Shown here one piece after another: positions 1 to 64,000 of a DNA stretch of 64,000 bases. The notes below the pieces were generated by a model. That model had not been told where the DNA came from and searched no databases. It worked only from the letters and a program-made list of their open reading frames with translations. Origin of the DNA: Salinigranum marinum (GTDB taxonomy: Archaea; Halobacteriota; Halobacteria; Halobacteriales; Haloferacaceae); the NCBI RefSeq assembly GCF_024228675.1, contig NZ_CP100461.1, positions 124,001 to 188,000 of the forward strand. Direction: 5' to 3'. The translations under genes and the position numbers were made by a program. The number at the start of each line of letters is the position of its first letter. Within the stretch, counting starts at the first letter, position 1.

Positions 1-58
1 AACGCGGCTCGGTGGAGGGTAAACGGGGAGCGAACAGGCTCCCCGCCCGGAAGGGTCG

Positions 59-1543
59 ATGAGTTATGCGGCGGACACCGCCGACGGAGACCAGTACACA
101 AAAAAGTCGCACCGTCGTTCGTCCACGTATCCGACAGTGAGTCTGCGCGAGCGTCTCTCGTCCGTGACGTTCTTCTTCGGTGGTGCAGCCGTCTTGCTCG
201 GCGCGAACCTGCTGCCGCTCGTCGGCGTCGTCGCCCGGGGCTGGAGCCTCTGGTCGTTGCTTGTCGTCTACTGGGTCGAGGCGCTCAGTACGGTCGTTCT
301 GGCCGCGATCAAGACGCTGTTCGCCGAACGCGGCTCACCGGGGGTTCCCGGCCAGATCGAACCGTTACACGAACTCCGGGAGAAACGGGGTGGGTTGAGG
401 CTCCGGGAGTCGTGGCCACCGATCTACCCGCGGAACGTGCCGTTCGCGCTCTCGATGCTCGGGGTGTGGTCCGTGACGGTCCTTCCGTTGAGCGTGCTCT
501 ACTGGCTGTCGGTCGATCCGCCGACCGTGTTCTCGCTCGACCTCTTCCTCGGGATCGCTGCCCTGGTGGTCGCACAGGCGGTCGACTTCGTCTTCGAGTA
601 CATCGGCACCGAAGAGTACACCGACGTGTCTGCACGGGAGATCGTGCGAACGCCCGCGCAGTTGACCGTGATTCTCCTGTCGCTCGGCCTGTTCGCGACC
701 GGTGGCGGCCGAGCCGGTGGACTGTTGATCCTCGTCGGGGTCGTCCTCGCGAAGGCGACCGCGTCGCTGTACCGCTTCTACGTCGAACACGTCGGGACGC
801 CGATCCTCCGACTCGGTGACCGACTCACCGACGACGAAGAGCTCAGCGAGCCACCGCCGGAACTCGACCTCCCGGACAAAGCGGTACGGGCGCGAGCCAC
901 TGTCAGCGCGAAGTCGGTGTTGCTCGGGAGCGTCTGGTCGATCGCCTTCGGCTTCGCGAACCGGTTCGGCCTCGGTGTGCTCGCGCTCTCGGGACTCGCG
1001 GTCATCGCGGGTGAACCCGCGTGGATCGCCGTCGGTCTGCTCGCGGTCCTCGGGATCGTCGCCGCGCGGGTGCTCAGCTACTACTTCCGGTACGGGACGA
1101 TCGAGTATCAGCGACGAGGCGACACGCTCGTCGCGTACGACACGCTGTTGGAGGCGCCGCAGTGGATCGTCACGGTCGATCCGTTCACCGACTTCTCGGT
1201 GAAGAACGCGATCGCCGACCGACTGCTCGGGACGGGGACACTGACCGTTTCGGGCGTCGAGTCGCTCGACCGGGGCGACGTGCAGGTGGGGCCGGTCGCC
1301 GACATCGACCGCGTCGTCGAGACGCTCGAACTCCCGGTCGAAGAGACGGCGCGACCCGAGCGGGACCTGGCGGTGATCGGTGCCGCGGGCGTGTTGCTGC
1401 TGTGTTTCGTCGCCGTGCCGGTGGGGCTGTTCTTCACCTCCCGTATCAGCGACGGGATGGCGGTTGCGATCGCAATCGTGTGCGGGCCGTTTCTGTTGCT
1501 CCCGATCGGCGTGCTGCTCTGGGCTGCGTTCTCGCGGATCTGA
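59..1543 (+). CDS. Multi-pass membrane protein (DUF6498-like) with PH-like domain
   Basis: A 494-residue polytopic membrane protein. Hydrophobic segments lie near residues 36-60, 62-85, 130-150, 155-175, 200-225 and 285-340, and two more close the C-terminus (about 437-490). Between them, about residues 345-420, is a soluble stretch with the IEYQRRGDTLVAYDTLLEAP and GTGTLTVSG pattern typical of bacterial PH-like (bPH2/DUF304) domains. The hydrophobic N-terminal half resembles the haloarchaeal DUF6498 family. The start follows a purine-rich GGAAGGG six bases upstream. No function is known. It probably acts in the cytoplasmic membrane. The coding frame is secure; the family name is by eye. Confidence 0.8.
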   Translation: MSYAADTADGDQYTKKSHRRSSTYPTVSLRERLSSVTFFFGGAAVLLGANLLPLVGVVARGWSLWSLLVVYWVEALSTVVLAAIKTLFAERGSPGVPGQIEPLHELREKRGGLRLRESWPPIYPRNVPFALSMLGVWSVTVLPLSVLYWLSVDPPTVFSLDLFLGIAALVVAQAVDFVFEYIGTEEYTDVSAREIVRTPAQLTVILLSLGLFATGGGRAGGLLILVGVVLAKATASLYRFYVEHVGTPILRLGDRLTDDEELSEPPPELDLPDKAVRARATVSAKSVLLGSVWSIAFGFANRFGLGVLALSGLAVIAGEPAWIAVGLLAVLGIVAARVLSYYFRYGTIEYQRRGDTLVAYDTLLEAPQWIVTVDPFTDFSVKNAIADRLLGTGTLTVSGVESLDRGDVQVGPVADIDRVVETLELPVEETARPERDLAVIGAAGVLLLCFVAVPVGLFFTSRISDGMAVAIAIVCGPFLLLPIGVLLWAAFSRI

Positions 1544-1930
1544 GTCACACCCCGACTAGCGTCGACGGACGCTGATCTCTCCGTCTTGGATCGATCTCGG
1601 TATGGGTCCGTCCGAGACAGTGGCCCGTGTGTCCGGTCGAGTTATGTGTCGGGGACCGCAGTCAGCGGTGAAGATGCCCTCCTCGACCAGCAGTCCCCCG
1701 CACGTGGGGGCCGTCCACACGCACGGCGCTGACGGACGGACACACTGAACGGACGAGTGGCCACACGGAGCGGAGAAAACGGACGAACGGACACGCGGAA
1801 CGAACGGAACGGACGAACGGTCACATCCCACGCGGGTGGTCTCCGGGCGTCCTCAATCACCCCTCTGGATCGACTCGGTTCCCGTGGGTGGCCGACAGAA
1901 CGGTCCCAGCGCGTCCACCGGACCGTGACG
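1544..1930. other. Intergenic stretch, no convincing gene
   Basis: GC-rich spacer with repetitive GGACGGAC/GAACGGAC tracts around 1730-1830. The frames open here have low-complexity Arg/Thr-rich translations and no start signals, so I see no gene. Confidence 0.5.
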
Positions 1931-2077
1931 ATGTACGACCGCGGGCCGCCAACCTCCTACGAGGTGATCGACGAGTGGGTCGACGGCGTCGGCCTGTCTC
2001 TCCTCGTCACGGTCTGCATCCCTGCCGCCTCATATCTGTACGCCGTCGGACGCTACCGGCGATACACGGTGGACTGA
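1931..2077 (+). CDS. Possible small membrane protein
   Basis: A 48-codon frame from ATG 1931. The N-terminal half is acidic (EVIDEWVDGVG), followed by one hydrophobic segment (LSLLVTVCIPAASYLYAV) and a short basic tail. This is the plan of a single-pass membrane microprotein. The frame stays open further upstream, but that part is low complexity and I left it out. I recognise no family, and the only support is its composition. Confidence 0.35.
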   Translation: MYDRGPPTSYEVIDEWVDGVGLSLLVTVCIPAASYLYAVGRYRRYTVD

Positions 2078-2759
2078 GTCGACAGGGTCGCAGGTCGCGT
2101 CGTTCTTTACCGCGAGGAGGATGTCACCGGTGCGACGACTACCTCGGGTCACCCGTGAAGCAGTGCCGTTCTCCGTTCGGGCGGCCGCAACGGCTCTTCG
2201 TTTCTCGACCATCATATAGATTTTGTATGTAGTTCAGACAGACGATACGAGCTCTTCAGTTGGATCACCAACTCGTTCGTGAGACGATTCAGGAGCCGAC
2301 ACGCAGACGGCAGCGTGTGTTCGTTGGACCGGCTGTCTGTCCCACGAAGCGGTAGCCGAAGAGGACGAACGCTGGCAACTGTCCGTCGAACTCGGCCGAT
2401 CCGGAGAGAGAGGTTCGAAACGGTATGAGTCGGTTACGTAGAGGGGCGAACGAGAGTTCCGCTCCGGGCAGTCACGAGGGGCACGACGCCGTTGTCATCG
2501 TCTGCCGTCGACGACGCGAGACAGTCCTGGTTGCACTCGCTGAACGTCCTTCCGACGACGGCGCAGAGGCAGATCGTCCGAACGAATATACATATGGAAA
2601 ATGGTACGACGACAAAAGTATCAAATGTATGAATTCGGGAACGTGAGACGTTCGAGGGTGACACTCGGCACCGGAGCGAGCGCTGGAGCGGCGTGTCGTC
2701 CGCGCAGGCCCCGGAGGCACCGTCTCACCGCGAGACGGACAGCGACCCGCCCAGTGTGT
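2078..2759. other. Gene-poor spacer
   Basis: About 680 bases without a supported gene. An AT-rich, promoter-like patch lies at 2582-2635 (GAATATACATATGG). No frame in the stretch has haloarchaeal codon use together with a recognisable protein. It may hold decayed genes. Confidence 0.4.
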
Positions 2760-3914
2760 TCACGAACCCGACACCCGGCGACGTCCACCGGTAGCGACGA
2801 GCAGCACGCCCCAGACGGTGAGCGAGAGGGCCGCGACGGCGAGATAGCGGTACATGACTTGGACGCCGACACCGTCGACGAGCCACCCGATGACGGCCTC
2901 GCCAAGCGTACCGCCGGCGCCGATCCCGACGCTCGTGACGAGCGTCTGCGCGGTCGAATCCAGCCCGCGTGGCGCGCAGTCGTGCGCGACGTTGACGAGC
3001 GCGAAGTAGACGAGTGCGACCCCGACGCCCATGGCGAGGTTGGCCGCGAGGACGGGCCAGATCGAAGGAAAGAACGACAGCGTGAGGAAGCCACCGGCGT
3101 ACGACGCGCCCGCGAGCACGACGGCGACACCGTGCCACCTGTCGAGCCGCGAGAGCGCGAGGAACACGATCACTTCGGCGACCGTCTTCGTCGCCCACGC
3201 AACCCCGGTCAAGCCGTCACCGAGGCCGACGGCCCGCATGTACACCGAGAAGAAGGCACTCCCCGAAAAGGAGATGAACCCCATCGCGAACGCGGCCAGC
3301 AACACGATCAGGTAGCGCGGCTGGCGGACGAGTCCGAGCGCCTGGCCGCCGAGCGAGCCTTCGAACACCTGGCCGTCGACCGACGGCACCCCACGGAGCA
3401 ACGCGAACAGGACGACCATGCCGGCGATGTAGACGTAGACGATGACGGAGACGCCGGTCCACGCCAGGCTGGCCCCGAGGACGAACACGGTCGATCCGAA
3501 CGCGAGCGATCCGAAGCTCCGTGTCAGCGCGTAGTTGTACCCCCGGGAGACGACCAGCGCGTTCGCGATCGGGACGATCGGTGCCCTCGTCGCCGCGTAC
3601 GCGACGGTCCCGACCGCGACGACGAGGAAGGTGTCGCCCGGGAGTTCGACACTCAACGGGTAGCTCAGGATCGCGATCGCCGAGAGGGCCGCCGCGATGG
3701 TGATGGTCCGGCTCGGCGACTGCGTGTAGTCCGCGACGACCCCCCAGACCGGCTGTGCGAGGACGCCGCTCGCCACGAGGAGCGATCCCAACAGCCCCAT
3801 CTGGACGCCGCTCATCCCCAGTTCCTGATAGAAGACGTTCCGGTAGGCGACGAACCCGCTGAAGGCCGCAAAGTAGACGAAGTAGATCGCCTGATACCGC
3901 CGTGCGCTCTCCAT
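2760..3914 (-). CDS. Major facilitator superfamily transporter
   Basis: About 384 residues with roughly twelve hydrophobic segments in two halves, the plan of an MFS permease. The first helix carries YFVYFAAFSGFVAYRNVFY, followed by a loop near VWGVVADYTQSPSR, the position of the conserved MFS loop 2-3. It resembles the PF12832 (MFS_1-like, nucleoside/3-phenylpropionate type) branch. I chose ATG 3914; an in-frame ATG at 3956 would add 14 polar residues. The gene stands alone and diverges from the MgtC/DUF4010 gene across an AT-rich promoter region. The substrate is unknown. Confidence 0.85.
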   Translation of the reverse strand: MESARRYQAIYFVYFAAFSGFVAYRNVFYQELGMSGVQMGLLGSLLVASGVLAQPVWGVVADYTQSPSRTITIAAALSAIAILSYPLSVELPGDTFLVVAVGTVAYAATRAPIVPIANALVVSRGYNYALTRSFGSLAFGSTVFVLGASLAWTGVSVIVYVYIAGMVVLFALLRGVPSVDGQVFEGSLGGQALGLVRQPRYLIVLLAAFAMGFISFSGSAFFSVYMRAVGLGDGLTGVAWATKTVAEVIVFLALSRLDRWHGVAVVLAGASYAGGFLTLSFFPSIWPVLAANLAMGVGVALVYFALVNVAHDCAPRGLDSTAQTLVTSVGIGAGGTLGEAVIGWLVDGVGVQVMYRYLAVAALSLTVWGVLLVATGGRRRVSGS

Positions 3915-3956
3915 GGGTTCGTGGCAATCCGGACCACCTACCTTACTGTTTTGCAT

Positions 3957-4271
3957 TCGGTGCCGGCTCCGCCTCTCGGAGACGCCGGCGTCCCAGCCGT
4001 CCCCTCTCGGATCCGTGGGAAACCAAAGATATATATTACCCCAGAACAGAGGCTATATTGTACTACATAGCAGTGTATAGTATATGTATCGAAGCAGTGA
4101 GTACCCACGTCGGCACGCGGTCGCCACCGGGCGTCCGGCGGCGCCGTCACCGTGTCCGCACCTTCGGCCAGCTCCTGATCGCTCCATGAGACCGTCGAAC
4201 CCGACGGCGTGTTCGGAGCGGCCGCTCCGGTGTCCGCGGAGCGACAGCCCGAGCCACCGTTCCCCGGAACC
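3957..4271. promoter_or_regulatory. Divergent AT-rich promoter region
   Basis: Spacer between the MFS and MgtC/DUF4010 genes. Positions 4022-4090 are very AT-rich (AAAGATATATATTACC, GTATAGTATATGTATC), in contrast to the flanks, and offer TATA-like boxes on both strands. The plus-strand boxes lie some 180 bases before the chosen start at 4272. Either there is a long leader or the coding region begins further up; an in-frame ATG exists at 4209. Confidence 0.4.
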
Positions 4272-5540
4272 ATGATCGAAGGTGCCGGAAGCCTCCCGCA
4301 CGGCTCGATCGTGTTCGACCTGTTCGTCGCGGCGGCACTGGGGATGTTGCTCGGTCTCGAACGCGAGTGGTCGAACAAGTCCGCCGGGATCAGGACGTTC
4401 ACCCTGACGAGCCTCATCGGCGCGGCCGCGATGACCGTCGACGAGCCGGTCATCCTCGCCCTGGGCGGGGTGTTGGTTCTCATGCAGGCGGGTCTCCTCG
4501 GCGTCAGGGGACTCATGTCGGAGGCACAGAACCCGGAGACAGACGCCGTCCGCGGGCTCTCACTGACGACCTCGACCTCGTTGCTCGTCGCGTACGTCGT
4601 CGGGATCCTCGTCGTCGCGGGCGACGTCCTCATCGGCGTCATCATCGCCATCACCTCGTCGTTTCTGCTCGTGCTCCGGCGCGAGCTTCACGGCTTCGCC
4701 AACCAGCTGTCGCGCGAGGAGGTGCGGAGCGCTGCCGAGTTCGCGATCATCGCGTTCGTCGTCTACCCGCTCCTCCCGAGCGGAACGTACGGGCCGTGGG
4801 ACGCCATCGATCCGAAGCTCGTCTGGCTGCTCGTCATCGCCGTCAGCGGGATCGGATTCGTCAACTACGCCGTGATGCAGCGGTACGGGAGCCTCGGCAT
4901 CGCCGTCACGGGCTTTTTTGGTGGGCTGGTGAACTCGACGGCCGTCATCGGCGAGATCGCGGGACGGGCCCGGGACAACGTCGGCATCGTCCAGGTCGCC
5001 GTCGGGACGGTGCTGATGGCCGACGCGGCAATGGCGATCCGAAACCTCTCGATCGTCGTCTTCTTTATCCCGGGCTCCGCGCTCGGCGTCGGCCTGCCGC
5101 TCGGGCTCATCGCGGTCGGCGGCGTCGTCCTCGCACTGCGCGACACAGACTGGCACGGCGATCTCGAACTCGACTTCGACTCGCCGTTCAGCAGCACGAA
5201 CGCGCTCAAGTTCGGGACCGTCTTCCTGGTCGTCTTGGTCCTCACGGCCGGAGCACAGAATCTCTTCGGCTCGACGGGATTTCTGTTGACCAGCTTCCTG
5301 AGCGGGCTCGTCTCGAGCGGGACGACCACGACGACGGCGGTGACGCTGAACTCCACGGGGCAGATCTCCTCGGACCTCGCGGCGCAGGGCGTCCTCGTCG
5401 GGACCCTCTCCAGCATCCTCGTCAAGATCGCGCTCGCGGCGAGCATCAACCGATCGCTCCTCACGCCCGTCGTCCGGAAGTCGGCGTACCTCTCGGCGAT
5501 CGGCCTCCTCGGCGCAGCGCTCACCGTCCAGTTCCTCTGA
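4272..5540 (+). CDS. MgtC/SapB N-terminal domain + DUF4010 membrane protein
   Basis: About 422 residues from ATG 4272. The N-terminal third has the MgtC/SapB signature: AAALGMLLGLEREW, then IRTFTLTSLIGA. The rest is the DUF4010 module of long membrane helices, with NSTAVIGEIAGRAR in its middle and SGTTTTTAV near the C-terminus. Such fusions are common in archaea and bacteria and are inner-membrane proteins of unproven function; ion homeostasis is often suggested. An ATG at 4209 would add 21 polar residues, and I preferred 4272 because the family begins there. Confidence 0.88.
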   Translation: MIEGAGSLPHGSIVFDLFVAAALGMLLGLEREWSNKSAGIRTFTLTSLIGAAAMTVDEPVILALGGVLVLMQAGLLGVRGLMSEAQNPETDAVRGLSLTTSTSLLVAYVVGILVVAGDVLIGVIIAITSSFLLVLRRELHGFANQLSREEVRSAAEFAIIAFVVYPLLPSGTYGPWDAIDPKLVWLLVIAVSGIGFVNYAVMQRYGSLGIAVTGFFGGLVNSTAVIGEIAGRARDNVGIVQVAVGTVLMADAAMAIRNLSIVVFFIPGSALGVGLPLGLIAVGGVVLALRDTDWHGDLELDFDSPFSSTNALKFGTVFLVVLVLTAGAQNLFGSTGFLLTSFLSGLVSSGTTTTTAVTLNSTGQISSDLAAQGVLVGTLSSILVKIALAASINRSLLTPVVRKSAYLSAIGLLGAALTVQFL

Positions 5541-5614
5541 GCCCTCGCGTCAGGGGGCCAGAGCGAGACTCGGCCGAAACTCGGAGCCGGATTCAGCGTA
5601 ATTCGAGGTGGACC

Positions 5615-5667
5615 CCCCGACCTCAAGGAGCGACCGAAGCGTAGCGATGGGAGCGAGTAGGTCGGGG
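5615..5667. repeat. Orphan hairpin resembling an IS200/IS605-type right end
   Basis: Perfect 9-base inverted repeat CCCCGACCT (5615-5623) and AGGTCGGGG (5659-5667) enclosing 35 bases rich in GCGACCGAAGCG/GATGGGAGCG. It follows the MgtC/DUF4010 gene by 75 bases and lies about 80 bases before the ISH3 element. The shape resembles the end of IS1341/tnpB elements in haloarchaea, but no tnpB is attached. It could equally be a terminator of the upstream gene, although no T tract follows. Confidence 0.4.
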
Positions 5668-5832
5668 AGGAAACCGACACGGTACGACGCAACCGGCATA
5701 CTGCGACCGACCGACTCCCGAACGTATAATTACCGTCGGATCTCCTCTGAAGTATGGACGTGCGTCGAACCGCCGTCGTGAAACTCAGTACATCACAAAG
5801 CCGGTTAGTTGAGACGTCTGCTTGCTGAAGGT

Positions 5833-6999
5833 GTGTCTACGACCCAGCAAGCAGACGGTGAGATTCACGAGGACCAGCTTCTTAACTTCCTCGTCAACTC
5901 CCTTGACGAGGAAGTTGCTCTTACATTCGCTGAAAACGCTGAGATCGACGCTGAAGACATCTACGAGGTCCTCGTCGGCGCGTGCGCCGACGGGACCTCG
6001 GTCTCGACGCTCTGTAAGAGAAGCGAAGATGCACCCCACGAAAACTCGGTTCTCTACCATCTCCGCACTAAGTTCGACCTCGAGACGCTCGAACAAGTCG
6101 GGAACACGCTCCTCCAGAAGGACGTTCTCGACGTCCTCCCCGAGCAGGTGGAGGTCGTTGCGGACCTCCACCTGCGACCCTACTACGGTGACGAAGACGA
6201 CACAGAGGGCCTCTACCACTCGGAAGCGAAACGTGGAACGACCGCGTTCCACGCGTACGCGACGCTGTACGCACGCGTGAAGAACAAACGCTACACGCTG
6301 GCGGTGCGCCGTCTCGAAGACGGCGACACCGCCAGTAGCGTCCTCGCAGAGTTTCTCGGGATCCTCGACGGCCTTGACCTCGACGTCAAGGCCGTCTATC
6401 TTGACCGCGAATTCTACGACAGCAAGTGTTTGACACTGCTTCACGCGCACAACCACGCGTACGTCATGCCGATCGTCCGCTGGGGACGGACGATCAAGCG
6501 AGAACTCTCGGAAGGCTGGAGTCGCGTGATTCAGCACAACCTGACGGCGAAACTCGACGGTCACAGCTGGACCGTCGAGTTTCCCGTCTACATCGACTGC
6601 ACCTACCAGAACGGGAGGTACGACGGGCATGGGGTGGCGCGTCACGGCTATGCCGCTGACGCGCCGTTCATCAACACTCCACGAGACGCCCGATACCACT
6701 ACGCGAAACGCTTCGGTATCGAGGCAAGCTACCGGCTCTCCGAGCAAACGATTGCGACGACTACGACACAGAATCCGGTCGTACGGCTGTTATACGTCGT
6801 GGTGAGTTTGCTGTTACAGAACGTGTGGCGGTATCTGCACTGGGAGTACGTGGCGATGCCCCGCCGAGGCGGGCGTCGCCTCTGGGAGTGGTCGTACAAG
6901 GAGTTCACCAACATGATGCGACGCGCAGCGTGGACGGCCCTCGCGACGCGTCGGGCCGTCCCCGCAAACCGGCCACCGGACGACCGATTTAGCCGGTAA
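5833..6999 (+). CDS. ISH3-family DDE transposase
   Basis: About 388 residues. It carries out cut-and-paste transposition of the surrounding element. Candidate catalytic acidic residues are seen in VVADLHLRPYYG, AVYLDREFYDSK and FGIEASYRLSEQT, in the order and spacing of a DDE/DD[E] nuclease. The sequence is full length and undisturbed, ending in the basic ANRPPDDRFSR tail. No ATG is available at the 5' end. GTG 5833 gives the N-terminus MSTTQQADGEIHED, and TTG 5809 would add eight residues. The gene looks intact, so the element may be active or recently arrived. Confidence 0.88.
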   Translation: MSTTQQADGEIHEDQLLNFLVNSLDEEVALTFAENAEIDAEDIYEVLVGACADGTSVSTLCKRSEDAPHENSVLYHLRTKFDLETLEQVGNTLLQKDVLDVLPEQVEVVADLHLRPYYGDEDDTEGLYHSEAKRGTTAFHAYATLYARVKNKRYTLAVRRLEDGDTASSVLAEFLGILDGLDLDVKAVYLDREFYDSKCLTLLHAHNHAYVMPIVRWGRTIKRELSEGWSRVIQHNLTAKLDGHSWTVEFPVYIDCTYQNGRYDGHGVARHGYAADAPFINTPRDARYHYAKRFGIEASYRLSEQTIATTTTQNPVVRLLYVVVSLLLQNVWRYLHWEYVAMPRRGGRRLWEWSYKEFTNMMRRAAWTALATRRAVPANRPPDDRFSR

Positions 7000-7034
7000 T
7001 CTCCGACTGGGCTAACCAGCGGTGTGAGTGGCGA

Positions 7035-7069
7035 CGCTGTCGCGTCGGCGGCAGCCGCCGCCGACAGCG
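7035..7069. repeat. Strong GC-rich stem-loop after the transposase gene
   Basis: CGCTGTCG (7035-7042) pairs with CGACAGCG (7062-7069). Inside it CGGCGG (7046-7051) pairs with CCGCCG (7055-7060) around a CAG loop. It lies between the transposase stop and the probable right end of the IS, so it may be an IS-borne terminator or a barrier to read-through. There is no T tract. Confidence 0.5.
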
Positions 7070-7177
7070 ACAGCTCTCCATCGGTTCGCCCAAAATTCTC
7101 ACGTCGAGACCCCCAGTGCAACCGCTCCGCCACAGAACTCAGGCTTCAGAAACAGCTAGCCGAGGATCCTTTGTGAG

Positions 7178-8407
7178 GTACTGAAACTCGCTGTTTCCGA
7201 CGAGCAACGCGACGCACTCCACCGAACCGCCGATCAATACCTGTACTGCGCGAACCGAACCGCTGATTACTGCTGGTCGGACACCTCCTACACCGAGTGC
7301 AAGATCAACAAACGGCAGGTTCGTGACGCACTCTACTCCGAACTTCGAGAGGAGACGGACTTACAGGCACAACTCGTCCAAGCCGCCATCAAACGCGCCA
7401 TCGAAGCCGTCAAAGGCGTTATCGAACGGTGGAAGAAGGGACAGCGCGTCTCCTGTCCGACATTCACCGCCGAGACAATGGATTACGACACGCGAAGCGC
7501 GACCTTCTACCGCAACAAGGTGTCGCTGGCAACTGTCGCGGGCCGGGTTGAACCCTCGTTCGTTCTCCCGGCAGATAGCCCGACGCCCTACGAGCGGTAC
7601 GTACTTTCCGAGGATTACGAGTTCCGCGAGAGTACACTACAGTACGATTCGACAACCGACGAGTTCTACCTCAAAACCTCGACTCGGTGGACAGACGGCG
7701 ACGACGTAGAGGTTTCGGCAGATACCGAGCACCCCGACCAAACGGTCCTCGGTATCGACCTCGGCGTCAACAGTCTCGCCGTCTCCTCAACCGGCACGTT
7801 CTGGCAGGGAGACGACTACAACCACTGGTGCCGCGAGTTTGAGAAGCGACGTGGTGAGATGCAACAGCGCGGCACGCAAGCCGCGCACAACGCCGTGCGT
7901 CGCCTCGGGAAGCAAGAAGAAGCGTGGCGGAAACAGTACATCCACACCGTCGCTAACGAACTCGTGGCGGAAGCCGTCGAACACGATTGCGACGTTATCG
8001 CGTTCGAGGACTTGACCGACATACGCGAGCGACTTCCACACGCGAAGTGGCACCATATCTGGGCGTTCCGACGCCTGTACAGGTACGTTGAGTACAAAGC
8101 GCCCGAGCAGGGCGTTTCCGTGGAGCAAGTCGAGCCGAACCACACGTCCCAACGCTATTCTCGGACGGACTGTGGGTTCACGCACAAAGACAACCGCCAC
8201 GGAGAACACTTTGAGTGCCAGAAGTGCGGGTACGAGGTGAACGCGGACTATAATGGCGCGAAGAATATCGGGCTACGCTACGCCCGGAAGCGGACACATA
8301 GACGCCAGTCCTCGCCCACGTCGGGGAGCGGAGACGCAGAAGTAGACCTGCGTATAAATGGTGGGACGTTGAACGGCGGGAGTCACCAGCCTGTTGCTGG
8401 CGACTAA
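7178..8407 (+). pseudogene. tnpB: TnpB (IS1341-type RNA-guided nuclease), 5' end lost
   Basis: The reading frame runs from about 7178 without any in-frame ATG, GTG or TTG near the expected N-terminus; a stop lies at 7157 and the first ATG is 7478, deep in the protein. Codons from 7178 already translate to conserved TnpB sequence (VSDEQRDALHRTADQYLYCANRTADY). RuvC residues are present: Asp in GIDLGVNS (7757), Glu in AFEDLTD (8006) and Asp in NADYNGAKN (8246). The zinc ribbon has lost one ligand: the Cys expected before SRTDCG is Tyr (8156-8158), while ECQKCG is kept. The ISH3 end lies directly upstream, so insertion or deletion probably removed the start. No tnpA is adjacent. Confidence 0.72.
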
Positions 8408-8570
8408 TCGCCGGGAGTCCACATCAAAGCCCCATCACCAGAACCGCAGGTTCTGGTTAGCAGTCAGAAGCTCCGCTTCTGACGACACTCTCAAGCACCG
8501 AGGCGTGGAGTCGTTCGAGACGGCTTCGCCGTCTCGTGATGACGAGAGAGCTTCGCTCTCTCGGACCACG
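8408..8570 (+). ncRNA. Candidate omega/reRNA scaffold and right end of tnpB element
   Basis: Directly after the tnpB stop stand four perfect hairpins: 8437-8457 (9-bp stem, loop GCA), 8464-8482 (8 bp, loop TCC), 8516-8536 (9 bp, loop TTC) and 8543-8563 (9 bp, loop TTC). TnpB proteins use an RNA from the 3' end of their own gene and element as guide, and overlapping sense RNAs of IS1341-type genes are known from haloarchaea. The guide would begin at the element end, at or just beyond the last hairpin. RNA status is inferred from structure and position only. Confidence 0.45.
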
Positions 8571-8593
8571 CCGAGGGAGTAGGGTGGGGTAGT

Positions 8594-9436
8594 TTACACG
8601 ACGTCCCACCGGTCGACGAACAGTCCGTCGACTCCCGCGTCGACGACCCGCTCGGCCGTCTCCGCGTCGTCGATCGTCCACGTGTTGACCGCGAGCCCCT
8701 CGTCGTGGGCGTCCGCGACGAACGACGTGCCCAGCACCATCTCGTAGTCGGGGTTGATCGCGACACAGTCGAGATCGGTGGCGATCGACCGGCTGCTCTC
8801 CGGGCTCTCGTTGGTGACGAACGCGAGGGGCGCGTCGGCGTCGCGCTCGCGGAGCTCGCGGAGTGCGGTCGGCGAGAACGAGGAGAACAGGACCTCGTTG
8901 TCGACCGCTCCCGCGGCTTCGAGTACCTCGTCGGCCATCCCCTCGTGTTTGAGTTCGACGTTGACGGCCGTCTCCGACGGGACCGCCTCGAGGAGCGCCA
9001 CCAACAGCGGGATCCGCTGGTCGCTGTCGAGCACCGTGAGCTCCGACAGCGTCTCCCAGTCGGTCGTCGACACCGAGCCGGTGGCGTCGGTCAAGCGATC
9101 GAGTTCGTCGTCGTGGAAGACGACGAGTTCGCCCGAGCCACACCGCTGGACGTCGATCTCGATCATGTCGACGTGGGGGGCCGACTCCCTGACCGCGAGC
9201 AGGGTGTTCTCGGGGTACTGATCGGCACACCCCCGGTGACCGATGAGCCGCACGTCGCGGTCGGTCGCCTCGGTTTCCGTCGCTGTTCCGTCTCCGTCTG
9301 TCTCTGTCGACTGGTCTGACATCGTTGATCCGTCGGGTTCCACGCTCGTCCCGCCGACACAGCCCGCGAGCGACGTCACGAGCGTGCCACCGGCGGCGCA
9401 CAGTACCGCTCTTCTCGACCTGTGTCTCTCGGTCAT
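8594..9436 (-). CDS. glpQ: Glycerophosphodiester phosphodiesterase, Tat lipoprotein
   Basis: About 280 residues. It hydrolyses glycerophosphodiesters to sn-glycerol 3-phosphate and an alcohol. The start MTERHRSRRAVLCAAGG gives a twin-arginine signal (Arg8-Arg9) and a lipobox LAGC with Cys26, so the enzyme is anchored on the outer face of the membrane. GDPD motifs follow: IGHRGC (His67, Arg68), PENT (Glu76), EID (92-94) and FHDDELDR (His107). It is the last gene of the minus-strand ugp operon, 73 bases after ugpC. That fits release of glycerol 3-phosphate outside the cell and import by the neighbouring transporter. Confidence 0.9.
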   Translation of the reverse strand: MTERHRSRRAVLCAAGGTLVTSLAGCVGGTSVEPDGSTMSDQSTETDGDGTATETEATDRDVRLIGHRGCADQYPENTLLAVRESAPHVDMIEIDVQRCGSGELVVFHDDELDRLTDATGSVSTTDWETLSELTVLDSDQRIPLLVALLEAVPSETAVNVELKHEGMADEVLEAAGAVDNEVLFSSFSPTALRELRERDADAPLAFVTNESPESSRSIATDLDCVAINPDYEMVLGTSFVADAHDEGLAVNTWTIDDAETAERVVDAGVDGLFVDRWDVV

Positions 9437-9509
9437 GGGGTCCGTCCTTCGTCTCTGAGGGTCGGGCCACACGGCGTGTGTCGTCACGCCGCGCCGTGTG
9501 GGTCGGCGC

Positions 9510-10652
9510 TCAACGCTCCGAGGTGATCGGTTCCGCGGCGACCTCTTCGGCCGGCGTCGAGTGGTAGAGCACGTCGCCGGTCTCCGCATCGAACAGGTGA
9601 AGCCGTTCCTCGTTGAAGCCGACCTCGATCGTGTCTCCCGGCTGGATCCGGCTTCTTGGCTCGACCTTGACCTGGAGCTCGTCGCCGCCAACGTCACAGT
9701 GCAGCAGGAGCAACTCGCCGAGCGGTTCGCGCACCGTGACGGTCGCCTCGAACGTCTCGACTCCCTGTGGCAGGTTGGATGCGAGCGAGACGTCCTCGGG
9801 GCGGACACCGAACGTCACCTCCGCGTTCGCGGCCTCCGCGAGCCCGCTCCCGTCCGGGAGACCGATGGTGAAGCCGTCGTGGTCGACGACGTAGCCGCGG
9901 TCGCGCTGTCTCACGGTCGCGGGGAAGACGTTCATCGCGGGCTCGCCGATGAACTCCGCGACGAACCGGTTCGACGGAAAGTCGTACAGCTCTTGGGGCG
10001 GGGCGACCTGCTGGAGTTCGCCGTGGTTCAACACGGCGACCCGATCGCCGAGCGTCATCGCCTCGGTCTGGTCGTGGGTCACGTAGATGGTTGTCGTGTC
10101 GAGTTCGCCGTGGAGTTTGAGCAGTTCGGCTCGCATCTGGACACGCAGCTTCGCGTCCAGGTTCGACAGCGGCTCGTCCAGGAGGAACACCTTCGGCTCC
10201 CGGACGAGCGCCCGCCCGATGGCGACGCGCTGGCGCTCGCCGCCCGAGAGCTCCTTCGGCTTCCGGCCGAGCAGGTCGGTGATGTCGAGCGTCTCGGCCG
10301 CCTCTTCGACCCGGCGGTCGATCTCGTCGTCGGAGAAGTCGCTGACCGACTTCATCCCGAACTTCATGTTCTGGGCCGCGCTCATGTGGGGGTACAGCGC
10401 GTAGTTCTGGAACACCATCGCGATGCTCCGGTTCTTCGGCGGGACGTCGTTGACAGTCTGGCCGCCGATCTGCAGCGTGCCCTCGGTGATGTCCTCGAGC
10501 CCGGCGATCATCCGGAGCGTCGTCGACTTGCCGCAGCCGGAGGGACCGACGAGCACCAGGAACTCGCCGTCGTTGATATCGAGATCGACGTCTCGGACGG
10601 CGACCACGTCGTCGTAGCGTTTCTTCAGGTTTTGGAGCGTAATGCGTGCCAT
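9510..10652 (-). CDS. ugpC: ABC transporter ATPase, UgpC/MalK type
   Basis: About 380 residues. It energises the UgpA/UgpE permease at the cytoplasmic face. Walker A GPSGCGKST is at residues 36-44, the Q-loop at FQNYALYPHM, the signature LSGGERQR from 135, Walker B FLLDEP at 156-161 and the switch His in VTHDQ at 193. The C-terminal 140 residues form the TOBE/MOP regulatory region of the UgpC/MsmX/MalK class. The start MARITLQNLKKRY at 10652 is chosen because the fold begins there. It follows ugpE by five bases, so the two are probably translated together. Confidence 0.92.
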   Translation of the reverse strand: MARITLQNLKKRYDDVVAVRDVDLDINDGEFLVLVGPSGCGKSTTLRMIAGLEDITEGTLQIGGQTVNDVPPKNRSIAMVFQNYALYPHMSAAQNMKFGMKSVSDFSDDEIDRRVEEAAETLDITDLLGRKPKELSGGERQRVAIGRALVREPKVFLLDEPLSNLDAKLRVQMRAELLKLHGELDTTTIYVTHDQTEAMTLGDRVAVLNHGELQQVAPPQELYDFPSNRFVAEFIGEPAMNVFPATVRQRDRGYVVDHDGFTIGLPDGSGLAEAANAEVTFGVRPEDVSLASNLPQGVETFEATVTVREPLGELLLLHCDVGGDELQVKVEPRSRIQPGDTIEVGFNEERLHLFDAETGDVLYHSTPAEEVAAEPITSER

Positions 10653-10657
10653 GGTGA

Positions 10658-11527
10658 TCACTTCTGTTGGATCGCGAACGTCTTCAGGAGCGGGCGGTGC
10701 AGCACGATGAGGACGAAAAGCGGTGGGAGCAGCGCGAGGACCGCGCCGGCCATGATGAGTCCCCACTGGGTGAGACCGGCCTGGGCGGACCCCTGCAGGT
10801 AGCGGATGCCGACCTGGACGACCTGGCTGCTCTTGTCCGTGACGGCGACCAGCGGCCAGAGGAACTGGTTCCAGGCGTAGATGTAGGTGATGACGCAGAC
10901 GCCGGCGATCATCCCCTTCGACATCGGGATGAGCACCCGGAAGAGGAACGTCAGTGGGCCGACGCCGTCGAGCCGGGCCGTCTCGACGAGCGAGGAGGGG
11001 ATGGACATGAAGTGCTGTCTGAACAGGAACACCGCCGTCGCGCTCGCGATGTACGGCCCGGTCAGCGCGATCATCGAGTTCGTCCAGCCGAGATCCGCCA
11101 TGAGCTGGAACAGCGGGACGATACGGACCGGGACGGGCAACAGCAGCGTCAGCAGGATGAACATGAACACGCCCCGTTCGTAGGGGAGTTCGTAGTAGAC
11201 GAGCGCCAGCGCCGCGAGCAGCGACAGCGACACCTTGCCGATCACGATGATGATGCTCATCACGAAGGAGTTCAGCATGTAGGTGCTGAAGTTGAAGTCC
11301 GTCAGCGCACGCTCGTAGTTGGCAAGCCCCTGGCTCCCGATCCCGAGGTTCGTCACCTGGTACACCTCTGTGGTCGTCTGCGTGCTCATGATCATCGCGA
11401 GGACGAGCGGCAGCGACATCAGGACGATCGAACTGATGATGCCGATCTGCATCAGCAGGTTCTCGGGGAGCGGTAGCCTGCTCGTCAGGGAATCGGCGGG
11501 GGCCGTGGGTTGGGTTTCGGTTGCCAT
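10658..11527 (-). CDS. ugpE: ABC transporter permease, UgpE/MalG type
   Basis: About 289 residues with six predicted membrane helices. The EAA-type loop is at VETARLDGVGPLTFLFRVLIPMS, which contacts the ATPase. It forms the importer channel with the product of the preceding gene. ATG 11527 (MATETQPT) is used; GTG 11536 would overlap the upstream stop and is also possible. The gene is intact, but its partner ugpA carries a frameshift, so the complete importer may not be made. Confidence 0.9.
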   Translation of the reverse strand: MATETQPTAPADSLTSRLPLPENLLMQIGIISSIVLMSLPLVLAMIMSTQTTTEVYQVTNLGIGSQGLANYERALTDFNFSTYMLNSFVMSIIIVIGKVSLSLLAALALVYYELPYERGVFMFILLTLLLPVPVRIVPLFQLMADLGWTNSMIALTGPYIASATAVFLFRQHFMSIPSSLVETARLDGVGPLTFLFRVLIPMSKGMIAGVCVITYIYAWNQFLWPLVAVTDKSSQVVQVGIRYLQGSAQAGLTQWGLIMAGAVLALLPPLFVLIVLHRPLLKTFAIQQK

Positions 11528-11532
11528 CTGTG

Positions 11533-12427
11533 TCACGCTCCGTACTGGGCGTAGTCTTCGGACACCCGGATCTGGACGTACATCAGGATCGCCACGAGGA
11601 CGAACAGGACGACTGACTCGGCGGATGCCAGGCCGAGGCTGCTGAACTCGAACGCGTCACGGTACAGTTTGAAGATGAGGAGGTTGGTCGACCCGCTCGG
11701 GCCACCGCTGGTCATCAGATCGACGAGCGGGAACGTCGAGAAGAACGAATAGATGGTGTTCATCACGACGAGGAAGATGAGCGTCGGTGAGATGAGGGGA
11801 ACGTACACCTTGTACAGCATCTTGAGCCGACCGACGCCGTCGATCTGTGCGCTCTCGGTCAGCGTCTCGGGGATGTTGTTGAGCGCGGCCACGATGAAGA
11901 TGATGTTGTACCCCAACTGCTTCCAGATGGCGACGATGGCCAGGACGATGAACGCCTGTGTGCCGTTGTTGAACCAGTCGAGCGTCCACGGCGTCAGGAG
12001 TTCGAGGTAGTACGTGAAGATGCCGAGGTTCGGGTGGAGGAGGAAGTTCAGGAGGATGGCCGCGACCGCCGGCGGGAGGGCGTAGGGCCAGATCGCCGCG
12101 ACCAGATACGTCGACGACCCGACGGCGACCTCGAACAGCATGTAGCCGACGAGCAACGAGAGGACGAGCGTCCCCGCGACGACGAGGGCGGCGAAGGCCA
12201 CCGAGATGCCGAAAACTGTTCTGATACTCCGGCGACGTCGCCAGGTCGACGAAGTTCTGGATCCCGACCCAGGTGCGCTGTTGGCCGAGAAACAGCGTCT
12301 TGTACAGACTCAGCCTGAACGTCTCGATCGCCGGATAGTAGAGAAACCCCACCAGGACGGCGAAGGTCGGCACCAACAACAGTGCCGCCTGGAACCTCGA
12401 ATCAAACGGTTTGACCTGTGATGCCAT
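11533..12427 (-). pseudogene. ugpA: ABC transporter permease, UgpA type, frameshifted
   Basis: The N-terminal part reads in one frame from ATG 12427 (MASQVKPFDSRFQAALLLVP) to about SPEYQN near 12222. The remaining about 225 residues, including the permease EAA loop (TESAQIDGVGRLKMLYKVYVPLI), continue in another frame from about 12217. Comparing both frames around TATCAGAACAGTTTTCGGCATC (minus strand), restoring two bases after AACA would give EYQNTVFGISVAF, the usual family sequence. The simplest account is a 2-base deletion (or +1) at 12214-12222. As read, translation would stop after about 256 residues with an unrelated tail. Confidence 0.8.
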
Positions 12428-12484
12428 ATGAAACGGTGTCGGAGCCGGGTACTTAATTGCTACTGCTTCGCCGGACGGCGCGGC

Positions 12485-13927
12485 CTAGTTGCCGCCGCTG
12501 TAGTTGCCGGAGTAGCCTTCGAGCGCGCTCTGGACGTCGTTGTCCATCTTCGTGAGGCCGTCCTCGACCGACATATCGCCGTTGAGGATGCTCACCGACG
12601 TCTCCGAGTTGATCGTCCGCGCCCGCGGCCAGACGCCCATCACCGCGCCGCGCGTCGCGGGCGTGTCCTCGGTGTCCTGCAGTTGTTCGAACGCCGTGCT
12701 GAAGTTGGGGTTCTCGTCGAACCAGCCCTCGCTCTGGAGCTGGTCGATCGCCCCCTGTCGCACGGGGAAGTAGCCGCTGTTGCGGTGCCAGCGGGCCTGT
12801 TGTTCCGGCTTGGAGATCCAGGCGAGGAACTGGCCGGCCGCCTGTTTCTTCTCGTCGGACAGCGCGCTGGGGACCCACAGCGACCCCCCGCCGATGACGA
12901 CGCCGGTGTTCGCGCCGTTCGGCGTCGGGAGATACGCCGACCCGAGCTCGAAGCCGTTCTCCTCCGCACCCGCTTTCATCGACACCATGTTCGAGGTGGA
13001 GTCCCAGAGCATCGGGACCTTCTGCGTGAGGAACGCCTGCCGGGCCTCCCCCCACGCCTCGATGCCGGGGTTCAGGTAGAGTCCCTCGTCGGCCATCCCC
13101 TTCCACCAGCTGTAGACGTTACGGCCGGCTTCGCTGTTGTAGTTGGTCTCGGTCGGACGCCCCTCCCGCCCGTTCTGCTTGTTGACCAGCACCTGGTCCT
13201 GCTTGGCGAACTGCTGTTCGATCTGCATCCAGGAGTGGTTCGGCCAAGAGATCCCCTGCTGCATGTCGGTCTGGTCGACGATCGTGCTCGCAGCGTCGCG
13301 CACTCCCGAGAGGCTCCGCGGCGGGCTCTCGGGGTCGAGCCCGGCTTCCTCGAACGCCGTCTTGTTGTACAGCATGATGGTGTTCGAGGAGTTGAACGGC
13401 ATCGAGTTCAGCTGGCCGTTGATGCGGTAGTAGTTCAGCACCGACGGGAGGAAGTCGTCGAGGTCGATCTGGTCCTCGGGGAGGATCTCCCGGACGGGCG
13501 TGAACGCCCCGCTGTCGAGACAGAGCCGTGTGCCGATCTCGAAGATCTGTGCGACGCCCGGCGGATCACCGGCACGCGAAGCCTGCAGTGACTGGTTGAG
13601 GTTCTGGCGGTAGCCGCCTTTGTTGACCGCCTGGACGGTGACGCCGTCGGTCTGCTCGGAGAACTCGTTCGACATGTCCTCCAGCGTCGACCCGAGTTCG
13701 CCGCCGAAGATGTGCCAGAATTCGATGCTGACGTCGCTGCTGCCGCCACTGCTCGTGGAGCCACCGCTGGTATCACTCCCACTGCCTCCGTCACCGGACC
13801 CACCATCGCCGGATCCTCCGTCTCCCGAGCCGCCGTCCCCGCCGCTGTTGCCGGTACAGCCGGCGAGCGCGACCACTGTTCCCGCTCCTGCACCTTTGAT
13901 GAACTTCCGACGTGATGAATTAACCAT
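12485..13927 (-). CDS. ugpB: ABC transporter solute-binding lipoprotein, UgpB type
   Basis: 480 residues. The N-terminus SSRRKFIKGAGAGTVVALAGC is a Tat signal with lipobox, so the protein is tethered outside the membrane. A flexible Gly/Ser/Asp linker (about residues 26-65, GGSGDGGSGDGG type) leads to a family 1 extracellular solute-binding fold with VSIEFWHIFGGELGSTLEDM at its start. It is the first gene of the operon ugpB-ugpA-ugpE-ugpC-glpQ. The GlpQ neighbour points to glycerol 3-phosphate or glycerophosphodiesters as ligand; other sugars remain possible. Confidence 0.88.
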   Translation of the reverse strand: MVNSSRRKFIKGAGAGTVVALAGCTGNSGGDGGSGDGGSGDGGSGDGGSGSDTSGGSTSSGGSSDVSIEFWHIFGGELGSTLEDMSNEFSEQTDGVTVQAVNKGGYRQNLNQSLQASRAGDPPGVAQIFEIGTRLCLDSGAFTPVREILPEDQIDLDDFLPSVLNYYRINGQLNSMPFNSSNTIMLYNKTAFEEAGLDPESPPRSLSGVRDAASTIVDQTDMQQGISWPNHSWMQIEQQFAKQDQVLVNKQNGREGRPTETNYNSEAGRNVYSWWKGMADEGLYLNPGIEAWGEARQAFLTQKVPMLWDSTSNMVSMKAGAEENGFELGSAYLPTPNGANTGVVIGGGSLWVPSALSDEKKQAAGQFLAWISKPEQQARWHRNSGYFPVRQGAIDQLQSEGWFDENPNFSTAFEQLQDTEDTPATRGAVMGVWPRARTINSETSVSILNGDMSVEDGLTKMDNDVQSALEGYSGNYSGGN

Positions 13928-13952
13928 CGCCGCTTAACTGTCTACATGGTGT

Positions 13953-13967
13953 CTTAATAAAAATTTT
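13953..13967 (-). promoter_or_regulatory. TATA-type promoter of the ugp operon
   Basis: On the minus strand AAAATTTTTATTAAG is a strong archaeal TATA-like box. A start 25-27 bases downstream would fall at about 13933, only a few bases before the ugpB ATG at 13927, which gives a nearly leaderless message as is common in haloarchaea. Confidence 0.55.
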
Positions 13968-14050
13968 GGGAGAGTCACTCGATCCCAACCGTCTCGTTTC
14001 GCTTGACAGCGTCGCCACCCGGTTCCGTTCCCCGCCGCTCCCCCGGAAAA

Positions 14051-14061
14051 ATACTTTTATA
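14051..14061 (+). promoter_or_regulatory. TATA-type promoter of the dehydrogenase operon
   Basis: ATACTTTTATA in a GC-rich setting, centred about 30 bases before the ATG at 14086. The transcript would begin at about 14081, with a leader of a few bases. The box lies roughly 90 bases from the divergent ugp TATA box, so both operons share one control region. Confidence 0.5.
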
Positions 14062-14085
14062 CGCGGTTTCCGAACGTAGGGTGGC

Positions 14086-15150
14086 ATGCGAGCAGCAGTG
14101 TTAGCCGAGTACGGAGAGCCGTTGGATATCAGAGACATCGACCGACCAGAACCCGACCCGGACGGCGTCGTCGCGACGGTCGACGCCTGCGGTGTCTGCC
14201 GGAGCGACTGGCACGGCTGGGTCGGTAACTGGGAGTGGTTCGACTACAAACCTCCGCTCGGTCACGTCCTGGGGCACGAACCCTCCGGGACGGTCGTCGA
14301 CGTCGGCGACGAGGTCGAGACGATCCGCGAGGGCGACGAGATCGCGATCCCGTTCAACTTCGCCTGTGGAGGCTGTCACGAGTGTCGCGTCGGCTACGAG
14401 AACCTCTGTGAGAACCACCTTGGGCTGGGGTTTCAGGAGGGTGCGCCCGGCGCGTTCGCCGAGGAGGTTCCCATCCCGAACGCCGACATCAACGCCGTCG
14501 AACTCCCGGACGGCGTCGACCAGGTCGAAGTCGCGGGGATGGGCTGTCGGTTCATGACCGCCTATCGGGGGATGGCCCACCAGGCCGACGTCAGCCGCGG
14601 CGAGTACGTCGTCGTCTACGGCCTCGGCGGCATCGGCCTGTCTGCCGTCCACATCGCGGACGCGCTCGGGGGGAACGTCGTCGGCGTCGACCTCATGGAG
14701 GAGAAACTGTCGATGGCCGAGGACCTCGGCGCGGTTGAGACGGTGAACGCGGGTGCGGTCGACGATCCGGTACGAGAGGTCCGGGACATCACCGACGGTG
14801 GGGCACACGTCTCGCTCGACGCCCTGGGGATCGAAGAGACCTGCCAGAACGCGGTAGCGTCGCTCCGAACCCGCGGCCGGCACGTCCAGATCGGGCTCAC
14901 GACCAAGGAACAGCACGGCTACAACCCGCTGCCGACCGACACGATCGTGATGAACGAGATCCAGATCAACGGCTCCAGCGGGCTCCCGCCGGCGAAGTAC
15001 GGCGAGATGTTCCGGATGGTCGAACACGGGAAGCTCGACCCCGGTGCGGTCGTCACCGACCGGATCGGCCTCGACGACATCACCGACGAACTCCAGGCGA
15101 TGACCGACTACGAGACGGTCGGCATCCCCGTCGTCGACAGCTTCGCCTGA
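14086..15150 (+). CDS. Zinc-dependent alcohol dehydrogenase
   Basis: 354 residues, the usual MDR length. It oxidises an alcohol with NAD(P). Catalytic zinc ligands are Cys38 in CGVCRSD and His64-Glu65 in GHEPSG. Structural zinc ligands are Cys94, Cys97, Cys100 and Cys108. The Rossmann motif is VVYGLGGIGLSA, about residues 176-187. All key residues are present. The gene is followed after three bases by an aldehyde dehydrogenase, so the pair would convert an alcohol to its acid. It diverges from the ugp operon, and a glycerol or sugar-alcohol link is plausible but unproven. Confidence 0.9.
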   Translation: MRAAVLAEYGEPLDIRDIDRPEPDPDGVVATVDACGVCRSDWHGWVGNWEWFDYKPPLGHVLGHEPSGTVVDVGDEVETIREGDEIAIPFNFACGGCHECRVGYENLCENHLGLGFQEGAPGAFAEEVPIPNADINAVELPDGVDQVEVAGMGCRFMTAYRGMAHQADVSRGEYVVVYGLGGIGLSAVHIADALGGNVVGVDLMEEKLSMAEDLGAVETVNAGAVDDPVREVRDITDGGAHVSLDALGIEETCQNAVASLRTRGRHVQIGLTTKEQHGYNPLPTDTIVMNEIQINGSSGLPPAKYGEMFRMVEHGKLDPGAVVTDRIGLDDITDELQAMTDYETVGIPVVDSFA

Positions 15151-15153
15151 CGG

Positions 15154-16698
15154 ATGTCCGACCGAGAACAGCGCGACGCGATCCGCGAGCGCCACCGTGC
15201 GGCACGCCGGCGGGCGCTCGACGGCCTGACCGTCGCATCGTGGATCGACGGTCGGTCCGTCGGTGATGGGGACACGGCGGATCCTGACACCGACGTCACG
15301 GAGACCCGCGCGACCCGCGATCCCGTCATCGACGAGCCCATCGTCGAGGTCCCGGTCGCCACGGCTGACACCGTCGACGCGGCCGTCACTGCCGCACAGG
15401 CCACCTTCGACGACGAGTGGGGCGCGACCACCCCGCGCGAGCGCTCGCACCGACTACACGAGTGGACGGATGTCCTCTCGGACCACGTCGACGAACTGAC
15501 GCTGCTCGAATCGCTCGACACCGGCAAACCGATCGCGGAGGCCCGCGGCGAGGTCGAGGGAGCGATCGACACGCTCGAGTACTACGCGTCGGCCTGTCGG
15601 GTGCAGACCGGCGAGCAGATCCCGGCAGGGAGCGACCTGCACATGTACACCCGGACCGAACCGTTCGGCGTCGTGGGGCAGATCACGCCGTGGAACTTCC
15701 CGGCGTGGGCGGCGGCCTGGAAGCTCGGCCCGGCGCTCGCCGCGGGGAACTGTTCGGTGTTGAAGCCCTCCGCGCACGCGCCGCTGACCACGATCCGGAT
15801 GGCACAGCTTTCGACCGAGGTGCTCCCGGACGGCGTCTGTAACGTCGTCACCGGCCCGGGATCGACGACCGGGAGCGCGCTCGTCGAACACGACGGGGTG
15901 CGGAAGCTGTCGTTCACCGGCAGCGGCGACGTGGGAACGGAGGTGATGCGAACCGTCGCGTCCCGACTCGCGCCGGTCACGCTCGAACTCGGCGGGAAGT
16001 CGCCGTTCGTCGTCTTCCCGGACGCCGATCTCGACACCGTCGTCGAGGCCGTCGCCGACGGGATCTACTACAGCACGGGCGAGATCTGTGACGCGCTCTC
16101 GCGCGCGCTCGTCCACGAGGACGTCTACGACGAGTTCGTCGCACGCTTCGTCGAGCAGTCGCGCTCGTACGTGCTCGGTGATCCCCTCGACGAGGAGACG
16201 ACGATGGGGCCGCTCACCACGGCCGACCAGTTCGAGACGGTCACGGAGTACGTCGACGTCGGGCTCGAAGCGGGAGCGACCCTCGCGACCGGTGGGGGGA
16301 CGCCCGACGACGGCGCGCTGAAAGACGGCCACTACGTCGAGCCGACGGTGTTCACCGACGTCGACAACGACATGCGGATCGCGCGTGAGGAGATCTTCGG
16401 CCCGGTCCAGACCGTTCAGTCCTTCGCGACCTACGAGGAGGCGATCGAACTGGCGAACGACACGCCGTTCGGGCTCGCAGCGGGGATCGGATCGGAGTCC
16501 TCGGACCTGATACACCACGCCGCGGCGGACATCGAGGCGGGCGTGGTCTACGTCAACGCCTACGGTCCGATCCGCCCCGAAGGGCCGTACGGCGGCTTCA
16601 AACAGTCCGGGATCGGCCGTGACCTCGGGGAGGAAGCACTGACGCACTACCGCCAGACGAAGACGGTGTACGTCAACCTCGACGAGCCGTCCGTCTGA
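15154..16698 (+). CDS. NAD(P)-dependent aldehyde dehydrogenase
   Basis: 514 residues, a full-length ALDH. The cofactor-binding PWNFPAW, the catalytic glutamate region TLELGGKSP and the nucleophile Cys312 in STGEICDAL are all visible, as is the EEIFGPVQ motif near the C-terminus. The GEICDALSR setting is somewhat unlike the common GQxCxAxxR. It starts three bases after the alcohol dehydrogenase stop, so the two are one transcription unit and probably act in sequence, the aldehyde product passing to this enzyme. The downstream IclR gene, now broken, probably regulated this unit. Confidence 0.92.
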   Translation: MSDREQRDAIRERHRAARRRALDGLTVASWIDGRSVGDGDTADPDTDVTETRATRDPVIDEPIVEVPVATADTVDAAVTAAQATFDDEWGATTPRERSHRLHEWTDVLSDHVDELTLLESLDTGKPIAEARGEVEGAIDTLEYYASACRVQTGEQIPAGSDLHMYTRTEPFGVVGQITPWNFPAWAAAWKLGPALAAGNCSVLKPSAHAPLTTIRMAQLSTEVLPDGVCNVVTGPGSTTGSALVEHDGVRKLSFTGSGDVGTEVMRTVASRLAPVTLELGGKSPFVVFPDADLDTVVEAVADGIYYSTGEICDALSRALVHEDVYDEFVARFVEQSRSYVLGDPLDEETTMGPLTTADQFETVTEYVDVGLEAGATLATGGGTPDDGALKDGHYVEPTVFTDVDNDMRIAREEIFGPVQTVQSFATYEEAIELANDTPFGLAAGIGSESSDLIHHAAADIEAGVVYVNAYGPIRPEGPYGGFKQSGIGRDLGEEALTHYRQTKTVYVNLDEPSV

Positions 16699-17265
16699 GA
16701 ACCGACCGGAGAGTCCGAGTCGCGTTCGGCTCGATCGCTCCACGCTTCTCAGTTGCCCGTCCGGACTGTCCGGTCGGTCACCGACGCGGCCGTGATCGGG
16801 AGTGACTGTTGGGCGACCCGTCTGCGGTTCGGTCAGGAGCGGCCTCGTTGTCGAGACGGCTCCCGTGACGGGGCGACTGAACCACTCGCACGCCCTCGCA
16901 GGGAACGTCCGACCGAGCCTCAGAGCAACAGCGGGCGGAGTCGCTCGGCGGCACCGCCGACCGAGGGAGCCGTCGTCGATCTCGACGCTCCGCGCGCGGA
17001 CCTGGCGAAGACCGGTGGTGTGGCCTCTCGTCCCGTTCGGCTCTCTCCTCGTCTTTCGTCACAAACGTGTTTGTACCTCGCGAACAAACTGCCCCTCCCC
17101 ATACAGTCTTGTCGCTGTTCCCCGAGCGTATTTACACAAATATCACGATTTATTGCCATCTCCGGTGCTCGTGTCCCGATCGATCGAGACCGGTTTGGAA
17201 GATGCGAACGGACGACCGTCCGGCAGAGAGAACGATTTTTATATATAGAATATATACTTCGACGT
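16699..17265. other. Spacer with palindrome and promoter
   Basis: No gene is supported here. It holds a perfect palindromic element ACAAACGTGTTTGT at 17061-17074, with a related half site GCGAACAAAC at 17080-17089. Just before the IclR pseudogene there is a TATA-rich run, TTTTTATATATAGAATATATAC, at 17236-17257. The palindrome is a candidate operator for that regulator or for a divergent promoter. Confidence 0.45.
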
Positions 17266-18028
17266 ATGACCTCTAACTCGGCGAGCGCGAACGGTCGAAG
17301 CGGTCCAGACCTCCTTCGACGTCATCGATCTGCTACAGGGCCGTGAGAGGGCGGGAGTGACCGAGATCGTCGAAGCGCTCGGTCGGTCGAAGGGGACGAT
17401 CCACAGTCACATGGCGACGCTAGAGGCGAACGAGTACGTCGTGAACGACGGTGGGACGTACCGGCTGAGCCTCCGGTATCTCGATCTCGGGGAGGCCGCG
17501 AAGGGGCAACTGCGGGTGCCCGACGTCGTTCGGGAGGAACTCGAGGAACTGGCGGCCGAGAGTGGTGAACTCGTACAGTTCGCGACACACGAACACGGAC
17601 GGGCCGTCTACCTCTCCAAAGCACGCGGTGAGAACGCCGTCCAGACGGGATCGTCGATCGGAAGCTGTGAGTATCTGCACTGTCTCTCGCTGGGGAAGGC
17701 GATGCTGGCACGGATGCCCGTCGGACGGTGGACCGGATCATCGATCGCCACGGACTCCCGAAGTACACGGACGAGACCATCACGTCCCGTGAGGCGCTGT
17801 TCGACGAACTCAAGGTCGTCCGCGAGCGGGGTACGCGTTCGCCCGCGAGGAGAAGGTCGAGGGACTCCGCTGTGTCGCGGGTCCAGTGATGGTCGGCGAC
17901 GAGTTGCTCGGGGCGCTCAGTATCTCGGGGCCCGCCCGTCGGTTCGTGGGGACGTTCTACGAGTCCGAACTCCCGGAACTGGTCACTCGTTCCGCGAACG
18001 TCGTCGAGAGAACGACCAGTTCTCCTGA
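17266..18028 (+). pseudogene. IclR-family regulator, several frameshifts
   Basis: The protein can be followed across four frame changes. A start MTSNSASANG (17266) shifts near 17290 to TVEAVQTSFDVIDLLQGRERAGVTEIVEALGRS, the winged-helix N-terminus. A shift at 17717-17722 in a C run leads to RRTVDRIIDRHGLPKYTDE, one at 17828-17831 in a G run leads to YAFAREEKVEGLRCVAGP, and one near 18008 leads to the terminal ENDQFS. The last three are each explained by loss of a single base. Joined, they make a normal IclR protein of about 250 residues. As it stands the effector domain cannot be made. A sequencing cause would need errors at several separate sites. Confidence 0.8.
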
Positions 18029-18953
18029 CGAGCGATGGTACCCCGCTGTTCGGCGGGATGCGCGAGTGAGGGAGCCCAGCCACTCGTCCAATGTATCGCC
18101 CCGCCTGCACGCCCGGTACTGGTACCCACCGCTATAATGACATCTATAGTGGTGTAATGGAATACGTTTCGATAGGCCGGTAGACAACTAACCACGGGAC
18201 TTTGCATACCTGTTCGATGTACGATTACTTATCGGAGTTTCGACGGCAGCCAAGCGGGGACAGCCATCGCGTCGCGAAACATGGCTGACAGTAGTATACA
18301 ATTAATTATATTCGATTTTTGGGTTAGTGATCTCTTCGCCCAAAATAGGATTTGATTTGCCAGTTTATAAAATAATAATATTAAAAAAGAATAAAATAAC
18401 TCTAAAAAAGTAGTATAGCTCATATATAACATCGCCGTACATACATGACGACAACGTACACTTGATTTTTAGAATTTTAATTGAACTGGCTGGTCAGTCG
18501 GCTTCGGCACCGTGTCTGGAGATTCGTGTCGGAGAATTCTATATATTCGTTTGAATTTCACGAACTCGTGAATTCGAGCCGGTGACACCCGTGATCGATG
18601 GTCGACTCCGAGCTCAGCTACTTTTGATGACGTTTCGGATCGCCGCTCGACTGTCGACCCGTTCCGAGCCGTTGTCGCTTCTGAGTTGCATCGTGCACAC
18701 CTGCGACGACCGAACGGCGAGAGAGCAGTCCGTGTCGGCGTCGACTGCCGCGACCGGCCGGTGTCGCGATCCGACGAGGCGGGTCACCGCGTCTCCGACC
18801 GGGAAATAATCGTAAACGACCCCGGTACCCGGACGTGAGCCGCTCGGGGTCAAGTCCCGAGGCGCTCGCCTCGGTTCTTCGTCGGGGTCGGATGTATATT
18901 TGTTTACAGCTTAGATAGTAAAAGTACAAGTAAACTGGCCTGCGATCTGTTGT
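18029..18953. other. AT-rich spacer at the edge of the catabolic island
   Basis: About 920 bases without a supported gene. Positions 18290-18480 are extremely AT-rich for this genome (TTATAAAATAATAATATTAAAAAAG), with a further TATA box at 18539-18548. Downstream, GTTTAC (18902-18907) and GTAAAC (18930-18935) form a spaced inverted repeat just before the amidohydrolase gene, with TATA-like sequence (TGTATATTTG) beside it. Small frames here show no family. The composition change suggests a junction of transferred DNA. Confidence 0.45.
18557..18572. promoter_or_regulatory. Palindromic operator candidate
   Basis: TTCACGA (18557-18563) and TCGTGAA (18566-18572) are perfect 7-base arms around AC. 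It lies directly downstream of the TATA-like TCTATATATTCG, where a repressor would block initiation. The nearest supported plus-strand gene begins only at 18954. Confidence 0.4.
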
Positions 18954-20324
18954 ATGCCTCACGACCGAGTGGTAACTGGAGGAACGGTTGTCTCCGAGGG
19001 TCTCCGTCAGGAGGTCACAATCGCGATCGACGACGGTCGGATCTCGGCGCTCTACGATCCGAGCCGAGCTGTTGCGGCAGCAGACGCCGTCGATGCGACG
19101 GGCAAACACGTGCTTCCCGGTGGCGTCGACCCGCACGTGCACATGATGGATCCGGGGAAGACAGATCGCGAAGACTTCGAAACGGGGACTGCGGCGGCTG
19201 CGACCGGTGGAATCACGACCATCGGAGAGCACCACAGAACGGACCCAATGGTGCTCGACGCGGACGTGTTCGCCGACAAACGGGAGTACCTCTCCGCGAA
19301 AGCGCACGTCGACTTCGGCCTCCTAGCCGGCGGCCACCCGGACAACGTCGAGGACCTCCGTGATCTGGAGCGAGCGGGAGCGATCGCTTTCAAGAGCTTC
19401 ACCTGTGAGGTACACGGCGTTCCGGCGCTCAAAAGCGACGCGATGTCGGAGGTCTTCACCGAGATCGAACGGCTCGGTGGCATCAGCATGATCCATCCGG
19501 AAGACGAGCTGATCTTACAGGCCAACGAAGACCGGATTCGAGCCGAGGGTCGAACCGATGGGGAGATCATCCCCGAATGGCGGTCCAGAGAGGCAGAACA
19601 GGTAGCCGTCTCCACGACGCTCCAGATCGCAAAACAGACCGGTGTGTCCCTCTGGTTGGCTCATCTCAGCCATCCAGCGGTCGTGGATCAAGTGACCCAC
19701 GCACGGAACAGCGGTGTCGACGTCTACGCCGAGTGCTGCCCGCAGTATCTATACCTCACGGAGGAAGACGTCGTCGACGACGCACCGTACACTATGTTTA
19801 CACCGCCGGCTCGGGGTGCAGACGAACGCGCCGGACTGTGGGACCGACTGGCTGCCGGCGACATTCACATGATCAACGCGGACCATGCGCCGTCGACCCG
19901 AGAACAGAAAGCCGCTGGTAAAAACGACGTGTTCGAAGCTCCGTTTGGAATCCCGGGCGTCGAGACCGTCTTGCCGCTGCTGTTGAACGGGGTTCACGAA
20001 GGCAAGGTCTCACTCGAACGGGTGGTCGAAGTGTTCTCGACGAACCCGGCCAAGATCACGGGACTGTATCCACAGAAAGGGACGCTACGGGTCGGGAGTG
20101 ATGCTGACCTGGTGATCGTCGACATGGACCGGTCGATGCAGCTGACCGACGACGGCGTTGTCGCAAAGTGTGGCTGGACGCCGTTCGACGGCATGGAAGT
20201 CGTCGGCGTCCCGGAGTCGACGTTCGTTCGAGGGAGTCCAGTGGTCGACGACGGGGTCGTCGGTGAGCCGGGTTACGGTGAGTTCGTGGCACGAGGCCAG
20301 CGCACGACGCTCGATACCGGGTAG
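18954..20324 (+). CDS. Cyclic amidohydrolase (dihydroorotase/hydantoinase/allantoinase type)
   Basis: 456 residues, the usual length of the family. It is predicted to open a cyclic amide or ureide ring hydrolytically with two metal ions. Metal-site features: His61 and His63 in DPHVHMMDPG, the carboxylatable Lys147 in AFKSFTCEVHG, His181 in IHPED, His237 in LAHLSH and Asp310 in NADHAP. The late EVFSTNPAKITGLYPQKGTL stretch is typical of this group. The substrate (hydantoin, dihydropyrimidine, allantoin or another) cannot be assigned. A second paralogue lies at 28691. Confidence 0.88.
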   Translation: MPHDRVVTGGTVVSEGLRQEVTIAIDDGRISALYDPSRAVAAADAVDATGKHVLPGGVDPHVHMMDPGKTDREDFETGTAAAATGGITTIGEHHRTDPMVLDADVFADKREYLSAKAHVDFGLLAGGHPDNVEDLRDLERAGAIAFKSFTCEVHGVPALKSDAMSEVFTEIERLGGISMIHPEDELILQANEDRIRAEGRTDGEIIPEWRSREAEQVAVSTTLQIAKQTGVSLWLAHLSHPAVVDQVTHARNSGVDVYAECCPQYLYLTEEDVVDDAPYTMFTPPARGADERAGLWDRLAAGDIHMINADHAPSTREQKAAGKNDVFEAPFGIPGVETVLPLLLNGVHEGKVSLERVVEVFSTNPAKITGLYPQKGTLRVGSDADLVIVDMDRSMQLTDDGVVAKCGWTPFDGMEVVGVPESTFVRGSPVVDDGVVGEPGYGEFVARGQRTTLDTG

Positions 20325-20347
20325 ACCGCGCCCCGGTCTGTTCGGCT

Positions 20348-20818
20348 TTATCGCTCCGGCAAACACTCGTCGAGCATGTGCCGACCGTCGCCGTTGCGAA
20401 CGTCCCCGACGACGTCCGTGACGTCCTCGAGGATCCTCGTTGCGCGTACCGGCGAGGAAGAACCTCGCAGCTCCTCCAGATCGGTTGCGGAGGTGCTGTA
20501 GACTACTCGGGCGAGCTCGGCACGCCGCATCCCGCTGGCACACATCGGACACGGTTCCGTGCTCGTATACATCACCGTCTCGGACCGTTCTTCGGGGCTC
20601 AGCTCTCGCATCGCCCGGTACGCGAGGTGCAACTCCGGGTGACGGCGGAGGTCGTCCTCCGTCACGACACGGTTGGACGACTCCATGATGATCTCATCGT
20701 CGCGGACGAGCACGGAACCAAACGGATCGTCTCCCCGGGCTGCGGCCTCACGCGCGAGGGCGAACGCTCGTTCCATGTGCGAGTGATGATCGTACTCGTC
20801 GATGTCTTGGGAGGACAT
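20348..20818 (-). CDS. Cytidine/guanine-type nucleoside or base deaminase
   Basis: About 156 residues. Zinc-site motifs of the cytidine deaminase superfamily are complete: HPE (His60, Glu62) and PCPMC (Cys90, Cys93). The STEPCPMCASGM context and the length resemble guanine deaminases and tRNA/base deaminases rather than cytidine deaminase. The start MSSQDIDEYD at 20818 fits the family; longer in-frame starts add unrelated sequence. It converges with the amidohydrolase gene, with a 23-base gap. In this island it could deaminate an amino- or imino-substituted ring before ring opening, which is inference only. Confidence 0.85.
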   Translation of the reverse strand: MSSQDIDEYDHHSHMERAFALAREAAARGDDPFGSVLVRDDEIIMESSNRVVTEDDLRRHPELHLAYRAMRELSPEERSETVMYTSTEPCPMCASGMRRAELARVVYSTSATDLEELRGSSSPVRATRILEDVTDVVGDVRNGDGRHMLDECLPER

Positions 20819-21151
20819 AGAGCTACGTGACCCCAGACGTATAAGAATCATCAGGAATCGCCTCCCGGCGACGGAACCGAATCCAGTCACCGCCACTCCC
20901 GCCCCGAAGCGTCAGCGACGGCGGCTGAAGCCGTGGACATCCGCCGTGACCTCCTGTGAGACACATAGTGCCGGTCTCACCTGTGGCTGGTGAGCGCCCC
21001 CGGACACCCTGGATCTGACGATCCACCCCCCTCCACCCCGACGGCTGGGCTTTCCGGGTACCTCGACAGCGAGAAACATCTGCGAGCGATGTGGATCTCT
21101 CTTGCGCAGTGATCCAAAATTATTAGCCACTGTGGGTTGATTGACCACCTA
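20819..21151. other. Spacer between deaminase and importer ATPase
   Basis: No gene is supported. It contains a GC-rich hairpin-prone patch at 20920-20945 (ACGGCGGCTGAAGCCGTGG), reminiscent of tnpB right-end remnants, and an AT-rich patch CCAAAATTATTAGCC at 21113-21128. The latter is a likely promoter for the ATPase gene at 21152. Confidence 0.4.
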
Positions 21152-22330
21152 ATGAGCCAAGAAGTGCCAAGAAATCTGAATAGCACCCGTCACCGCTCTC
21201 CCCTCGAGACGGACGCCACCTCGTCCGGAACTGACGTCGGTGACGCCGTGCTGGAGATCACTGATCTCAAGAAGACGTTTCAGAACGGATCCGTCCTGGC
21301 GGTCGACAACGTCAGCCTGACCATCGAGTCGGAGGAGTTCGTCGTCCTGCTTGGCCCGTCTGGGTGCGGGAAGACGACGACGTTGCGGTGTATCGCCGGC
21401 CTCGAACTGCCGGACGAGGGAACGATTCGACTGCACGGGAGAGACATCACCGATCTCAAGCCCCACCGGCGGAATCTCGCGTTCGTGTTCCAAGACACGA
21501 CGCTGTTTCCACATATGTCGGTGAAGAAGAACATACAGTACGGCCTGGATATGATGACCGCGCTGTCCGAGGAAGAGAAAACGGAGATGGTCCGCGACGT
21601 TGCCACGCAGCTCGACATCGAGGACAAGCTCGAAGAGAACCCCGGTAATCTCTCCGGCGGCCAGCAACAGCGGGTCAGCCTCGGCAGAGCGATGGTGATG
21701 GACCCGGATCTGTTCTTGCTCGACGAACCGTTCACGGCGCTCGACGCAAATCTCCGCGACCACATGCGGACCAAAATAAAGGAGCTCCAACGGACGGTCG
21801 AGCGGACGATGATCTTCGTGACGCACAATCAGGAGGAAGCTCTGACCGTCGGTGACAAGGTCGTCGTGATGAACGAGGGGCAGGTCTACCAGGCCGGGTC
21901 ACCGTACGAGGTGTACTACGACCCACAGAACCTGTTCGTCGCGTCGTTCATCGGGTCACCGACGACGAACATGTTCGAGTGCACTGTCGGTACGGACGAC
22001 GACGACGCGGTCGTCCTCTCGCACGACGTTCTCGAGTACTCGTTCGTCGGCGAACGGGCAGAACGTCTCCGACCGTTCGTCGGCGAGACTGTCACGCTGG
22101 CCGTCCGTCCCGAATTCATCGAACTCGACGACTCAGAGGGACTCTTCTCGGCTGACGTCCGACTTCGCGAGTCCCACGGTACTCACGATGTGATCTACCT
22201 GGAGCGCGGAGACACGGAGATCGCGGTCATCGTACCACCCGCGCAGATCGAACACGAAGACGAGACGAAGTACATCTCCTTCTCCGAAGACGTCTGGGTG
22301 TTCGGGCAGAGCGGCCAGCGTCTCGTGTAG
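21152..22330 (+). CDS. ABC transporter ATPase, PotA (polyamine/ferric) type
   Basis: About 392 residues. Walker A GPSGCGKTT is at 68-76, Q-loop FQDTTLFPHM, signature LSGGQQQRV from 167, Walker B FLLDEP with Asp191, switch VTHNQEEA, and a C-terminal TOBE-like domain. It is preceded by about 30 extra polar residues. It lies alone on the plus strand, while the two permeases and the binding protein are on the minus strand downstream. Since no other ATPase is near, it most likely powers that importer. ATG 21152 (MSQEVPRN) is chosen over TTG 21137. Confidence 0.9.
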   Translation: MSQEVPRNLNSTRHRSPLETDATSSGTDVGDAVLEITDLKKTFQNGSVLAVDNVSLTIESEEFVVLLGPSGCGKTTTLRCIAGLELPDEGTIRLHGRDITDLKPHRRNLAFVFQDTTLFPHMSVKKNIQYGLDMMTALSEEEKTEMVRDVATQLDIEDKLEENPGNLSGGQQQRVSLGRAMVMDPDLFLLDEPFTALDANLRDHMRTKIKELQRTVERTMIFVTHNQEEALTVGDKVVVMNEGQVYQAGSPYEVYYDPQNLFVASFIGSPTTNMFECTVGTDDDDAVVLSHDVLEYSFVGERAERLRPFVGETVTLAVRPEFIELDDSEGLFSADVRLRESHGTHDVIYLERGDTEIAVIVPPAQIEHEDETKYISFSEDVWVFGQSGQRLV

Positions 22331-22450
22331 ACGACCGTTGGGTCGCCCGGTGGACGTGTCGCTCGTCGCGGTGCGGTCTGGGCTGGAGGTGGTGTTACCT
22401 GAGCGTGTCGGGTCCTTTTCGATGGCCGACACGAACTACGCGATCCGTCT

Positions 22451-22840
22451 CTACTCCTGTGACTGAATGAGTTCGACGCGGTATCCATCCGGATCTTCGA
22501 CGTACGCGAACCTGATCTCGTCCATGTCTGTCGGGTCCTGTACGACCGTGTATCCCATCTCCGACGCTAACTGGGAGACCGTCCGGTCGACGTTCTCCAC
22601 CGAGATCGCGAGGTGATCGACACCCTCCGGGCGAATCTCTGCTTCACCGTCGGGGTCGCTTTTGAACTGTATCTGTGCGCCCTCGTGGCCACCGACGTAG
22701 AAGTTCCGTACCCCGTCGTCCCCGGTGAACTCACGTTTGGCTTCGAGGCCGAGCCCGTCGATGTAGAACCGTTTGCTCGCCTCGACGTCCGAGACGCGGA
22801 TTGCTGTATGAATAAACTCCACAGTTCGGGATACTGCCAC
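22451..22840 (-). CDS. VOC/glyoxalase-family protein
   Basis: 129 residues made of two beta-alpha-beta-beta-beta modules, the vicinal oxygen chelate fold. Candidate metal ligands are His11 in FIHTAIRV, the His in VDHLAISV and the Glu in YRVELIQ, matching the pattern of lactoylglutathione lyase-like proteins. The sequence GLGLEAKREF and the ending DPDGYRVELIQ are characteristic. It is the last gene of the minus-strand block behind the permease (88-base gap). Its substrate is unknown; a role as isomerase, lyase or dioxygenase in the island pathway is open. Confidence 0.85.
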   Translation of the reverse strand: MAVSRTVEFIHTAIRVSDVEASKRFYIDGLGLEAKREFTGDDGVRNFYVGGHEGAQIQFKSDPDGEAEIRPEGVDHLAISVENVDRTVSQLASEMGYTVVQDPTDMDEIRFAYVEDPDGYRVELIQSQE

Positions 22841-22928
22841 CGGGGTATATACTTACGCGGTTTCCTCCGAACACGGAGATCGCGTACCGAATCCCGTTGA
22901 GTCTCTCACCCGAGTTCAGGGAAGACCG

Positions 22929-23849
22929 TCAGGAGCGACCACTGTTGAACGGTTCCGTGATGTCCACGAGGTGATTCAGCACCACGATCAGCACGAGGAC
23001 GGGGATCATGAGGAAGACGGAGACTGCCGATGCGGCAGGGTAGTTCACTCCCTGGTTCACGAGCGTGAACAGGTAGCTCGTGATCTGCCCCTTCCCGCTG
23101 CTGAGTAGACGCGGGACGAGGAAGTTGCCGATCGTCAGCAGGAACACCAGGAATGTTCCGATCGTGACGCCGGGAAGGCTCATCGGCCAGATCACGGACC
23201 GAAAGATCGAGACCGGGGTCCCGCAGAATATCTTCGCCGTGTCGATGTGCTCGTCTTCGACTTGCGTGAGGGAGATGAATATCGGGCCAGTCATGAATAT
23301 CGAGTAGTTGAGTAGATATCCCCACGCAACGGAGATCCGGGTGAACATCAGTGCCAGCGGGGCGTCGATGAGGCCGATCTCTAAGAGTAGCTTGTTCACC
23401 ACGCCGAGCTTTCCGAGCACGGAGAACACCGAGTACATCCGGACGACCTCCATCGTGAAAAACGGGATCAACAGCAGGAGGAAGACGAACAGGCTCTGTG
23501 TGAAGCTGAGGTGAAACCTGAGGTAGTAAGCCAGCGGATAGCCGATCAGAAGGGAGATCGCGACCACGGCGACGCCGTAGAGGAACGTCAGAACCATCGC
23601 GTTGAAAAAGGTCATGTTCATGACGTTTTGATACTGGCTGATGGTGAGTTCGTATACGATGCTGTAGTTCTCGAAGGACATGAACGAGCTGACCACCAGC
23701 ATCAAGAGAGGGATCACCAGAAACGCGACGAACCAGAGAACTGCTCCTCCCAGGATGAGGTAACTGTACGTGATGTTGCTCGGCACCGCTCCACGGCCGA
23801 CTCGCTCGGTCAGTCCGCCGATGTACGACGCCAGGTTTCGTTGGGACAT
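22929..23849 (-). CDS. ABC transporter permease, PotB type
   Basis: 306 residues with six membrane helices. The EAA loop is near EHIDTAKIFCGTPVSIFRSVIWPMSLPG, the contact site for the ATPase. It resembles PotB/CysT permeases of importers for polyamines and other small organic ions. The gene follows the solute-binding protein by 50 bases and is probably cotranscribed with it. With the second permease at 25656 and the ATPase at 21152 it forms a complete importer. Confidence 0.9.
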   Translation of the reverse strand: MSQRNLASYIGGLTERVGRGAVPSNITYSYLILGGAVLWFVAFLVIPLLMLVVSSFMSFENYSIVYELTISQYQNVMNMTFFNAMVLTFLYGVAVVAISLLIGYPLAYYLRFHLSFTQSLFVFLLLLIPFFTMEVVRMYSVFSVLGKLGVVNKLLLEIGLIDAPLALMFTRISVAWGYLLNYSIFMTGPIFISLTQVEDEHIDTAKIFCGTPVSIFRSVIWPMSLPGVTIGTFLVFLLTIGNFLVPRLLSSGKGQITSYLFTLVNQGVNYPAASAVSVFLMIPVLVLIVVLNHLVDITEPFNSGRS

Positions 23850-23899
23850 GACAGTTCTGTTGAATTCGTCTTGTGGATTCGAATCGTCTTACTACCCGA

Positions 23900-25282
23900 C
23901 TACGCGCCGGTGAACTCCTGCCACTGTTCGACCATATACTCGTTTTCGTTGGGAGCGACGTGCCAGGCACCGACCGCGGGCAGGAAGTCCTTGACGCCCC
24001 CCCGGAACCGTGTGTGGCCGTCGGGACTCGACTCGTACTCGCCGTCCGTCCACTCGTAGTTGCTCGGTGTGAACATGAACTGGCCATCGACAGGCTTGCT
24101 GGTTGCCGTGCCCTCGTAGAACCAGTCGTAGAACTCCGTCGGCATTCCAGGCTCGCCCCGAACGAGGTCCTTGTTCGGGTACTGCGGGACGATGTACCCC
24201 GACTGACCGACGAATCCGGCGTACCACGCTGTCAGGTGCAGGTCGAGGAACTTCGCCACTTCGTCCTCGTTGTTCCGGTCGGAGACGCCGGGTTTGAGCG
24301 GGATCGTCCCGCCCATCCAGGCGTCGTACCCCTGTAGGCTCTGTTGGCTCTCCTGCCGTGCAAGCTTCGCGTAGCCGGTGGGAGTGCCGTTCTCCCGCGT
24401 TCCCAGAACCGCAGGCCCCCAGATGTTCCCGATGATCGCCTCCTCGGACGAGAAGAAGTTGATCTGGGTTCCGAGATCGCTGAACAGGGCCTTGAACTGC
24501 CCTGCTTGTTTTTGCTTGACCAGGAAGTCCACCATCGCGTCGATGTGCTCCTGTGTCGGGTCGCTGATCTCGCGGAGCGACGCGTCGACCATCCCCCTGT
24601 CCGCGAGGTGCATCATCGCCACCACGTACGACACCGTGGACAGTTGGTTGAACATCGACTTCCCCTTGTACTTGTCGTCGAAGATGGCACTCCACTCGTC
24701 GACATCGCTGGGGACCTGCCTCGGATTGAACCCGACGGAGTCGGCGTTGAACACGTTGGGATAGAACTGAATCTCGTCTTGAGAATCGACGTCGTTCCAG
24801 ATGACCTCGGCGTGTCGGTCGAACTGGCCGTCGTACACTTCGGTCCCGTTGAGGATGTACTCCGTGACGTTGTCCTCGTTCCAGTTTTCGATGCTTGCGG
24901 GATCGATCGGACTCGCCATATCGTTCCCGATGATCTGCGGCGCCAACTGTCCGCCAGTGAACAGCGCATCAAAGACCTCGTTCCCGCCACTCAAGACCTG
25001 TCTGTTGGCCGCTGCTTGGGCCTTGACCGTGAACTCGGTGTCGATGCCCGTCACTTCCTCGAACCGCTCCCGCTTTCCTTCCCGGAGCCCCCACGCTGGA
25101 CCGAGGATCTGGAGCGGTCTCTCGCCCGTTTCCACGCCACTTTGAGTCGTTTCCGCGGTGCCGCCGTCGCCACCGGCGTCAGTGGCCGAGCTACTACTGC
25201 TCCCGTCGCCTCCCGTACACCCCGCGATGGCAGCCGTCAAGCCAGTACCGGCTGCTGCTAGCAGGTTTCTACGTTTGACCAT
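23900..25282 (-). CDS. ABC transporter solute-binding lipoprotein, PotD type
   Basis: 460 residues. The N-terminus KRRNLLAAAGTGLTAAIAGC is a Tat-like lipoprotein signal, and a Ser/Asp/Gly linker follows. The body has the family 1/8 extracellular solute-binding pattern: LQILGPAWGLREGKRERFEEVTG near the start, with many acidic and aromatic residues as in polyamine-binding PotD proteins. It would capture the substrate of the island outside the cell. An AT-rich promoter region (CATAAATAATTACTGG, 25316-25331) lies upstream. The ligand is not predictable; the neighbours suggest a cyclic or nitrogenous organic compound. Confidence 0.88.
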   Translation of the reverse strand: MVKRRNLLAAAGTGLTAAIAGCTGGDGSSSSSATDAGGDGGTAETTQSGVETGERPLQILGPAWGLREGKRERFEEVTGIDTEFTVKAQAAANRQVLSGGNEVFDALFTGGQLAPQIIGNDMASPIDPASIENWNEDNVTEYILNGTEVYDGQFDRHAEVIWNDVDSQDEIQFYPNVFNADSVGFNPRQVPSDVDEWSAIFDDKYKGKSMFNQLSTVSYVVAMMHLADRGMVDASLREISDPTQEHIDAMVDFLVKQKQAGQFKALFSDLGTQINFFSSEEAIIGNIWGPAVLGTRENGTPTGYAKLARQESQQSLQGYDAWMGGTIPLKPGVSDRNNEDEVAKFLDLHLTAWYAGFVGQSGYIVPQYPNKDLVRGEPGMPTEFYDWFYEGTATSKPVDGQFMFTPSNYEWTDGEYESSPDGHTRFRGGVKDFLPAVGAWHVAPNENEYMVEQWQEFTGA

Positions 25283-25655
25283 TTTTCTTCTACATCGGTC
25301 GATGAATACTCATACGCATAAATAATTACTGGTATATGCAATTGCTATCCGAGCAGAACACAACGTGTGTGCACTGTTTATCGGCTATAACTGACGCACG
25401 GAAAGGGGGGCACCGACGAGACGCCGATGCTGGCCGTGTCGCCTCGGGACCTCGAGCGGGATCGCCCGACCGCCGAGACCAGGCCAGTTAGCCTGAACAA
25501 CCAGTCGCACTGTTCCTCCTGCTCCGATCTCGGATACGAGCCGTTCATCGACCGGAGGATGGGGTCTCTCCTGGCACGACACGGCACGAGACGAATCACA
25601 CCGCGTCGAGAGCGCTCCGAAGTCGGATCGAAGCGGGCCGACGGCACTCACCGTC
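25283..25655. other. Spacer with promoter of the binding-protein gene
   Basis: Separates the second permease gene from the binding-protein gene. The proximal part is AT-rich (25305-25352) with a TATA-like ATAAATAATTA on the minus-strand approach to 25282. The distal 300 bases hold no gene that I can support. Confidence 0.45.
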
Positions 25656-26504
25656 TCAGCTACTGGACGCTGCCGAGCGGCCATACAGTATCAGGGCGAA
25701 ACTCAGGATCAACACGACGATCGAGACGGTCGACGTGAGGGATCCGAGCGCGGCGAGTCCTGGAGTCGGATCGCGCGAAGCGACCGAGTACACCTCGAGC
25801 GGCATCGTGTTGTCCGTCCCCAGCAACAGGAGACTCCGGTCCAGTTCGTTGTAGGACAGCGTAAACGCGAACACGGCCGCACCGAACACCTGGAACTTGA
25901 TTTCGGGGAGGATGATCGTGTAAGCCACCTCGAAGTCGTTCGCGCCGAAGACCCGGGCAGCCTCCTCGTGATCCGTCAGATTTGGCGGCATTCCGGCGAG
26001 AAAGAGGATGAACGAGAACGGGAAGGCCCAGATAACGTGAACTGGAAGCCCCAGCCAGAGTCCCTGCTTGAGGCCGACCACCTCGCCCAAGAATACCGTG
26101 ATACCGATGCCGTACATTATCCCTGGGGTGACAATCCCGAGCAAGAACAGGTAGATGATGAGGTTCTTTCCTCTGAACCGATGACGGAACGCCAGCGCGC
26201 TCCCGGTCGAAAGAACCGTCACGACGACTGTGACAGCAGCCGCCAGTTTGACCGAGTTGACGAACGACGCGGAGAACGCACCGGACTGCAGCACCTCGTT
26301 GTACCAGTCGAGGGTGATGTCAACGAATGGGAACGTTATCCCTCCAGAATTGAACGAAAAGACGAGTAACGCGACCACCTGACTGTATACGAACAGACCG
26401 ACGAGCAACAGATGGATCTGCAACAGGCGTTTCGTGTTGATGGCACTCACGACACTGTTCACTTTCCCGTGCCACACCGATCGAGCCGACGATTTTCCAG
26501 GCAT
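25656..26504 (-). CDS. ABC transporter permease, PotC type
   Basis: 282 residues, six helices. An EAA-type loop is seen at DHEEAARVFGANDFEVAYTIILPEI. It resembles PotC, the second permease of polyamine-type importers, and pairs with the PotB-type gene at 22929. Here the permease precedes the binding protein, with a 373-base gap, an unusual order. The start MPGKSSARSVW gives a basic cytoplasmic N-terminus before the first helix. Confidence 0.9.
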   Translation of the reverse strand: MPGKSSARSVWHGKVNSVVSAINTKRLLQIHLLLVGLFVYSQVVALLVFSFNSGGITFPFVDITLDWYNEVLQSGAFSASFVNSVKLAAAVTVVVTVLSTGSALAFRHRFRGKNLIIYLFLLGIVTPGIMYGIGITVFLGEVVGLKQGLWLGLPVHVIWAFPFSFILFLAGMPPNLTDHEEAARVFGANDFEVAYTIILPEIKFQVFGAAVFAFTLSYNELDRSLLLLGTDNTMPLEVYSVASRDPTPGLAALGSLTSTVSIVVLILSFALILYGRSAASSS

Positions 26505-26822
26505 CTGTTTACTCAGCGCACGTCACGCTGACAAGTAAGCGATTTCTAGCCTGATTGCACTACGATTCACGTGAGGACAGTCGATAGTGTGCAAAATATA
26601 GTTTGTGGTTGGTCCACCCCCACGGCGCTCGGAGACCGCCGGAGGAACGAACCAGTCACTGGGCTCTCGCCCCGTTCGTCTGCGTCACCTCCTGCGGCAA
26701 TCGTGCGACCACGGCCAGCCGACACTCGCAGAGGCGGGGGGTCGACGTTTACGACACTACACCGGCGTGGAGACACGACGTGACCCCGCTAATCGTCCCG
26801 GGGCCGACGGCTCGATCCGTGA
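26505..26822. other. Spacer between permease and aminotransferase
   Basis: An AT-rich patch at 26585-26607 (AGTGTGCAAAATATAGTTTGTGG) may serve as promoter for the permease gene at 26504. I see no gene in the remaining GC-rich part. Confidence 0.4.
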
Positions 26823-28166
26823 TCACGTAATCTGGTCGTAGACTACCTCGACGGATTCGCTGACCACGTCAGCGATCTGGTCGATCGAGTCCTCACCAGT
26901 GATCAGCGGCGGTGCCATCATGATGTGGTCGCCTCTGGTCCCGTCTGCGCTGCCTCGACCGGGGAAGGTGTATACACCGCGGTCCAGCGCCTCGTTGTAC
27001 ACTCGCTTGTACACCTTCAACTCGGGATCGAACGGCTCTTTGGTTGCCGTATCGGCGACAAACTCGACCCCCAGCATGAGTCCCTTCTGACGGATATCAC
27101 CGACGATGGGGTGGTCTTCGAGTGCTCCGAGCCTCTCTCGCAGCTGGTCACCCCGCGCTTGTCCCTGTTCGATGACCTCGTCGGTGTAGTAGTCGAGCAC
27201 GTGGGAGGCGACTGCGGCGGAGAGTGGGTTCCCGGCGTACGTGAACCCGTGCGCGAACGAACTCCCCTTCCGACTGTCGAACTGGGCTGCGATTTCGTCG
27301 TTCACCACCACACCGCTGATCGGGGAGTACCCGCTCGAGAGCCCCTTCCCGATCACCATGATGTCCGGAACCACGCCGAAGTTCTCCATGCCGAACATCT
27401 CGCCCGTTCGCCCGAATCCCGTCATGATCTCGTCCGCGATGAAGACGACGTTGTACTCGTCGCAGATCCGCCTGATCTCTTTGAAGTATGCAGGGTGAGG
27501 ATGGGCTGCTGGCACGCTGGATCCCGACACCGGCTCCGCGACGAACGCCGCGACGGTCTCGGGACCCTCCTGTTGGATGGCGGTCTCCAGTTCCTGTGCG
27601 GCTTGTATCGCTTGCTCTTCCGGCGACCCCTCGTACTCCCACCGGTAGGGGTACGCTGGCGGGATGTGTGGGTAGTTCTTCAACAGCGGTTTGTACTGTG
27701 ACCGCCGATGCGTGTTGCCAGTGAGCGAGAGCGCGCCGATCGTGGCGCCGTGGTACGACTGCCACCGCGAGATGAACGTCGTCTTCTGCTCGTCCCCGTT
27801 CTCCTGATGGTAGCGCCGAACGAGCTTCATCGCCGAATCGACTGTCTGACTCCCGGAACTGACGAAGAAGGACGTGTTGAGATCGCCCGGCGTCATCTCC
27901 GCTAGCTTCTCGGCTAGTTCCTCGAGCGGATCCGAGGTGAAGTTCGAGGTCATCACCAGCGCGACCCCGTCCTCGACCTGTTTCTTCATTAGCTCGCCGA
28001 CACCAGGAACGGAGTGTCCGAGGTTAATCACGACGGCCGCCGAAGCCGCGTCGATTATCTCGTCACCGTTCTGGGCAACCAGAAACTCGTCGTGTGCACT
28101 CTTGATGTTCGGGAGATCGGCGCCGACACCGGAGCCCCATTTGTAGAATACGTTCTCCGTACCCAT
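26823..28166 (-). CDS. PLP-dependent class III aminotransferase
   Basis: 447 residues. It transfers an omega- or alpha-amino group to a keto acid. Seen: the PLP-lysine Lys274 in MVIGKGLSSGYSP, the cofactor Asp in FIADEIMTGFGRTG, the phosphate-binding region VSSGSQTVDSAMKLVRRYH, and the C-terminal IMMAPPLITGEDSID typical of beta-alanine, GABA or glutamate-1-semialdehyde type enzymes. In the island it could remove the amino group left after ring opening, for example from beta-alanine-like products. It stands upstream of the importer genes on the same strand, after an AT-rich leader (28170-28215). Confidence 0.9.
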   Translation of the reverse strand: MGTENVFYKWGSGVGADLPNIKSAHDEFLVAQNGDEIIDAASAAVVINLGHSVPGVGELMKKQVEDGVALVMTSNFTSDPLEELAEKLAEMTPGDLNTSFFVSSGSQTVDSAMKLVRRYHQENGDEQKTTFISRWQSYHGATIGALSLTGNTHRRSQYKPLLKNYPHIPPAYPYRWEYEGSPEEQAIQAAQELETAIQQEGPETVAAFVAEPVSGSSVPAAHPHPAYFKEIRRICDEYNVVFIADEIMTGFGRTGEMFGMENFGVVPDIMVIGKGLSSGYSPISGVVVNDEIAAQFDSRKGSSFAHGFTYAGNPLSAAVASHVLDYYTDEVIEQGQARGDQLRERLGALEDHPIVGDIRQKGLMLGVEFVADTATKEPFDPELKVYKRVYNEALDRGVYTFPGRGSADGTRGDHIMMAPPLITGEDSIDQIADVVSESVEVVYDQIT

Positions 28167-28690
28167 GCTGTTGACGAAGGGTTAATTATACATAAATCCT
28201 CTGAGTTTTTATTCAGTAATTGAAGGGCTGAGACAGTATCTATTACATCTAGCCACCACCTCCCTCGAGGTGTTGGTCTGCTCCGGTGCCAACGGCTCCC
28301 CTACAGCACCGCCAAGCAAGTCGAGGCGGCGTCATCGAGAGCGTCGCCCAACTGTGGGGTCTCTCTCGGTGGGGACGCCGTCGCCCCCCGGTTCCATCAG
28401 CAGGTCCATCGCACATCCCGGTCTCGCTTCCGCTCGCCCTCTGATCGGTGGTTCTCAGTTGTTCGGCCACGGCCGCGTCGCGCTCACGGGCAGACCGCCC
28501 GTGGTACGACGGCTTACGTCGTGCTCGGCTGTCGGGAACGCTGGAACCGTTTCCGGGCGGTCCGGTCTCGGATGCCTCACCGACGAACGTGGACAGCGAG
28601 GTCTCACGGGTCCCCCGTCGACTTCGGTGCCAGATTTTTGGATTTTATACAATCGATGATATTTTAACCACCTATGTTCGATAATGGTCG
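28167..28690. other. Divergent spacer with hairpin and promoters
   Basis: No gene is supported. A hairpin CACCTC (28257-28262) / GAGGTG (28267-28272) lies 90 bases before the aminotransferase start. Close to the right-hand gene, TTTTTGGATTTTATACAATCG (28635-28655) and GATATTTTAACC (28659-28670) are TATA-like boxes for the amidohydrolase at 28691. Confidence 0.45.
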
Positions 28691-30046
28691 ATGGCATTAG
28701 CAGATGTTGTAGTCACCGGTGCCAAGGTACTCCACGACGGCACGCTGGACCGACTGAACCTCGGAATCACGGACGGTGAAATAACTCACATATCCAAACC
28801 CGGGATGGGGCCAGAGGGAAGAGCGTCCCTCGAACTCGACGGCGAACTCGTCATCCCTGGGGCCGTCGAAGAGCACATTCACCTGCGGGAACCTGGATAC
28901 GTGGAGAAAGAGGGGATCGTTACGGGAAGCGCTGCTGCGGCCGCTGGTGGAGTGACCACGATCGTCGAAATGCCCAACACCACCCCGCCGGTGTCGACGA
29001 GGGCCCGGTGGGAGGAGAAAGCCGCGCTGTTCGACCGGAAATCGCACGTGGACTTCGCGCTGTACGGTGCCATTACCGAGGACAACGTCGGAACTGGCGA
29101 CATACAGGAACTGGCAGAGGCCGGCGCGACTGGATTCAAGACGTTCATGGCAACGAGTTTCGGTCCGCTACTCATCAGCGACAAAGCACTGCTCCTGTCG
29201 GCGTTCGAAGAGGTGAAAGAGACGGGACGGCCGATCTACATCCACGCCGAGGACGAGGAGTACCTGGACGGGTTTCGAGAGCGTGTCGAACGGGACGGAA
29301 CGAGCGGAATGGACGCGTTCTTCGACTCCCGTCCGCCGATCGCCGAGACGACCGCGATCGCGGACGTTCTCGACATCGTTCGGGAGATCGGGACCGAGAC
29401 GGTGGTTGTGCACGTCACGACCAGCGAGGGGGTCGATCGTATAGACCGCGCACGGCAAGCGGGGCTCCCCGTCGAGGCGGAAGTCACTCCGTACCACTTG
29501 GCCTTCGACGAGGAACGACTTCGGGCGGTCGGAACGGAAGGGATCGGTACGCCGCCGGTACGAGACGAGGAAAACAGGCAGGCGCTCTGGTCTCAACTCA
29601 CAGACGGCCGCGTCCAACTCCTCGGTAGCGATCACGCCCCGCACACCGCGGCTGAAAAAGACGGTGAACCGCTCGAGGTGCCCCCCGGGATGCCGCAGGT
29701 CGAAACGGCGCTCCCGTTCCTCCTCGACGCGGTCAATCGCGGACACACGACGATCGATCGAGTGGTCGACCTCTACTCGACGCGCCCGGCGAAAAAACAC
29801 GGACTCTATCCACGGAAGGGAACGATCAGCGTCGGCTCCGACGCCGACTTCGTGGTCGTGGATCCAGACGAGCCGTGGACGGTCGATCCAGCGGACTTCG
29901 AATCGAGCGGGAAGTACAGCCCGTTCGACGGTTGGACTTTCTCGGCGTCGATCCTGGCGACGTACCAGCGAGGGGAACTAATCGCGGAAAACCGGCACAC
30001 GACCAACTCCCCCGGAGACGGGCAGTTGTACCAGCGGTCGGACTGA
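28691..30046 (+). CDS. Second cyclic amidohydrolase (dihydroorotase/allantoinase type)
   Basis: 451 residues with the same fold as the enzyme at 18954 but clearly different in sequence. Metal-site residues: His62 and His64 in EEHIHLREPG, Lys150 in GFKTFMATSFG, His185 in YIHAED, the His in VVHVTTSEG and the Asp in GSDHAP. The HLREPG motif and VEMPNTTPP are characteristic of dihydroorotase/allantoinase. It heads a plus-strand run with the asparaginase and the phosphotriesterase-family gene. Two paralogues in one island suggest two ring substrates or two successive rings. Confidence 0.9.
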   Translation: MALADVVVTGAKVLHDGTLDRLNLGITDGEITHISKPGMGPEGRASLELDGELVIPGAVEEHIHLREPGYVEKEGIVTGSAAAAAGGVTTIVEMPNTTPPVSTRARWEEKAALFDRKSHVDFALYGAITEDNVGTGDIQELAEAGATGFKTFMATSFGPLLISDKALLLSAFEEVKETGRPIYIHAEDEEYLDGFRERVERDGTSGMDAFFDSRPPIAETTAIADVLDIVREIGTETVVVHVTTSEGVDRIDRARQAGLPVEAEVTPYHLAFDEERLRAVGTEGIGTPPVRDEENRQALWSQLTDGRVQLLGSDHAPHTAAEKDGEPLEVPPGMPQVETALPFLLDAVNRGHTTIDRVVDLYSTRPAKKHGLYPRKGTISVGSDADFVVVDPDEPWTVDPADFESSGKYSPFDGWTFSASILATYQRGELIAENRHTTNSPGDGQLYQRSD

Positions 30047-30170
30047 GGCTCCGAACCGCCCCTCACACCGAGCGACCGGTCGCTCGGTCGCTCGCGTCGA
30101 TCAGTTTCCGATGGGATGGAGCGGGCCAGTTGTCTATAAGTACCGCCGTTTCGGATACGAAAAACGACGT

Positions 30171-31130
30171 ATGTCAGTCGTAATCATCTCGACCGGCGGT
30201 ACGATAGCGGCGACAGAAGACGACGGTGGGGATGCCAGCCCGGACCTGAGCGGAGGAGAGATCGCAGAGAGCGTTCCGGGGTTGCAGAACCTCACCGAGA
30301 TCGAGACCGACGACTTCTCGACGGTACCGAGTCCTCACTTCACCATCGAACAGATGTACGATCTCGTGGTGAAGATCCGAGACCTCGATCGGAACAGCGA
30401 TGTCGAGGGAATCGTCGTGACGCAGGGGACCGATATCCTCGAAGAGTCCGCGTACTTCGTCAGCCTGTGTTACGACGGTTCGACGCCCGTTGCCTTCACC
30501 GGGGCGATGCGCGGACCTTCGCTCGCGAGTCCAGACGGACCGGTGAACGTCCTCGATAGCGTACGGACGACTCTGAACTGTGCGGAGACGACAGCGAACG
30601 TGTTCGTCGTGTTCAACAACCGGATCCACCCTGCCAGAAGCGTGACAAAGACACACTCGATGGCGGTCGATACGTTCCGATCGCCCGAGTTCGGCCCGCT
30701 CGGGTTCGTCGAAGAGGACCGAGTGGTGTGGCGACGGGGACACGTCGAGCCTGACGAGACGTTCGACCCGACACCGGAGCGGCTCACGAACGACGTCCAC
30801 GCGGTCACGATCACGGCGGACTCACCGCCGGGTCAAATCCACGCGGCCGCCGACGCGGATGGCCTCTGCTTTGCCGCGCTCGGTGTCGGCCACGTTCCCC
30901 AGACGCTCCTCGATCCGCTGCGTGACCTGACCGAGATCGGCGTCCCCGTCGTCGCGACCACGCGCTGTCCGGAAGGACGTGTCGCCCGGCACACGTACGA
31001 CTTCCCTGGGAGCGAACAGACGATCCGTGACGAACTCTCGATCCCCGTTTCGGACCGCAACCTCCAGAAGACTCGGATCAAGACGATCGTTGCACTCGCG
31101 GCCGGCCGCTTCGAGACCGCGTTCTCGTGA
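30171..31130 (+). CDS. L-asparaginase-family amidohydrolase
   Basis: About 319 residues. Asparaginases hydrolyse the side-chain amide of asparagine. Both catalytic motifs are present: ISTGGTIA with Thr11, and VTQGTD (residues 83-88) with the second Thr-Asp. FTGAMRGPSLASPDGPVNV matches the lysine/arginine loop region of the family. ATG 30171 is preceded by TATA-like CTATAAGTACC at 30133-30143 and fits the family N-terminus; upstream frame is not conserved. In this island it may release ammonia from an amide intermediate. Confidence 0.88.
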   Translation: MSVVIISTGGTIAATEDDGGDASPDLSGGEIAESVPGLQNLTEIETDDFSTVPSPHFTIEQMYDLVVKIRDLDRNSDVEGIVVTQGTDILEESAYFVSLCYDGSTPVAFTGAMRGPSLASPDGPVNVLDSVRTTLNCAETTANVFVVFNNRIHPARSVTKTHSMAVDTFRSPEFGPLGFVEEDRVVWRRGHVEPDETFDPTPERLTNDVHAVTITADSPPGQIHAAADADGLCFAALGVGHVPQTLLDPLRDLTEIGVPVVATTRCPEGRVARHTYDFPGSEQTIRDELSIPVSDRNLQKTRIKTIVALAAGRFETAFS

Positions 31131-31242
31131 CGAGCGACGTGAAGACGACCTCGCGGGAGACGCCATCGGCCTCGTTGCGGCGTGGCTGTTCACCGGCCGA
31201 ACTAAGCTTTATATCGGTGGTGGCTGGACCAACTACAGTAGC

Positions 31243-32349
31243 ATGAGTGATGATGCAGGCTCCGCCGTCGGAGTCAACGGACAGATAGATCCCGATCAGT
31301 TGGGTGTGACGTCCGCCCACGAGCACACGTTCATCGACATGCGGAACTGGTTCCTCATGCCCGAGACGGCCGAGGAACGGCGGCTCGCCGAAGAACCAGT
31401 TTCCCTCGAGAACCTGTGGTATCTCCGTCGTAACCCGACCAACAACCGGGACAACTACCTTCTCGGCTCGACGGACGTGGCGATCGACGAACTGGCCGAG
31501 TTCTACCGCGCAGGTGGCGAGACCATCGTGGATGTGACCCCGAAGGGGATCGGCCAGGATCCTCGACGGGTCCGCGAGATCAGCCGAGCGACCGGGATCC
31601 AGTTCGTCCACGGGACGGCGTACTACGTGCGAAACAGCCATCCCGACAGAGTTGCCGCGGCGAGCGCGGCGGACCTCGAAGAGGAGTTCGTGAGTGACGT
31701 TCGGGAGGGGATCGACGGGACCGACGTCCGGGCCGGCATCATCGGCGAGATCGGGCTGAGCACCGACTCCGAAGGGGAGATGTATCCGCAAGAAGAGAAG
31801 GTCCTCCGGGCAGCCGCCCGCGCGGCCGTCCGAACCGGCGCCCCACTGACGATTCACCCCCCAGGATGGACGGAAGCCGCACAGCGAGACCGGACCTACC
31901 CGACCTCCCGCTGGGCGCTGGAGGTCCTCGATATCGTGGAGGAGACGGGACTCGACCCGGGGCGTGTCGTCATGGATCACATGGACAGGTCGCTGTACGA
32001 GGACCTCGACTACCAGAAGGAACTCGCGTCCCGGGGGCCCTACCTCGAGTACGACATCTGGGGGGCGGAGTTCTACCGGGACGAGTACAACGACGGGTTC
32101 CCGTCGGACAGATGGCGTATCGAGGCCGTCAGCGAACTCGTCGATGCGGGCTATCTGTCTCAACTGCTCTTTGCACAGGACATCTGTCAGAAGCTCCAGC
32201 TGAGGAAGTACGGTGGGTTCGGGTACGCACACCTCCTGCGGAACGTCGTCCCCATGCTGCGGGAACACGGCTTCTCTCAGGACCAACTCGACACGATCCT
32301 GATCGACAACCCGAAACGCATGCTCACCTTCGACCCGCCCGAAGAGTAA
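31243..32349 (+). CDS. Phosphotriesterase-family metal-dependent hydrolase
   Basis: About 368 residues, a TIM-barrel amidohydrolase-superfamily enzyme. Metal ligands: His26 and His28 in SAHEHTF, the bridging Glu169 in IIGEIGLS (Glu in place of the carbamylated Lys, as in the PHP/PTER branch), His205 in TIHPPG, His246 in MDHMDR and Asp313 in AQDIC. A TATA box CTTTATATC (31206-31214) about 30 bases before ATG 31243 supports the start. Members of the branch hydrolyse lactones, phosphoesters or N-acyl amino acids. The gene converges with the chaperonin gene, 24 bases apart. Confidence 0.88.
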   Translation: MSDDAGSAVGVNGQIDPDQLGVTSAHEHTFIDMRNWFLMPETAEERRLAEEPVSLENLWYLRRNPTNNRDNYLLGSTDVAIDELAEFYRAGGETIVDVTPKGIGQDPRRVREISRATGIQFVHGTAYYVRNSHPDRVAAASAADLEEEFVSDVREGIDGTDVRAGIIGEIGLSTDSEGEMYPQEEKVLRAAARAAVRTGAPLTIHPPGWTEAAQRDRTYPTSRWALEVLDIVEETGLDPGRVVMDHMDRSLYEDLDYQKELASRGPYLEYDIWGAEFYRDEYNDGFPSDRWRIEAVSELVDAGYLSQLLFAQDICQKLQLRKYGGFGYAHLLRNVVPMLREHGFSQDQLDTILIDNPKRMLTFDPPEE

Positions 32350-32373
32350 CACCCGGATGCAGCCGACGAGTTC

Positions 32374-34137
32374 TCAGTCCGACAACTCGTCGAACCGGTG
32401 GCTGTCCGGGTTCCGCTTGAGGTGGTCTTGCTGCTGTTCGGCGACGTCGTCGTAGATCGCGTCGTCGGGGTCAGGAGCCGTTTCGGTAAACTCGGCGTCG
32501 ATGGCGTCGTCGACCCGCAACACGAGAACGGCCAGTTCGGTCGCGGTCACGTAGATCTGTTTTCGGTTCGCAGTCGGGTCGACGACGCCCGCATCCAAGA
32601 CGTCACCGATGGTTCCTTGCGGGAGTATCAAGCCAGCGGTCGAACCCTCGCTGTCCTGCTTCGTCTTCGCGTTCGCCACCGTCGTGAGCGCGTCGAGCCC
32701 GGCGTTTCTCGCGAGGGTCGCCGGTACCTCTTCGGCTGCGTCCGCGAACGCTTCCATCGCCAGCCCGACCCGCGAACCCTCGCTCCTCGCCGCGTGTCGG
32801 AGTCGCTGGGCGATCCGGACGTCGACTGCTCCCCCACCCGGGACGATACCTGGCTGTGCTCCGCCGTAGCCTTTCGCCGTCGCGACCGCAGCGGCGGCCT
32901 GTCGGAGCATCGTCGTGGCCTGTTCCGCGAGCTGTCCACTGACGCCGTGTAACTGGATGCAGACGGAGTTCGGGTCGGAGCAGCCGTCGAACACCACCAT
33001 CCGGCGAGTCCGCTTACTACCCGGCCTCGAGTCACCTGTGACCTCCTCGACGACGCCGGCCCGTCCGAGATCGTCCTCGGACACGTCGGTGATGTCCTGC
33101 ACCAGTGCGGCACCGGTTGCCAGTGCGACCTGCTGGAGGTCGATCCGGTTCACACCTCGAATCCCCACGATGCCGTTGTCGACGAGCAGCTGCTGATACG
33201 CCGGAATGATCCCCTGGCGTGCGACGACGACGTCGACTCCCGCCGCGACCAGCGTTTCGACGACCGCCCGGCGACGGGCGACGAGCGGTTCGTCGATCCC
33301 CGCGATCGTCTCTGGATCGTCCGTTTCGACTCTGATCTTCTTCGTGTCCGGATCCTGTAATCCGCCCCCGGAATCGTACCCCGAGAGGACGAGGACCTTC
33401 GCGTCGGTGACGCGGGTTGGCATCTCGGAGTGACAGAGCTTGTTCCTGTCGAGGACCGCCCCGTGGATCACCCGCGAGTCGGCTATCGACCCGGTTCGCG
33501 TGGCTCGGACCGCCATCGTGACCTCGTCCGGCATGCCGATCGTTTCGACGACCTCAACGGCGGCCTCGGCCCACCGTTCGGCGAACCCACCGACGTCGTT
33601 TCCCGTGAGCGCGGTCCGAGCGACGTGCCACTCGGCGCTGTGTGCTTTCGGTGGGAGCGACAGCTCTCGCGTCTCCTCGTCGATCGTGCGGAGCGCCACG
33701 TCGAGCCCTCGCATGTAGCCCGCACAGACCGTGTATGGATGGACTCCCCGCTCGATGAGTGACTCTGCCTCACTGAGCATGGCGGCGAGCAGTACCACCG
33801 TCGTCGAGACGCCGTCACGGATTTCCGCCCCTTCGACGGTCTCTTCGTCGGTCTGTTCTGGCCCGAGGATGCCACCGACGAGCCGACCGATCGGATGTCC
33901 AAGAGGCAGTTTGTCGAGAATCGTCGCCCCGTCGCTCGTCGCGACGTAATCGTCGAACGAGGGGGCCGCCGACGAGTCTTCCCTCGTTTCCAGCTGTCGT
34001 ACCACGAGTTTGTCCCGGGAGGCCGGTCCCAGACTCGACGCGAGAACACGTGAGATGGCCTCGACCGCGATGATGTTCGCTCTCGGGAACTTCAGCTCCA
34101 CGTCGTGTTCGGTTTGATCGATTTCTGGCCGTTGCAT
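32374..34137 (-). CDS. Divergent group II chaperonin (thermosome-like) paralogue
   Basis: 587 residues that align by eye over their whole length with thermosome subunits: LGPASRDKL (36-44), SDGATILD (68-75, usually NDGATILD), GVHPYTVCAGY (131-141), LVQDITDVSEDDLG (345-358), VPGGGAVD (432-439), GVVDPTANRKQIY (517-529) and VLRVDDAID (539-547). The nucleotide motif GDGTTT reads RDGVSTT (107-113). The region of the hydrolytic Asp (usually DAL before GGGA) reads QAA at 413-415, with an insertion of about nine residues before GGGA. An ATP-hydrolysis defect is therefore possible. Canonical folding of many substrates seems unlikely; a specialised role for neighbouring enzymes is inference. A TATA-like box CTTTTTACC near 34163 gives a nearly leaderless start. 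Confidence 0.85.
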   Translation of the reverse strand: MQRPEIDQTEHDVELKFPRANIIAVEAISRVLASSLGPASRDKLVVRQLETREDSSAAPSFDDYVATSDGATILDKLPLGHPIGRLVGGILGPEQTDEETVEGAEIRDGVSTTVVLLAAMLSEAESLIERGVHPYTVCAGYMRGLDVALRTIDEETRELSLPPKAHSAEWHVARTALTGNDVGGFAERWAEAAVEVVETIGMPDEVTMAVRATRTGSIADSRVIHGAVLDRNKLCHSEMPTRVTDAKVLVLSGYDSGGGLQDPDTKKIRVETDDPETIAGIDEPLVARRRAVVETLVAAGVDVVVARQGIIPAYQQLLVDNGIVGIRGVNRIDLQQVALATGAALVQDITDVSEDDLGRAGVVEEVTGDSRPGSKRTRRMVVFDGCSDPNSVCIQLHGVSGQLAEQATTMLRQAAAAVATAKGYGGAQPGIVPGGGAVDVRIAQRLRHAARSEGSRVGLAMEAFADAAEEVPATLARNAGLDALTTVANAKTKQDSEGSTAGLILPQGTIGDVLDAGVVDPTANRKQIYVTATELAVLVLRVDDAIDAEFTETAPDPDDAIYDDVAEQQQDHLKRNPDSHRFDELSD

Positions 34138-34463
34138 TGGCTAACTGAACTCCTCTTTCGGGTAAAAAGTTGACGGGAACCGATCCGGTCGTTTCCGCCA
34201 CGCACGACTCCGCGCCGGGCAGTGGGCTTTCCGAGCCGTGCGCTCGCTTTTTTGACTCTGCCACGCGGTTGGGTGCCAAACGTCTCCCTTCGCGAAGCGG
34301 ACGAGTAGCAAAGGGGTGACTACACACACCGTCTTCGCCGCGGGTCACGGGGATCACCTGGGACGGCCGACCGGCGAGCAGGACCGCCCGACAACCGGAC
34401 CACGGTCGCCGTTCGACCGGCTCCGCCCGTCGGGACCGCCCTGAAGACGCGGGTCCGGAAGCT
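34138..34463. other. Spacer between hyuA and chaperonin gene
   Basis: No gene is supported. It carries the chaperonin promoter (AACTTTTTACCCG on the minus strand near 34160-34170) and, at the hyuA end, a hairpin. The chaperonin thus appears to have its own promoter despite lying downstream of hyuBA. Confidence 0.5.
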
Positions 34464-34469
34464 TCAGGG
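34439..34469 (-). terminator. Hairpin at the end of hyuA
   Basis: CCCTGAAG (34439-34446) and CTTCAGGG (34462-34469) are a perfect 8-base inverted repeat with a 15-base loop. One arm overlaps the hyuA stop codon. It could end hyuBA transcription. It also resembles CTTCAGG-type ends of haloarchaeal tnpB elements, so its identity is uncertain. Confidence 0.4.
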
Positions 34470-36524
34470 GTTGATGTAGTAGTTGTTCGCTTCGGTGATG
34501 CTGAGCTGGCTTCCGGGCGGGAGCACGACCGTCGTGGTATCGGCGTCGATGAACGCGGGCCCGTCGATCTCGTGACCGGGAGCGAGCGCGGAGTCGTCGT
34601 ACGCCTTCGCGTCGACGTACTCCCCATCGAAGAACGCCTCACGCTCGTCGTGAACTGCGCTGGAGACCGGGCTGTCCGCTCCGTCCACCGTCGGATGGCC
34701 GAGTTCCTCCGTTCGACCGACTGCCTCGACCCGCCAGTAGAGGAACTCCACTGCTTCGTCGGCCTGACTGAACCCGTACGTGTTGTCGTGCACCTGGTGG
34801 AAGTTCTCCGACAGTCGGTCGAGGTCGTCCTCGTCGACCCGAGACGAGGGGATGTCCGTCTGTAGCTCCCAGATCTGCTGTGGATACCGCGCCTCGGTGT
34901 AGAAGTTCAGCTTCCGGCGGTCCTGGTCGATGCCGAGACGGTCGAAGAACGCCTCTGCGTCGGCCTCAAGCGATCTCAGGGTGTCGTTTACTTCGTCGAA
35001 GTCGAACCCGTCGCTGACCGTATGCAGACTCGCAGAGAAGTCTCGACGGACGTCCGAGAGGAGCCCACCAGTCGCACTGACCACGCCCGCCTTACGCGGG
35101 AGGAGCAGTTCCTCGATCTGGAGCTCGCCGGCGACCTGTGCGGCAAACATCCCCAACGCACCCCCACCACCTGAGAGGACGTACTGTCGCGGGTCGATCC
35201 CACGTTCGACCGTCACTTCCTGAATACCGTTGATCAGGTCCTGCGCCGAGGTCGCGTAGATCAGCCGAGCGGCCTCCTCGACACTCAGGCCGAGTCTGTC
35301 TCCGATTTTCGTCTCGATCGCTCGTTCGGCTGCCTCCGTATCAGGGGTCATTTTCCCCCCCAGGAAGTACTCCTCGCTGAGATAACCGAGCACGAGCGCG
35401 GCGTCAGTGACAGTCGGCTCCTCACCGCCGCGGCCGTAACACACCGGTCCTGGCTGGGAGCCGGCACTCTTCGGGCCGACGTGGAGCAGTCCCCCTCTGT
35501 CGATCCACGCGATACTGCCACCGCCTGACCCGATGCTCTCGACTTCGACCTTCTCGATCCCGAGGAGGTCGTCGCCGACCGTAGCCTCCCGCGTACGTGG
35601 GATGGTGCCGTTCTGAACGACGGCCATGTCGAAACTCGTTCCACCCATATCGAGCGCGATCACGTTGTCGTTGTTGAGCTCGGACCGGACGTACGCCCGC
35701 GACGAGACCGGGAACATCGTCGGACCCGAATCCACGGTCCAGATCGGATTCCGAGAGACCTCTTCAGCAGTCATGATGCCCCCGTTTGCGGTGATGATCA
35801 GCGGTTCGTCCTCGTACCCGTACTGCACCAGAGTCTCTTTCAAATCGCTGAAATAATCCCGAATGAGACCGTACAGGGAGGCGTCGATGCAGGTCGAAAC
35901 CGTTCGGCGGTACTCGCGGATGATCGGATTGACCTCGTGACTCAGTGAGTAGTGGAGATCCGGTGCCACCTCTTCGATTACGTCTCCGATCGTGTCCTCG
36001 TGTGCGGGGTTGACGTGGCTCCACAGAAGCGACACCGCGATCGCCTCGACGTCCTTCGCCTTGAGAGACTCGACCGCGCTCCGTACGTCGTCGCGGTCGA
36101 TCGGCTCTTCGACGTCACCCTCTGCGGTTATCCGTTCGTCGACCCCAACGGTGAGTTCTCGAGGGACGTACGGGTCCGGGTAGTCCATATCCCAGTCGTA
36201 CGGGTTGTACTTCCCACCCTCTCGGAGTACCAGTGTGTCGCGGAACCCTTCGGTCGTGATCAACCCCGTGCGATCGACCTCTCCCTCCAGCATCGCGTTC
36301 GTCGAGATGGTCGTGCCGTGTATCAGTCGCGTCGTGTTTGCGAGGAGTTCCCGTGCGGAAAGGCCGCACCGCGCGCCAGCCTCCGCGATCGCGTTCATGA
36401 ACCCGGCCGTGAGGTCGTCGGGAGTCGTCGCGACTTTGATCGAGTCCGATTCGCGTTCCTCCTCGTCCCAGAGGTACAGGTCGGTGAACGTCCCGCCGAT
36501 GTCGATACAGATCTGAAAGCGCAT
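34464..36524 (-). CDS. hyuA: Hydantoinase/oxoprolinase subunit A
   Basis: 686 residues. With HyuB it forms ATP-dependent cyclic amide hydrolases (N-methylhydantoinase, 5-oxoprolinase) or related carboxylases. The N-terminal actin-like ATPase fold shows DIGGTFTDLYLWD (8-20), IHGTTISTNAMLEG (68-81), the second phosphate motif ALDMGGTSFDM (290-300) and GSGGGSIAW (332-340). ATG 36524 shares one base with the hyuB stop (TAATG), so translation is coupled. The domain order is normal and the length fits. The exact reaction cannot be told from sequence. Confidence 0.92.
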   Translation of the reverse strand: MRFQICIDIGGTFTDLYLWDEEERESDSIKVATTPDDLTAGFMNAIAEAGARCGLSARELLANTTRLIHGTTISTNAMLEGEVDRTGLITTEGFRDTLVLREGGKYNPYDWDMDYPDPYVPRELTVGVDERITAEGDVEEPIDRDDVRSAVESLKAKDVEAIAVSLLWSHVNPAHEDTIGDVIEEVAPDLHYSLSHEVNPIIREYRRTVSTCIDASLYGLIRDYFSDLKETLVQYGYEDEPLIITANGGIMTAEEVSRNPIWTVDSGPTMFPVSSRAYVRSELNNDNVIALDMGGTSFDMAVVQNGTIPRTREATVGDDLLGIEKVEVESIGSGGGSIAWIDRGGLLHVGPKSAGSQPGPVCYGRGGEEPTVTDAALVLGYLSEEYFLGGKMTPDTEAAERAIETKIGDRLGLSVEEAARLIYATSAQDLINGIQEVTVERGIDPRQYVLSGGGGALGMFAAQVAGELQIEELLLPRKAGVVSATGGLLSDVRRDFSASLHTVSDGFDFDEVNDTLRSLEADAEAFFDRLGIDQDRRKLNFYTEARYPQQIWELQTDIPSSRVDEDDLDRLSENFHQVHDNTYGFSQADEAVEFLYWRVEAVGRTEELGHPTVDGADSPVSSAVHDEREAFFDGEYVDAKAYDDSALAPGHEIDGPAFIDADTTTVVLPPGSQLSITEANNYYINP

Positions 36525-38335
36525 TACTGACCATCCTCCCTGCGAGCGGCACGAAGCTCTTTCGTTCCGGCTTCGTCGACACGCAACTCGCCATCGATCT
36601 CCTCGATCACGACGCCGTACGCCTCCAGCGCTGCCTCGACGCTCACGTACTGTTCTCTGACGTCCTTCAACACCATCTCGGCGTCTCGGGAGAGCGGATC
36701 ACCGTACCCGCCACCACCGGCGTGCGTCCCGACGATCGTCTCCTCCGGCGTGATGGCTGTACTGTCGCTGATACCGGGCACCTCGACTCGTTCTCCGTCC
36801 GCGGTCACTTTGTACATCACCTGTGCTGCGCCCGCTTTTCCGCCGAGAACCCCCTGTGGCGGGTATTCGATCCCCTGGCAGTAGTGACCGAAGATCAAGC
36901 TCCGTCCTCGCGGCGTGATCTCCGTTATGCTGGCCGGGGCACCGCGCCACTTCCCAGGGCCGGCGGTGTCGGTGAGCAGTTCGCTCCGCTCGACCAGTAT
37001 CGGGAACTCCTGTTCTTCGATCTCCACACTGCTCCGGAACATCACACCACCGACTCCAGGCGTCCCGTAGGTCATCCACCCGTCGTGGCCGTGGTGCCCA
37101 GGCCCGCCGCCGCCGGTCAGGAATATCTGATCGACGAACTCCTCGTCGGTCCGGAAGTCTGTTCCTCGAATGACTGTCCACGGGAGCGACTGTCCACCCG
37201 TATTCCCCTCTGCAAACCCGAACGGCTCTCCGAGTTTCGCAAAGGCGGTCTGCACGGTTCCGTGGAGGAGAGCCGCAATGTTGATCGTCGCCGACGCAGT
37301 CGGCGCCGGAAACTCGGGCTCGCCCACGACCCGTCCCTTCTCTCGTTTTATTTCGATCCGGCTCAGTGCACCGTGGTTGGGGGGGACCATCTCGTCGACT
37401 ACCGAAAGGACGCCTCCGATCACTGACGACGTCGTCGTCGCTTTGGTCGCGTTGAGTCCACAGGTGAGTTGCTTGGGGTTGTCGCGTATGTCGACGACGA
37501 TCTTCTCCTCGTCGTGATCGATGTCGATCTTGACGTTGATCGGCACGCCGTCCGGGGCGGCGTCGTTGAGCGGTATCGGGTCGTGCCAGCACGTGTGCTC
37601 GATTCGCTTTTCTGGCAGGCTCTTTATTTCCTGGCGCATCATCCGTTCGCCGTACTCCAACCAGGCTTCGGTGAACTGCTTCACCGTCTCGACGCCGTAC
37701 TCGTCACAGATCTCTTTCAGTTCGTTCTCCGCGGCTCGGACCGACGCGAGCTGTGCCAGATAGTCGCTATACCACACCTGTTCCCCGTTGCGAACGTTCT
37801 GTTTCAGGAATCGGACGATGTCCTCCCGTTCCTCGTAGTTCTCCCTGATCCGAACCGACGGAAGGTGTGGGCCCTCTTGGAACACGTCCTCGGCACCGGC
37901 CATGTAGCCGGATTCGGGATGACCTACGTCCGGTTGATGACCCCTGTTGACAGCCCAGAACAGCAGTTCGTCGTCGTAGAAGACGGGAGCGTGGTACGTG
38001 TAGTCTCCAGCGTGGGTGTTCCCGGCGTACGGAGAGTTCGTCAAGAAACAGTCTCCCGGCGAGATGTCGTCGTAGTGTTCGAGGGTGTATTCGGGGATGT
38101 AATTGACGTTGCCCACGTGCACCGGAATACCCTCCGTGAACATGAACTGGCGACCGTCTCCAAGGGTGATGGCGTTCGAGAAATCCTTTGCCGCACTGAT
38201 CACCTTCGAGCGCGCAGAGCGGAGCAGCGACTGCGTCATCTCCCGTGTGACTATATCGAATTTCTTCGATAAGATGTTCATTTTGTATGGGTCAATACCG
38301 AACCCCTCGTCAGTTTCCGGGAATGAATTGCTCAC
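36524..38335 (-). CDS. hyuB: Hydantoinase/oxoprolinase subunit B
   Basis: About 603 residues, full length for the HyuB family. It shows PGDCFLTNSPYAGNTHAGDY, GGGGPGHHGHDGWMTYG and a C-terminal GTHAGGGGYGDPLSR, all standard landmarks. Two GTG starts exist, 38353 and 38335. A TATA-like box at 38357-38370 would place transcription at about 38336, so GTG 38335 (MSNSFPETDEGFG) on a leaderless message is preferred. hyuB comes first and hyuA second, one base overlapping. The divergent RidA gene begins 241 bases away. Confidence 0.92.
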   Translation of the reverse strand: MSNSFPETDEGFGIDPYKMNILSKKFDIVTREMTQSLLRSARSKVISAAKDFSNAITLGDGRQFMFTEGIPVHVGNVNYIPEYTLEHYDDISPGDCFLTNSPYAGNTHAGDYTYHAPVFYDDELLFWAVNRGHQPDVGHPESGYMAGAEDVFQEGPHLPSVRIRENYEEREDIVRFLKQNVRNGEQVWYSDYLAQLASVRAAENELKEICDEYGVETVKQFTEAWLEYGERMMRQEIKSLPEKRIEHTCWHDPIPLNDAAPDGVPINVKIDIDHDEEKIVVDIRDNPKQLTCGLNATKATTTSSVIGGVLSVVDEMVPPNHGALSRIEIKREKGRVVGEPEFPAPTASATINIAALLHGTVQTAFAKLGEPFGFAEGNTGGQSLPWTVIRGTDFRTDEEFVDQIFLTGGGGPGHHGHDGWMTYGTPGVGGVMFRSSVEIEEQEFPILVERSELLTDTAGPGKWRGAPASITEITPRGRSLIFGHYCQGIEYPPQGVLGGKAGAAQVMYKVTADGERVEVPGISDSTAITPEETIVGTHAGGGGYGDPLSRDAEMVLKDVREQYVSVEAALEAYGVVIEEIDGELRVDEAGTKELRAARREDGQ

Positions 38336-38356
38336 GCTTCCAATTCGGTACACCCT

Positions 38357-38370
38357 CTATAATATTTTTC
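38357..38370 (-). promoter_or_regulatory. Promoter of hyuBA
   Basis: On the minus strand GAAAAATATTATAG is a strong TATA-like element, centred 25-28 bases before GTG 38335. It decides the start of hyuB. Confidence 0.5.
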
Positions 38371-38531
38371 TGCTCTGTGGTGTCGCCCTGCTGATGCCCG
38401 AGGTCATCGCCCCACGATCAGGTGGCTGTCTCTGTGTGTGGCCGGCCGGAACCCTTCCACAGCGACGAGCCACCCGAGCCGACGGATCGAATGGGCATGG
38501 CACCGCCGCCTGGACAACTATCTTTATCGAT

Positions 38532-38543
38532 CGTTATATAGGT
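38532..38543 (+). promoter_or_regulatory. Promoter of the first RidA gene
   Basis: CGTTATATAGGT, a TATA-like box about 40 bases before GTG 38577, with a second AT-rich motif ATCTTTATCG just upstream (38519-38528). It is divergent to the hyuBA promoter. Confidence 0.45.
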
Positions 38544-38576
38544 ACGTTTATACACGCCCGATCAGAGAGAGCTGAT

Positions 38577-39068
38577 GTGTCTGAAATATCAGAGTGGTTG
38601 TCACCACCGGAAGTGCTGAACGGGCAGTCGATGCCGTGGGGTGCGGTGATGATCGAGGGGAACAAGTTCTTGATCACTGCCGGCTTGACCGGACGGTCAC
38701 CGGATCGGGATCAAGAGTACCCCCAGATGGTAGAGGACGAGACCTTCGAGAGTATCGACCAGGCTTCCCTGGAGGTCGCACCCCACAACGTCGAAGAGCA
38801 GACCCTCCTCATCCTCGAAAAGACGGAACGAACGTTACAGGAGGCGGGGACCTCCTTCGAGAACGTCTTCTTCGTGGACTACACGATCACCGAGCGGTAC
38901 AATTGGCCGAGAGCACTGCGGACCATGAAGACGTGGATGGAGGAGAACGGCTACGAGGAGTTCTTCGACCGGCCACGGCCGAACGCGTTGAAGATCGTCA
39001 AGGGACTGGATCATCCGGACATGCTGATCGAAGTAATGATGTGGGCGACCGTGCCCGAAGAGGAGTGA
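38577..39068 (+). CDS. RidA-family protein, extended form
   Basis: About 163 residues, some 35 longer than typical RidA because of inserts near 40-75 and 110-130. The fold is recognisable by KFLITAGLTGR, NVEEQTLLILEKTERTLQEAG and the C-terminal DMLIEVMMWATVP. RidA proteins deaminate reactive enamine/imine intermediates. The position of the substrate-binding Arg (PxR in canonical RidA) appears to be Asn136 in RPN, so the canonical reaction is doubtful. No ATG fits the N-terminus; GTG 38577 gives MSEISEWLSPP. It diverges from hyuBA. Confidence 0.8.
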   Translation: MSEISEWLSPPEVLNGQSMPWGAVMIEGNKFLITAGLTGRSPDRDQEYPQMVEDETFESIDQASLEVAPHNVEEQTLLILEKTERTLQEAGTSFENVFFVDYTITERYNWPRALRTMKTWMEENGYEEFFDRPRPNALKIVKGLDHPDMLIEVMMWATVPEEE

Positions 39069-39376
39069 GACGTTGATGATCACCGGAGCCTCGTTTCACC
39101 GGTACGGTCCTCGAAGAGGCGCGCTCACCACTCGACCGTGGGGTCTTCGATAACTCGCCGGCTCACGCGGTCCGCACACGGCCTGGCACAGTAGCAAGGC
39201 CAGCTATGGCTTCTAGCTTCCGTCGACGGAGGTGATTCGTGCGTGAACGCTGCCGTCTCCGCTCCGGTGGAACTGCCCCGACGGGTGAAAGAGCGCTCTC
39301 TGACAAAGCCGACCTCACTGTTCACACGGGACGTGAGCTGGCAGGGTGAAGCGGCCTTTTCACCGAGAGTCGGTAG
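39069..39376. other. Spacer, no gene seen
   Basis: Region between the convergent RidA and cupin genes. A GC-rich stretch without recognisable coding or structural signals. Confidence 0.4.
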
Positions 39377-39802
39377 TTACTCGCTCGTCGTCGCACTGTC
39401 TCGGCTCCACTCGTCCATCGACTGGTACGGCGGAACCCACACGAGGATGACTTCGTACGACTCGCTACCCGTCACGGTGACCCGATGGTGGGTGTTCCGT
39501 GGAACGTACGCGAAAGAGTCGGGGCTCAGGCGGTATCGCGTCGCCTCCTCCTCGTTTTCGGTTCCCTTCTCGTCCAATCGCAAGACGGCAGTTCCTCGAC
39601 GAACGAACATGAGCTGATCGGATTCAGCATGCGCATGCCACTCGTCTCTCGCTCCCGGTTCCATCGTGCTCACGCGGAACACCGCACGCTCCGAACCCAA
39701 CTGTGGGTTCGCGAGTTCGACTGACGTCGTCCCCTCGTGATGGGGGGGACTGAACGACTCCGCAGCCGCGAGCGTTGTCACGATCGGCTCTTTGTTTGAC
39801 AC
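39377..39802 (-). CDS. Cupin-domain protein
   Basis: 141 residues, a single small beta-barrel. Cupin motif 1 is seen as EWHAHAESDQLMFVRRGTAVLRL, with two metal-binding His and an Asp-Gln at the position of the usual Glu. Motif 2 is YVPRNTHHRVTV, with the third His. It probably binds a divalent metal. Such proteins act as isomerases, dioxygenases or sensors. Position between two RidA genes suggests a part in the same pathway. The start ATG 39802 is the only plausible one. Confidence 0.85.
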   Translation of the reverse strand: MSNKEPIVTTLAAAESFSPPHHEGTTSVELANPQLGSERAVFRVSTMEPGARDEWHAHAESDQLMFVRRGTAVLRLDEKGTENEEEATRYRLSPDSFAYVPRNTHHRVTVTGSESYEVILVWVPPYQSMDEWSRDSATTSE

Positions 39803-39877
39803 AGCAGCAGGTGACGGTCAGACCACATAACCATTGCTGCGTACTGCCCGCATCCGTGATACATAGTGCGAGCGCAT

Positions 39878-39899
39878 ACCCGCGTCTTCAGGCGCGGGT
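39878..39899. repeat. Orphan hairpin of tnpB right-end type
   Basis: ACCCGCG (39878-39884) and CGCGGGT (39893-39899) with loop TCTTCAGG. This CTTCAGG-centred hairpin is like those at the ends of IS1341-type elements in haloarchaea. No transposase lies beside it. A terminator role for one of the converging or neighbouring genes is an alternative. Confidence 0.4.
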
Positions 39900-40026
39900 C
39901 AAGCGGACAATTCGGACACGGTGAGGCAGTTCTCCCCCACCTCGGACCGCAGCCGACACTCACGGGCGTCTCACGCCCGGTCGATACCCACTGGCGTGGT
40001 CTCTGTCGGTCGTCTGACCGACCTGG

Positions 40027-40416
40027 TTACTCGAGCGGAACCTCGACCTCGATTTCGACCAACAACTCCTCGCCGGCCAACTGTTCGACGCCTAGCAACG
40101 TGTGAGCTGGATAGGGTGCGTCGAAAACCTGACCCCACACGTCACGGAACCCCTCGGTGTTCTCAGCCAAGTCAACGACGTAGCTCGTTACCTTGTTCAC
40201 GTCAGAAAAGTCCTTGTCGACAGCCTCGAGAACGACTTCGATGTTCTCGAACGCTTTCTGGGCCTGCGACACGATGTCGGATCCGACGACCTCGAACTCG
40301 TCGTCCCAGCCGACCTGTCCTGACATGTACAGCGTCCCCGCTTCCACGATCGCCTGCGTGTACATGAACTCCGGTGCATCTGCGAGTTCGTCGGGACTGA
40401 GTATTTCTCGACTCAC
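40027..40416 (-). CDS. RidA-family protein, standard length
   Basis: 129 residues, normal for RidA. Landmarks: TLYMSGQVGWDD (29-39), QAQKAFENIEVVLEA (51-65), the strand VNKVTSYVVDL (73-83) and VEIEVEVPL at the C-terminus. At the place of the canonical Arg105 (PAR) stands His105 (PAH), so the imine-hydrolysing site is changed. It is the second RidA of the island, reading away from the IclR gene at 40883. A role as reactive-intermediate deaminase is uncertain. Confidence 0.88.
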   Translation of the reverse strand: MSREILSPDELADAPEFMYTQAIVEAGTLYMSGQVGWDDEFEVVGSDIVSQAQKAFENIEVVLEAVDKDFSDVNKVTSYVVDLAENTEGFRDVWGQVFDAPYPAHTLLGVEQLAGEELLVEIEVEVPLE

Positions 40417-40882
40417 AGTTCCGACTACTGGTGGTCGCGTACTAATGCTTTCCTCTTTCTTTGTTACAGCATACTCTGTCCATCATTCTCTGTAATAGAT
40501 TTTATTTTCCTGCCGTTCGGTTAGATTCCTGGATATTCTCTCCCGTCTCGGGGAGGCGACTGAGATCCGAACGGGTCTCGGCATTAGGAACGTGAGCGGG
40601 CCACGGGAAAAGTTAACACACTTTCACCGCCGGTACTTTCCCCAATATCGGGAACTGTTCGGAAGCCTCGGCCCGGGCGCTGTAAACTGTTCAGCGATAT
40701 GATTTATTTTTCGCGTTTGGCATCTCTCGGATGCGGTTAGAACTTTCTTCCGCTCAAAAGAATTGGATATTATTAGACGGTCGAAAAATACAGCGTCCCC
40801 ACTTTGGGGAACTACTGGTCGGATACCGTAGAATGGTACAACTTCCAGCAACTTTATTCCGCAGGTCACACTCTAGTGTGTC
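40417..40882. promoter_or_regulatory. Divergent control region with three palindromes
   Basis: Lies between the RidA gene and the IclR regulator. Inverted repeats: TTCCC (40638-40642)/GGGAA (40650-40654); TCCCCA (40796-40801)/TGGGGA (40805-40810); CACACT (40867-40872)/AGTGTG (40875-40880), the last ending two bases before the IclR ATG. A TATA-like ACTTTATTCC is at 40849-40858. The first two share the TTCCCC/GGGGAA core, as expected of repeated sites for one regulator. Confidence 0.5.
40867..40880. promoter_or_regulatory. Palindrome at the IclR start, autoregulation candidate
   Basis: CACACTCTAGTGTG, perfect 6-base arms around CT. It lies between the TATA-like box and ATG 40883, over the predicted transcription start. 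A bound protein would block initiation. No other plus-strand gene is close. Confidence 0.45.
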
Positions 40883-41653
40883 ATGACTCAGGATCGAGAA
40901 AACGGGACCCGAAAAACCACTGAGACGTCCCTCTACGTCCTCGATGCGATCGACGATCTCGGTGGCGGGACCCTCTCAGAACTGGCCGAGTTCACTGGGA
41001 TGGCGACGAGCACCCTGCACACCCATCTGCAGACGCTCATCAAGACCGAGCACGTCGCGAAGATCGATGGTGAGTACCACTTGGGTATGAAGATTTTCTA
41101 TCTCGGGGAACGGGCTCGGGTCCGAGACAAGCGGTACGAACTGGCGAGACAGACCGTCTCTGACCTCTCCGAGAGGGTCGCCGAGGAGGTTACGTTCTGT
41201 GTCGAAGAGTACGGCCGCTCGATCGCGTTGTTCAACAAAGCGAACCGCTCGCACGAGGACGGATCACAAGTGGGACAGTACTTCCACATGCACAGTTCTG
41301 CGAGCGGGAAGGCTATGCTTGCGGAGTATCCCGAAGAGCGGGTACACGAGATCGCCGACGAGTACGGACTCCCGAAGTTGACCGAGTCGACGATCACGGA
41401 TATCGACGAACTCCTCGTCGAACTCGGACAGATACGTGAACGGGGGTACGCGATCAACCGCGAAGAGGAGAAGGGGGGACTCCAGGCAGTAGCCATGTCT
41501 GTACACGATCCGGACGGACCCGTGTTCGGCGCGCTCTGTATCATCGGGCCGGCGTATCGGATCTCCGAGCCGGCGGAGGTCGCGGATCGAATCAGACCGG
41601 CGGCAGAAACCCTCGAGCAGTCGTTAGCGAATCGCGTACGACGACCCAGCTGA
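40883..41653 (+). CDS. IclR-family transcriptional regulator
   Basis: 256 residues, full length. The N-terminal winged helix spans about residues 12-75 (SLYVLDAIDDLGGGTLSELAEFTGMATSTLHTHLQTL). The effector-binding domain follows, with SSASGKAMLAEYPEERV, RERGYAINREEEKGGLQAVAMSV and GALCIIGPAYRI as landmarks. It probably senses the substrate or an intermediate of the island and controls the divergent RidA, cupin and hyu genes. The palindromes before its start suggest autoregulation. It is the intact counterpart of the broken IclR gene at 17266. Confidence 0.92.
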   Translation: MTQDRENGTRKTTETSLYVLDAIDDLGGGTLSELAEFTGMATSTLHTHLQTLIKTEHVAKIDGEYHLGMKIFYLGERARVRDKRYELARQTVSDLSERVAEEVTFCVEEYGRSIALFNKANRSHEDGSQVGQYFHMHSSASGKAMLAEYPEERVHEIADEYGLPKLTESTITDIDELLVELGQIRERGYAINREEEKGGLQAVAMSVHDPDGPVFGALCIIGPAYRISEPAEVADRIRPAAETLEQSLANRVRRPS

Positions 41654-42709
41654 GACACCCTCCTCATCGGGGTTTCGTCCGCACGCCCCCGCTGCGCTCG
41701 GTGTTCCACGACGCGGTCGCTCGAACCCACTGCAGAGGCGCTGGGGGTGATCTGGGAGTTCCACGTCGGCGTTCTTCTCCGACCGTCGAGACCCGGGGAC
41801 ACCGATCGGGAACACGGGTCTCGAGGCGATTCAACGATCCCCGGGAGAACGGACGTCGCGTTCACCTCTGTTCGACGCCTCGGGGTCCAACCGAGACCCG
41901 AGGCGTCGACGCTCCCGTCCTCCGTCGGACGACGGCCCTCGGCGACTTGGAGAACGCGGACCTCCGTCGTGATTTTTTGTTGCCTGTCTCCCGTCTAATT
42001 GACAGCGAACGTGTATTACAGGTGTACAGGTGTAATACCTTCTCTGATCGGGGCAGATACTATCAAGCGTGCTATCACTTTCGTCGGACGCTGCAAATCC
42101 GAACTGCCCTGTAGCAGTCCGACGTGACACGGTCGAATATACAACAAGAGTTCGTCAGTTACAATTATACATCGAGATACTAATATATTTTCTCTCCCGC
42201 CAGAGTCCCCAGCGACTCCCCCCGACTCGGGATCCGCGGTGATTGAACACGCTCGCGGAGCGTCGACCAGAGCTGAAGCGAGACACACAGCGAACAGTCT
42301 GCTCCCTTCGTGCCGTTCCCGCGGTAGATATGACAATCAGCTTTTTTAGCGTCTAAGAGAGTTTATATTTTGGCTCTATCTATCTAAAATAGCTGCGTAG
42401 TATGGACAGCGACCGTCACCGGTCGACGCGAACTCCGGTCTGCTCGTGGCGATCCGACCCGACGTGAGATCGTGTTCACACTGCTGCTCTGCCTTCGGTG
42501 CCCGTCGTGGGTCACCGTTCGAGCCCGAATTACTACCAGCTTTCTGTCTTACATTCAACTCTGACATAACTTCGGGACACCGCGTCCCCGGTTACCCGAT
42601 CCGACCCGGCCGGCCGCTTTCTTCGAGAAACGAATGCGGTTCTCCCTCCTCTCGGCGGCGAACGATCGTATCTTTCGTTCGGTGCACCCCGATCGCCGGA
42701 ACCCGACGT
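41654..42709. other. About 1 kb without a supported gene
   Basis: Separates the island from the hut locus. GC-rich at first, then with AT-rich patches at 42130-42195 (ACAATTATACATCGAG, CTAATATATTTTC) and 42340-42395 (GAGTTTATATTTTGG). It holds a perfect palindromic element at 42013-42038. Frames here show low-complexity translations and no family. It may contain an RNA gene or decayed sequence. Confidence 0.4.
42013..42038. promoter_or_regulatory. 26-base operator-like inverted repeat
   Basis: GTATTACA (42013-42020) and TGTAATAC (42031-42038) are perfect arms around GGTGTACAGG, which repeats the GGTGTA motif. The half sites are one helical turn apart in phase, the classical layout for a dimeric repressor. 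No supported gene lies within 350 bases on either side. Confidence 0.45.
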
Positions 42710-43354
42710 TCAGAGCGCGTCGACGAGCGCGTCGGCGAGTTTCTTCTCCGCGCGTCGCAGGTGGTGTTCGGCCGTACGCCGCTCGATACCGACCGTCGCG
42801 GCGATCTCGGCGGTCGTCGTCTCACGGGGGAGCTCGAAGTACCCCTGCTCGTGGGCCGTTCGATACACCTCTCGCTGGCGCGGGGACAGCGCCGGCAGGA
42901 GGGCGTCGGGGGACAACAGCGGTGCGTCGACGCTCGGCGTGGGGAGTTCCCGCTTCGACTCCACGGTGACGGCGTAGTCGCTCGCCACGTCGCGGTAGAA
43001 GGCGGTGAGGTTCGCGGCGTCGAGCGCGAGCACCCGGACGACCTTCGCGCCGTTCTCGTACCGCAAGGGGGGGAGGGTGAGACAGTCGTGAGCCGCGAGG
43101 TACTGCTCGACGTAACCCTCGGCGTGCTGTTTCAGGCAGGCGCTCGTGACGATGAGTCGGTCGTCGCCGTCGCCGAGCCGCTGGCTGACGCCGACGGCCT
43201 CGCGGATCCGGTCCAGCACGAGTTCCTCTCCGTCGCCGACGATCGAGAGCAGGTCGCAGTGGTCGTTACACCAGAGATCGATCCGCGTCGTGCTCTCGGC
43301 CGTCGCCCGTTCGTACGGCCCCTCGCCGCGGACGTGGAACACGGCTTCGTACAT
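42710..43354 (-). CDS. HTH-10 (bacterio-opsin activator type) regulator next to hut
   Basis: 214 residues. The N-terminal 140 residues form a sensor-like domain without clear ligand motifs. The C-terminus has the bat-type HTH: LSPRQREVYRTAHEQGYFELPRETTTAEIAATVGIERRTAEHHLRRAEKKL, which is the haloarchaeal HTH-10 family. It is divergent from hutU over 86 bases, a layout typical of a local regulator. It therefore probably controls histidine utilisation in response to histidine or urocanate, which is inference from position. Confidence 0.88.
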   Translation of the reverse strand: MYEAVFHVRGEGPYERATAESTTRIDLWCNDHCDLLSIVGDGEELVLDRIREAVGVSQRLGDGDDRLIVTSACLKQHAEGYVEQYLAAHDCLTLPPLRYENGAKVVRVLALDAANLTAFYRDVASDYAVTVESKRELPTPSVDAPLLSPDALLPALSPRQREVYRTAHEQGYFELPRETTTAEIAATVGIERRTAEHHLRRAEKKLADALVDAL

Positions 43355-43373
43355 ACGGGCCGTTGAACACCTG

Positions 43374-43412
43374 TATATAAAATACTAGCCGCACGGAGAG
43401 TTCATGCTCTCC
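43374..43412. promoter_or_regulatory. hut promoter and inverted repeat
   Basis: TATATAAAATA (43374-43384) is a TATA box usable on the plus strand for hutU, start expected near 43405-43410. An inverted repeat GGAGAG (43395-43400)/CTCTCC (43407-43412) overlaps that start point and could be an operator. The leader to hutU ATG 43441 would be about 30 bases. Confidence 0.5.
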
Positions 43413-43440
43413 ACGAGGGCGACCTAACTACTGCGTAGAC

Positions 43441-45183
43441 ATGAGCCAACAGCCACCGAGAACCGAAGACCGCATCGGCGACCCGTCGCCGCAGTGGCGC
43501 GAGTACCAGGGCGCGCCGACCGGCACCGATATCGAGTGCGAGGGCTGGCGGCAGGAGGCCGCCCTCCGGATGCTGAACAACAACCTCGATCCCGACGTGG
43601 CAGAGGATCCAGAGAACCTCGTCGTCTACGGGGGGACGGGTCGGGCCGCGCGCTCGTGGGACGCGTACGACGCGATCGTGGACGAACTCCGCGAACTGGG
43701 CGAGACGGAGACGCTGCTCGTCCAGTCGGGCAAGCCCGTGGGACGGTTCGAGACTCACGAACGGGCACCGCGCGTGCTCATCGCGAACTCGAACCTCGTC
43801 GGGAAGTGGGACAACTGGGACCACTTCCACGAACTCGAAGCCGAGGGGCTCATCATGTACGGCCAGATGACCGCCGGGTCGTGGGCGTACATCGGGACCC
43901 AAGGGATCATCCAGGGGACGTACGAGACGCTCGCGGAGGCCGGCCGACAGCAGTTCGGCGGCGACTTGACGGGAACGATCACGGTCACGGGCGGGCTCGG
44001 CGGGATGGGCGGTGCCCAGCCGCTCGCCGTGACGATGAACGGCGGCGTGTGCATCGCGGCCGAGGTGAACGAACACCGGATCGACCGCCGCATCGAGACG
44101 GGCTACTGTCAGGCGAAGACCGACGACCTCGACGTGGCCATCGAGCGGGCCGAAGCCGCCGCCGCCGCGGGCGAGGCGTACTCCGTCGCGGTCCACACGA
44201 ACGCCGCCGACATGCTCGAAGGGATGCTCGAACGGGGGTTCGTTCCGGACATCGTCACCGACCAGACGAGCGCGCACGACGAACTCGAAGGGTACTACCC
44301 GTCGGGCTACACGGTCGCGGAAGCCGACCGCCTGCGCGACGACGACCCCGACGCGTACGTCGAGGCGAGCCTCGACACGATGGCCCGCCACGTCGAGGCC
44401 ATCCTCGCGCTCCAAGCGGAGGGCGCGGTCGCCTTCGAGTACGGGAACAACATCCGCGGACAGGTCCGCGACCACAGAGACGTCGAGAACGCGTTCGACT
44501 TCCCGGGGTTCGTCCCCGCGTACATCCGCCCGCTGTTCTGCGAGGGGAAGGGCCCGTTCCGGTGGGCGGCGCTCTCGGGCGACCCGGAAGACATCTACCG
44601 CACGGACCAAGCGATCGTGGAGCTGTTCCCCGAGAAGGAGTCGCTCCACCGCTGGATCGACCTCGCCCAAGAGCGGGTGCAGTTCCAGGGGCTCCCCTCG
44701 CGGGTCTGCTGGCTGGGGTACGAGACCGCCGACGAGGACGGCCTCACCGAGCGGGCGCGGTTCGCGCTCCGTATCAACGAGCTCGTCCGTGAGGGCGAGA
44801 TCTCCGCACCCATCGTCGTGACGCGCGACCACCTCGACGCCGGCTCCGTCGCCTCGCCGCACCGCGAGACGGAAGCGATGCGGGACGGTTCGGACGCGGT
44901 CGCCGACTGGCCCATCCTCAACGCGTTGCTCAACTGCGCGGCCGGGGCCGACATCGTCAGCGTCCACGACGGGGGCGGCGTCGGCATCGGCAACGCGCTC
45001 CACACCAACAACCACGTCGTGCTCGACGGGACGGACCTCGCGGCCGAGAAGGCACGCCGCGTGTTCACGACCGATCCCGGGATGGGCGTCATCCGCCACG
45101 CCGACGCCGGCTACGAGACGGCTCTCGACGCGGCCGACCGGTCGAGCGTCGCCATCCCCATGCGCGACCGCGAGGAACGATGA
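43441..45183 (+). CDS. hutU: Urocanate hydratase
   Basis: 580 residues, slightly longer than the usual 550-560. It converts urocanate to 4-imidazolone-5-propionate, using bound NAD as electrophile. The NAD-binding segment [14 protein letters not shown], the start [16 protein letters not shown] and FEYGNNIR are family hallmarks. It is first in the plus-strand hut run, and its stop overlaps the next ATG (ATGA at 45180). The start is secured by the promoter at 43374. Confidence 0.95.
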
Positions 45184-45332
45184 CCGGGACCACTCGCGCC
45201 CGGTTCGGATGGATCAGCCCCGCCACGGCCCGCGACACGGACGCGTGCCGGGTGCCCGGCGGCGGGCAGCCCGTCGTGGCTCGGGTGACCCCCCAGGCGC
45301 TGAACGTCCACCGTTCGGGAGGCGTCTGGTGA
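45180..45332 (+). CDS. Small ORF coupled between hutU and hutI
   Basis: A 50-residue frame, [20 protein letters not shown] through [11 protein letters not shown]. It overlaps hutU by four bases (ATGA) and hutI by four bases (GTGA), so it fills the gap exactly and should be translated by coupling. It has no Cys-His metal pattern, membrane segment or similarity I recognise. In many haloarchaea hutG stands in this operon; this ORF shows no formimidoylglutamase motif, so it is not an obvious hutG fragment. It may be a new small protein or a relic. Confidence 0.5.
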
Positions 45333-46561
45333 TCGACACCGTCGTCTACGGGGCCAGCGAACTCGTCGTCGGCCCCGAGGAGTCGTACGCCGACGGCGCG
45401 GTCGTCGTCCAGGACGGCCGCGTGGTCGCGGTCGGTCCCACCGCGGAGATCACGCGGGAGTACCCACCCGAAAACGCCGTCCAGCACGTCGACGCGGACG
45501 GGCGTGCCGTGCTCCCGGGGTTCGTCGACGCCCACACCCACGGGCTCTTCGCCGGTGACCGCTCGGACGAGTTCGCGGCGAAGCTCCGTGGGAAGACCTA
45601 CCAGGAACTCCTCGCCGAGGGGGGCGGGATCCTCCGAACCGTCCGGGCGGTCCGCTCGGCGACGGACGCGCGTCTGCTCGGGAACCTGCTCGGCCACCTC
45701 GACACGATGCTCGCACACGGGACGACGACGGTCGAGGTGAAGTCGGGGTACGGCCTCGACACCGCGACCGAACTCCGGATGCTCGAACTCATCGACGCCG
45801 CGGACGCGCGCCACCCCGTCGACGTGGTCCCGACGTTCATGGGCGCGCACGCGATCCCCGAGGATCGAGACGCCGACGAGTACACGGCCGCGGTCGTCGA
45901 CGAGCAGCTCCCGGCGGTCGAAAAGCAGGGCATCGCGGCCTTTTGTGACGTCTTCTGTGAGGAGGGCGTCTTCTCCGTCGAGCAGTCCAGACGCATCCTC
46001 GAAGCGGGCATCGCCCACGGCCTGACGCCGAAGATCCACGCCGAAGAACTCACGCATCTCGGCGGGGCCGAGTTGGGAGCCGAGGTGGGCGCAGCGAGCG
46101 CCGACCACCTCCTCCACGCGACCGACGAGGACGCGGCGAGGCTCGCCGCCGCCGACGTCACGCCCGTCCTCCTCCCGGGGACGGCGTTCTCGCTCGGCGC
46201 GGACTACGCCGCGCCCGAGCGGTTCACCGACGCCGGCGCGACAGTCGCGGTCGCCTCGGACTTCAACCCGAACTGTCACTCGCCGTCGATGGGGATGGCG
46301 TTCGCACTCGCCTGCGTCGGGATGGGGATGGCTCCCCGGGACGCGCTCGACGCGGTGACGCGCGGTGGCGCGCTCGCGCTCGGTCGCGACGACGGGACCG
46401 GGACGCTCGCCGAGGGTGCCCCCGGTGATCTCGTCGTCCTCGACGCACCGTCTCACGTCCACGTCCCCTACTCGTTCGGTGTCAATCGGGTCGCGACGGT
46501 GGTGAAAGACGGCGTCGTCGTTCACGATGCGGACGGGCTCGCCTCGGGAGAGCCCCGATGA
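45329..46561 (+). CDS. hutI: Imidazolonepropionase
   Basis: About 410 residues from GTG 45329. It hydrolyses 4-imidazolone-5-propionate to N-formimino-L-glutamate in the cytoplasm. The metal-dependent amidohydrolase motif FVDAHTHGLFAGDR gives His69 and His71. KSGYGLD and the later FMGAHAIPEDRD and ASDFNPNCHSPSM are specific to HutI. The start overlaps the preceding small ORF and the stop overlaps hutH (ATGA at 46558). Longer upstream frame is not conserved. Confidence 0.93.
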   Translation: MIDTVVYGASELVVGPEESYADGAVVVQDGRVVAVGPTAEITREYPPENAVQHVDADGRAVLPGFVDAHTHGLFAGDRSDEFAAKLRGKTYQELLAEGGGILRTVRAVRSATDARLLGNLLGHLDTMLAHGTTTVEVKSGYGLDTATELRMLELIDAADARHPVDVVPTFMGAHAIPEDRDADEYTAAVVDEQLPAVEKQGIAAFCDVFCEEGVFSVEQSRRILEAGIAHGLTPKIHAEELTHLGGAELGAEVGAASADHLLHATDEDAARLAAADVTPVLLPGTAFSLGADYAAPERFTDAGATVAVASDFNPNCHSPSMGMAFALACVGMGMAPRDALDAVTRGGALALGRDDGTGTLAEGAPGDLVVLDAPSHVHVPYSFGVNRVATVVKDGVVVHDADGLASGEPR

Positions 46562-48207
46562 CCGCCTTTCGTCCCGCCCCCGACGACGCGGCAGTCGTCC
46601 TCGACGGCGCGTCGCTCACGCCCGCGGAGGTGGCCCAGGTCGCCCGCGAGGACGCGACCATCGCGGTGAGCGAGGACGCACGCGCGGCGGTCCGGGAGTC
46701 CCGCACCCGCGTCGAGGAAGTCGTCGAGACCGGCGAGGCCGTCTACGGGTTGAACACCGGCTTCGGCGAGCTCGTCGACACACGCATCGACGACGACCGC
46801 GTGGACGACCTCCAGACGAACCTCGTCCGGAGCCACGCCGCCGGCACCGGTCGCGAACTCGACCGCGACGAGGTCCGCACGCTCCTCTGCACCCGGATCA
46901 ACGCGCTCGTGAAGGGCTACTCGGGCGTCCGCGAGGAGGTCGTCGATCACCTCGTCGCGCTGGTGAACGCGGGCGTCACCCCTGTCGTCCCCTCGCGGGG
47001 AAGCCTCGGCGCGAGCGGCGATCTCGCGCCGCTGTCCCACGCGATGCTCGTCCTGCTCGGCGAGGGTCGCGCGGACGTCGAGCGCTCGGGGACGATCGAG
47101 CGACTCCCCGGCGAGGAGGCGCTGGCCGTCGCCGACTGCGAACCGATCAGACTCCGTGCGAAGGAGGGGCTCGCGCTCATCAACGGGACACAGCTCACCG
47201 TCGGACTCGCGGCGCTCCTCGTCCACGACGCCGAGCAGTTGCTCCGCGCGGCCGACGCGGCCGGCGCGCTCACGACCGAGGTGACGATGGGATCGACCGT
47301 CGCCTCGGACCCGGCCATCCAGCGCGTCCGGCCGCACGCCGGCCAGGCCGCCAGTGCGTGGACACTCAAGCGACTCTGTGCGGGGTCGGAGATCGTCGAG
47401 TCACACCGCAACTGCGACCGCGTGCAGGACGCCTACTCGGTGCGGTGTCTCCCGCAGGTCCACGGCGCGGTCCGCGACGCGGTCGACCACCTCCGCGACG
47501 CGGTCACCGTCGAACTCAACAGCGCGACCGACAACCCGCTCGTCTTCCCGGCGGGCGAGGTCGGTCCGCGGAGTTCGGGGACGGCGCACGCCGACGTGGT
47601 CTCCGGGGGGAACTTCCACGGCGAACCGCTGGCGCTCCGGCTCGATTACGTCACGAGCGCGCTCGCCGAACTCGCGTCGATCGCGGAGCGGCGTATCGAC
47701 CGGATGCTCAACCCCAACGTACAAGAGCCACACCTCCCGCCGTTTCTCACCCCCGAGAGCGGCGTCCGCTCGGGCTACATGATCGCGGGGTATACCGCCG
47801 CGTCGCTCGTCGCCGAGTGTCGCAGCGTGGGGACACCCGCGACCGACAACGCGGTCGTCTCGGGCAACCAGGAGGATCACGTCAGCCTCTCGGCCACGTC
47901 GGCACTCGCCGCCCGCCGGACGCTCGGTCACGCCCGACGCGTCACGGCCATCGAACTGCTCTGTGCCGCACAGGCCGCGGAGTTCGTTGACGACGCGCTC
48001 GCACACGGGGCGGGCACCGGTGCGGTGTACGACGCCGTCCGCGCGGTCGTGCCCCCGCTCGACGAGGACCGACCGCCAGCCCCGGACATCCGGGCGGTCG
48101 AACGCGTCGTCGCGGAGGGTGTCCTCGACGACGCACTCGTCACGGCGCTCGGCGAGGCGTGGCGGGACCGACGGGCCGCGGCGGTCGACGAACTCATCGG
48201 TGTCTGA
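46558..48207 (+). CDS. hutH: Histidine ammonia-lyase
   Basis: 549 residues, slightly longer than bacterial HutH (about 510). It converts histidine to urocanate and ammonia. The MIO prosthetic group forms from Ala152-Ser153-Gly154 in GSLGASGDLAPLSH. The active-site Tyr region VYGLNTGFGEL and the NSATDNPLVF and QEDHVSLS motifs are present. Last gene of the hut run, though the first enzyme of the pathway. All key residues are seen. Confidence 0.95.
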   Translation: MTAFRPAPDDAAVVLDGASLTPAEVAQVAREDATIAVSEDARAAVRESRTRVEEVVETGEAVYGLNTGFGELVDTRIDDDRVDDLQTNLVRSHAAGTGRELDRDEVRTLLCTRINALVKGYSGVREEVVDHLVALVNAGVTPVVPSRGSLGASGDLAPLSHAMLVLLGEGRADVERSGTIERLPGEEALAVADCEPIRLRAKEGLALINGTQLTVGLAALLVHDAEQLLRAADAAGALTTEVTMGSTVASDPAIQRVRPHAGQAASAWTLKRLCAGSEIVESHRNCDRVQDAYSVRCLPQVHGAVRDAVDHLRDAVTVELNSATDNPLVFPAGEVGPRSSGTAHADVVSGGNFHGEPLALRLDYVTSALAELASIAERRIDRMLNPNVQEPHLPPFLTPESGVRSGYMIAGYTAASLVAECRSVGTPATDNAVVSGNQEDHVSLSATSALAARRTLGHARRVTAIELLCAAQAAEFVDDALAHGAGTGAVYDAVRAVVPPLDEDRPPAPDIRAVERVVAEGVLDDALVTALGEAWRDRRAAAVDELIGV

Positions 48208-48311
48208 GTCGGGAACGAGTTCACGCATGACTGGCGACCCCGCGGCGGGTTGCTCAACGCCCGACAATCCGGAAGTTTGAAATTTCTGGACTGGCGAACA
48301 GTTCTTTAGAG

Positions 48312-49547
48312 ATGCTCCGGCGGGAATTCCTCGCGTCGCTCGGCTTCGGCAGTGCTCTTTCGAAGTCGTCCCCGCCGGCGGCCGGAAGCGACGGGCGGCA
48401 GTGGTCGATGCACCGCGGCGACGCGGGGCGCACGAACACGTTCCCCCAGCGGAACACGCTCGGCGAGACGCTCGCCGTCGCGTGGTCACACGAGTGGAGT
48501 CGCCGGACGGTCAACAGGCCGCCGGCTCCGGTCTTCGATGCGGACCGCGTCTACATCGCGCAGAACGCGGGCGTGCTGGCCGCGGTGGACCGCACGACGG
48601 GTGAGTCCGTGTGGAGTCGGTCGGATCTGAGCGGGCAGTGCCACACACCCGTCGTCGGAGACGACCGTATCGTGTTGCCGACGGACGACGGGATGGTGGC
48701 CTACGACACGCGCGGGCGGGAACAGTGGCAGACGGACCGACCCGCAGAGTGGGATCCGGTCCTGTCGGACGGCGTGCTGTACACCCGCACGGCCGGTATC
48801 GACATCAACGACGGGTCGGTCCAGGCCGAGTTCCCAGCCGACTCGTACGTCGCGCCGACCGTCGGCGACGGACGGATCTATCGCGGGAGCGCGCGCGTGG
48901 CGCGGGCGTACGACGCCGACTCGGGCACCGTGTTGTGGGAGAACGACGATCTCCTCGACGAGGAGTGGGTCCAGCCGGCGACGTTCGTCTTCGCGGACGG
49001 ACGGCTGTTTATTCCGGGGGTCGACGGCCTGATCGCGCTCGACGCGGCGACCGGAGCGGAACTGTGGCGGTACACCGACCGGTTCAGCGAGCTGTATCAG
49101 GCTCCGACGGTGGTCAACGGAACCGTCGTCCAGCAGGTCGCTGGCGGGCCGCGCACCGCGGAGCGACTCGTCCAGTTCGACGTCACCGACGGAACGGTCA
49201 TCCGGGAGTTCGGGCCGTCGGGGGCAGACGGCGTGTCGATCACGTCCGTCGGAGCCACACCGGGGACGGTGCTGGCGCTGTGCGGCGACCGGATCGTCTC
49301 GTTCGACGTCCACACGGGTGAGACCCTGTCGTCGACCTGGCTCGCGCCGGTGTTCGACTGGCCCACGAGGGTGTACAAACAGACGTTCGCCTACGACGGA
49401 CGCCGACTCATCGTGAACGGCGAGGACCGGACGATCGCGCTGGAACCGGGGCCGATACGCGAACGGGACCGAGTCGGGATGGGGATCGGCGTCGCCGCCG
49501 GCCTCGCGGTCGCCGGCGTCGCCCACTGGTGGAGTGATCCGTCGTGA
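48312..49547 (+). CDS. PQQ-type beta-propeller protein with C-terminal anchor
   Basis: 411 residues. The N-terminus MLRREFLASLGFGSAL is a Tat-like signal. The body repeats the PQQ/BamB-like blade pattern (VYIAQNAGVLAAVDRTTGESVW, IYRGSARVARAYDADSGTVLW, LFIPGVDGLIALDAATGAELW). A single hydrophobic stretch near the C-terminus (MGIGVAAGLAVAGVAHWW) would anchor it to the membrane, leaving the propeller outside. Its stop overlaps the start of the next gene (GTGA), so both are made together. Function unknown; propellers of this type often mediate protein contact. Confidence 0.85.
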   Translation: MLRREFLASLGFGSALSKSSPPAAGSDGRQWSMHRGDAGRTNTFPQRNTLGETLAVAWSHEWSRRTVNRPPAPVFDADRVYIAQNAGVLAAVDRTTGESVWSRSDLSGQCHTPVVGDDRIVLPTDDGMVAYDTRGREQWQTDRPAEWDPVLSDGVLYTRTAGIDINDGSVQAEFPADSYVAPTVGDGRIYRGSARVARAYDADSGTVLWENDDLLDEEWVQPATFVFADGRLFIPGVDGLIALDAATGAELWRYTDRFSELYQAPTVVNGTVVQQVAGGPRTAERLVQFDVTDGTVIREFGPSGADGVSITSVGATPGTVLALCGDRIVSFDVHTGETLSSTWLAPVFDWPTRVYKQTFAYDGRRLIVNGEDRTIALEPGPIRERDRVGMGIGVAAGLAVAGVAHWWSDPS

Positions 49548-52381
49548 GGCTGACTCGGCGGGCGGTGCTCCAGGGTGTGGCGCTGACGGCCGGCATCGCC
49601 GCGGCTGACACCGCCGCGGGACAGGCGGGGTCCACCGGTCGGTGGCCCCAGTATCAGTTCGACGCGGCGAACAGCGGATTCGTCCCGTCCCGCGAGGGGC
49701 CACGCGATCCGTCGGAGGCGTGGACGAAGCCGGTCGGCCGTGTCGCCCAGAGAGGCGCGGCCGTGGTGGACGCCCAGCGCGTGTACGTCGGGACACTCGA
49801 CGGACGCCTCTACGCGCTCCAGCGGGAGTCGGGCGCGACGGTCTGGACCGCAGACGTCGGCGACCGGATCCGGTCAGCGGTGGCGGTCGACGACGAACAC
49901 GTCTACGTCGGCTCGGAGAACCGGACGCTGTCCGCACTCGACGCGAGCTCGGGCGACGAGGTGTGGTCCGCTCGGTTCGACGCGCCCGTCGTCTCCGGGC
50001 CGACGTTGGTCGACGGCCGACTGCTGGCCGTCGCCGAGACGATCAGGTCGTTCGACCCGTCGACGGGGACCCAGCAGTGGACGACGCCGATCGCGACCGC
50101 AACCGGTCCCCCCAGCAGCGACGGCCGGCAAGCGTTTGTCGGGACGAACCGGGGGATCACCGCGGTCGACCTGGCGACAGGGAGGCGAACCTGGCAGTTC
50201 GGCACTGGAACCTACGTGTACCCGAGCCCGGCTGTCGGCGAACGCGGCGTCTACGGCGTCGATGTCGAGGGGAACCTCTACGCGCTGGCGACCGATGGCT
50301 CCGAACGGTGGCGCCACTCGTTCGCCGACCGCGTCGACTGCTCGCCCGCCGTCGACGGCGATCGCGTCTACGTCTCCGGCGTCGGCTCGCTCTGGGCGTT
50401 CGACCCCGCCACCGGCGCGGTGGAGTGGGAGCACGACCTCGGGAACGACGTCTACTGGAACAGTCCGGTCGTCACGGACGACACCGTCTTCGTCGGAACG
50501 GGTGAGAGCCTCCACGCCGTGGACGCGGCCTCGGGGGAGGAACGGTGGATCGACGACGGGGGCGCGTACTGGACGCCAGCGCTCGTCGACGGCCGACTGT
50601 ACACGGCGACCGAAGACAGCGTCCGCGTCGTCGACGACGCCTCCGCGGTCGAGACGCCGTCGCCGTCTGCTACGATCACCGGCCGGATCGTGACCGAGCG
50701 ACGCGGCGAGTCGGTCGTCCTCTCGGCGTCGGAGTCGAGCGTCGGCACGGGCGAGGTCGTCCGCTACGAGTGGGCGGTGGGCGAAGACGCCGGGTTCGAC
50801 CGGACGGGAGAGGAGATACGGCTCACGGAGTCGACCGCCGAGGCGAACCCCGTGATTACGCTCCGGCTCACCACGGACACCGGAGCGACCGAGACGACGC
50901 GGACCGTCATCACGCCCCCTGCACGGGGGGAGGCGCTGGGATCGGGCACCTTATCTCCGCTGTGGCAGGGGGGTGTCGTCGCGGGGATCGTCGGCGGGGG
51001 CTCGCTCGGCGGCTACCTCCACGCGCGCCGGAGCGGCGTCGAGGCCGCGTCGCGGACGACGCGTCTCGATGGAACCGCGCTGTGGTTAGTGCTCGTCTCC
51101 TGGCTGTGTTTCGGGGCAGTCAACGTCGTCTCGCTGCTCGACGGGTCGCTCCCCGTCCGAGCGGACAGCGCGCTGATCGCCCTGGGGACCACGGCCGGCC
51201 TGCTCGCCGGGCTCTGCGGGAGTGCGCTCCTCGGACGCCGGGCCGGCCGCCCGACCGTGGCGATCGGGGCGATCGGGTACGGCGTCGTCGTGACCAGCTA
51301 CGGCTGGGTCCAGTACGTGGGGAGCACCCCCCTGTTCCCCACACTCTACGACATGGGCTTTTGGGCCGCGTCCGCCCTCCTGGCCGGCGTCTCCGTCGCG
51401 CGGTTCGCCTCGCTCGGTCCCTTCGGTGGCTCCTCGCGTGACGAACGAGCCGTCGACGACGCCGAGCCAGCCGGAGGGACGGGGAACGGCGATTCGGGCC
51501 GACAGGATAGCGACGACTCCGAGACGGAGACGACAGACGGGACGGACGGGACGGACGAACCCACGCCGGCGTCGGAACTGGTCGCGGACTGCCCGAAGCT
51601 CGCGTCGGCCGCCCCGGTCGAACTGGACGCGCCGGTCCACACCTACGAGGGGCGGCTCGTGGAAGGGGACGACGAGGAGCCCTGTCTGCTCTTCGCACTC
51701 GCGCCGGAGTTCGCGACCGACGACGACGCAGTGGCCGCCTTCGTCGAGGCAGCCCAACGCTGGCGTGCCCTCAACGAGGACGCTCGCGTCGCGACGGTGT
51801 CCGACTCCGGCGAGCAGCCCCGTCCGTGGATCGCGTTCGATCCCGGGACCGCTCGGCTGGTGGAGACCGTCGACAGCCTCGACAGGTCGTACCGGACGGA
51901 CGTCGTCCTCGGCCTCACAGAGGCCGTCCAGGCCGACGATTCGGGTGCACACACCAGTCTCTCCCCCGGGGCCGTCTGCCTGACAACCGGCGAAGAGGAC
52001 GATCTCCGCGTGACACTGGCCGACTGGGGGCTCCGATCGGCCGTCGCGGAGGCGGTCGGCGATCGACCGGCCACGCCGTACACGGCACCCGAACAGCTCG
52101 ACGGGGAGTCCGCGGGTCCGGCGACCGAGGTGTACCGGCTCGGTGCCGTGACCTACCACGTACTGACCGGAACCGCCCCGTTCGCGGACGCCGACGAGCC
52201 GCGAGACGCGATCCGCGACGGCGACCTCGCGGCACCGACCGAGATCGAACGAACGCTCCTCCCTGCGGTCGACGAGATCATCGAACGCGCGATGGCCGTC
52301 GATCCGGAGGCGCGGTTCGAAACGCCTGCGGAGTTCCGCGAGCGACTCATCGACGCGATGGACCCCTCGAGCGACGAGTGA
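49544..52381 (+). CDS. Beta-propeller / PKD-like / membrane / pseudokinase fusion protein
   Basis: 945 residues from GTG 49544. Tat signal (MRLTRRAVLQGVALTAG); PQQ-type propeller, about 30-370; PKD-like strand domain, about 378-460; five membrane helices, about 470-625; an acidic linker rich in Thr, Gly and Asp; and a kinase-like C-terminus, about 680-945. The last shows the fold pattern of Ser/Thr kinases with ADWG (Asp827) for DFG, TAPEQ (Glu850) and TEVYRLGAVTYHVLTGTAPF for the F-helix. The catalytic HRDLKPEN loop reads HTSLSPGA (803-810), so the catalytic Asp, Lys and Asn are lost, and I see no N-lobe lysine. It looks like a receptor-type pseudokinase. Confidence 0.82.
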   Translation: MRLTRRAVLQGVALTAGIAAADTAAGQAGSTGRWPQYQFDAANSGFVPSREGPRDPSEAWTKPVGRVAQRGAAVVDAQRVYVGTLDGRLYALQRESGATVWTADVGDRIRSAVAVDDEHVYVGSENRTLSALDASSGDEVWSARFDAPVVSGPTLVDGRLLAVAETIRSFDPSTGTQQWTTPIATATGPPSSDGRQAFVGTNRGITAVDLATGRRTWQFGTGTYVYPSPAVGERGVYGVDVEGNLYALATDGSERWRHSFADRVDCSPAVDGDRVYVSGVGSLWAFDPATGAVEWEHDLGNDVYWNSPVVTDDTVFVGTGESLHAVDAASGEERWIDDGGAYWTPALVDGRLYTATEDSVRVVDDASAVETPSPSATITGRIVTERRGESVVLSASESSVGTGEVVRYEWAVGEDAGFDRTGEEIRLTESTAEANPVITLRLTTDTGATETTRTVITPPARGEALGSGTLSPLWQGGVVAGIVGGGSLGGYLHARRSGVEAASRTTRLDGTALWLVLVSWLCFGAVNVVSLLDGSLPVRADSALIALGTTAGLLAGLCGSALLGRRAGRPTVAIGAIGYGVVVTSYGWVQYVGSTPLFPTLYDMGFWAASALLAGVSVARFASLGPFGGSSRDERAVDDAEPAGGTGNGDSGRQDSDDSETETTDGTDGTDEPTPASELVADCPKLASAAPVELDAPVHTYEGRLVEGDDEEPCLLFALAPEFATDDDAVAAFVEAAQRWRALNEDARVATVSDSGEQPRPWIAFDPGTARLVETVDSLDRSYRTDVVLGLTEAVQADDSGAHTSLSPGAVCLTTGEEDDLRVTLADWGLRSAVAEAVGDRPATPYTAPEQLDGESAGPATEVYRLGAVTYHVLTGTAPFADADEPRDAIRDGDLAAPTEIERTLLPAVDEIIERAMAVDPEARFETPAEFRERLIDAMDPSSDE

Positions 52382-53060
52382 GGCCTCCGGGGTGTGGGTT
52401 CTCGGGCGAGTCGCCCTGGACTGGTACTCTCGACACCCGGTCGGCTGACGAGGACCACGCGAGAACCCGCTGGGGGATCTCGTCGTCGTTGCTGTCCTCC
52501 ATCACAGAGATTCAAGGAGGAAGTCCACGGCTCTAGCCCTGTCTCTTACCCATCCGTTCGTGGAACTCCAGCGTCGCGTTTCAGGCGGTCTCGCCGGTGA
52601 CATCGGCTCGAAGAGAGCAAGTGGGGAGAGGTATCAATGATTTGCGGAATGATTAGATATTGTGGTTACTGCATGTAAAAATACGCACAGACCAAGTATT
52701 CACAAAGTAGAACAGTTGTTCTGTAATATAAAAACCGGATTCACCCGTATTGACCGAGTGGATCACGACGAGATACGACGCGAGGGACTTCGACCACTCG
52801 TGATTGATGTCGGCGTGCGCCAAACATTACCGCAGCTGGTAGCCACAGAGATGGTCGAATATGGGCTCGCTCGGCGATCCATGATCGTTTCCTCTCCGCA
52901 GGGATTCCACACATACCGCTTCTTTCGCTCTCAGTCGCCGGACAGTGTATCCCATACTGGCGGCTCGATCTGTGGGTAAGAGAAGGGCTTCAGTCGTGGG
53001 GTACCGGCCCGCCCTCCGAGAGGGCGTCGGCCGCGTAGTCGACTCGAATCTCGTTCAGCC
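52382..53060. other. Spacer with an unrecognised short frame
   Basis: AT-rich at 52640-52740, unlike the flanks. A plus-strand frame, 52662-52979, contains VDHDEIRREGLRPLVIDVGV and SSPQGFHTYRFF, which is not low complexity but matches nothing I know. It may be a decayed gene or a foreign remnant. No structure RNA is evident. Confidence 0.35.
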
Positions 53061-54296
53061 TCAGTCCGCAATGACGCTGAGGAAGAACGACGTGAACACC
53101 AGTTGGACGCCCAAGACGACGAGCGTGAGGGCGGCGACGTTGAACTTGGTGAACGGCACGGCCGAATAGCCGACCGCGGCCCACTCGAAGACGACGTACG
53201 CCAAGTAGCTCGCACCGATCACGAACAGGACGAGCCCGGCAGTCGCACCGTGTTCGAGGCGAACCGTCCCTTGGAGCATCCTGCTGATCGGGTCGTTTGC
53301 CTCGCGAATCGGCTCGCCGGCCAGCGTCGCGAACGCACCGAAACAGGAGACCTGCGAGCCAACCAAGGTGAACAGACTCCCGGCGACCATCGAGTTGACA
53401 CCGAGATTCAGCCCGCCCAGTGACGCGTTCGTGAGGGCGAGAAGCATCACCAGCAGGCCGGTCGCCGCCAGAATCACCCCCGGCCCCGAGAACAGATACC
53501 CGGGCGCGTTGACGAGCATGAACCTGACGTGTCGCCAGCCGTCGTGGAACGAGTCGAGCGTCGCCTCACCCTCGCGGGGATGGTAGGTGATAGGGAGCTC
53601 TTTGATCGTCAGATCACGAGCGCCCGCTTCCATGATCATCTCGGAGGCGAACTCCATCCCGGTCGTCTTCAGATCCATCCGCTCGTACGCGTCCCGGGTG
53701 AACACGCGCATGCCCGAGTGTGCATCAGAGACACCAGCGCCGTAGAAGAAGTTCAGAAACCTCGTGAGGAACGGGTTACCGATGTACTGGTGGAGCGGGG
53801 GCATCGCCCCGGACTTGATCTCGCCCCCGAGACGCGATCCCATCGCCATGTCCGCTTCACCGGACTCCACCAAGCGGAAGAGCTTGGGGAGCTCCTCGAA
53901 GTCGTACGTCGTGTCCGCGTCGCCCATCGCCATGATCTGGCCGCGGACCTTGTCGAAGGCGTAGAGATACGCGTAGCCGTATCCCTTCCCGTCCGGATGG
54001 ACCACTCGGGCTCCCATCTCCTCGGCGATCTCGGGCGTCCGATCGGTGGAGTCGTCCGAGACGATGATCTCGCCGTACACCTGCATTTCCTCCAGGGCGT
54101 TCTTGATCCGCTCGATACATTCGGCGATGCCGTCTTCTTCGTTCAGTGTGGGCATCACCACTGAGAGCACGGGTATCTCCTCGCTGTCGGCCGTGAGCAG
54201 GAGTTCGTCACCTGACTTGTGAGACGCCGCCGCCTCACCGTTGGTTAACGAATCGGATCCTGGTAGCGGCTCGCTAGCTTGTCTTTCAGTTGACAT
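53061..54296 (-). CDS. GT2 glycosyltransferase (dolichyl-phosphate type) with membrane domain
   Basis: 411 residues. The catalytic domain spans about 40-260, beginning VLSVVMPTLNEEDG, with the acidic DDS at 81 and the metal-binding GDADTTYD (Asp126, Asp128). It resembles dolichol-phosphate sugar transferases such as DPM1 and AglJ/AglD-like enzymes. Four hydrophobic segments follow (about 275-405), anchoring it in the membrane. Its probable role is making or extending a lipid-linked sugar for S-layer N-glycosylation or a surface polysaccharide. The epimerase at 55626 and the DUF1616 gene fit that setting. Donor and acceptor are unknown. Confidence 0.9.
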   Translation of the reverse strand: MSTERQASEPLPGSDSLTNGEAAASHKSGDELLLTADSEEIPVLSVVMPTLNEEDGIAECIERIKNALEEMQVYGEIIVSDDSTDRTPEIAEEMGARVVHPDGKGYGYAYLYAFDKVRGQIMAMGDADTTYDFEELPKLFRLVESGEADMAMGSRLGGEIKSGAMPPLHQYIGNPFLTRFLNFFYGAGVSDAHSGMRVFTRDAYERMDLKTTGMEFASEMIMEAGARDLTIKELPITYHPREGEATLDSFHDGWRHVRFMLVNAPGYLFSGPGVILAATGLLVMLLALTNASLGGLNLGVNSMVAGSLFTLVGSQVSCFGAFATLAGEPIREANDPISRMLQGTVRLEHGATAGLVLFVIGASYLAYVVFEWAAVGYSAVPFTKFNVAALTLVVLGVQLVFTSFFLSVIAD

Positions 54297-54489
54297 TAAT
54301 GTACAATAATGGGAGATATGTCGCTTCTCAGGACCTCTACACTCATTTCTACATGTAAAGTCATAGAGCGAACATATAGTGCTTACTGTTCCGAAGGACA
54401 GAATGATATTAGGAATAATACGATCAACAAACAGTTGATACTCGGCGGGATCCTGGTAACGTCTGATTAAGCTCCCAGCATGCCTCGTC

Positions 54490-55548
54490 CTACGACGAGG
54501 CTGGCGCCACCGGCCGAACGTTCGCGGTCGCGCCCCCTTCCTGTGTGACGTTCACCCAGAGGTGGAGTTCGCGGTAGGCGTTGTCGGTCGTCGGCGTCTG
54601 CGGTGGCGCGCCACGGTACAAGAGGTAGGTCAGGCGTAGCCGCTCGCCGGTCATCGTCGGGGTGACGGTGTGGGGCTGCTGCCACGTCTCGTTGTGCGCG
54701 AGGCTGGGATCGAACTGCCGGAGTTCCTCTCGCTCGATGAGCCGTGTCGAGTTGTTCTGCACCTGCACCTCGTGAATCTCGACGAGGACGGTGTAGTCGA
54801 CGTTCTCGTGTTCCTGGTTGCCGATCCCCACGACCAGTTCCTGTCCCTGTCCAGGGCTGAACTCCGTCGGGTAGTCGTCGGCGACCAACTCGCCGTCCGG
54901 GCCCTCGGTCAGGAGGTAGAACTCACTGAACGACTCGCCCTGTTGTGGGACCGCGACCGCGTAGCCCACGCTGCTCACTGCGAGGAGTATCGAAACCACG
55001 AGCAACACGTTGAGGGCGGCGTCCGTGCGGGTGTCGGGCTCGAATAGCTCGCCGCGGGCACTCGTCAGCCAGGCTCGCCACGGCACGCGAAAGCGCCGAT
55101 CCGGGTCGAGCTCGGCTCGGCGGCGGGCGGCGATGACGACGAGTCCCACCACGAGTCCCGTGAGCGAGACGACGATCGGGACGAGCCGGATTCCCCAGGG
55201 CGTGAAGTTGAGGACGAGCCCGACGAGCGGGACGACGGCGATCGACACACCGAACGAGAGCGCGACCCGTTCGAGACCCGTGATCCCCCCTTCGGCGGAG
55301 TCGAGCTCCGCTTCGTCGGTGTCCTCGGGGGGCCCGCGCTCGGGGAACAACGCGGCGACGAGCGCGTAGCCGGGGACGAACAGCACGAACGGGAGGCCGA
55401 CGACGACACGCAGCGGTGTCTCCTGAACGAACGGGAGAAACACGGCGCCGATCGTCAAGAGCGTGAGACCGACGATGGCGGCGAGATCAGCGGGCATGCG
55501 TCGCGCCCACCGGGGGACCATGAGACGCCACCGAGCATCGGGGGCCAT
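54490..55548 (-). CDS. DUF1616 membrane protein
   Basis: 352 residues. Four hydrophobic helices at about 20-70, 90-160 and one at 180-200 surround a loop; the C-terminal half (about 205-352) lies outside and has a beta-rich domain. This is the arrangement of the archaeal DUF1616 family. That family is often found with S-layer glycosylation and surface-polysaccharide genes, as here beside a glycosyltransferase and an epimerase. Its biochemical role is not known. The 193-base spacer to the glycosyltransferase gene is AT-rich and probably holds that gene's promoter. Confidence 0.85.
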   Translation of the reverse strand: MAPDARWRLMVPRWARRMPADLAAIVGLTLLTIGAVFLPFVQETPLRVVVGLPFVLFVPGYALVAALFPERGPPEDTDEAELDSAEGGITGLERVALSFGVSIAVVPLVGLVLNFTPWGIRLVPIVVSLTGLVVGLVVIAARRRAELDPDRRFRVPWRAWLTSARGELFEPDTRTDAALNVLLVVSILLAVSSVGYAVAVPQQGESFSEFYLLTEGPDGELVADDYPTEFSPGQGQELVVGIGNQEHENVDYTVLVEIHEVQVQNNSTRLIEREELRQFDPSLAHNETWQQPHTVTPTMTGERLRLTYLLYRGAPPQTPTTDNAYRELHLWVNVTQEGGATANVRPVAPASS

Positions 55549-55625
55549 ACCTCATCGAATCGGCCACGACTCAAAAATCAGTCGGTTGAGTGGAGTGTTT
55601 CGCGGGCTGAAAGAGTAGCGAAGGC

Positions 55626-56666
55626 CTACGAGACCTTCCGCAGCAGTCGTAACGCCTGCTGTTTGGGTGCGGTTCGGTGCGCGCTCCCGTGGTCCGAGAC
55701 GTTCTGGATGTCGTTCGACGCGTACCAGTCGTACGCGCGCTCGAACACGTCGAAGTTGCTGTCGACGGGGTTCCACCCGAGGACGTCCCGGGCCTTCGAG
55801 ATGTCGAAGTAGTACGGCCGGTGGACCGTCTTGTAGTGCCACGGGGCGAGCGGCGAGAGGCGGAGTTTATCCATCGCCTGGAGCACGAGGCTCGCGGGAG
55901 TCGCCGGGATCCACTGGATCGTCGAGTTCGACCCCGCGTAGTCGATGACGTGTTCGAGGTCCTCACCGAGCGTCGTGTAGTCGGCGTTGCCGATGTTGAA
56001 TATCTCGCCTGTCACGTCGGTCTCTGCGGCGCGGAGTGACGCGTCCGCGAGGTCGCGCGCGCTCACCAGCTGGAACAGGTTCTCGCCGTCGCCGAGCATG
56101 TACACCCGCGCGTCGCGGTCCATCCAGTCGAAGAGGATCTGGTAGATCCCGGCTCGGCGTTCGTCGACCACGGTCCGCGGCCGGATGATGTTGATCGGGA
56201 CCCCTTTGGCCGCGTGTTCCAAGGCCACCTGGTCGGCCGCGAGTTTGGACATGCCGTACTGCCCGATGGGGTTCACGGGTGTCTCTTCGGTGACCGGCAT
56301 CGACGAGAGATCGTACACCGCGCTCGAGGAGACGTGAACGACGCCGTTGACGCCTTCCTCGCCGGCCAGACGCATGACGTTCGCCGTCCCCCTGACGTTC
56401 ACCTCCCAGAACTCCCGGCCGGCTTTCGTGAGCGGGACGAGCGCGACGTTGTGGTGGACGTAGTCGACACCGTGCAGCGCCTCTCGAAGGGCACCGACGT
56501 CGCGGACGTCGCCGCGGACGTAGTCGACGCGGTCTTCGAGATCGGTTCCGGGTATCGACGGCGGTGCCAGATCGAACAGACGGACGTCTTCTCCACTGTC
56601 GAGGAGGTACTCGGCAGTGTGACTCCCGACGAAGCCAGCCCCACCAGTGACGAGATGTAATGACAC
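55626..56666 (-). CDS. NAD-dependent sugar-nucleotide epimerase/dehydratase (extended SDR)
   Basis: 346 residues. Rossmann motif GGAGFVG (8-14), active-site Tyr137-x3-Lys141 in QYGMSK, and Ser in VSSSAVYD (113-120). It resembles UDP-glucose 4-epimerase-like and NDP-sugar dehydratase families. It acts on nucleotide-activated sugars and would supply a donor to the glycosyltransferase at 53061. The exact sugar is not determined. It is transcribed away from the MoxR gene. Confidence 0.9.
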   Translation of the reverse strand: MSLHLVTGGAGFVGSHTAEYLLDSGEDVRLFDLAPPSIPGTDLEDRVDYVRGDVRDVGALREALHGVDYVHHNVALVPLTKAGREFWEVNVRGTANVMRLAGEEGVNGVVHVSSSAVYDLSSMPVTEETPVNPIGQYGMSKLAADQVALEHAAKGVPINIIRPRTVVDERRAGIYQILFDWMDRDARVYMLGDGENLFQLVSARDLADASLRAAETDVTGEIFNIGNADYTTLGEDLEHVIDYAGSNSTIQWIPATPASLVLQAMDKLRLSPLAPWHYKTVHRPYYFDISKARDVLGWNPVDSNFDVFERAYDWYASNDIQNVSDHGSAHRTAPKQQALRLLRKVS

Positions 56667-56778
56667 GTTCTCACGCTACACCCAGCGACACTTGAACGTG
56701 CCTAGCCTGGGACCGTCCTGTTCGAGATGCGGCCCATATGAGGGCGAGGGTGTTGGGGTGATCCACCGATAGTACAAA

Positions 56779-56788
56779 ATTAATTTAA
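56779..56788 (+). promoter_or_regulatory. Promoter of the MoxR gene
   Basis: TTAATTTAAG in an AT-rich run, centred about 30 bases before ATG 56814. Transcription would begin near 56810, which gives a nearly leaderless mRNA. Confidence 0.5.
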
Positions 56789-56813
56789 GTATCAGGACCC
56801 GAAACGTGTGGCA

Positions 56814-57893
56814 ATGGTTACACCGGCGGAGGTGTTCGAGGCCATTCGCGATGAGGCTGGGGCGGTACTCATCGGTAACCAAGACGTCCTCGAACACGTC
56901 CTCATCGCCACACTGACGAAAGGACACGTGTTGTTGGAGGGGCCACCCGGGGTGGCCAAAACGACGATCGCCCGACTGTTCGCGAGTCTGACGGATCTCG
57001 AGTACAGCCGGATCCAGCTCATGCCCGACCTGCTCCCGAGCGACGTCACGGGCACGCAGGTGTACCGCGAAGAGACGGGCGAGTTCACGTTCCAGAAAGG
57101 CCCGGTGTTCGCGAACGTCGTGCTCGCCGACGAGATCAACCGCGCGACGCCGAAGACGCAGAGTGCCCTCCTCGAAGCGATGCAAGAGCAGATGGTGACG
57201 GTCGCCTCGGAGACGACACCGCTTCCGAGTCCTTTCCTCCTGATCGCGACCCAGAACCCGATCGAGACCGAAGGCACGTACAAACTCCCGATCGCCCAGC
57301 GTGATCGCTTTCAGTTCAAGCTCCAGGTCGGACTCCCGGAGCGTGAAGACGAGCGCGAACTGTTCGATCGGTTCAACGCGGAGCCGGATCTCACGCCGGA
57401 AGACGTCACTCCAGTCGTCTCCTCGGAGGTCATCCACGACGCCCAACAGACGGTCAGTCGGGTGTACGTCGACGAGAAGATCAGAGAGTACGTCCTCGAC
57501 ATCGTCGAGACGACGCGCGATCACTCACTCATCGAACATGGTGTCTCGCCGCGGGCCACCCTCGCGTTCCTCAACGGGGCGAAAGCCAAGGCGGCGATCC
57601 GTGGTCGAGAGTACGTCATCCCGGACGACGTAAAATCGCTGTCGAAGCCCGTTCTCGCGCATCGGCTGGTCCTCGAAGCCGACGCGGAGTTCAGCGGTCG
57701 GACGCCGCGTGACGTCGTCGAAGAACTCGTCGACGAGATCGAGACGCCCGGGAGCCGGATCAGCGCCGACCCGGAGGCGGAGATCGACGGCGACTCCGAC
57801 ATCATCTTCGAGGACTCGGCCGTCAGCGATGGCGGAGACGTCGACGAGGAGCGAGAGTTCAATGATTCCGACGACCAGCAACAGCACGACTAA
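56814..57893 (+). CDS. MoxR-family AAA+ ATPase
   Basis: About 359 residues. Walker A GPPGVAKTT (43-51), Walker B VVLADE (102-107), sensor ATQNPIETEGTY and the MoxR C-terminal lid RATLAFLNGAKAKAAIRGREY. The acidic C-terminal tail (EEREFNDSDDQQQHD) is long. MoxR ATPases work with DUF58 and VWA proteins as chaperones for complex maturation. The DUF58 protein is encoded at 59778 on the opposite strand. ATG 56814 is preferred; GTG 56808 is in frame. Confidence 0.92.
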   Translation: MVTPAEVFEAIRDEAGAVLIGNQDVLEHVLIATLTKGHVLLEGPPGVAKTTIARLFASLTDLEYSRIQLMPDLLPSDVTGTQVYREETGEFTFQKGPVFANVVLADEINRATPKTQSALLEAMQEQMVTVASETTPLPSPFLLIATQNPIETEGTYKLPIAQRDRFQFKLQVGLPEREDERELFDRFNAEPDLTPEDVTPVVSSEVIHDAQQTVSRVYVDEKIREYVLDIVETTRDHSLIEHGVSPRATLAFLNGAKAKAAIRGREYVIPDDVKSLSKPVLAHRLVLEADAEFSGRTPRDVVEELVDEIETPGSRISADPEAEIDGDSDIIFEDSAVSDGGDVDEEREFNDSDDQQQHD

Positions 57894-58079
57894 GTGAGTC
57901 GCTGGCCGGTCTCGAGCAGGCCACTCTCTTTTTCACCCCGACGCGAACACGCAGTGCTTCGCTTGACGACCTCTGTACGGATGGTGAGACGAGCCGACCG
58001 ACACACAGCGTCGATCAGAGAGTGCTCGACGGGCACGCAGGGAGTCCCCCCCACCGCGTCAAGCACGGACATGTCGTCG

Positions 58080-59081
58080 TTATCGGGGTTCGCCCTCTGG
58101 TGTCGCGTCGTCGTCGTTGCCCACTTCTGTCGCGTCGTCGTCGCTGCCCACTTCTGTCTCCGCGTCGCCACGCTCGGTCTCGAGCTCCCCGTCCCAGGTG
58201 AACGTCACGACCGACTCGTCGCCGTCGCGCCGCGCGTCAGCCACGGACACCGCGGTCTGTAACCCCGTTGCCAGGCCGACGCCGACGAACGACACGATGG
58301 GGTGATCCATCCGGTCGACGGCACCGAACGGCACGCCCGAGAGCCGCATCGTGACCCGCTGTCCCGCGGTGTCGACCTCGACGTTCGCGCTGTCGACCAG
58401 TTCGAGTCCCTCCGACGCGCCTTCGGCGAGTTGCCTCGCGGCCGACCGAGGGGTATCACCGAGAGATCCACTGAGGGTTCGCCGAAACTCCCGGAACAAC
58501 GTCTTGCCCGAGGGAGAGAAGGCGACGCCGCGGCGGTCGTCGTCTTCGGGCACTACGAGCGTCGACTGGAGGTCCGCCGAGTCGGGAAGCGACGCCGCCT
58601 CGCGCTGTGGAACGTACAGCCGAACCCCTGGACCCTCGGTCGGGACGTACTGCGCGTCACCGACGAGTTCCAGTTCGGCGACGAGCGCCCCACGGGTCTC
58701 GTCGACCGAGTCGTAGATCCCCTCGGCCACGTCGACGGGCAGGAAGCGCTCCGGCGTGAGAAAGCGCGTGAGCACGGCCGAAAACAGGCCGATGCTCCCG
58801 ATGATGAGAAGCACTTCACGAACGCTCGGGAAGAGGGCTGCACCCCCGACCGCGACGACTCCGACCGCGGCGAGGCCGATCGCCGTCCGGCCGTATTCGA
58901 CGCGTTTCGCGTGCTGATATTCGCGCCTGAGCCGCCCGTTCTCCGCGCGGAGCTGCTGAACTCGTTCGGACGCCATGGCCATCTGGTCTCGCTCGGAGAC
59001 TGGCTCGTCGAGGCTGATGTCCGGCTGTGCGTCCGTCTGTTCCGACTCGCCGCTCGCGACCTCACGCTCGGTCTCGCTCAC
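58080..59081 (-). CDS. Hypothetical membrane protein with coiled coil, DUF7982-like
   Basis: 333 residues. A charged N-terminus with heptad pattern (MASERVQQLRAENGRLRREYQHAKRVE, about 35-61) suggests a coiled coil. Two hydrophobic helices follow (about 67-105), then a soluble domain (about 115-300). Near the C-terminus a 9-residue unit, EVGSDDDAT / EVGNDDDAT, is repeated. Its GTG start overlaps the upstream gene (GTGA), so it is in the DUF58 operon. I recognise it only as a haloarchaeal conserved protein; function unknown. Confidence 0.75.
   Translation of the reverse strand: MSETEREVASGESEQTDAQPDISLDEPVSERDQMAMASERVQQLRAENGRLRREYQHAKRVEYGRTAIGLAAVGVVAVGGAALFPSVREVLLIIGSIGLFSAVLTRFLTPERFLPVDVAEGIYDSVDETRGALVAELELVGDAQYVPTEGPGVRLYVPQREAASLPDSADLQSTLVVPEDDDRRGVAFSPSGKTLFREFRRTLSGSLGDTPRSAARQLAEGASEGLELVDSANVEVDTAGQRVTMRLSGVPFGAVDRMDHPIVSFVGVGLATGLQTAVSVADARRDGDESVVTFTWDGELETERGDAETEVGSDDDATEVGNDDDATPEGEPR
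58101..58154. repeat. 27-bp tandem repeat inside the coding region
   Basis: Two adjacent 27-base copies (58101-58127 and 58128-58154), differing at one base, encode the duplicated acidic 9-residue unit of the gene at 58080. It was probably created by slippage, and copy number may vary between strains. Confidence 0.6.
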
Positions 59082-59692
59082 GTCGGGTTCCCCCCTCGGT
59101 CTGTCGTCTCGGCCGGCGTGTCATCGCGTCCACGCCCGGCAGCGCCTCCGGTCACGGTCCCGAGTTCGTCGTCATCGCTGACGAGCCCGAGCGAGGCGAG
59201 TTCGTACCGATGCAGCCCGTAGACGAGCGCGCCACCCGCCAGGAGAATCAAGACGGTCGTGATCCACAGCCGGTCGGCGAAGGCGAGTCCGACGACGATG
59301 ACGCCGAAGAGGGTGAATCCGAACCCGAGCGTCGACCGGGCGATCGATCCCCGGTCGGTGAGCGTCGCGCGGGTGAAGGGGCCGAGCAGGACGCAGATCA
59401 ATCCGAGTTCGACGAAGAGCAGTTCGACGACCGTGAACGCACGCGCCGTCGCGCCGAGTGCGAAGACGTGCCCGAGGGCGTAGCTGTACACGGTCGGGAG
59501 GTACATCCACGTAACGACGAGCCCGATCGTCAGGAACACGCCGACGAGCCCCCCGACGAGGAGAAACACGGCGGTCGTGAGCACCACGCCGAAGAGCCCA
59601 AGCAACGTCCAGTCCGCGAGCGGGCGCGGCTCGAGAGAGAGCGCCGACCATTCGGGGAGACGGAGTCGATCACTCCCGGTACGAAGCGACAT
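59078..59692 (-). CDS. Membrane protein of the DUF58 operon
   Basis: 204 residues with about six hydrophobic segments between residues 30 and 170 and an acidic, Thr/Gly-rich cytoplasmic tail. It lies between the DUF58 gene (85-base gap) and the DUF7982-like gene (4-base overlap). I recognise no function. The position suggests it belongs to the MoxR-DUF58 envelope complex. Confidence 0.75.
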   Translation of the reverse strand: MSLRTGSDRLRLPEWSALSLEPRPLADWTLLGLFGVVLTTAVFLLVGGLVGVFLTIGLVVTWMYLPTVYSYALGHVFALGATARAFTVVELLFVELGLICVLLGPFTRATLTDRGSIARSTLGFGFTLFGVIVVGLAFADRLWITTVLILLAGGALVYGLHRYELASLGLVSDDDELGTVTGGAAGRGRDDTPAETTDRGGNPT

Positions 59693-59777
59693 CGATCTCG
59701 ACTGTGACCTCTCGTGCCAGATGAATAAACACTCCTATTACTTTTTTCGCGTGAGACGGAGCCACTGTCCGGTCTCC

Positions 59778-61223
59778 TCATTCGTGACCGTCGTTTCGTC
59801 GCATCCGTTGGGATCTGAGCACGGCGTCGAACCGGTCACGCGGGCCGACCTCGAACGCCGAGACATTGGGGAACTGGTCCAGTTCTCGTCTGAACTCCTC
59901 GAACTCGAGATAGCGCTCGTACGCGGTTTCGAGGTCGTCCAGTCCTCCGGGCTCGAACAGCACGTGCGGGGTGAGAAACAGTGTGATCTCCTCGATGGTT
60001 CTGCCCGTGGATCGGACGAGATCCCAGACGCGTTTCGGCTCCGTGTCGTCCGTGAGCACGACCACGCTGAACTCCTTGTCAGTCGCGACGCGTTCGCGGT
60101 GAATCGCCCCCTGGATCGGATCGTCACGATTCGTCTCGATGCGGCCGTGCGAGTCGAAGTACGGCCCGAGTTTCCGCTCGAACGCCGTGGTCCCGTCGCG
60201 GAGGCGTGTCGTGCGACCGGGAGGGAGCTTCGACACGCGCGAGCGCGAGGATCGCGTCGTCCCCGTCGACCCGCTCTGCGCCCCCGACGACTGGAGCTGG
60301 AAGAGCGGGCCGCGGAGCGTCCCGGCTGCCTTTTCGGCCGACCGGGAGTGGTATCGCGACGTGACGGCGTCGTCGTCGACGCCGTACAGGGAGACGGAGT
60401 CGAACACGGACTCGATGGTCCTCAGGTAGCCGAGCGTTACCTCCTTAGCGTAGTCGAGTTTGGTCTCGCCGGGCGGGCCGACCCTCATCGCCTCGCGCTG
60501 ATCCAAGATGACCAGTACGTGCCGGTCGTTCTCCCGACCGTACTCTCGGACGTGGAGTTCGCCGCTCCGCGCGGTCACGTTCCAGTCGATGTTCTTCGCG
60601 ATGTCACCGGGGACGTACTCACGCACCTCCTGTGGTTCGAGGCCGCGGCCCGTCGTCTGTCTGCTCAGTTCGCCGAACTCCTCGGTCACGTTCGACGCGC
60701 CCCGTCCCACGTGGAGTTGCGCGGGGCCGCGCGATCCGACCACCACCTCCGTTCCTGGCCCGCGCTCGATCGTCTCCTCGAAGAGGCCACGCTCGTCGCT
60801 GAGCGTAATCCTGACGGGAGCGAGTTCGTGCTGTCCGGCGACGTGGAACTCCACCGCATAGGTCAGCTCGGCCTGCGTCGCTGCCGGACCGAGGGTCGCG
60901 ATCGACCGCTGTGTCACGGTCGCTGCCAGGGGACCCATCGGCTCGATCTCCAGCGAGAGCGAACTCGGCTCGTCGAGTTCGACCGTGACCACGACCGTGA
61001 GTTCGCTGTCGACCGACGTCGACTGCTCGACGGGCGTCGTCCGGATGTCGAGCGTTCGGTCGAGCGTCTCGGCCGCACTGACGAACGCGCGCTGTCGACC
61101 GAGGAGCCACGCACCGACGCCGGCGGCACCGAACAGTAACAGCGGCTGGGCGAACGCCACCGCACAGAGCGCCAGCACCACCCCGAGGCCGCCGATTTCG
61201 ACTGCTCGCCGGCTGAACTCCAT
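59778..61223 (-). CDS. DUF58 domain protein (MoxR partner)
   Basis: 481 residues. Two N-terminal membrane helices (about 10-45), a beta-rich domain to about residue 180, then the DUF58 core with GRGLEPQEVREYVPGDIAKNIDWNVTARSGELHVREY, which is the conserved signature. A von Willebrand A-like region follows with VLVILDQREAMRVG, related to but not exactly the MIDAS DxSxS. It forms a functional pair with the MoxR ATPase at 56814. First gene of a three-gene minus-strand operon. Confidence 0.92.
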   Translation of the reverse strand: MEFSRRAVEIGGLGVVLALCAVAFAQPLLLFGAAGVGAWLLGRQRAFVSAAETLDRTLDIRTTPVEQSTSVDSELTVVVTVELDEPSSLSLEIEPMGPLAATVTQRSIATLGPAATQAELTYAVEFHVAGQHELAPVRITLSDERGLFEETIERGPGTEVVVGSRGPAQLHVGRGASNVTEEFGELSRQTTGRGLEPQEVREYVPGDIAKNIDWNVTARSGELHVREYGRENDRHVLVILDQREAMRVGPPGETKLDYAKEVTLGYLRTIESVFDSVSLYGVDDDAVTSRYHSRSAEKAAGTLRGPLFQLQSSGAQSGSTGTTRSSRSRVSKLPPGRTTRLRDGTTAFERKLGPYFDSHGRIETNRDDPIQGAIHRERVATDKEFSVVVLTDDTEPKRVWDLVRSTGRTIEEITLFLTPHVLFEPGGLDDLETAYERYLEFEEFRRELDQFPNVSAFEVGPRDRFDAVLRSQRMRRNDGHE

Positions 61224-61325
61224 TCGTCTTCCAGTTTATCCGCCCGAAAATCAAGCTGTTGGTCCGGTAGTCCGAACTGAGAACCGGATCTCGGCGTCGT
61301 CACCGGCGCGCAATCGACCGATCAG

Positions 61326-61604
61326 CTACTCGATCGTGAGCTCTCCAGTATCGGTCGTGTGCTCGTCCCACTCCAATTCGAACTCGATCTCGATCTCCGC
61401 GGCGTCGCCCGACTTCGACGTCTCGCGTTCGACCTCGACCTCGAACTCGACGCGCCCCGGTGGAGTGAGTGTCACCGACTGGTCGCCGGAGTCGAGGGTG
61501 AACTCGTCGCCGGATTCGAGATGGTCCGCGACCGTTCGGAGGTACTGTGCCACTTCGACCGTCTCCATGTCCCGCTCGAACTCGAACAGTGTTTCTTCGG
61601 GCAT
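61326..61604 (-). CDS. Amphi-Trp domain protein
   Basis: About 92 residues from ATG 61604. The FEFERDMETVEVAQYLRTVADHLESG start and the beta-strands ending in EFELEWDEH match the small amphi-Trp domain proteins common in haloarchaea. Upstream in-frame sequence is not conserved and is left out. Standalone gene; function unknown. Confidence 0.85.
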   Translation of the reverse strand: MPEETLFEFERDMETVEVAQYLRTVADHLESGDEFTLDSGDQSVTLTPPGRVEFEVEVERETSKSGDAAEIEIEFELEWDEHTTDTGELTIE

Positions 61605-61924
61605 CCCTCGATCTACGCTCCCGAGAGTATTGATCCTGCCGTGTGCTCGACGAGTGAGGGTGTTTGCGGCTACGAGAACGGGTCTTCGGGCGTCGTCAGC
61701 CGGGAGACGTCGTCGAACCGGTCGAAATCGTCGTCGAACGAATAGATGAAAACCTCGGACGCACGATACAGTGTGCACGCGCAGCGAACTCCGACGGGAG
61801 CAGGCGCAGTAGCAGTCTTCCGACCCTCCGATCCAGTCAGTCGGTGGTCCACGACGACCGTCTACCCCTCCAACAATCTTAACGAATGTTTATGTTGGTT
61901 GTTAGCGTAGATCGAGGCAGTACC

Positions 61925-62878
61925 ATGTCACCGAAGACCCCGTCGTCAGGGGCAGGGTCGCCAGTCGGTCGGGGTGGACGTCGATCCGTACCGATCGACT
62001 TCGAGACAGCACAGGGGGACCTTTTCGACGCTGTCGACATCGCCACGAGGTCACGGTTCGTCGACGGCCCGGCGGGACGGATACATGTCGTCGAGGCTGG
62101 ACCTCCCGACGACCAACCGCCGGTGGTGTTCGTTCATGGCACGGCTGCGTTCGGTGCGTTCTTCGCTCCCCTCATGACCCAGGTCGAAGACCGTCGGATG
62201 ATCGCGTTCGACCGACCGGGGTACGGTCTCAGCGACGCGTTTGTCTACACTGAAGCCAACGTTCGACGCACCGTCGTCGATGTCCTCCTGGAAGTCCTCG
62301 ACACGATGGAAGCCGACCGGATCGATCTCGTCGGGCACTCCATGGGCGGTCAGACGGCGATACTGTTCGCACTCATGCATCCGGCACGGGTTCGGCGTCT
62401 CGTCTTGATCGGAGCCGTGGTAGGCTTCCCGGGAACGCATCCGCCGTTTCGTATTCGACTCTTGACAGTTCCCGTGCTCAATCGGGTGATACGGCGGCTG
62501 CAGAAGTCGGGTGACGAAGGCGTCCTCGATATCGCGGAAACATTCGGAGAACGCGACGCGATCCGGGCCCATCCGGCGTTCATTCGGGCGATCGCAGCCC
62601 ACGAAGCCGAGCCGAAATCGGCCGAGGCGGGATTCAGCGAGTTCAACGCGCTCGTCTCGGTACGGGGATGGCGTCCGTCCGTCAGGCTCAGTCCAGACGA
62701 GTTACGGAGTATCCAGCCCCCCACGACGATCGTCTGGGGTGAGAACGACACGCTGGGTGGACCCGATGACGTCCGCAACGGTCTCGCGTTGATTTCGGAT
62801 GTCCGGTTCGAGACCGTCGACGCCGGACACATCCCCTTTCTGGATCACCCGAAGCGGTGTACAGCACTCCTCGGATGA
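61925..62878 (+). CDS. Alpha/beta hydrolase
   Basis: About 317 residues. Oxyanion motif VVFVHGTAAFG (67-77), nucleophile Ser139 in GHSMGGQ, the catalytic Asp in VWGENDTLGG and His in VDAGHIPFLDH near the C-terminus: the triad is complete. It hydrolyses an ester, lactone or similar bond; no substrate is indicated. ATG 61925 (MSPKTPSSG) fits the family; an ATG at 61886 would add 13 hydrophobic residues. Confidence 0.88.
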   Translation: MSPKTPSSGAGSPVGRGGRRSVPIDFETAQGDLFDAVDIATRSRFVDGPAGRIHVVEAGPPDDQPPVVFVHGTAAFGAFFAPLMTQVEDRRMIAFDRPGYGLSDAFVYTEANVRRTVVDVLLEVLDTMEADRIDLVGHSMGGQTAILFALMHPARVRRLVLIGAVVGFPGTHPPFRIRLLTVPVLNRVIRRLQKSGDEGVLDIAETFGERDAIRAHPAFIRAIAAHEAEPKSAEAGFSEFNALVSVRGWRPSVRLSPDELRSIQPPTTIVWGENDTLGGPDDVRNGLALISDVRFETVDAGHIPFLDHPKRCTALLG

Positions 62879-62905
62879 ACGAGGCGGATGCCTCGGGAGT
62901 CGACC

Positions 62906-63475
62906 TCAGCCGGCCCGGTTGATCGCGGTGAACGTCTCTCGCATCTCGGCGAAGTTCTCCTCGGAGACGGCGAGTTCCTCGCGGAGTTCATCGCTCCGCC
63001 GCTGCATCCGGAGGTACTCACCGGACTCCGCGAGCTGTTCGGACGCGTGCTCGGCCTCGAGCACGGCCAGTTTCGCGGTGAGACTGAAGAAGGCCGTGAG
63101 TGGGTCGTCGTACGACGCCGCCTCCAGTTGCTGATCGACAGCAGCGAAGAGGTCCGCTTTCTCGATCGGTTTGCAGAGGTAATCGTCGAAGGGCATGTCG
63201 GTGATTCCGAACCCGGGGTCGACCGCAGTCACCATGATGACCCGACAGTCGTACCCCTGGTCTCGGAGGTCTCTCAACACCTTGTCGCCCGAGTAGGGCA
63301 TCCGACGGTCCAACAGCACCACGTCGACCGACTCGTCCATCTCCGCGAGCGCTTGCTCGCCACCGTACGCCGTTCGGACGTCTCCGTATCGCGTCCGTAA
63401 CCGGAGCGCGTACGCATCGACGACTTCGCGTTCGTCGTCGACGACGAGAATCGTTCCCTCCCTTTCCTGTGCCAT
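62906..63475 (-). CDS. HalX-domain response regulator
   Basis: About 189 residues. The receiver domain has Asp13 and Asp14, the phospho-acceptor Asp56 in VVLLDRRMP and Lys102 in YLCKPIEK. The C-terminal HalX domain (about 120-189, FFSLTAKLAVLEAEHASEQL) is a haloarchaeal output/helical module. ATG 63475 (MAQEREGT) fits; an upstream ATG would add 9 residues. It diverges from a gene starting at 63707 with an N-terminal membrane anchor, which may encode its cognate kinase. Confidence 0.88.
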   Translation of the reverse strand: MAQEREGTILVVDDEREVVDAYALRLRTRYGDVRTAYGGEQALAEMDESVDVVLLDRRMPYSGDKVLRDLRDQGYDCRVIMVTAVDPGFGITDMPFDDYLCKPIEKADLFAAVDQQLEAASYDDPLTAFFSLTAKLAVLEAEHASEQLAESGEYLRMQRRSDELREELAVSEENFAEMRETFTAINRAG

Positions 63476-63576
63476 GGTATCACACGTAACGGGGTTCGTC
63501 ACTGGAGCTGTTATACTTTCGTGCGAAACTCGAATAGCGGCCTCGTGCTCGAGTTCGTTACTATCCCCTTCGGGGA

Positions 63577-63603
63577 ATCCTCGCCCTTTAGGGCGGGGAG
63601 GAT
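63577..63603. repeat. Orphan tnpB-type right-end hairpin
   Basis: ATCCTC-GCCC (63577-63586) pairs with GGGC (63591-63594) and GAGGAT (63598-63603) around the TTTA loop. A smaller hairpin TCCCC/GGGGA (63564-63568/63572-63576) precedes it. The CGCCCTTTAGGGCG core is a familiar sequence at ends of IS1341/tnpB elements in archaea. No tnpB is adjacent. Confidence 0.5.
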
Positions 63604-63706
63604 GTCAACCACGACTGACCCCGCGAGCGTCCGCCTCGAGTGGGTGTGTGCTTCCGCGCCCGGTCCAGTGTGAATCCTTATCGTGCTCCTTGACAACACT
63701 CGACAC

Positions 63707-64000
63707 ATGCGGCTCCGGACGAAGTTCGCGGTCGTCTTCATCGTCGTGACACTCGTACTGAGTGGGTCGGTTCTCGCAGCCGTGGACTTCTACCGGCGCG
63801 ACGCGGTCGAGGAGTCCCGCGTGAACGTCGACGAGACAGCGACCCTGACGGCCGAGCAGATCGACGCATCGATCCGTGACAGACAGGACTACCTGGGACT
63901 CGTCGCGTCCCGGCCGGGCGCACGCCAGTTCGAGCAGCGCGGCCCGTTCCTCGACGCGTTGCTGGTGAACTCCCGGTTCTACGCCGCTCAGATCGTCGCC
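63707..64000 (+). CDS. Membrane sensor protein, 5' part only
   Basis: 98 codons, still open at the window edge. The N-terminus MRLRTKFAVVFIVVTLVLSGSVLAAVDFYRRDAVEE is an uncleaved signal anchor. An extracytoplasmic stretch follows that resembles the start of a Cache-type sensor domain (DETATLTAEQIDASIRDRQDYL). It could be a histidine kinase or a transducer; the downstream part is needed. It is divergent to the HalX response regulator, supporting a two-component pair. Confidence 0.65.
   Translation, partial: MRLRTKFAVVFIVVTLVLSGSVLAAVDFYRRDAVEESRVNVDETATLTAEQIDASIRDRQDYLGLVASRPGARQFEQRGPFLDALLVNSRFYAAQIVA

Follow-up and report, generated by a model that had tools for sequence, protein, structure and literature searches.

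The window, by which we mean the whole 64,000-nucleotide stretch of Salinigranum marinum DNA analysed here, carries a divergent group II chaperonin gene, P0001, within an accessory catabolic locus that also encodes an ABC importer. The genes on which the argument rests are listed below; "neighbourhoods" refers to the window and 15 loci around related chaperonins.

21152..22330, plus strand: PotA-like ABC ATPase (family F00, in 16/16 neighbourhoods)
22929..23849, minus strand: PotB-like ABC permease (BPD_transp_1; relatives in 13/16 neighbourhoods examined)
23900..25282, minus strand: solute-binding lipoprotein with a twin-arginine-type N-terminus (MVKRRNLLAAAGTG...AGCTGG, by eye); constant partner
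25656..26504, minus strand: PotC-like ABC permease; constant partner
26823..28166, minus strand: class III aminotransferase
28691..30046, plus strand: amidohydrolase of the allantoinase/dihydroorotase type
30111..31130, plus strand: asparaginase-like protein (family in 9/16 neighbourhoods, including the window)
31243..32349, plus strand: phosphotriesterase-family protein, convergent with P0001
32374..34137, minus strand: divergent group II chaperonin P0001 (587 amino acids plus stop)
34464..36524, minus strand: HyuA-type hydantoinase/oxoprolinase, non-orthologous to those near other members
36524..38353, minus strand: HyuB-type hydantoinase/oxoprolinase
40883..41653, plus strand: IclR-family regulator (IclR-type genes also occur near members L055, L057, L062 and L063)

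The plus strand of 32374-34137 is broken by in-frame stops, and the gene arrangement given by the initial annotation, with P0001 downstream of hyuB-hyuA on the same strand and convergent with the phosphotriesterase-family gene ending at 32349, is correct. The same annotation called P0001 a full-length relative of the group II chaperonins, and this is confirmed by a match to the Pfam family Cpn60_TCP1 (PF00118) of 297.7 bits against a cut-off of 34.3, which spans residues 28-548 and profile positions 1-488 of 490, and by sequence matches to solved thermosome structures down to an E-value of 4e-69. The NCBIfam thermosome equivalog cut-offs are nevertheless missed, with 294.1 against 450 bits and 288.4 against 400 bits. 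An AlphaFold model built from a 52-sequence alignment (pLDDT 85.4, pTM 0.82), which superseded a first model from only 16 clade sequences with a poor equatorial domain (pLDDT 65.9), finds its best PDB matches exclusively among group II chaperonins (thermosome KS-1, Mm-cpn and TRiC among them), at TM-scores of about 0.7-0.9. According to the model, P0001 has the equatorial, intermediate and apical domains and the built-in helical lid of this group, and the lid region keeps its length in the alignment. The host genome holds four chaperonin genes besides P0001, three of which group with ordinary haloarchaeal CCTs while the fourth (L004/L134) is divergent.

To delimit the family, 392 genomes of the order were searched with P0001. 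The scores were bimodal: 15 other genomes contain a homologue at 440-555 bits and 43-52% identity, and all non-clade matches lie at or below 216 bits. The clade is thus carried by 16 of the 392 genomes, the window included, from 10 genera in 6 families. Together with eight members from two family-level searches and one of Haloarcula litorea from a plasmid collection, this gives 25 distinct members, in which the replicons of Natronorubrum bangense, Haladaptatus sp. QDMS2 and Halobellus limi are each counted once; the N. bangense homologue has the accession WP_006068084.1. Beyond the Halobacteria, no member was found among 197 genomes of the phylum, and a scan of genome contigs returned only distant relatives. 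When 76 chaperonins were placed in one tree, the clade (18 rows) formed one side of a branch with an SH-aLRT of 100, outside the CCT1-3 groups; the tree was made by a quick method and has long branches, and does not fix the point at which the clade attaches. We regard the identity of P0001 and its assignment to this clade as practically certain. The view that P0001 is not an ordinary housekeeping thermosome copy is upheld by this separate branch and by the scores below the equivalog cut-offs, and a placement within an ordinary thermosome clade with an intact catalytic Asp, for which the phylogeny was checked, was not found: the clade stands apart and the Asp is replaced.

The nucleotide site was compared by alignment with the KS-1 thermosome of Thermococcus, with the CCTs of the host and with many other chaperonins. 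The positions of interest, all on the minus strand, are:

33916..33936: SDGATIL motif, residues 68-74 (D69 kept, invariant in the clade)
33799..33819: RDGVSTT motif, residues 107-113, counterpart of GDGTTT (D108 kept, V110 for Thr)
33598..33600: codon 180, Asn (TGK to TGN), where Mm-cpn has its gamma-phosphate-sensing Lys (K161)
32899..32901: codon 413, Gln, aligned with the hydrolytic Asp of Mm-cpn (D386) and KS-1 (EDAV)

The initial annotation had read three changed ATPase motifs by eye, and these fared differently. Its QAA at residues 413-415 does mark the loss of the hydrolytic Asp, as Q413 aligns with the Asp of KS-1 EDAV and with Mm-cpn D386; the residue is replaced in 25 of 25 distinct members, by Lys in 23 and by Gln in two (the window and L052), and all ordinary CCTs aligned have Asp there. 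The SDGATIL substitution is real in the alignment, but it does not amount to an altered ATPase motif, because Asp 69 is retained and the change from NDGATIL therefore entails no catalytic loss. The RDGVSTT substitution is likewise real and turns a phosphate-loop Thr into Val110 (Val or Ile across the clade, at the first Thr of GDGTTT), but the key Asp 108, also invariant in the clade, is retained, so that no catalytic Asp is lost at this motif. We had considered the DG motif as the site of the lost Asp and rejected it, since Asp 108 aligns with the Asp of GDGTTT. A feature beyond those in the annotation is the loss of the nucleotide-sensing Lys, with Asn in 25 of 25 members at a position where Lys is found in 34 of 34 ordinary chaperonins (alignment A3). 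The GGGA glycines and the NAG Asn are kept in the clade with few exceptions. The changed site residues, which are fixed in all 25 members and which none of the ordinary CCTs in the alignment has, are far above what would be expected by chance.

Both losses have experimental counterparts in Mm-cpn. The D386A mutant binds ATP and does not hydrolyse it, and its function in vivo is severely reduced (PMC5019054), while Lys161 touches the gamma-phosphate and mutants of its loop have low ATPase activity (PMC5220055). Since P0001 has neither the hydrolytic Asp nor the sensor Lys, we infer from these published mutants that it would be unable to run the normal cycle; judged by its aligned residues, it very probably lacks an ordinary ATP-hydrolysis cycle.

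Other features of P0001, again on the minus strand, are peculiar to the clade:

33958..33993: 12-residue insertion, residues 49-60, within the stem-loop hairpin of the equatorial domain (from the alignment)
33844..33867: 8-residue insertion, residues 91-98, clade consensus VGPERPGD, shortly ahead of the DG motif
33001..33021: basic 7-residue insertion at a beta-hairpin tip, residues 373-379, with GRRKRRR as the clade consensus
32851..32862: 4-residue insertion GAQP, residues 426-429, before PGGGA
32377..32493: conserved C-terminal tail, about residues 549-587, which replaces the GGM-type tail

The model draws a long hairpin (43-50/60-67) around the stem-loop insertion, is of low pLDDT at residues 96-104 near the 8-residue insertion, and places the basic insertion on the hairpin 358-370/377-384. 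The GRRKRRR consensus is unusual for an acidic haloarchaeal protein. The insertion before GGGA, which had already been noted, is visible in the alignment, and the tail follows the clade consensus EPxxPGDAIYDExAExHQDYLEE, with a helix at 563-575 in the model.

These features bear on two alternative views of the protein. One could speculate that P0001 is an inactive, specialised subunit of the CCT complex that co-assembles with CCT1-3 and shifts its client range, the importer link described below being a matter of co-regulation. Group II chaperonins of haloarchaea and eukaryotes are built as hetero-oligomers, P0001 retains the core fold, and ordinary CCT subunits occur in every clade-bearing genome examined. 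The 12-residue stem-loop insertion, however, falls at an intra-ring contact and is expected to disturb packing with ordinary subunits, and a strict link to one importer would be left unexplained, so we consider this decidedly unlikely. The second view is that of a regulatory or sensor ring, which would bind nucleotide or a pathway ligand and modulate the importer ATPases or the chaperonin pool without folding any client. The Mg-site Asp pair, GGGA and NAG mostly persist despite the loss of hydrolysis and gamma-phosphate sensing, a combination that suits binding without turnover, and two of the clade-specific insertions, one beside the pocket and one in the stem loop, would fit such a role as well. 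A pure sensor, on the other hand, would have no need of the lid and the client-binding architecture, which are kept, and to our knowledge no chaperonin regulates an ABC transporter; this view seems quite unlikely to us.

It could also be asked whether P0001 has a function at all, or is a decaying or hitch-hiking paralogue carried along on mobile catabolic islands. Several species have the gene on a megaplasmid, and in a same-genus genome (G659, L192 ~8914-10616) the clade member is split into two frames near residue 190, by a frameshift or a sequencing error. Pairwise dN/dS within the clade is 0.09-0.16, however, which shows purifying selection and led us to reject a pseudogene or a decaying gene; many positions, clade-specific ones included, are invariant at 42-52% identity, and the chaperonin is retained in every importer-carrying island while the surrounding genes vary. 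A paralogue without a function of its own is therefore extremely improbable.

The reading proposed by the initial annotation was of a dedicated folding, assembly or scaffold protein for the neighbouring genes, for example HyuAB, in an accessory pathway. Clade members are indeed embedded in accessory catabolic loci, and a non-housekeeping chaperonin tied to its neighbours agrees with what we find, so that a reading of this kind is still the best one; the choice of HyuAB does not agree, as there is no conserved association. A comparison of the gene families present in the window and in 15 neighbourhoods of up to 20 kb, with names assigned from Pfam and NCBIfam, showed that just 10 of the 16 clade members have HyuA within about 10 kb. 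The window HyuA is 34-37% identical to the HyuAs near other members, which are mostly 63-95% identical among themselves, and no hydantoinase lies within 12 kb of the Haloarcula litorea member, where importer and chaperonin are both present. With adjacency this patchy and the window's own copy non-orthologous, HyuAB is ruled out as the constant partner. The wider enzyme complement also varies between loci: it includes hydantoinases, carbamoylases and amidases, asparaginase-like proteins, subunits of 5-oxoprolinase and a PuuE-like deacetylase. This weighs against a more general form of the idea, in which P0001 would be a static ring that assembles or encloses the neighbouring catabolic enzymes, be it HyuAB or other amide hydrolases. 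Amide or ureide hydrolases of some kind do surround almost all members, and a separate chaperonin lineage lies directly downstream of a formamidase gene in two genomes; given that the enzymes differ by locus and that only the importer is constant, we nevertheless find an enzyme scaffold rather unlikely.

The constant elements across the neighbourhoods are the components of a PotABCD-like importer, whose genes in the window (21152-26504) lie about 6-11 kb from P0001. At most loci the two permease genes flank the chaperonin gene, which usually runs on the opposite strand and is therefore not a simple operon member. A fixed radius of 6 kb undercounts the P0001 clade (a permease is counted for 12 of its 16 loci, and the window's own is missed), and we therefore used a genome-wide co-occurrence test, in which the best few candidates per genome were scored. 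The PotC-like permease and the solute-binding protein were each found in 16 of the 392 genomes, precisely those that carry the chaperonin, with no weaker matches down to 1e-45 and 1e-30, respectively, and both are missing from all 376 chaperonin-free genomes; as the importer and chaperonin genes are physically linked on islands that move together, the 16 genomes do not represent 16 independent events. Among 18 held-out genomes the permease was present in 8 of 8 with the chaperonin and in 0 of 10 without it, and the pairwise divergences of chaperonin and PotC permease are correlated (r = 0.82). The neighbouring permeases best match PotB/PotC models and the ATPases PotA/PhnT2 models, although the window-type importer falls far below the equivalog cut-offs and differs from PotABCD-type importers in having a chaperonin alongside in every genome examined. 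Many haloarchaeal ABC importers have no chaperonin next to them, an example being the second, ugp-like importer of the window (9510-13876), and importers in general thus need none. We hold it highly probable that the functional tie of P0001 is to its importer rather than to HyuAB.

The explanation we favour, with a chance of being right that we would put at about even, is that P0001 is a group II subunit unable to run the folding cycle and acts as the dedicated, non-cycling partner of one PotABCD-like importer. In P0001 the fold with its built-in lid is kept, as is most of the nucleotide pocket, while the normal ATP-hydrolysis folding cycle would have been given up. It may form a ring, either by itself or together with CCT subunits of the cell, that would hold or assemble an importer component in the cytoplasm, working by binding energy and at most by nucleotide binding, with no ATP turnover. 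This holdase or assembly role is in itself a tentative proposal, to which we give somewhat less than an even chance. The most likely client would be the solute-binding protein, with assembly of the permease and ATPase second. Export through the Tat pathway requires folding ahead of translocation, and it is the twin-arginine-type signal, implying folding before export, that makes the solute-binding protein plausible; twin-arginine solute-binding proteins are common in haloarchaea, and the guess at this specific client is therefore a weak one. The importer itself probably supplies amide, ureide or hydantoin-type compounds to the variable hydrolases around it.

Chaperonins are seen as generalist ATP-driven folding machines, and P0001 departs from the known ones in different respects. 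With the archaeal thermosome and haloarchaeal CCT1-3 it shares whole-length homology, the three-domain lidded fold, the NDG and DG Asp, GGGA and NAG, but at about 30% identity, with Lys or Gln for the hydrolytic Asp, Asn for the sensor Lys and xDGV/I for GDGT, and with several insertions, another tail and an accessory, importer-linked gene. In vertebrates, MKKS, BBS10 and BBS12, which are also paralogues derived from group II, act in the assembly of a specific complex, the BBSome; being eukaryotic and without any transporter linkage, they offer a functional analogy only. In two of them, MKKS and BBS12, the motif for ATP hydrolysis is diverged (PMC2846930). Mm-cpn D386A lacks the catalytic Asp at the same position as the P0001 clade, but it is an impaired laboratory mutant, whereas the loss in the clade is natural, fixed and accompanied by that of the sensor Lys. 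The group III chaperonins, such as Ch-CPN of a thermophilic bacterium, are divergent too and have neither the nucleotide-sensing loop of group II nor its Lys; they keep both catalytic Asp residues, and an Arg contacts the gamma-phosphate (PMC5635000), while P0001 keeps the TG loop with Asn in it and has lost one catalytic Asp.

No description of an importer-linked, hydrolysis-deficient chaperonin was found in the literature searched, a search that most subscription journals lay outside. If our explanation is right, a chaperonin ring can be repurposed as the dedicated, non-cycling partner of a membrane transport system, and the clade would offer natural hydrolysis-deficient chaperonins in which the function of the ring could be studied without ATP turnover. 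It would also advise caution against annotation as a thermosome subunit, which some importer-linked relatives carry in public records.

The same pattern recurs in several other chaperonin lineages, which makes it a testable general rule. A modelled-type ABC permease lies within about 6 kb of 8 of 15 loci of other divergent haloarchaeal chaperonins. Including the host's fourth chaperonin, which was found by a search not applied to the control loci, the count is 9 of 15, compared with 0 of 20 ordinary CCT loci and 2 of 20 random stretches of the same contigs (Fisher p 7e-5 and 0.003, respectively, loci of the same clade not being independent). That fourth gene (L134:1774-7205, host genome C1, ~2.51 Mb) follows a likely binding protein-permease-ATPase-permease array on the same strand, and synteny of divergent chaperonin and importer is kept in Haloarcula marina, Haladaptatus salinisoli, H. 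caseinilyticus and H. pallidirubidus. At least four lineages have conserved importer synteny, namely the PotABCD-type amide lineage, a sugar/xylan-type ugp lineage (L123-L125), a GH4/ugp lineage (L117/L042) and an enolase-superfamily ugp lineage whose chaperonins form a tail-to-tail pair (L119-L122). The sensor Lys is absent at the aligned position in all importer-linked divergent lineages, and the catalytic Asp is altered in most members. We give somewhat less than an even chance to the wider idea that, more than once in haloarchaea, group II chaperonins have become non-cycling parts of ABC-importer systems. Such pseudo-chaperonins would make up a general class dedicated to transport, and would prepare or assemble a component of the importer, such as the binding protein exported by the twin-arginine route, with no turnover of ATP.

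Not all divergent chaperonins share the importer link, as two of them are linked to formamidase and have no ABC importer; here the formamidase gene (fmdA) is directly upstream on the same strand (L064:9962-11578, Haloarcula marismortui pNG700, and L116:5643-7253), and the sensor Lys is replaced (TGRW/NGRW). Several further arrangements were observed. In Halomarina and Haladaptatus, two different divergent chaperonins form a tail-to-tail pair (L120:6629-9888, L121:6631-9994, L175:6001-9348 and L176:6001-9260; in L120 and L176 the two genes share a few bases) near a ugp-type importer, or near a binding protein and enolase-superfamily genes, and one partner is without the NDG and hydrolytic Asp residues while the other keeps more. 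In L123, L124, L125, L177 and L178, a divergent chaperonin with MTNGR for MTGKG stands beside a ugpC-permease-permease-SBP importer and adjoins a conserved protein of about 190-245 amino acids, with no Pfam match (tested in L124). Two Haladaptatus plasmids (L115 and L065) carry a tandem divergent pair annotated thsB-thsA, whose thsA has Asn at both catalytic Asp positions. In Methanophagales (L038, L039 and L040), a chaperonin paralogue has SNALSLV instead of NDGATIL, lacks the sensor Lys and carries Ser in place of the hydrolytic Asp; from these residues it is apparently a further hydrolysis-deficient chaperonin of separate origin.
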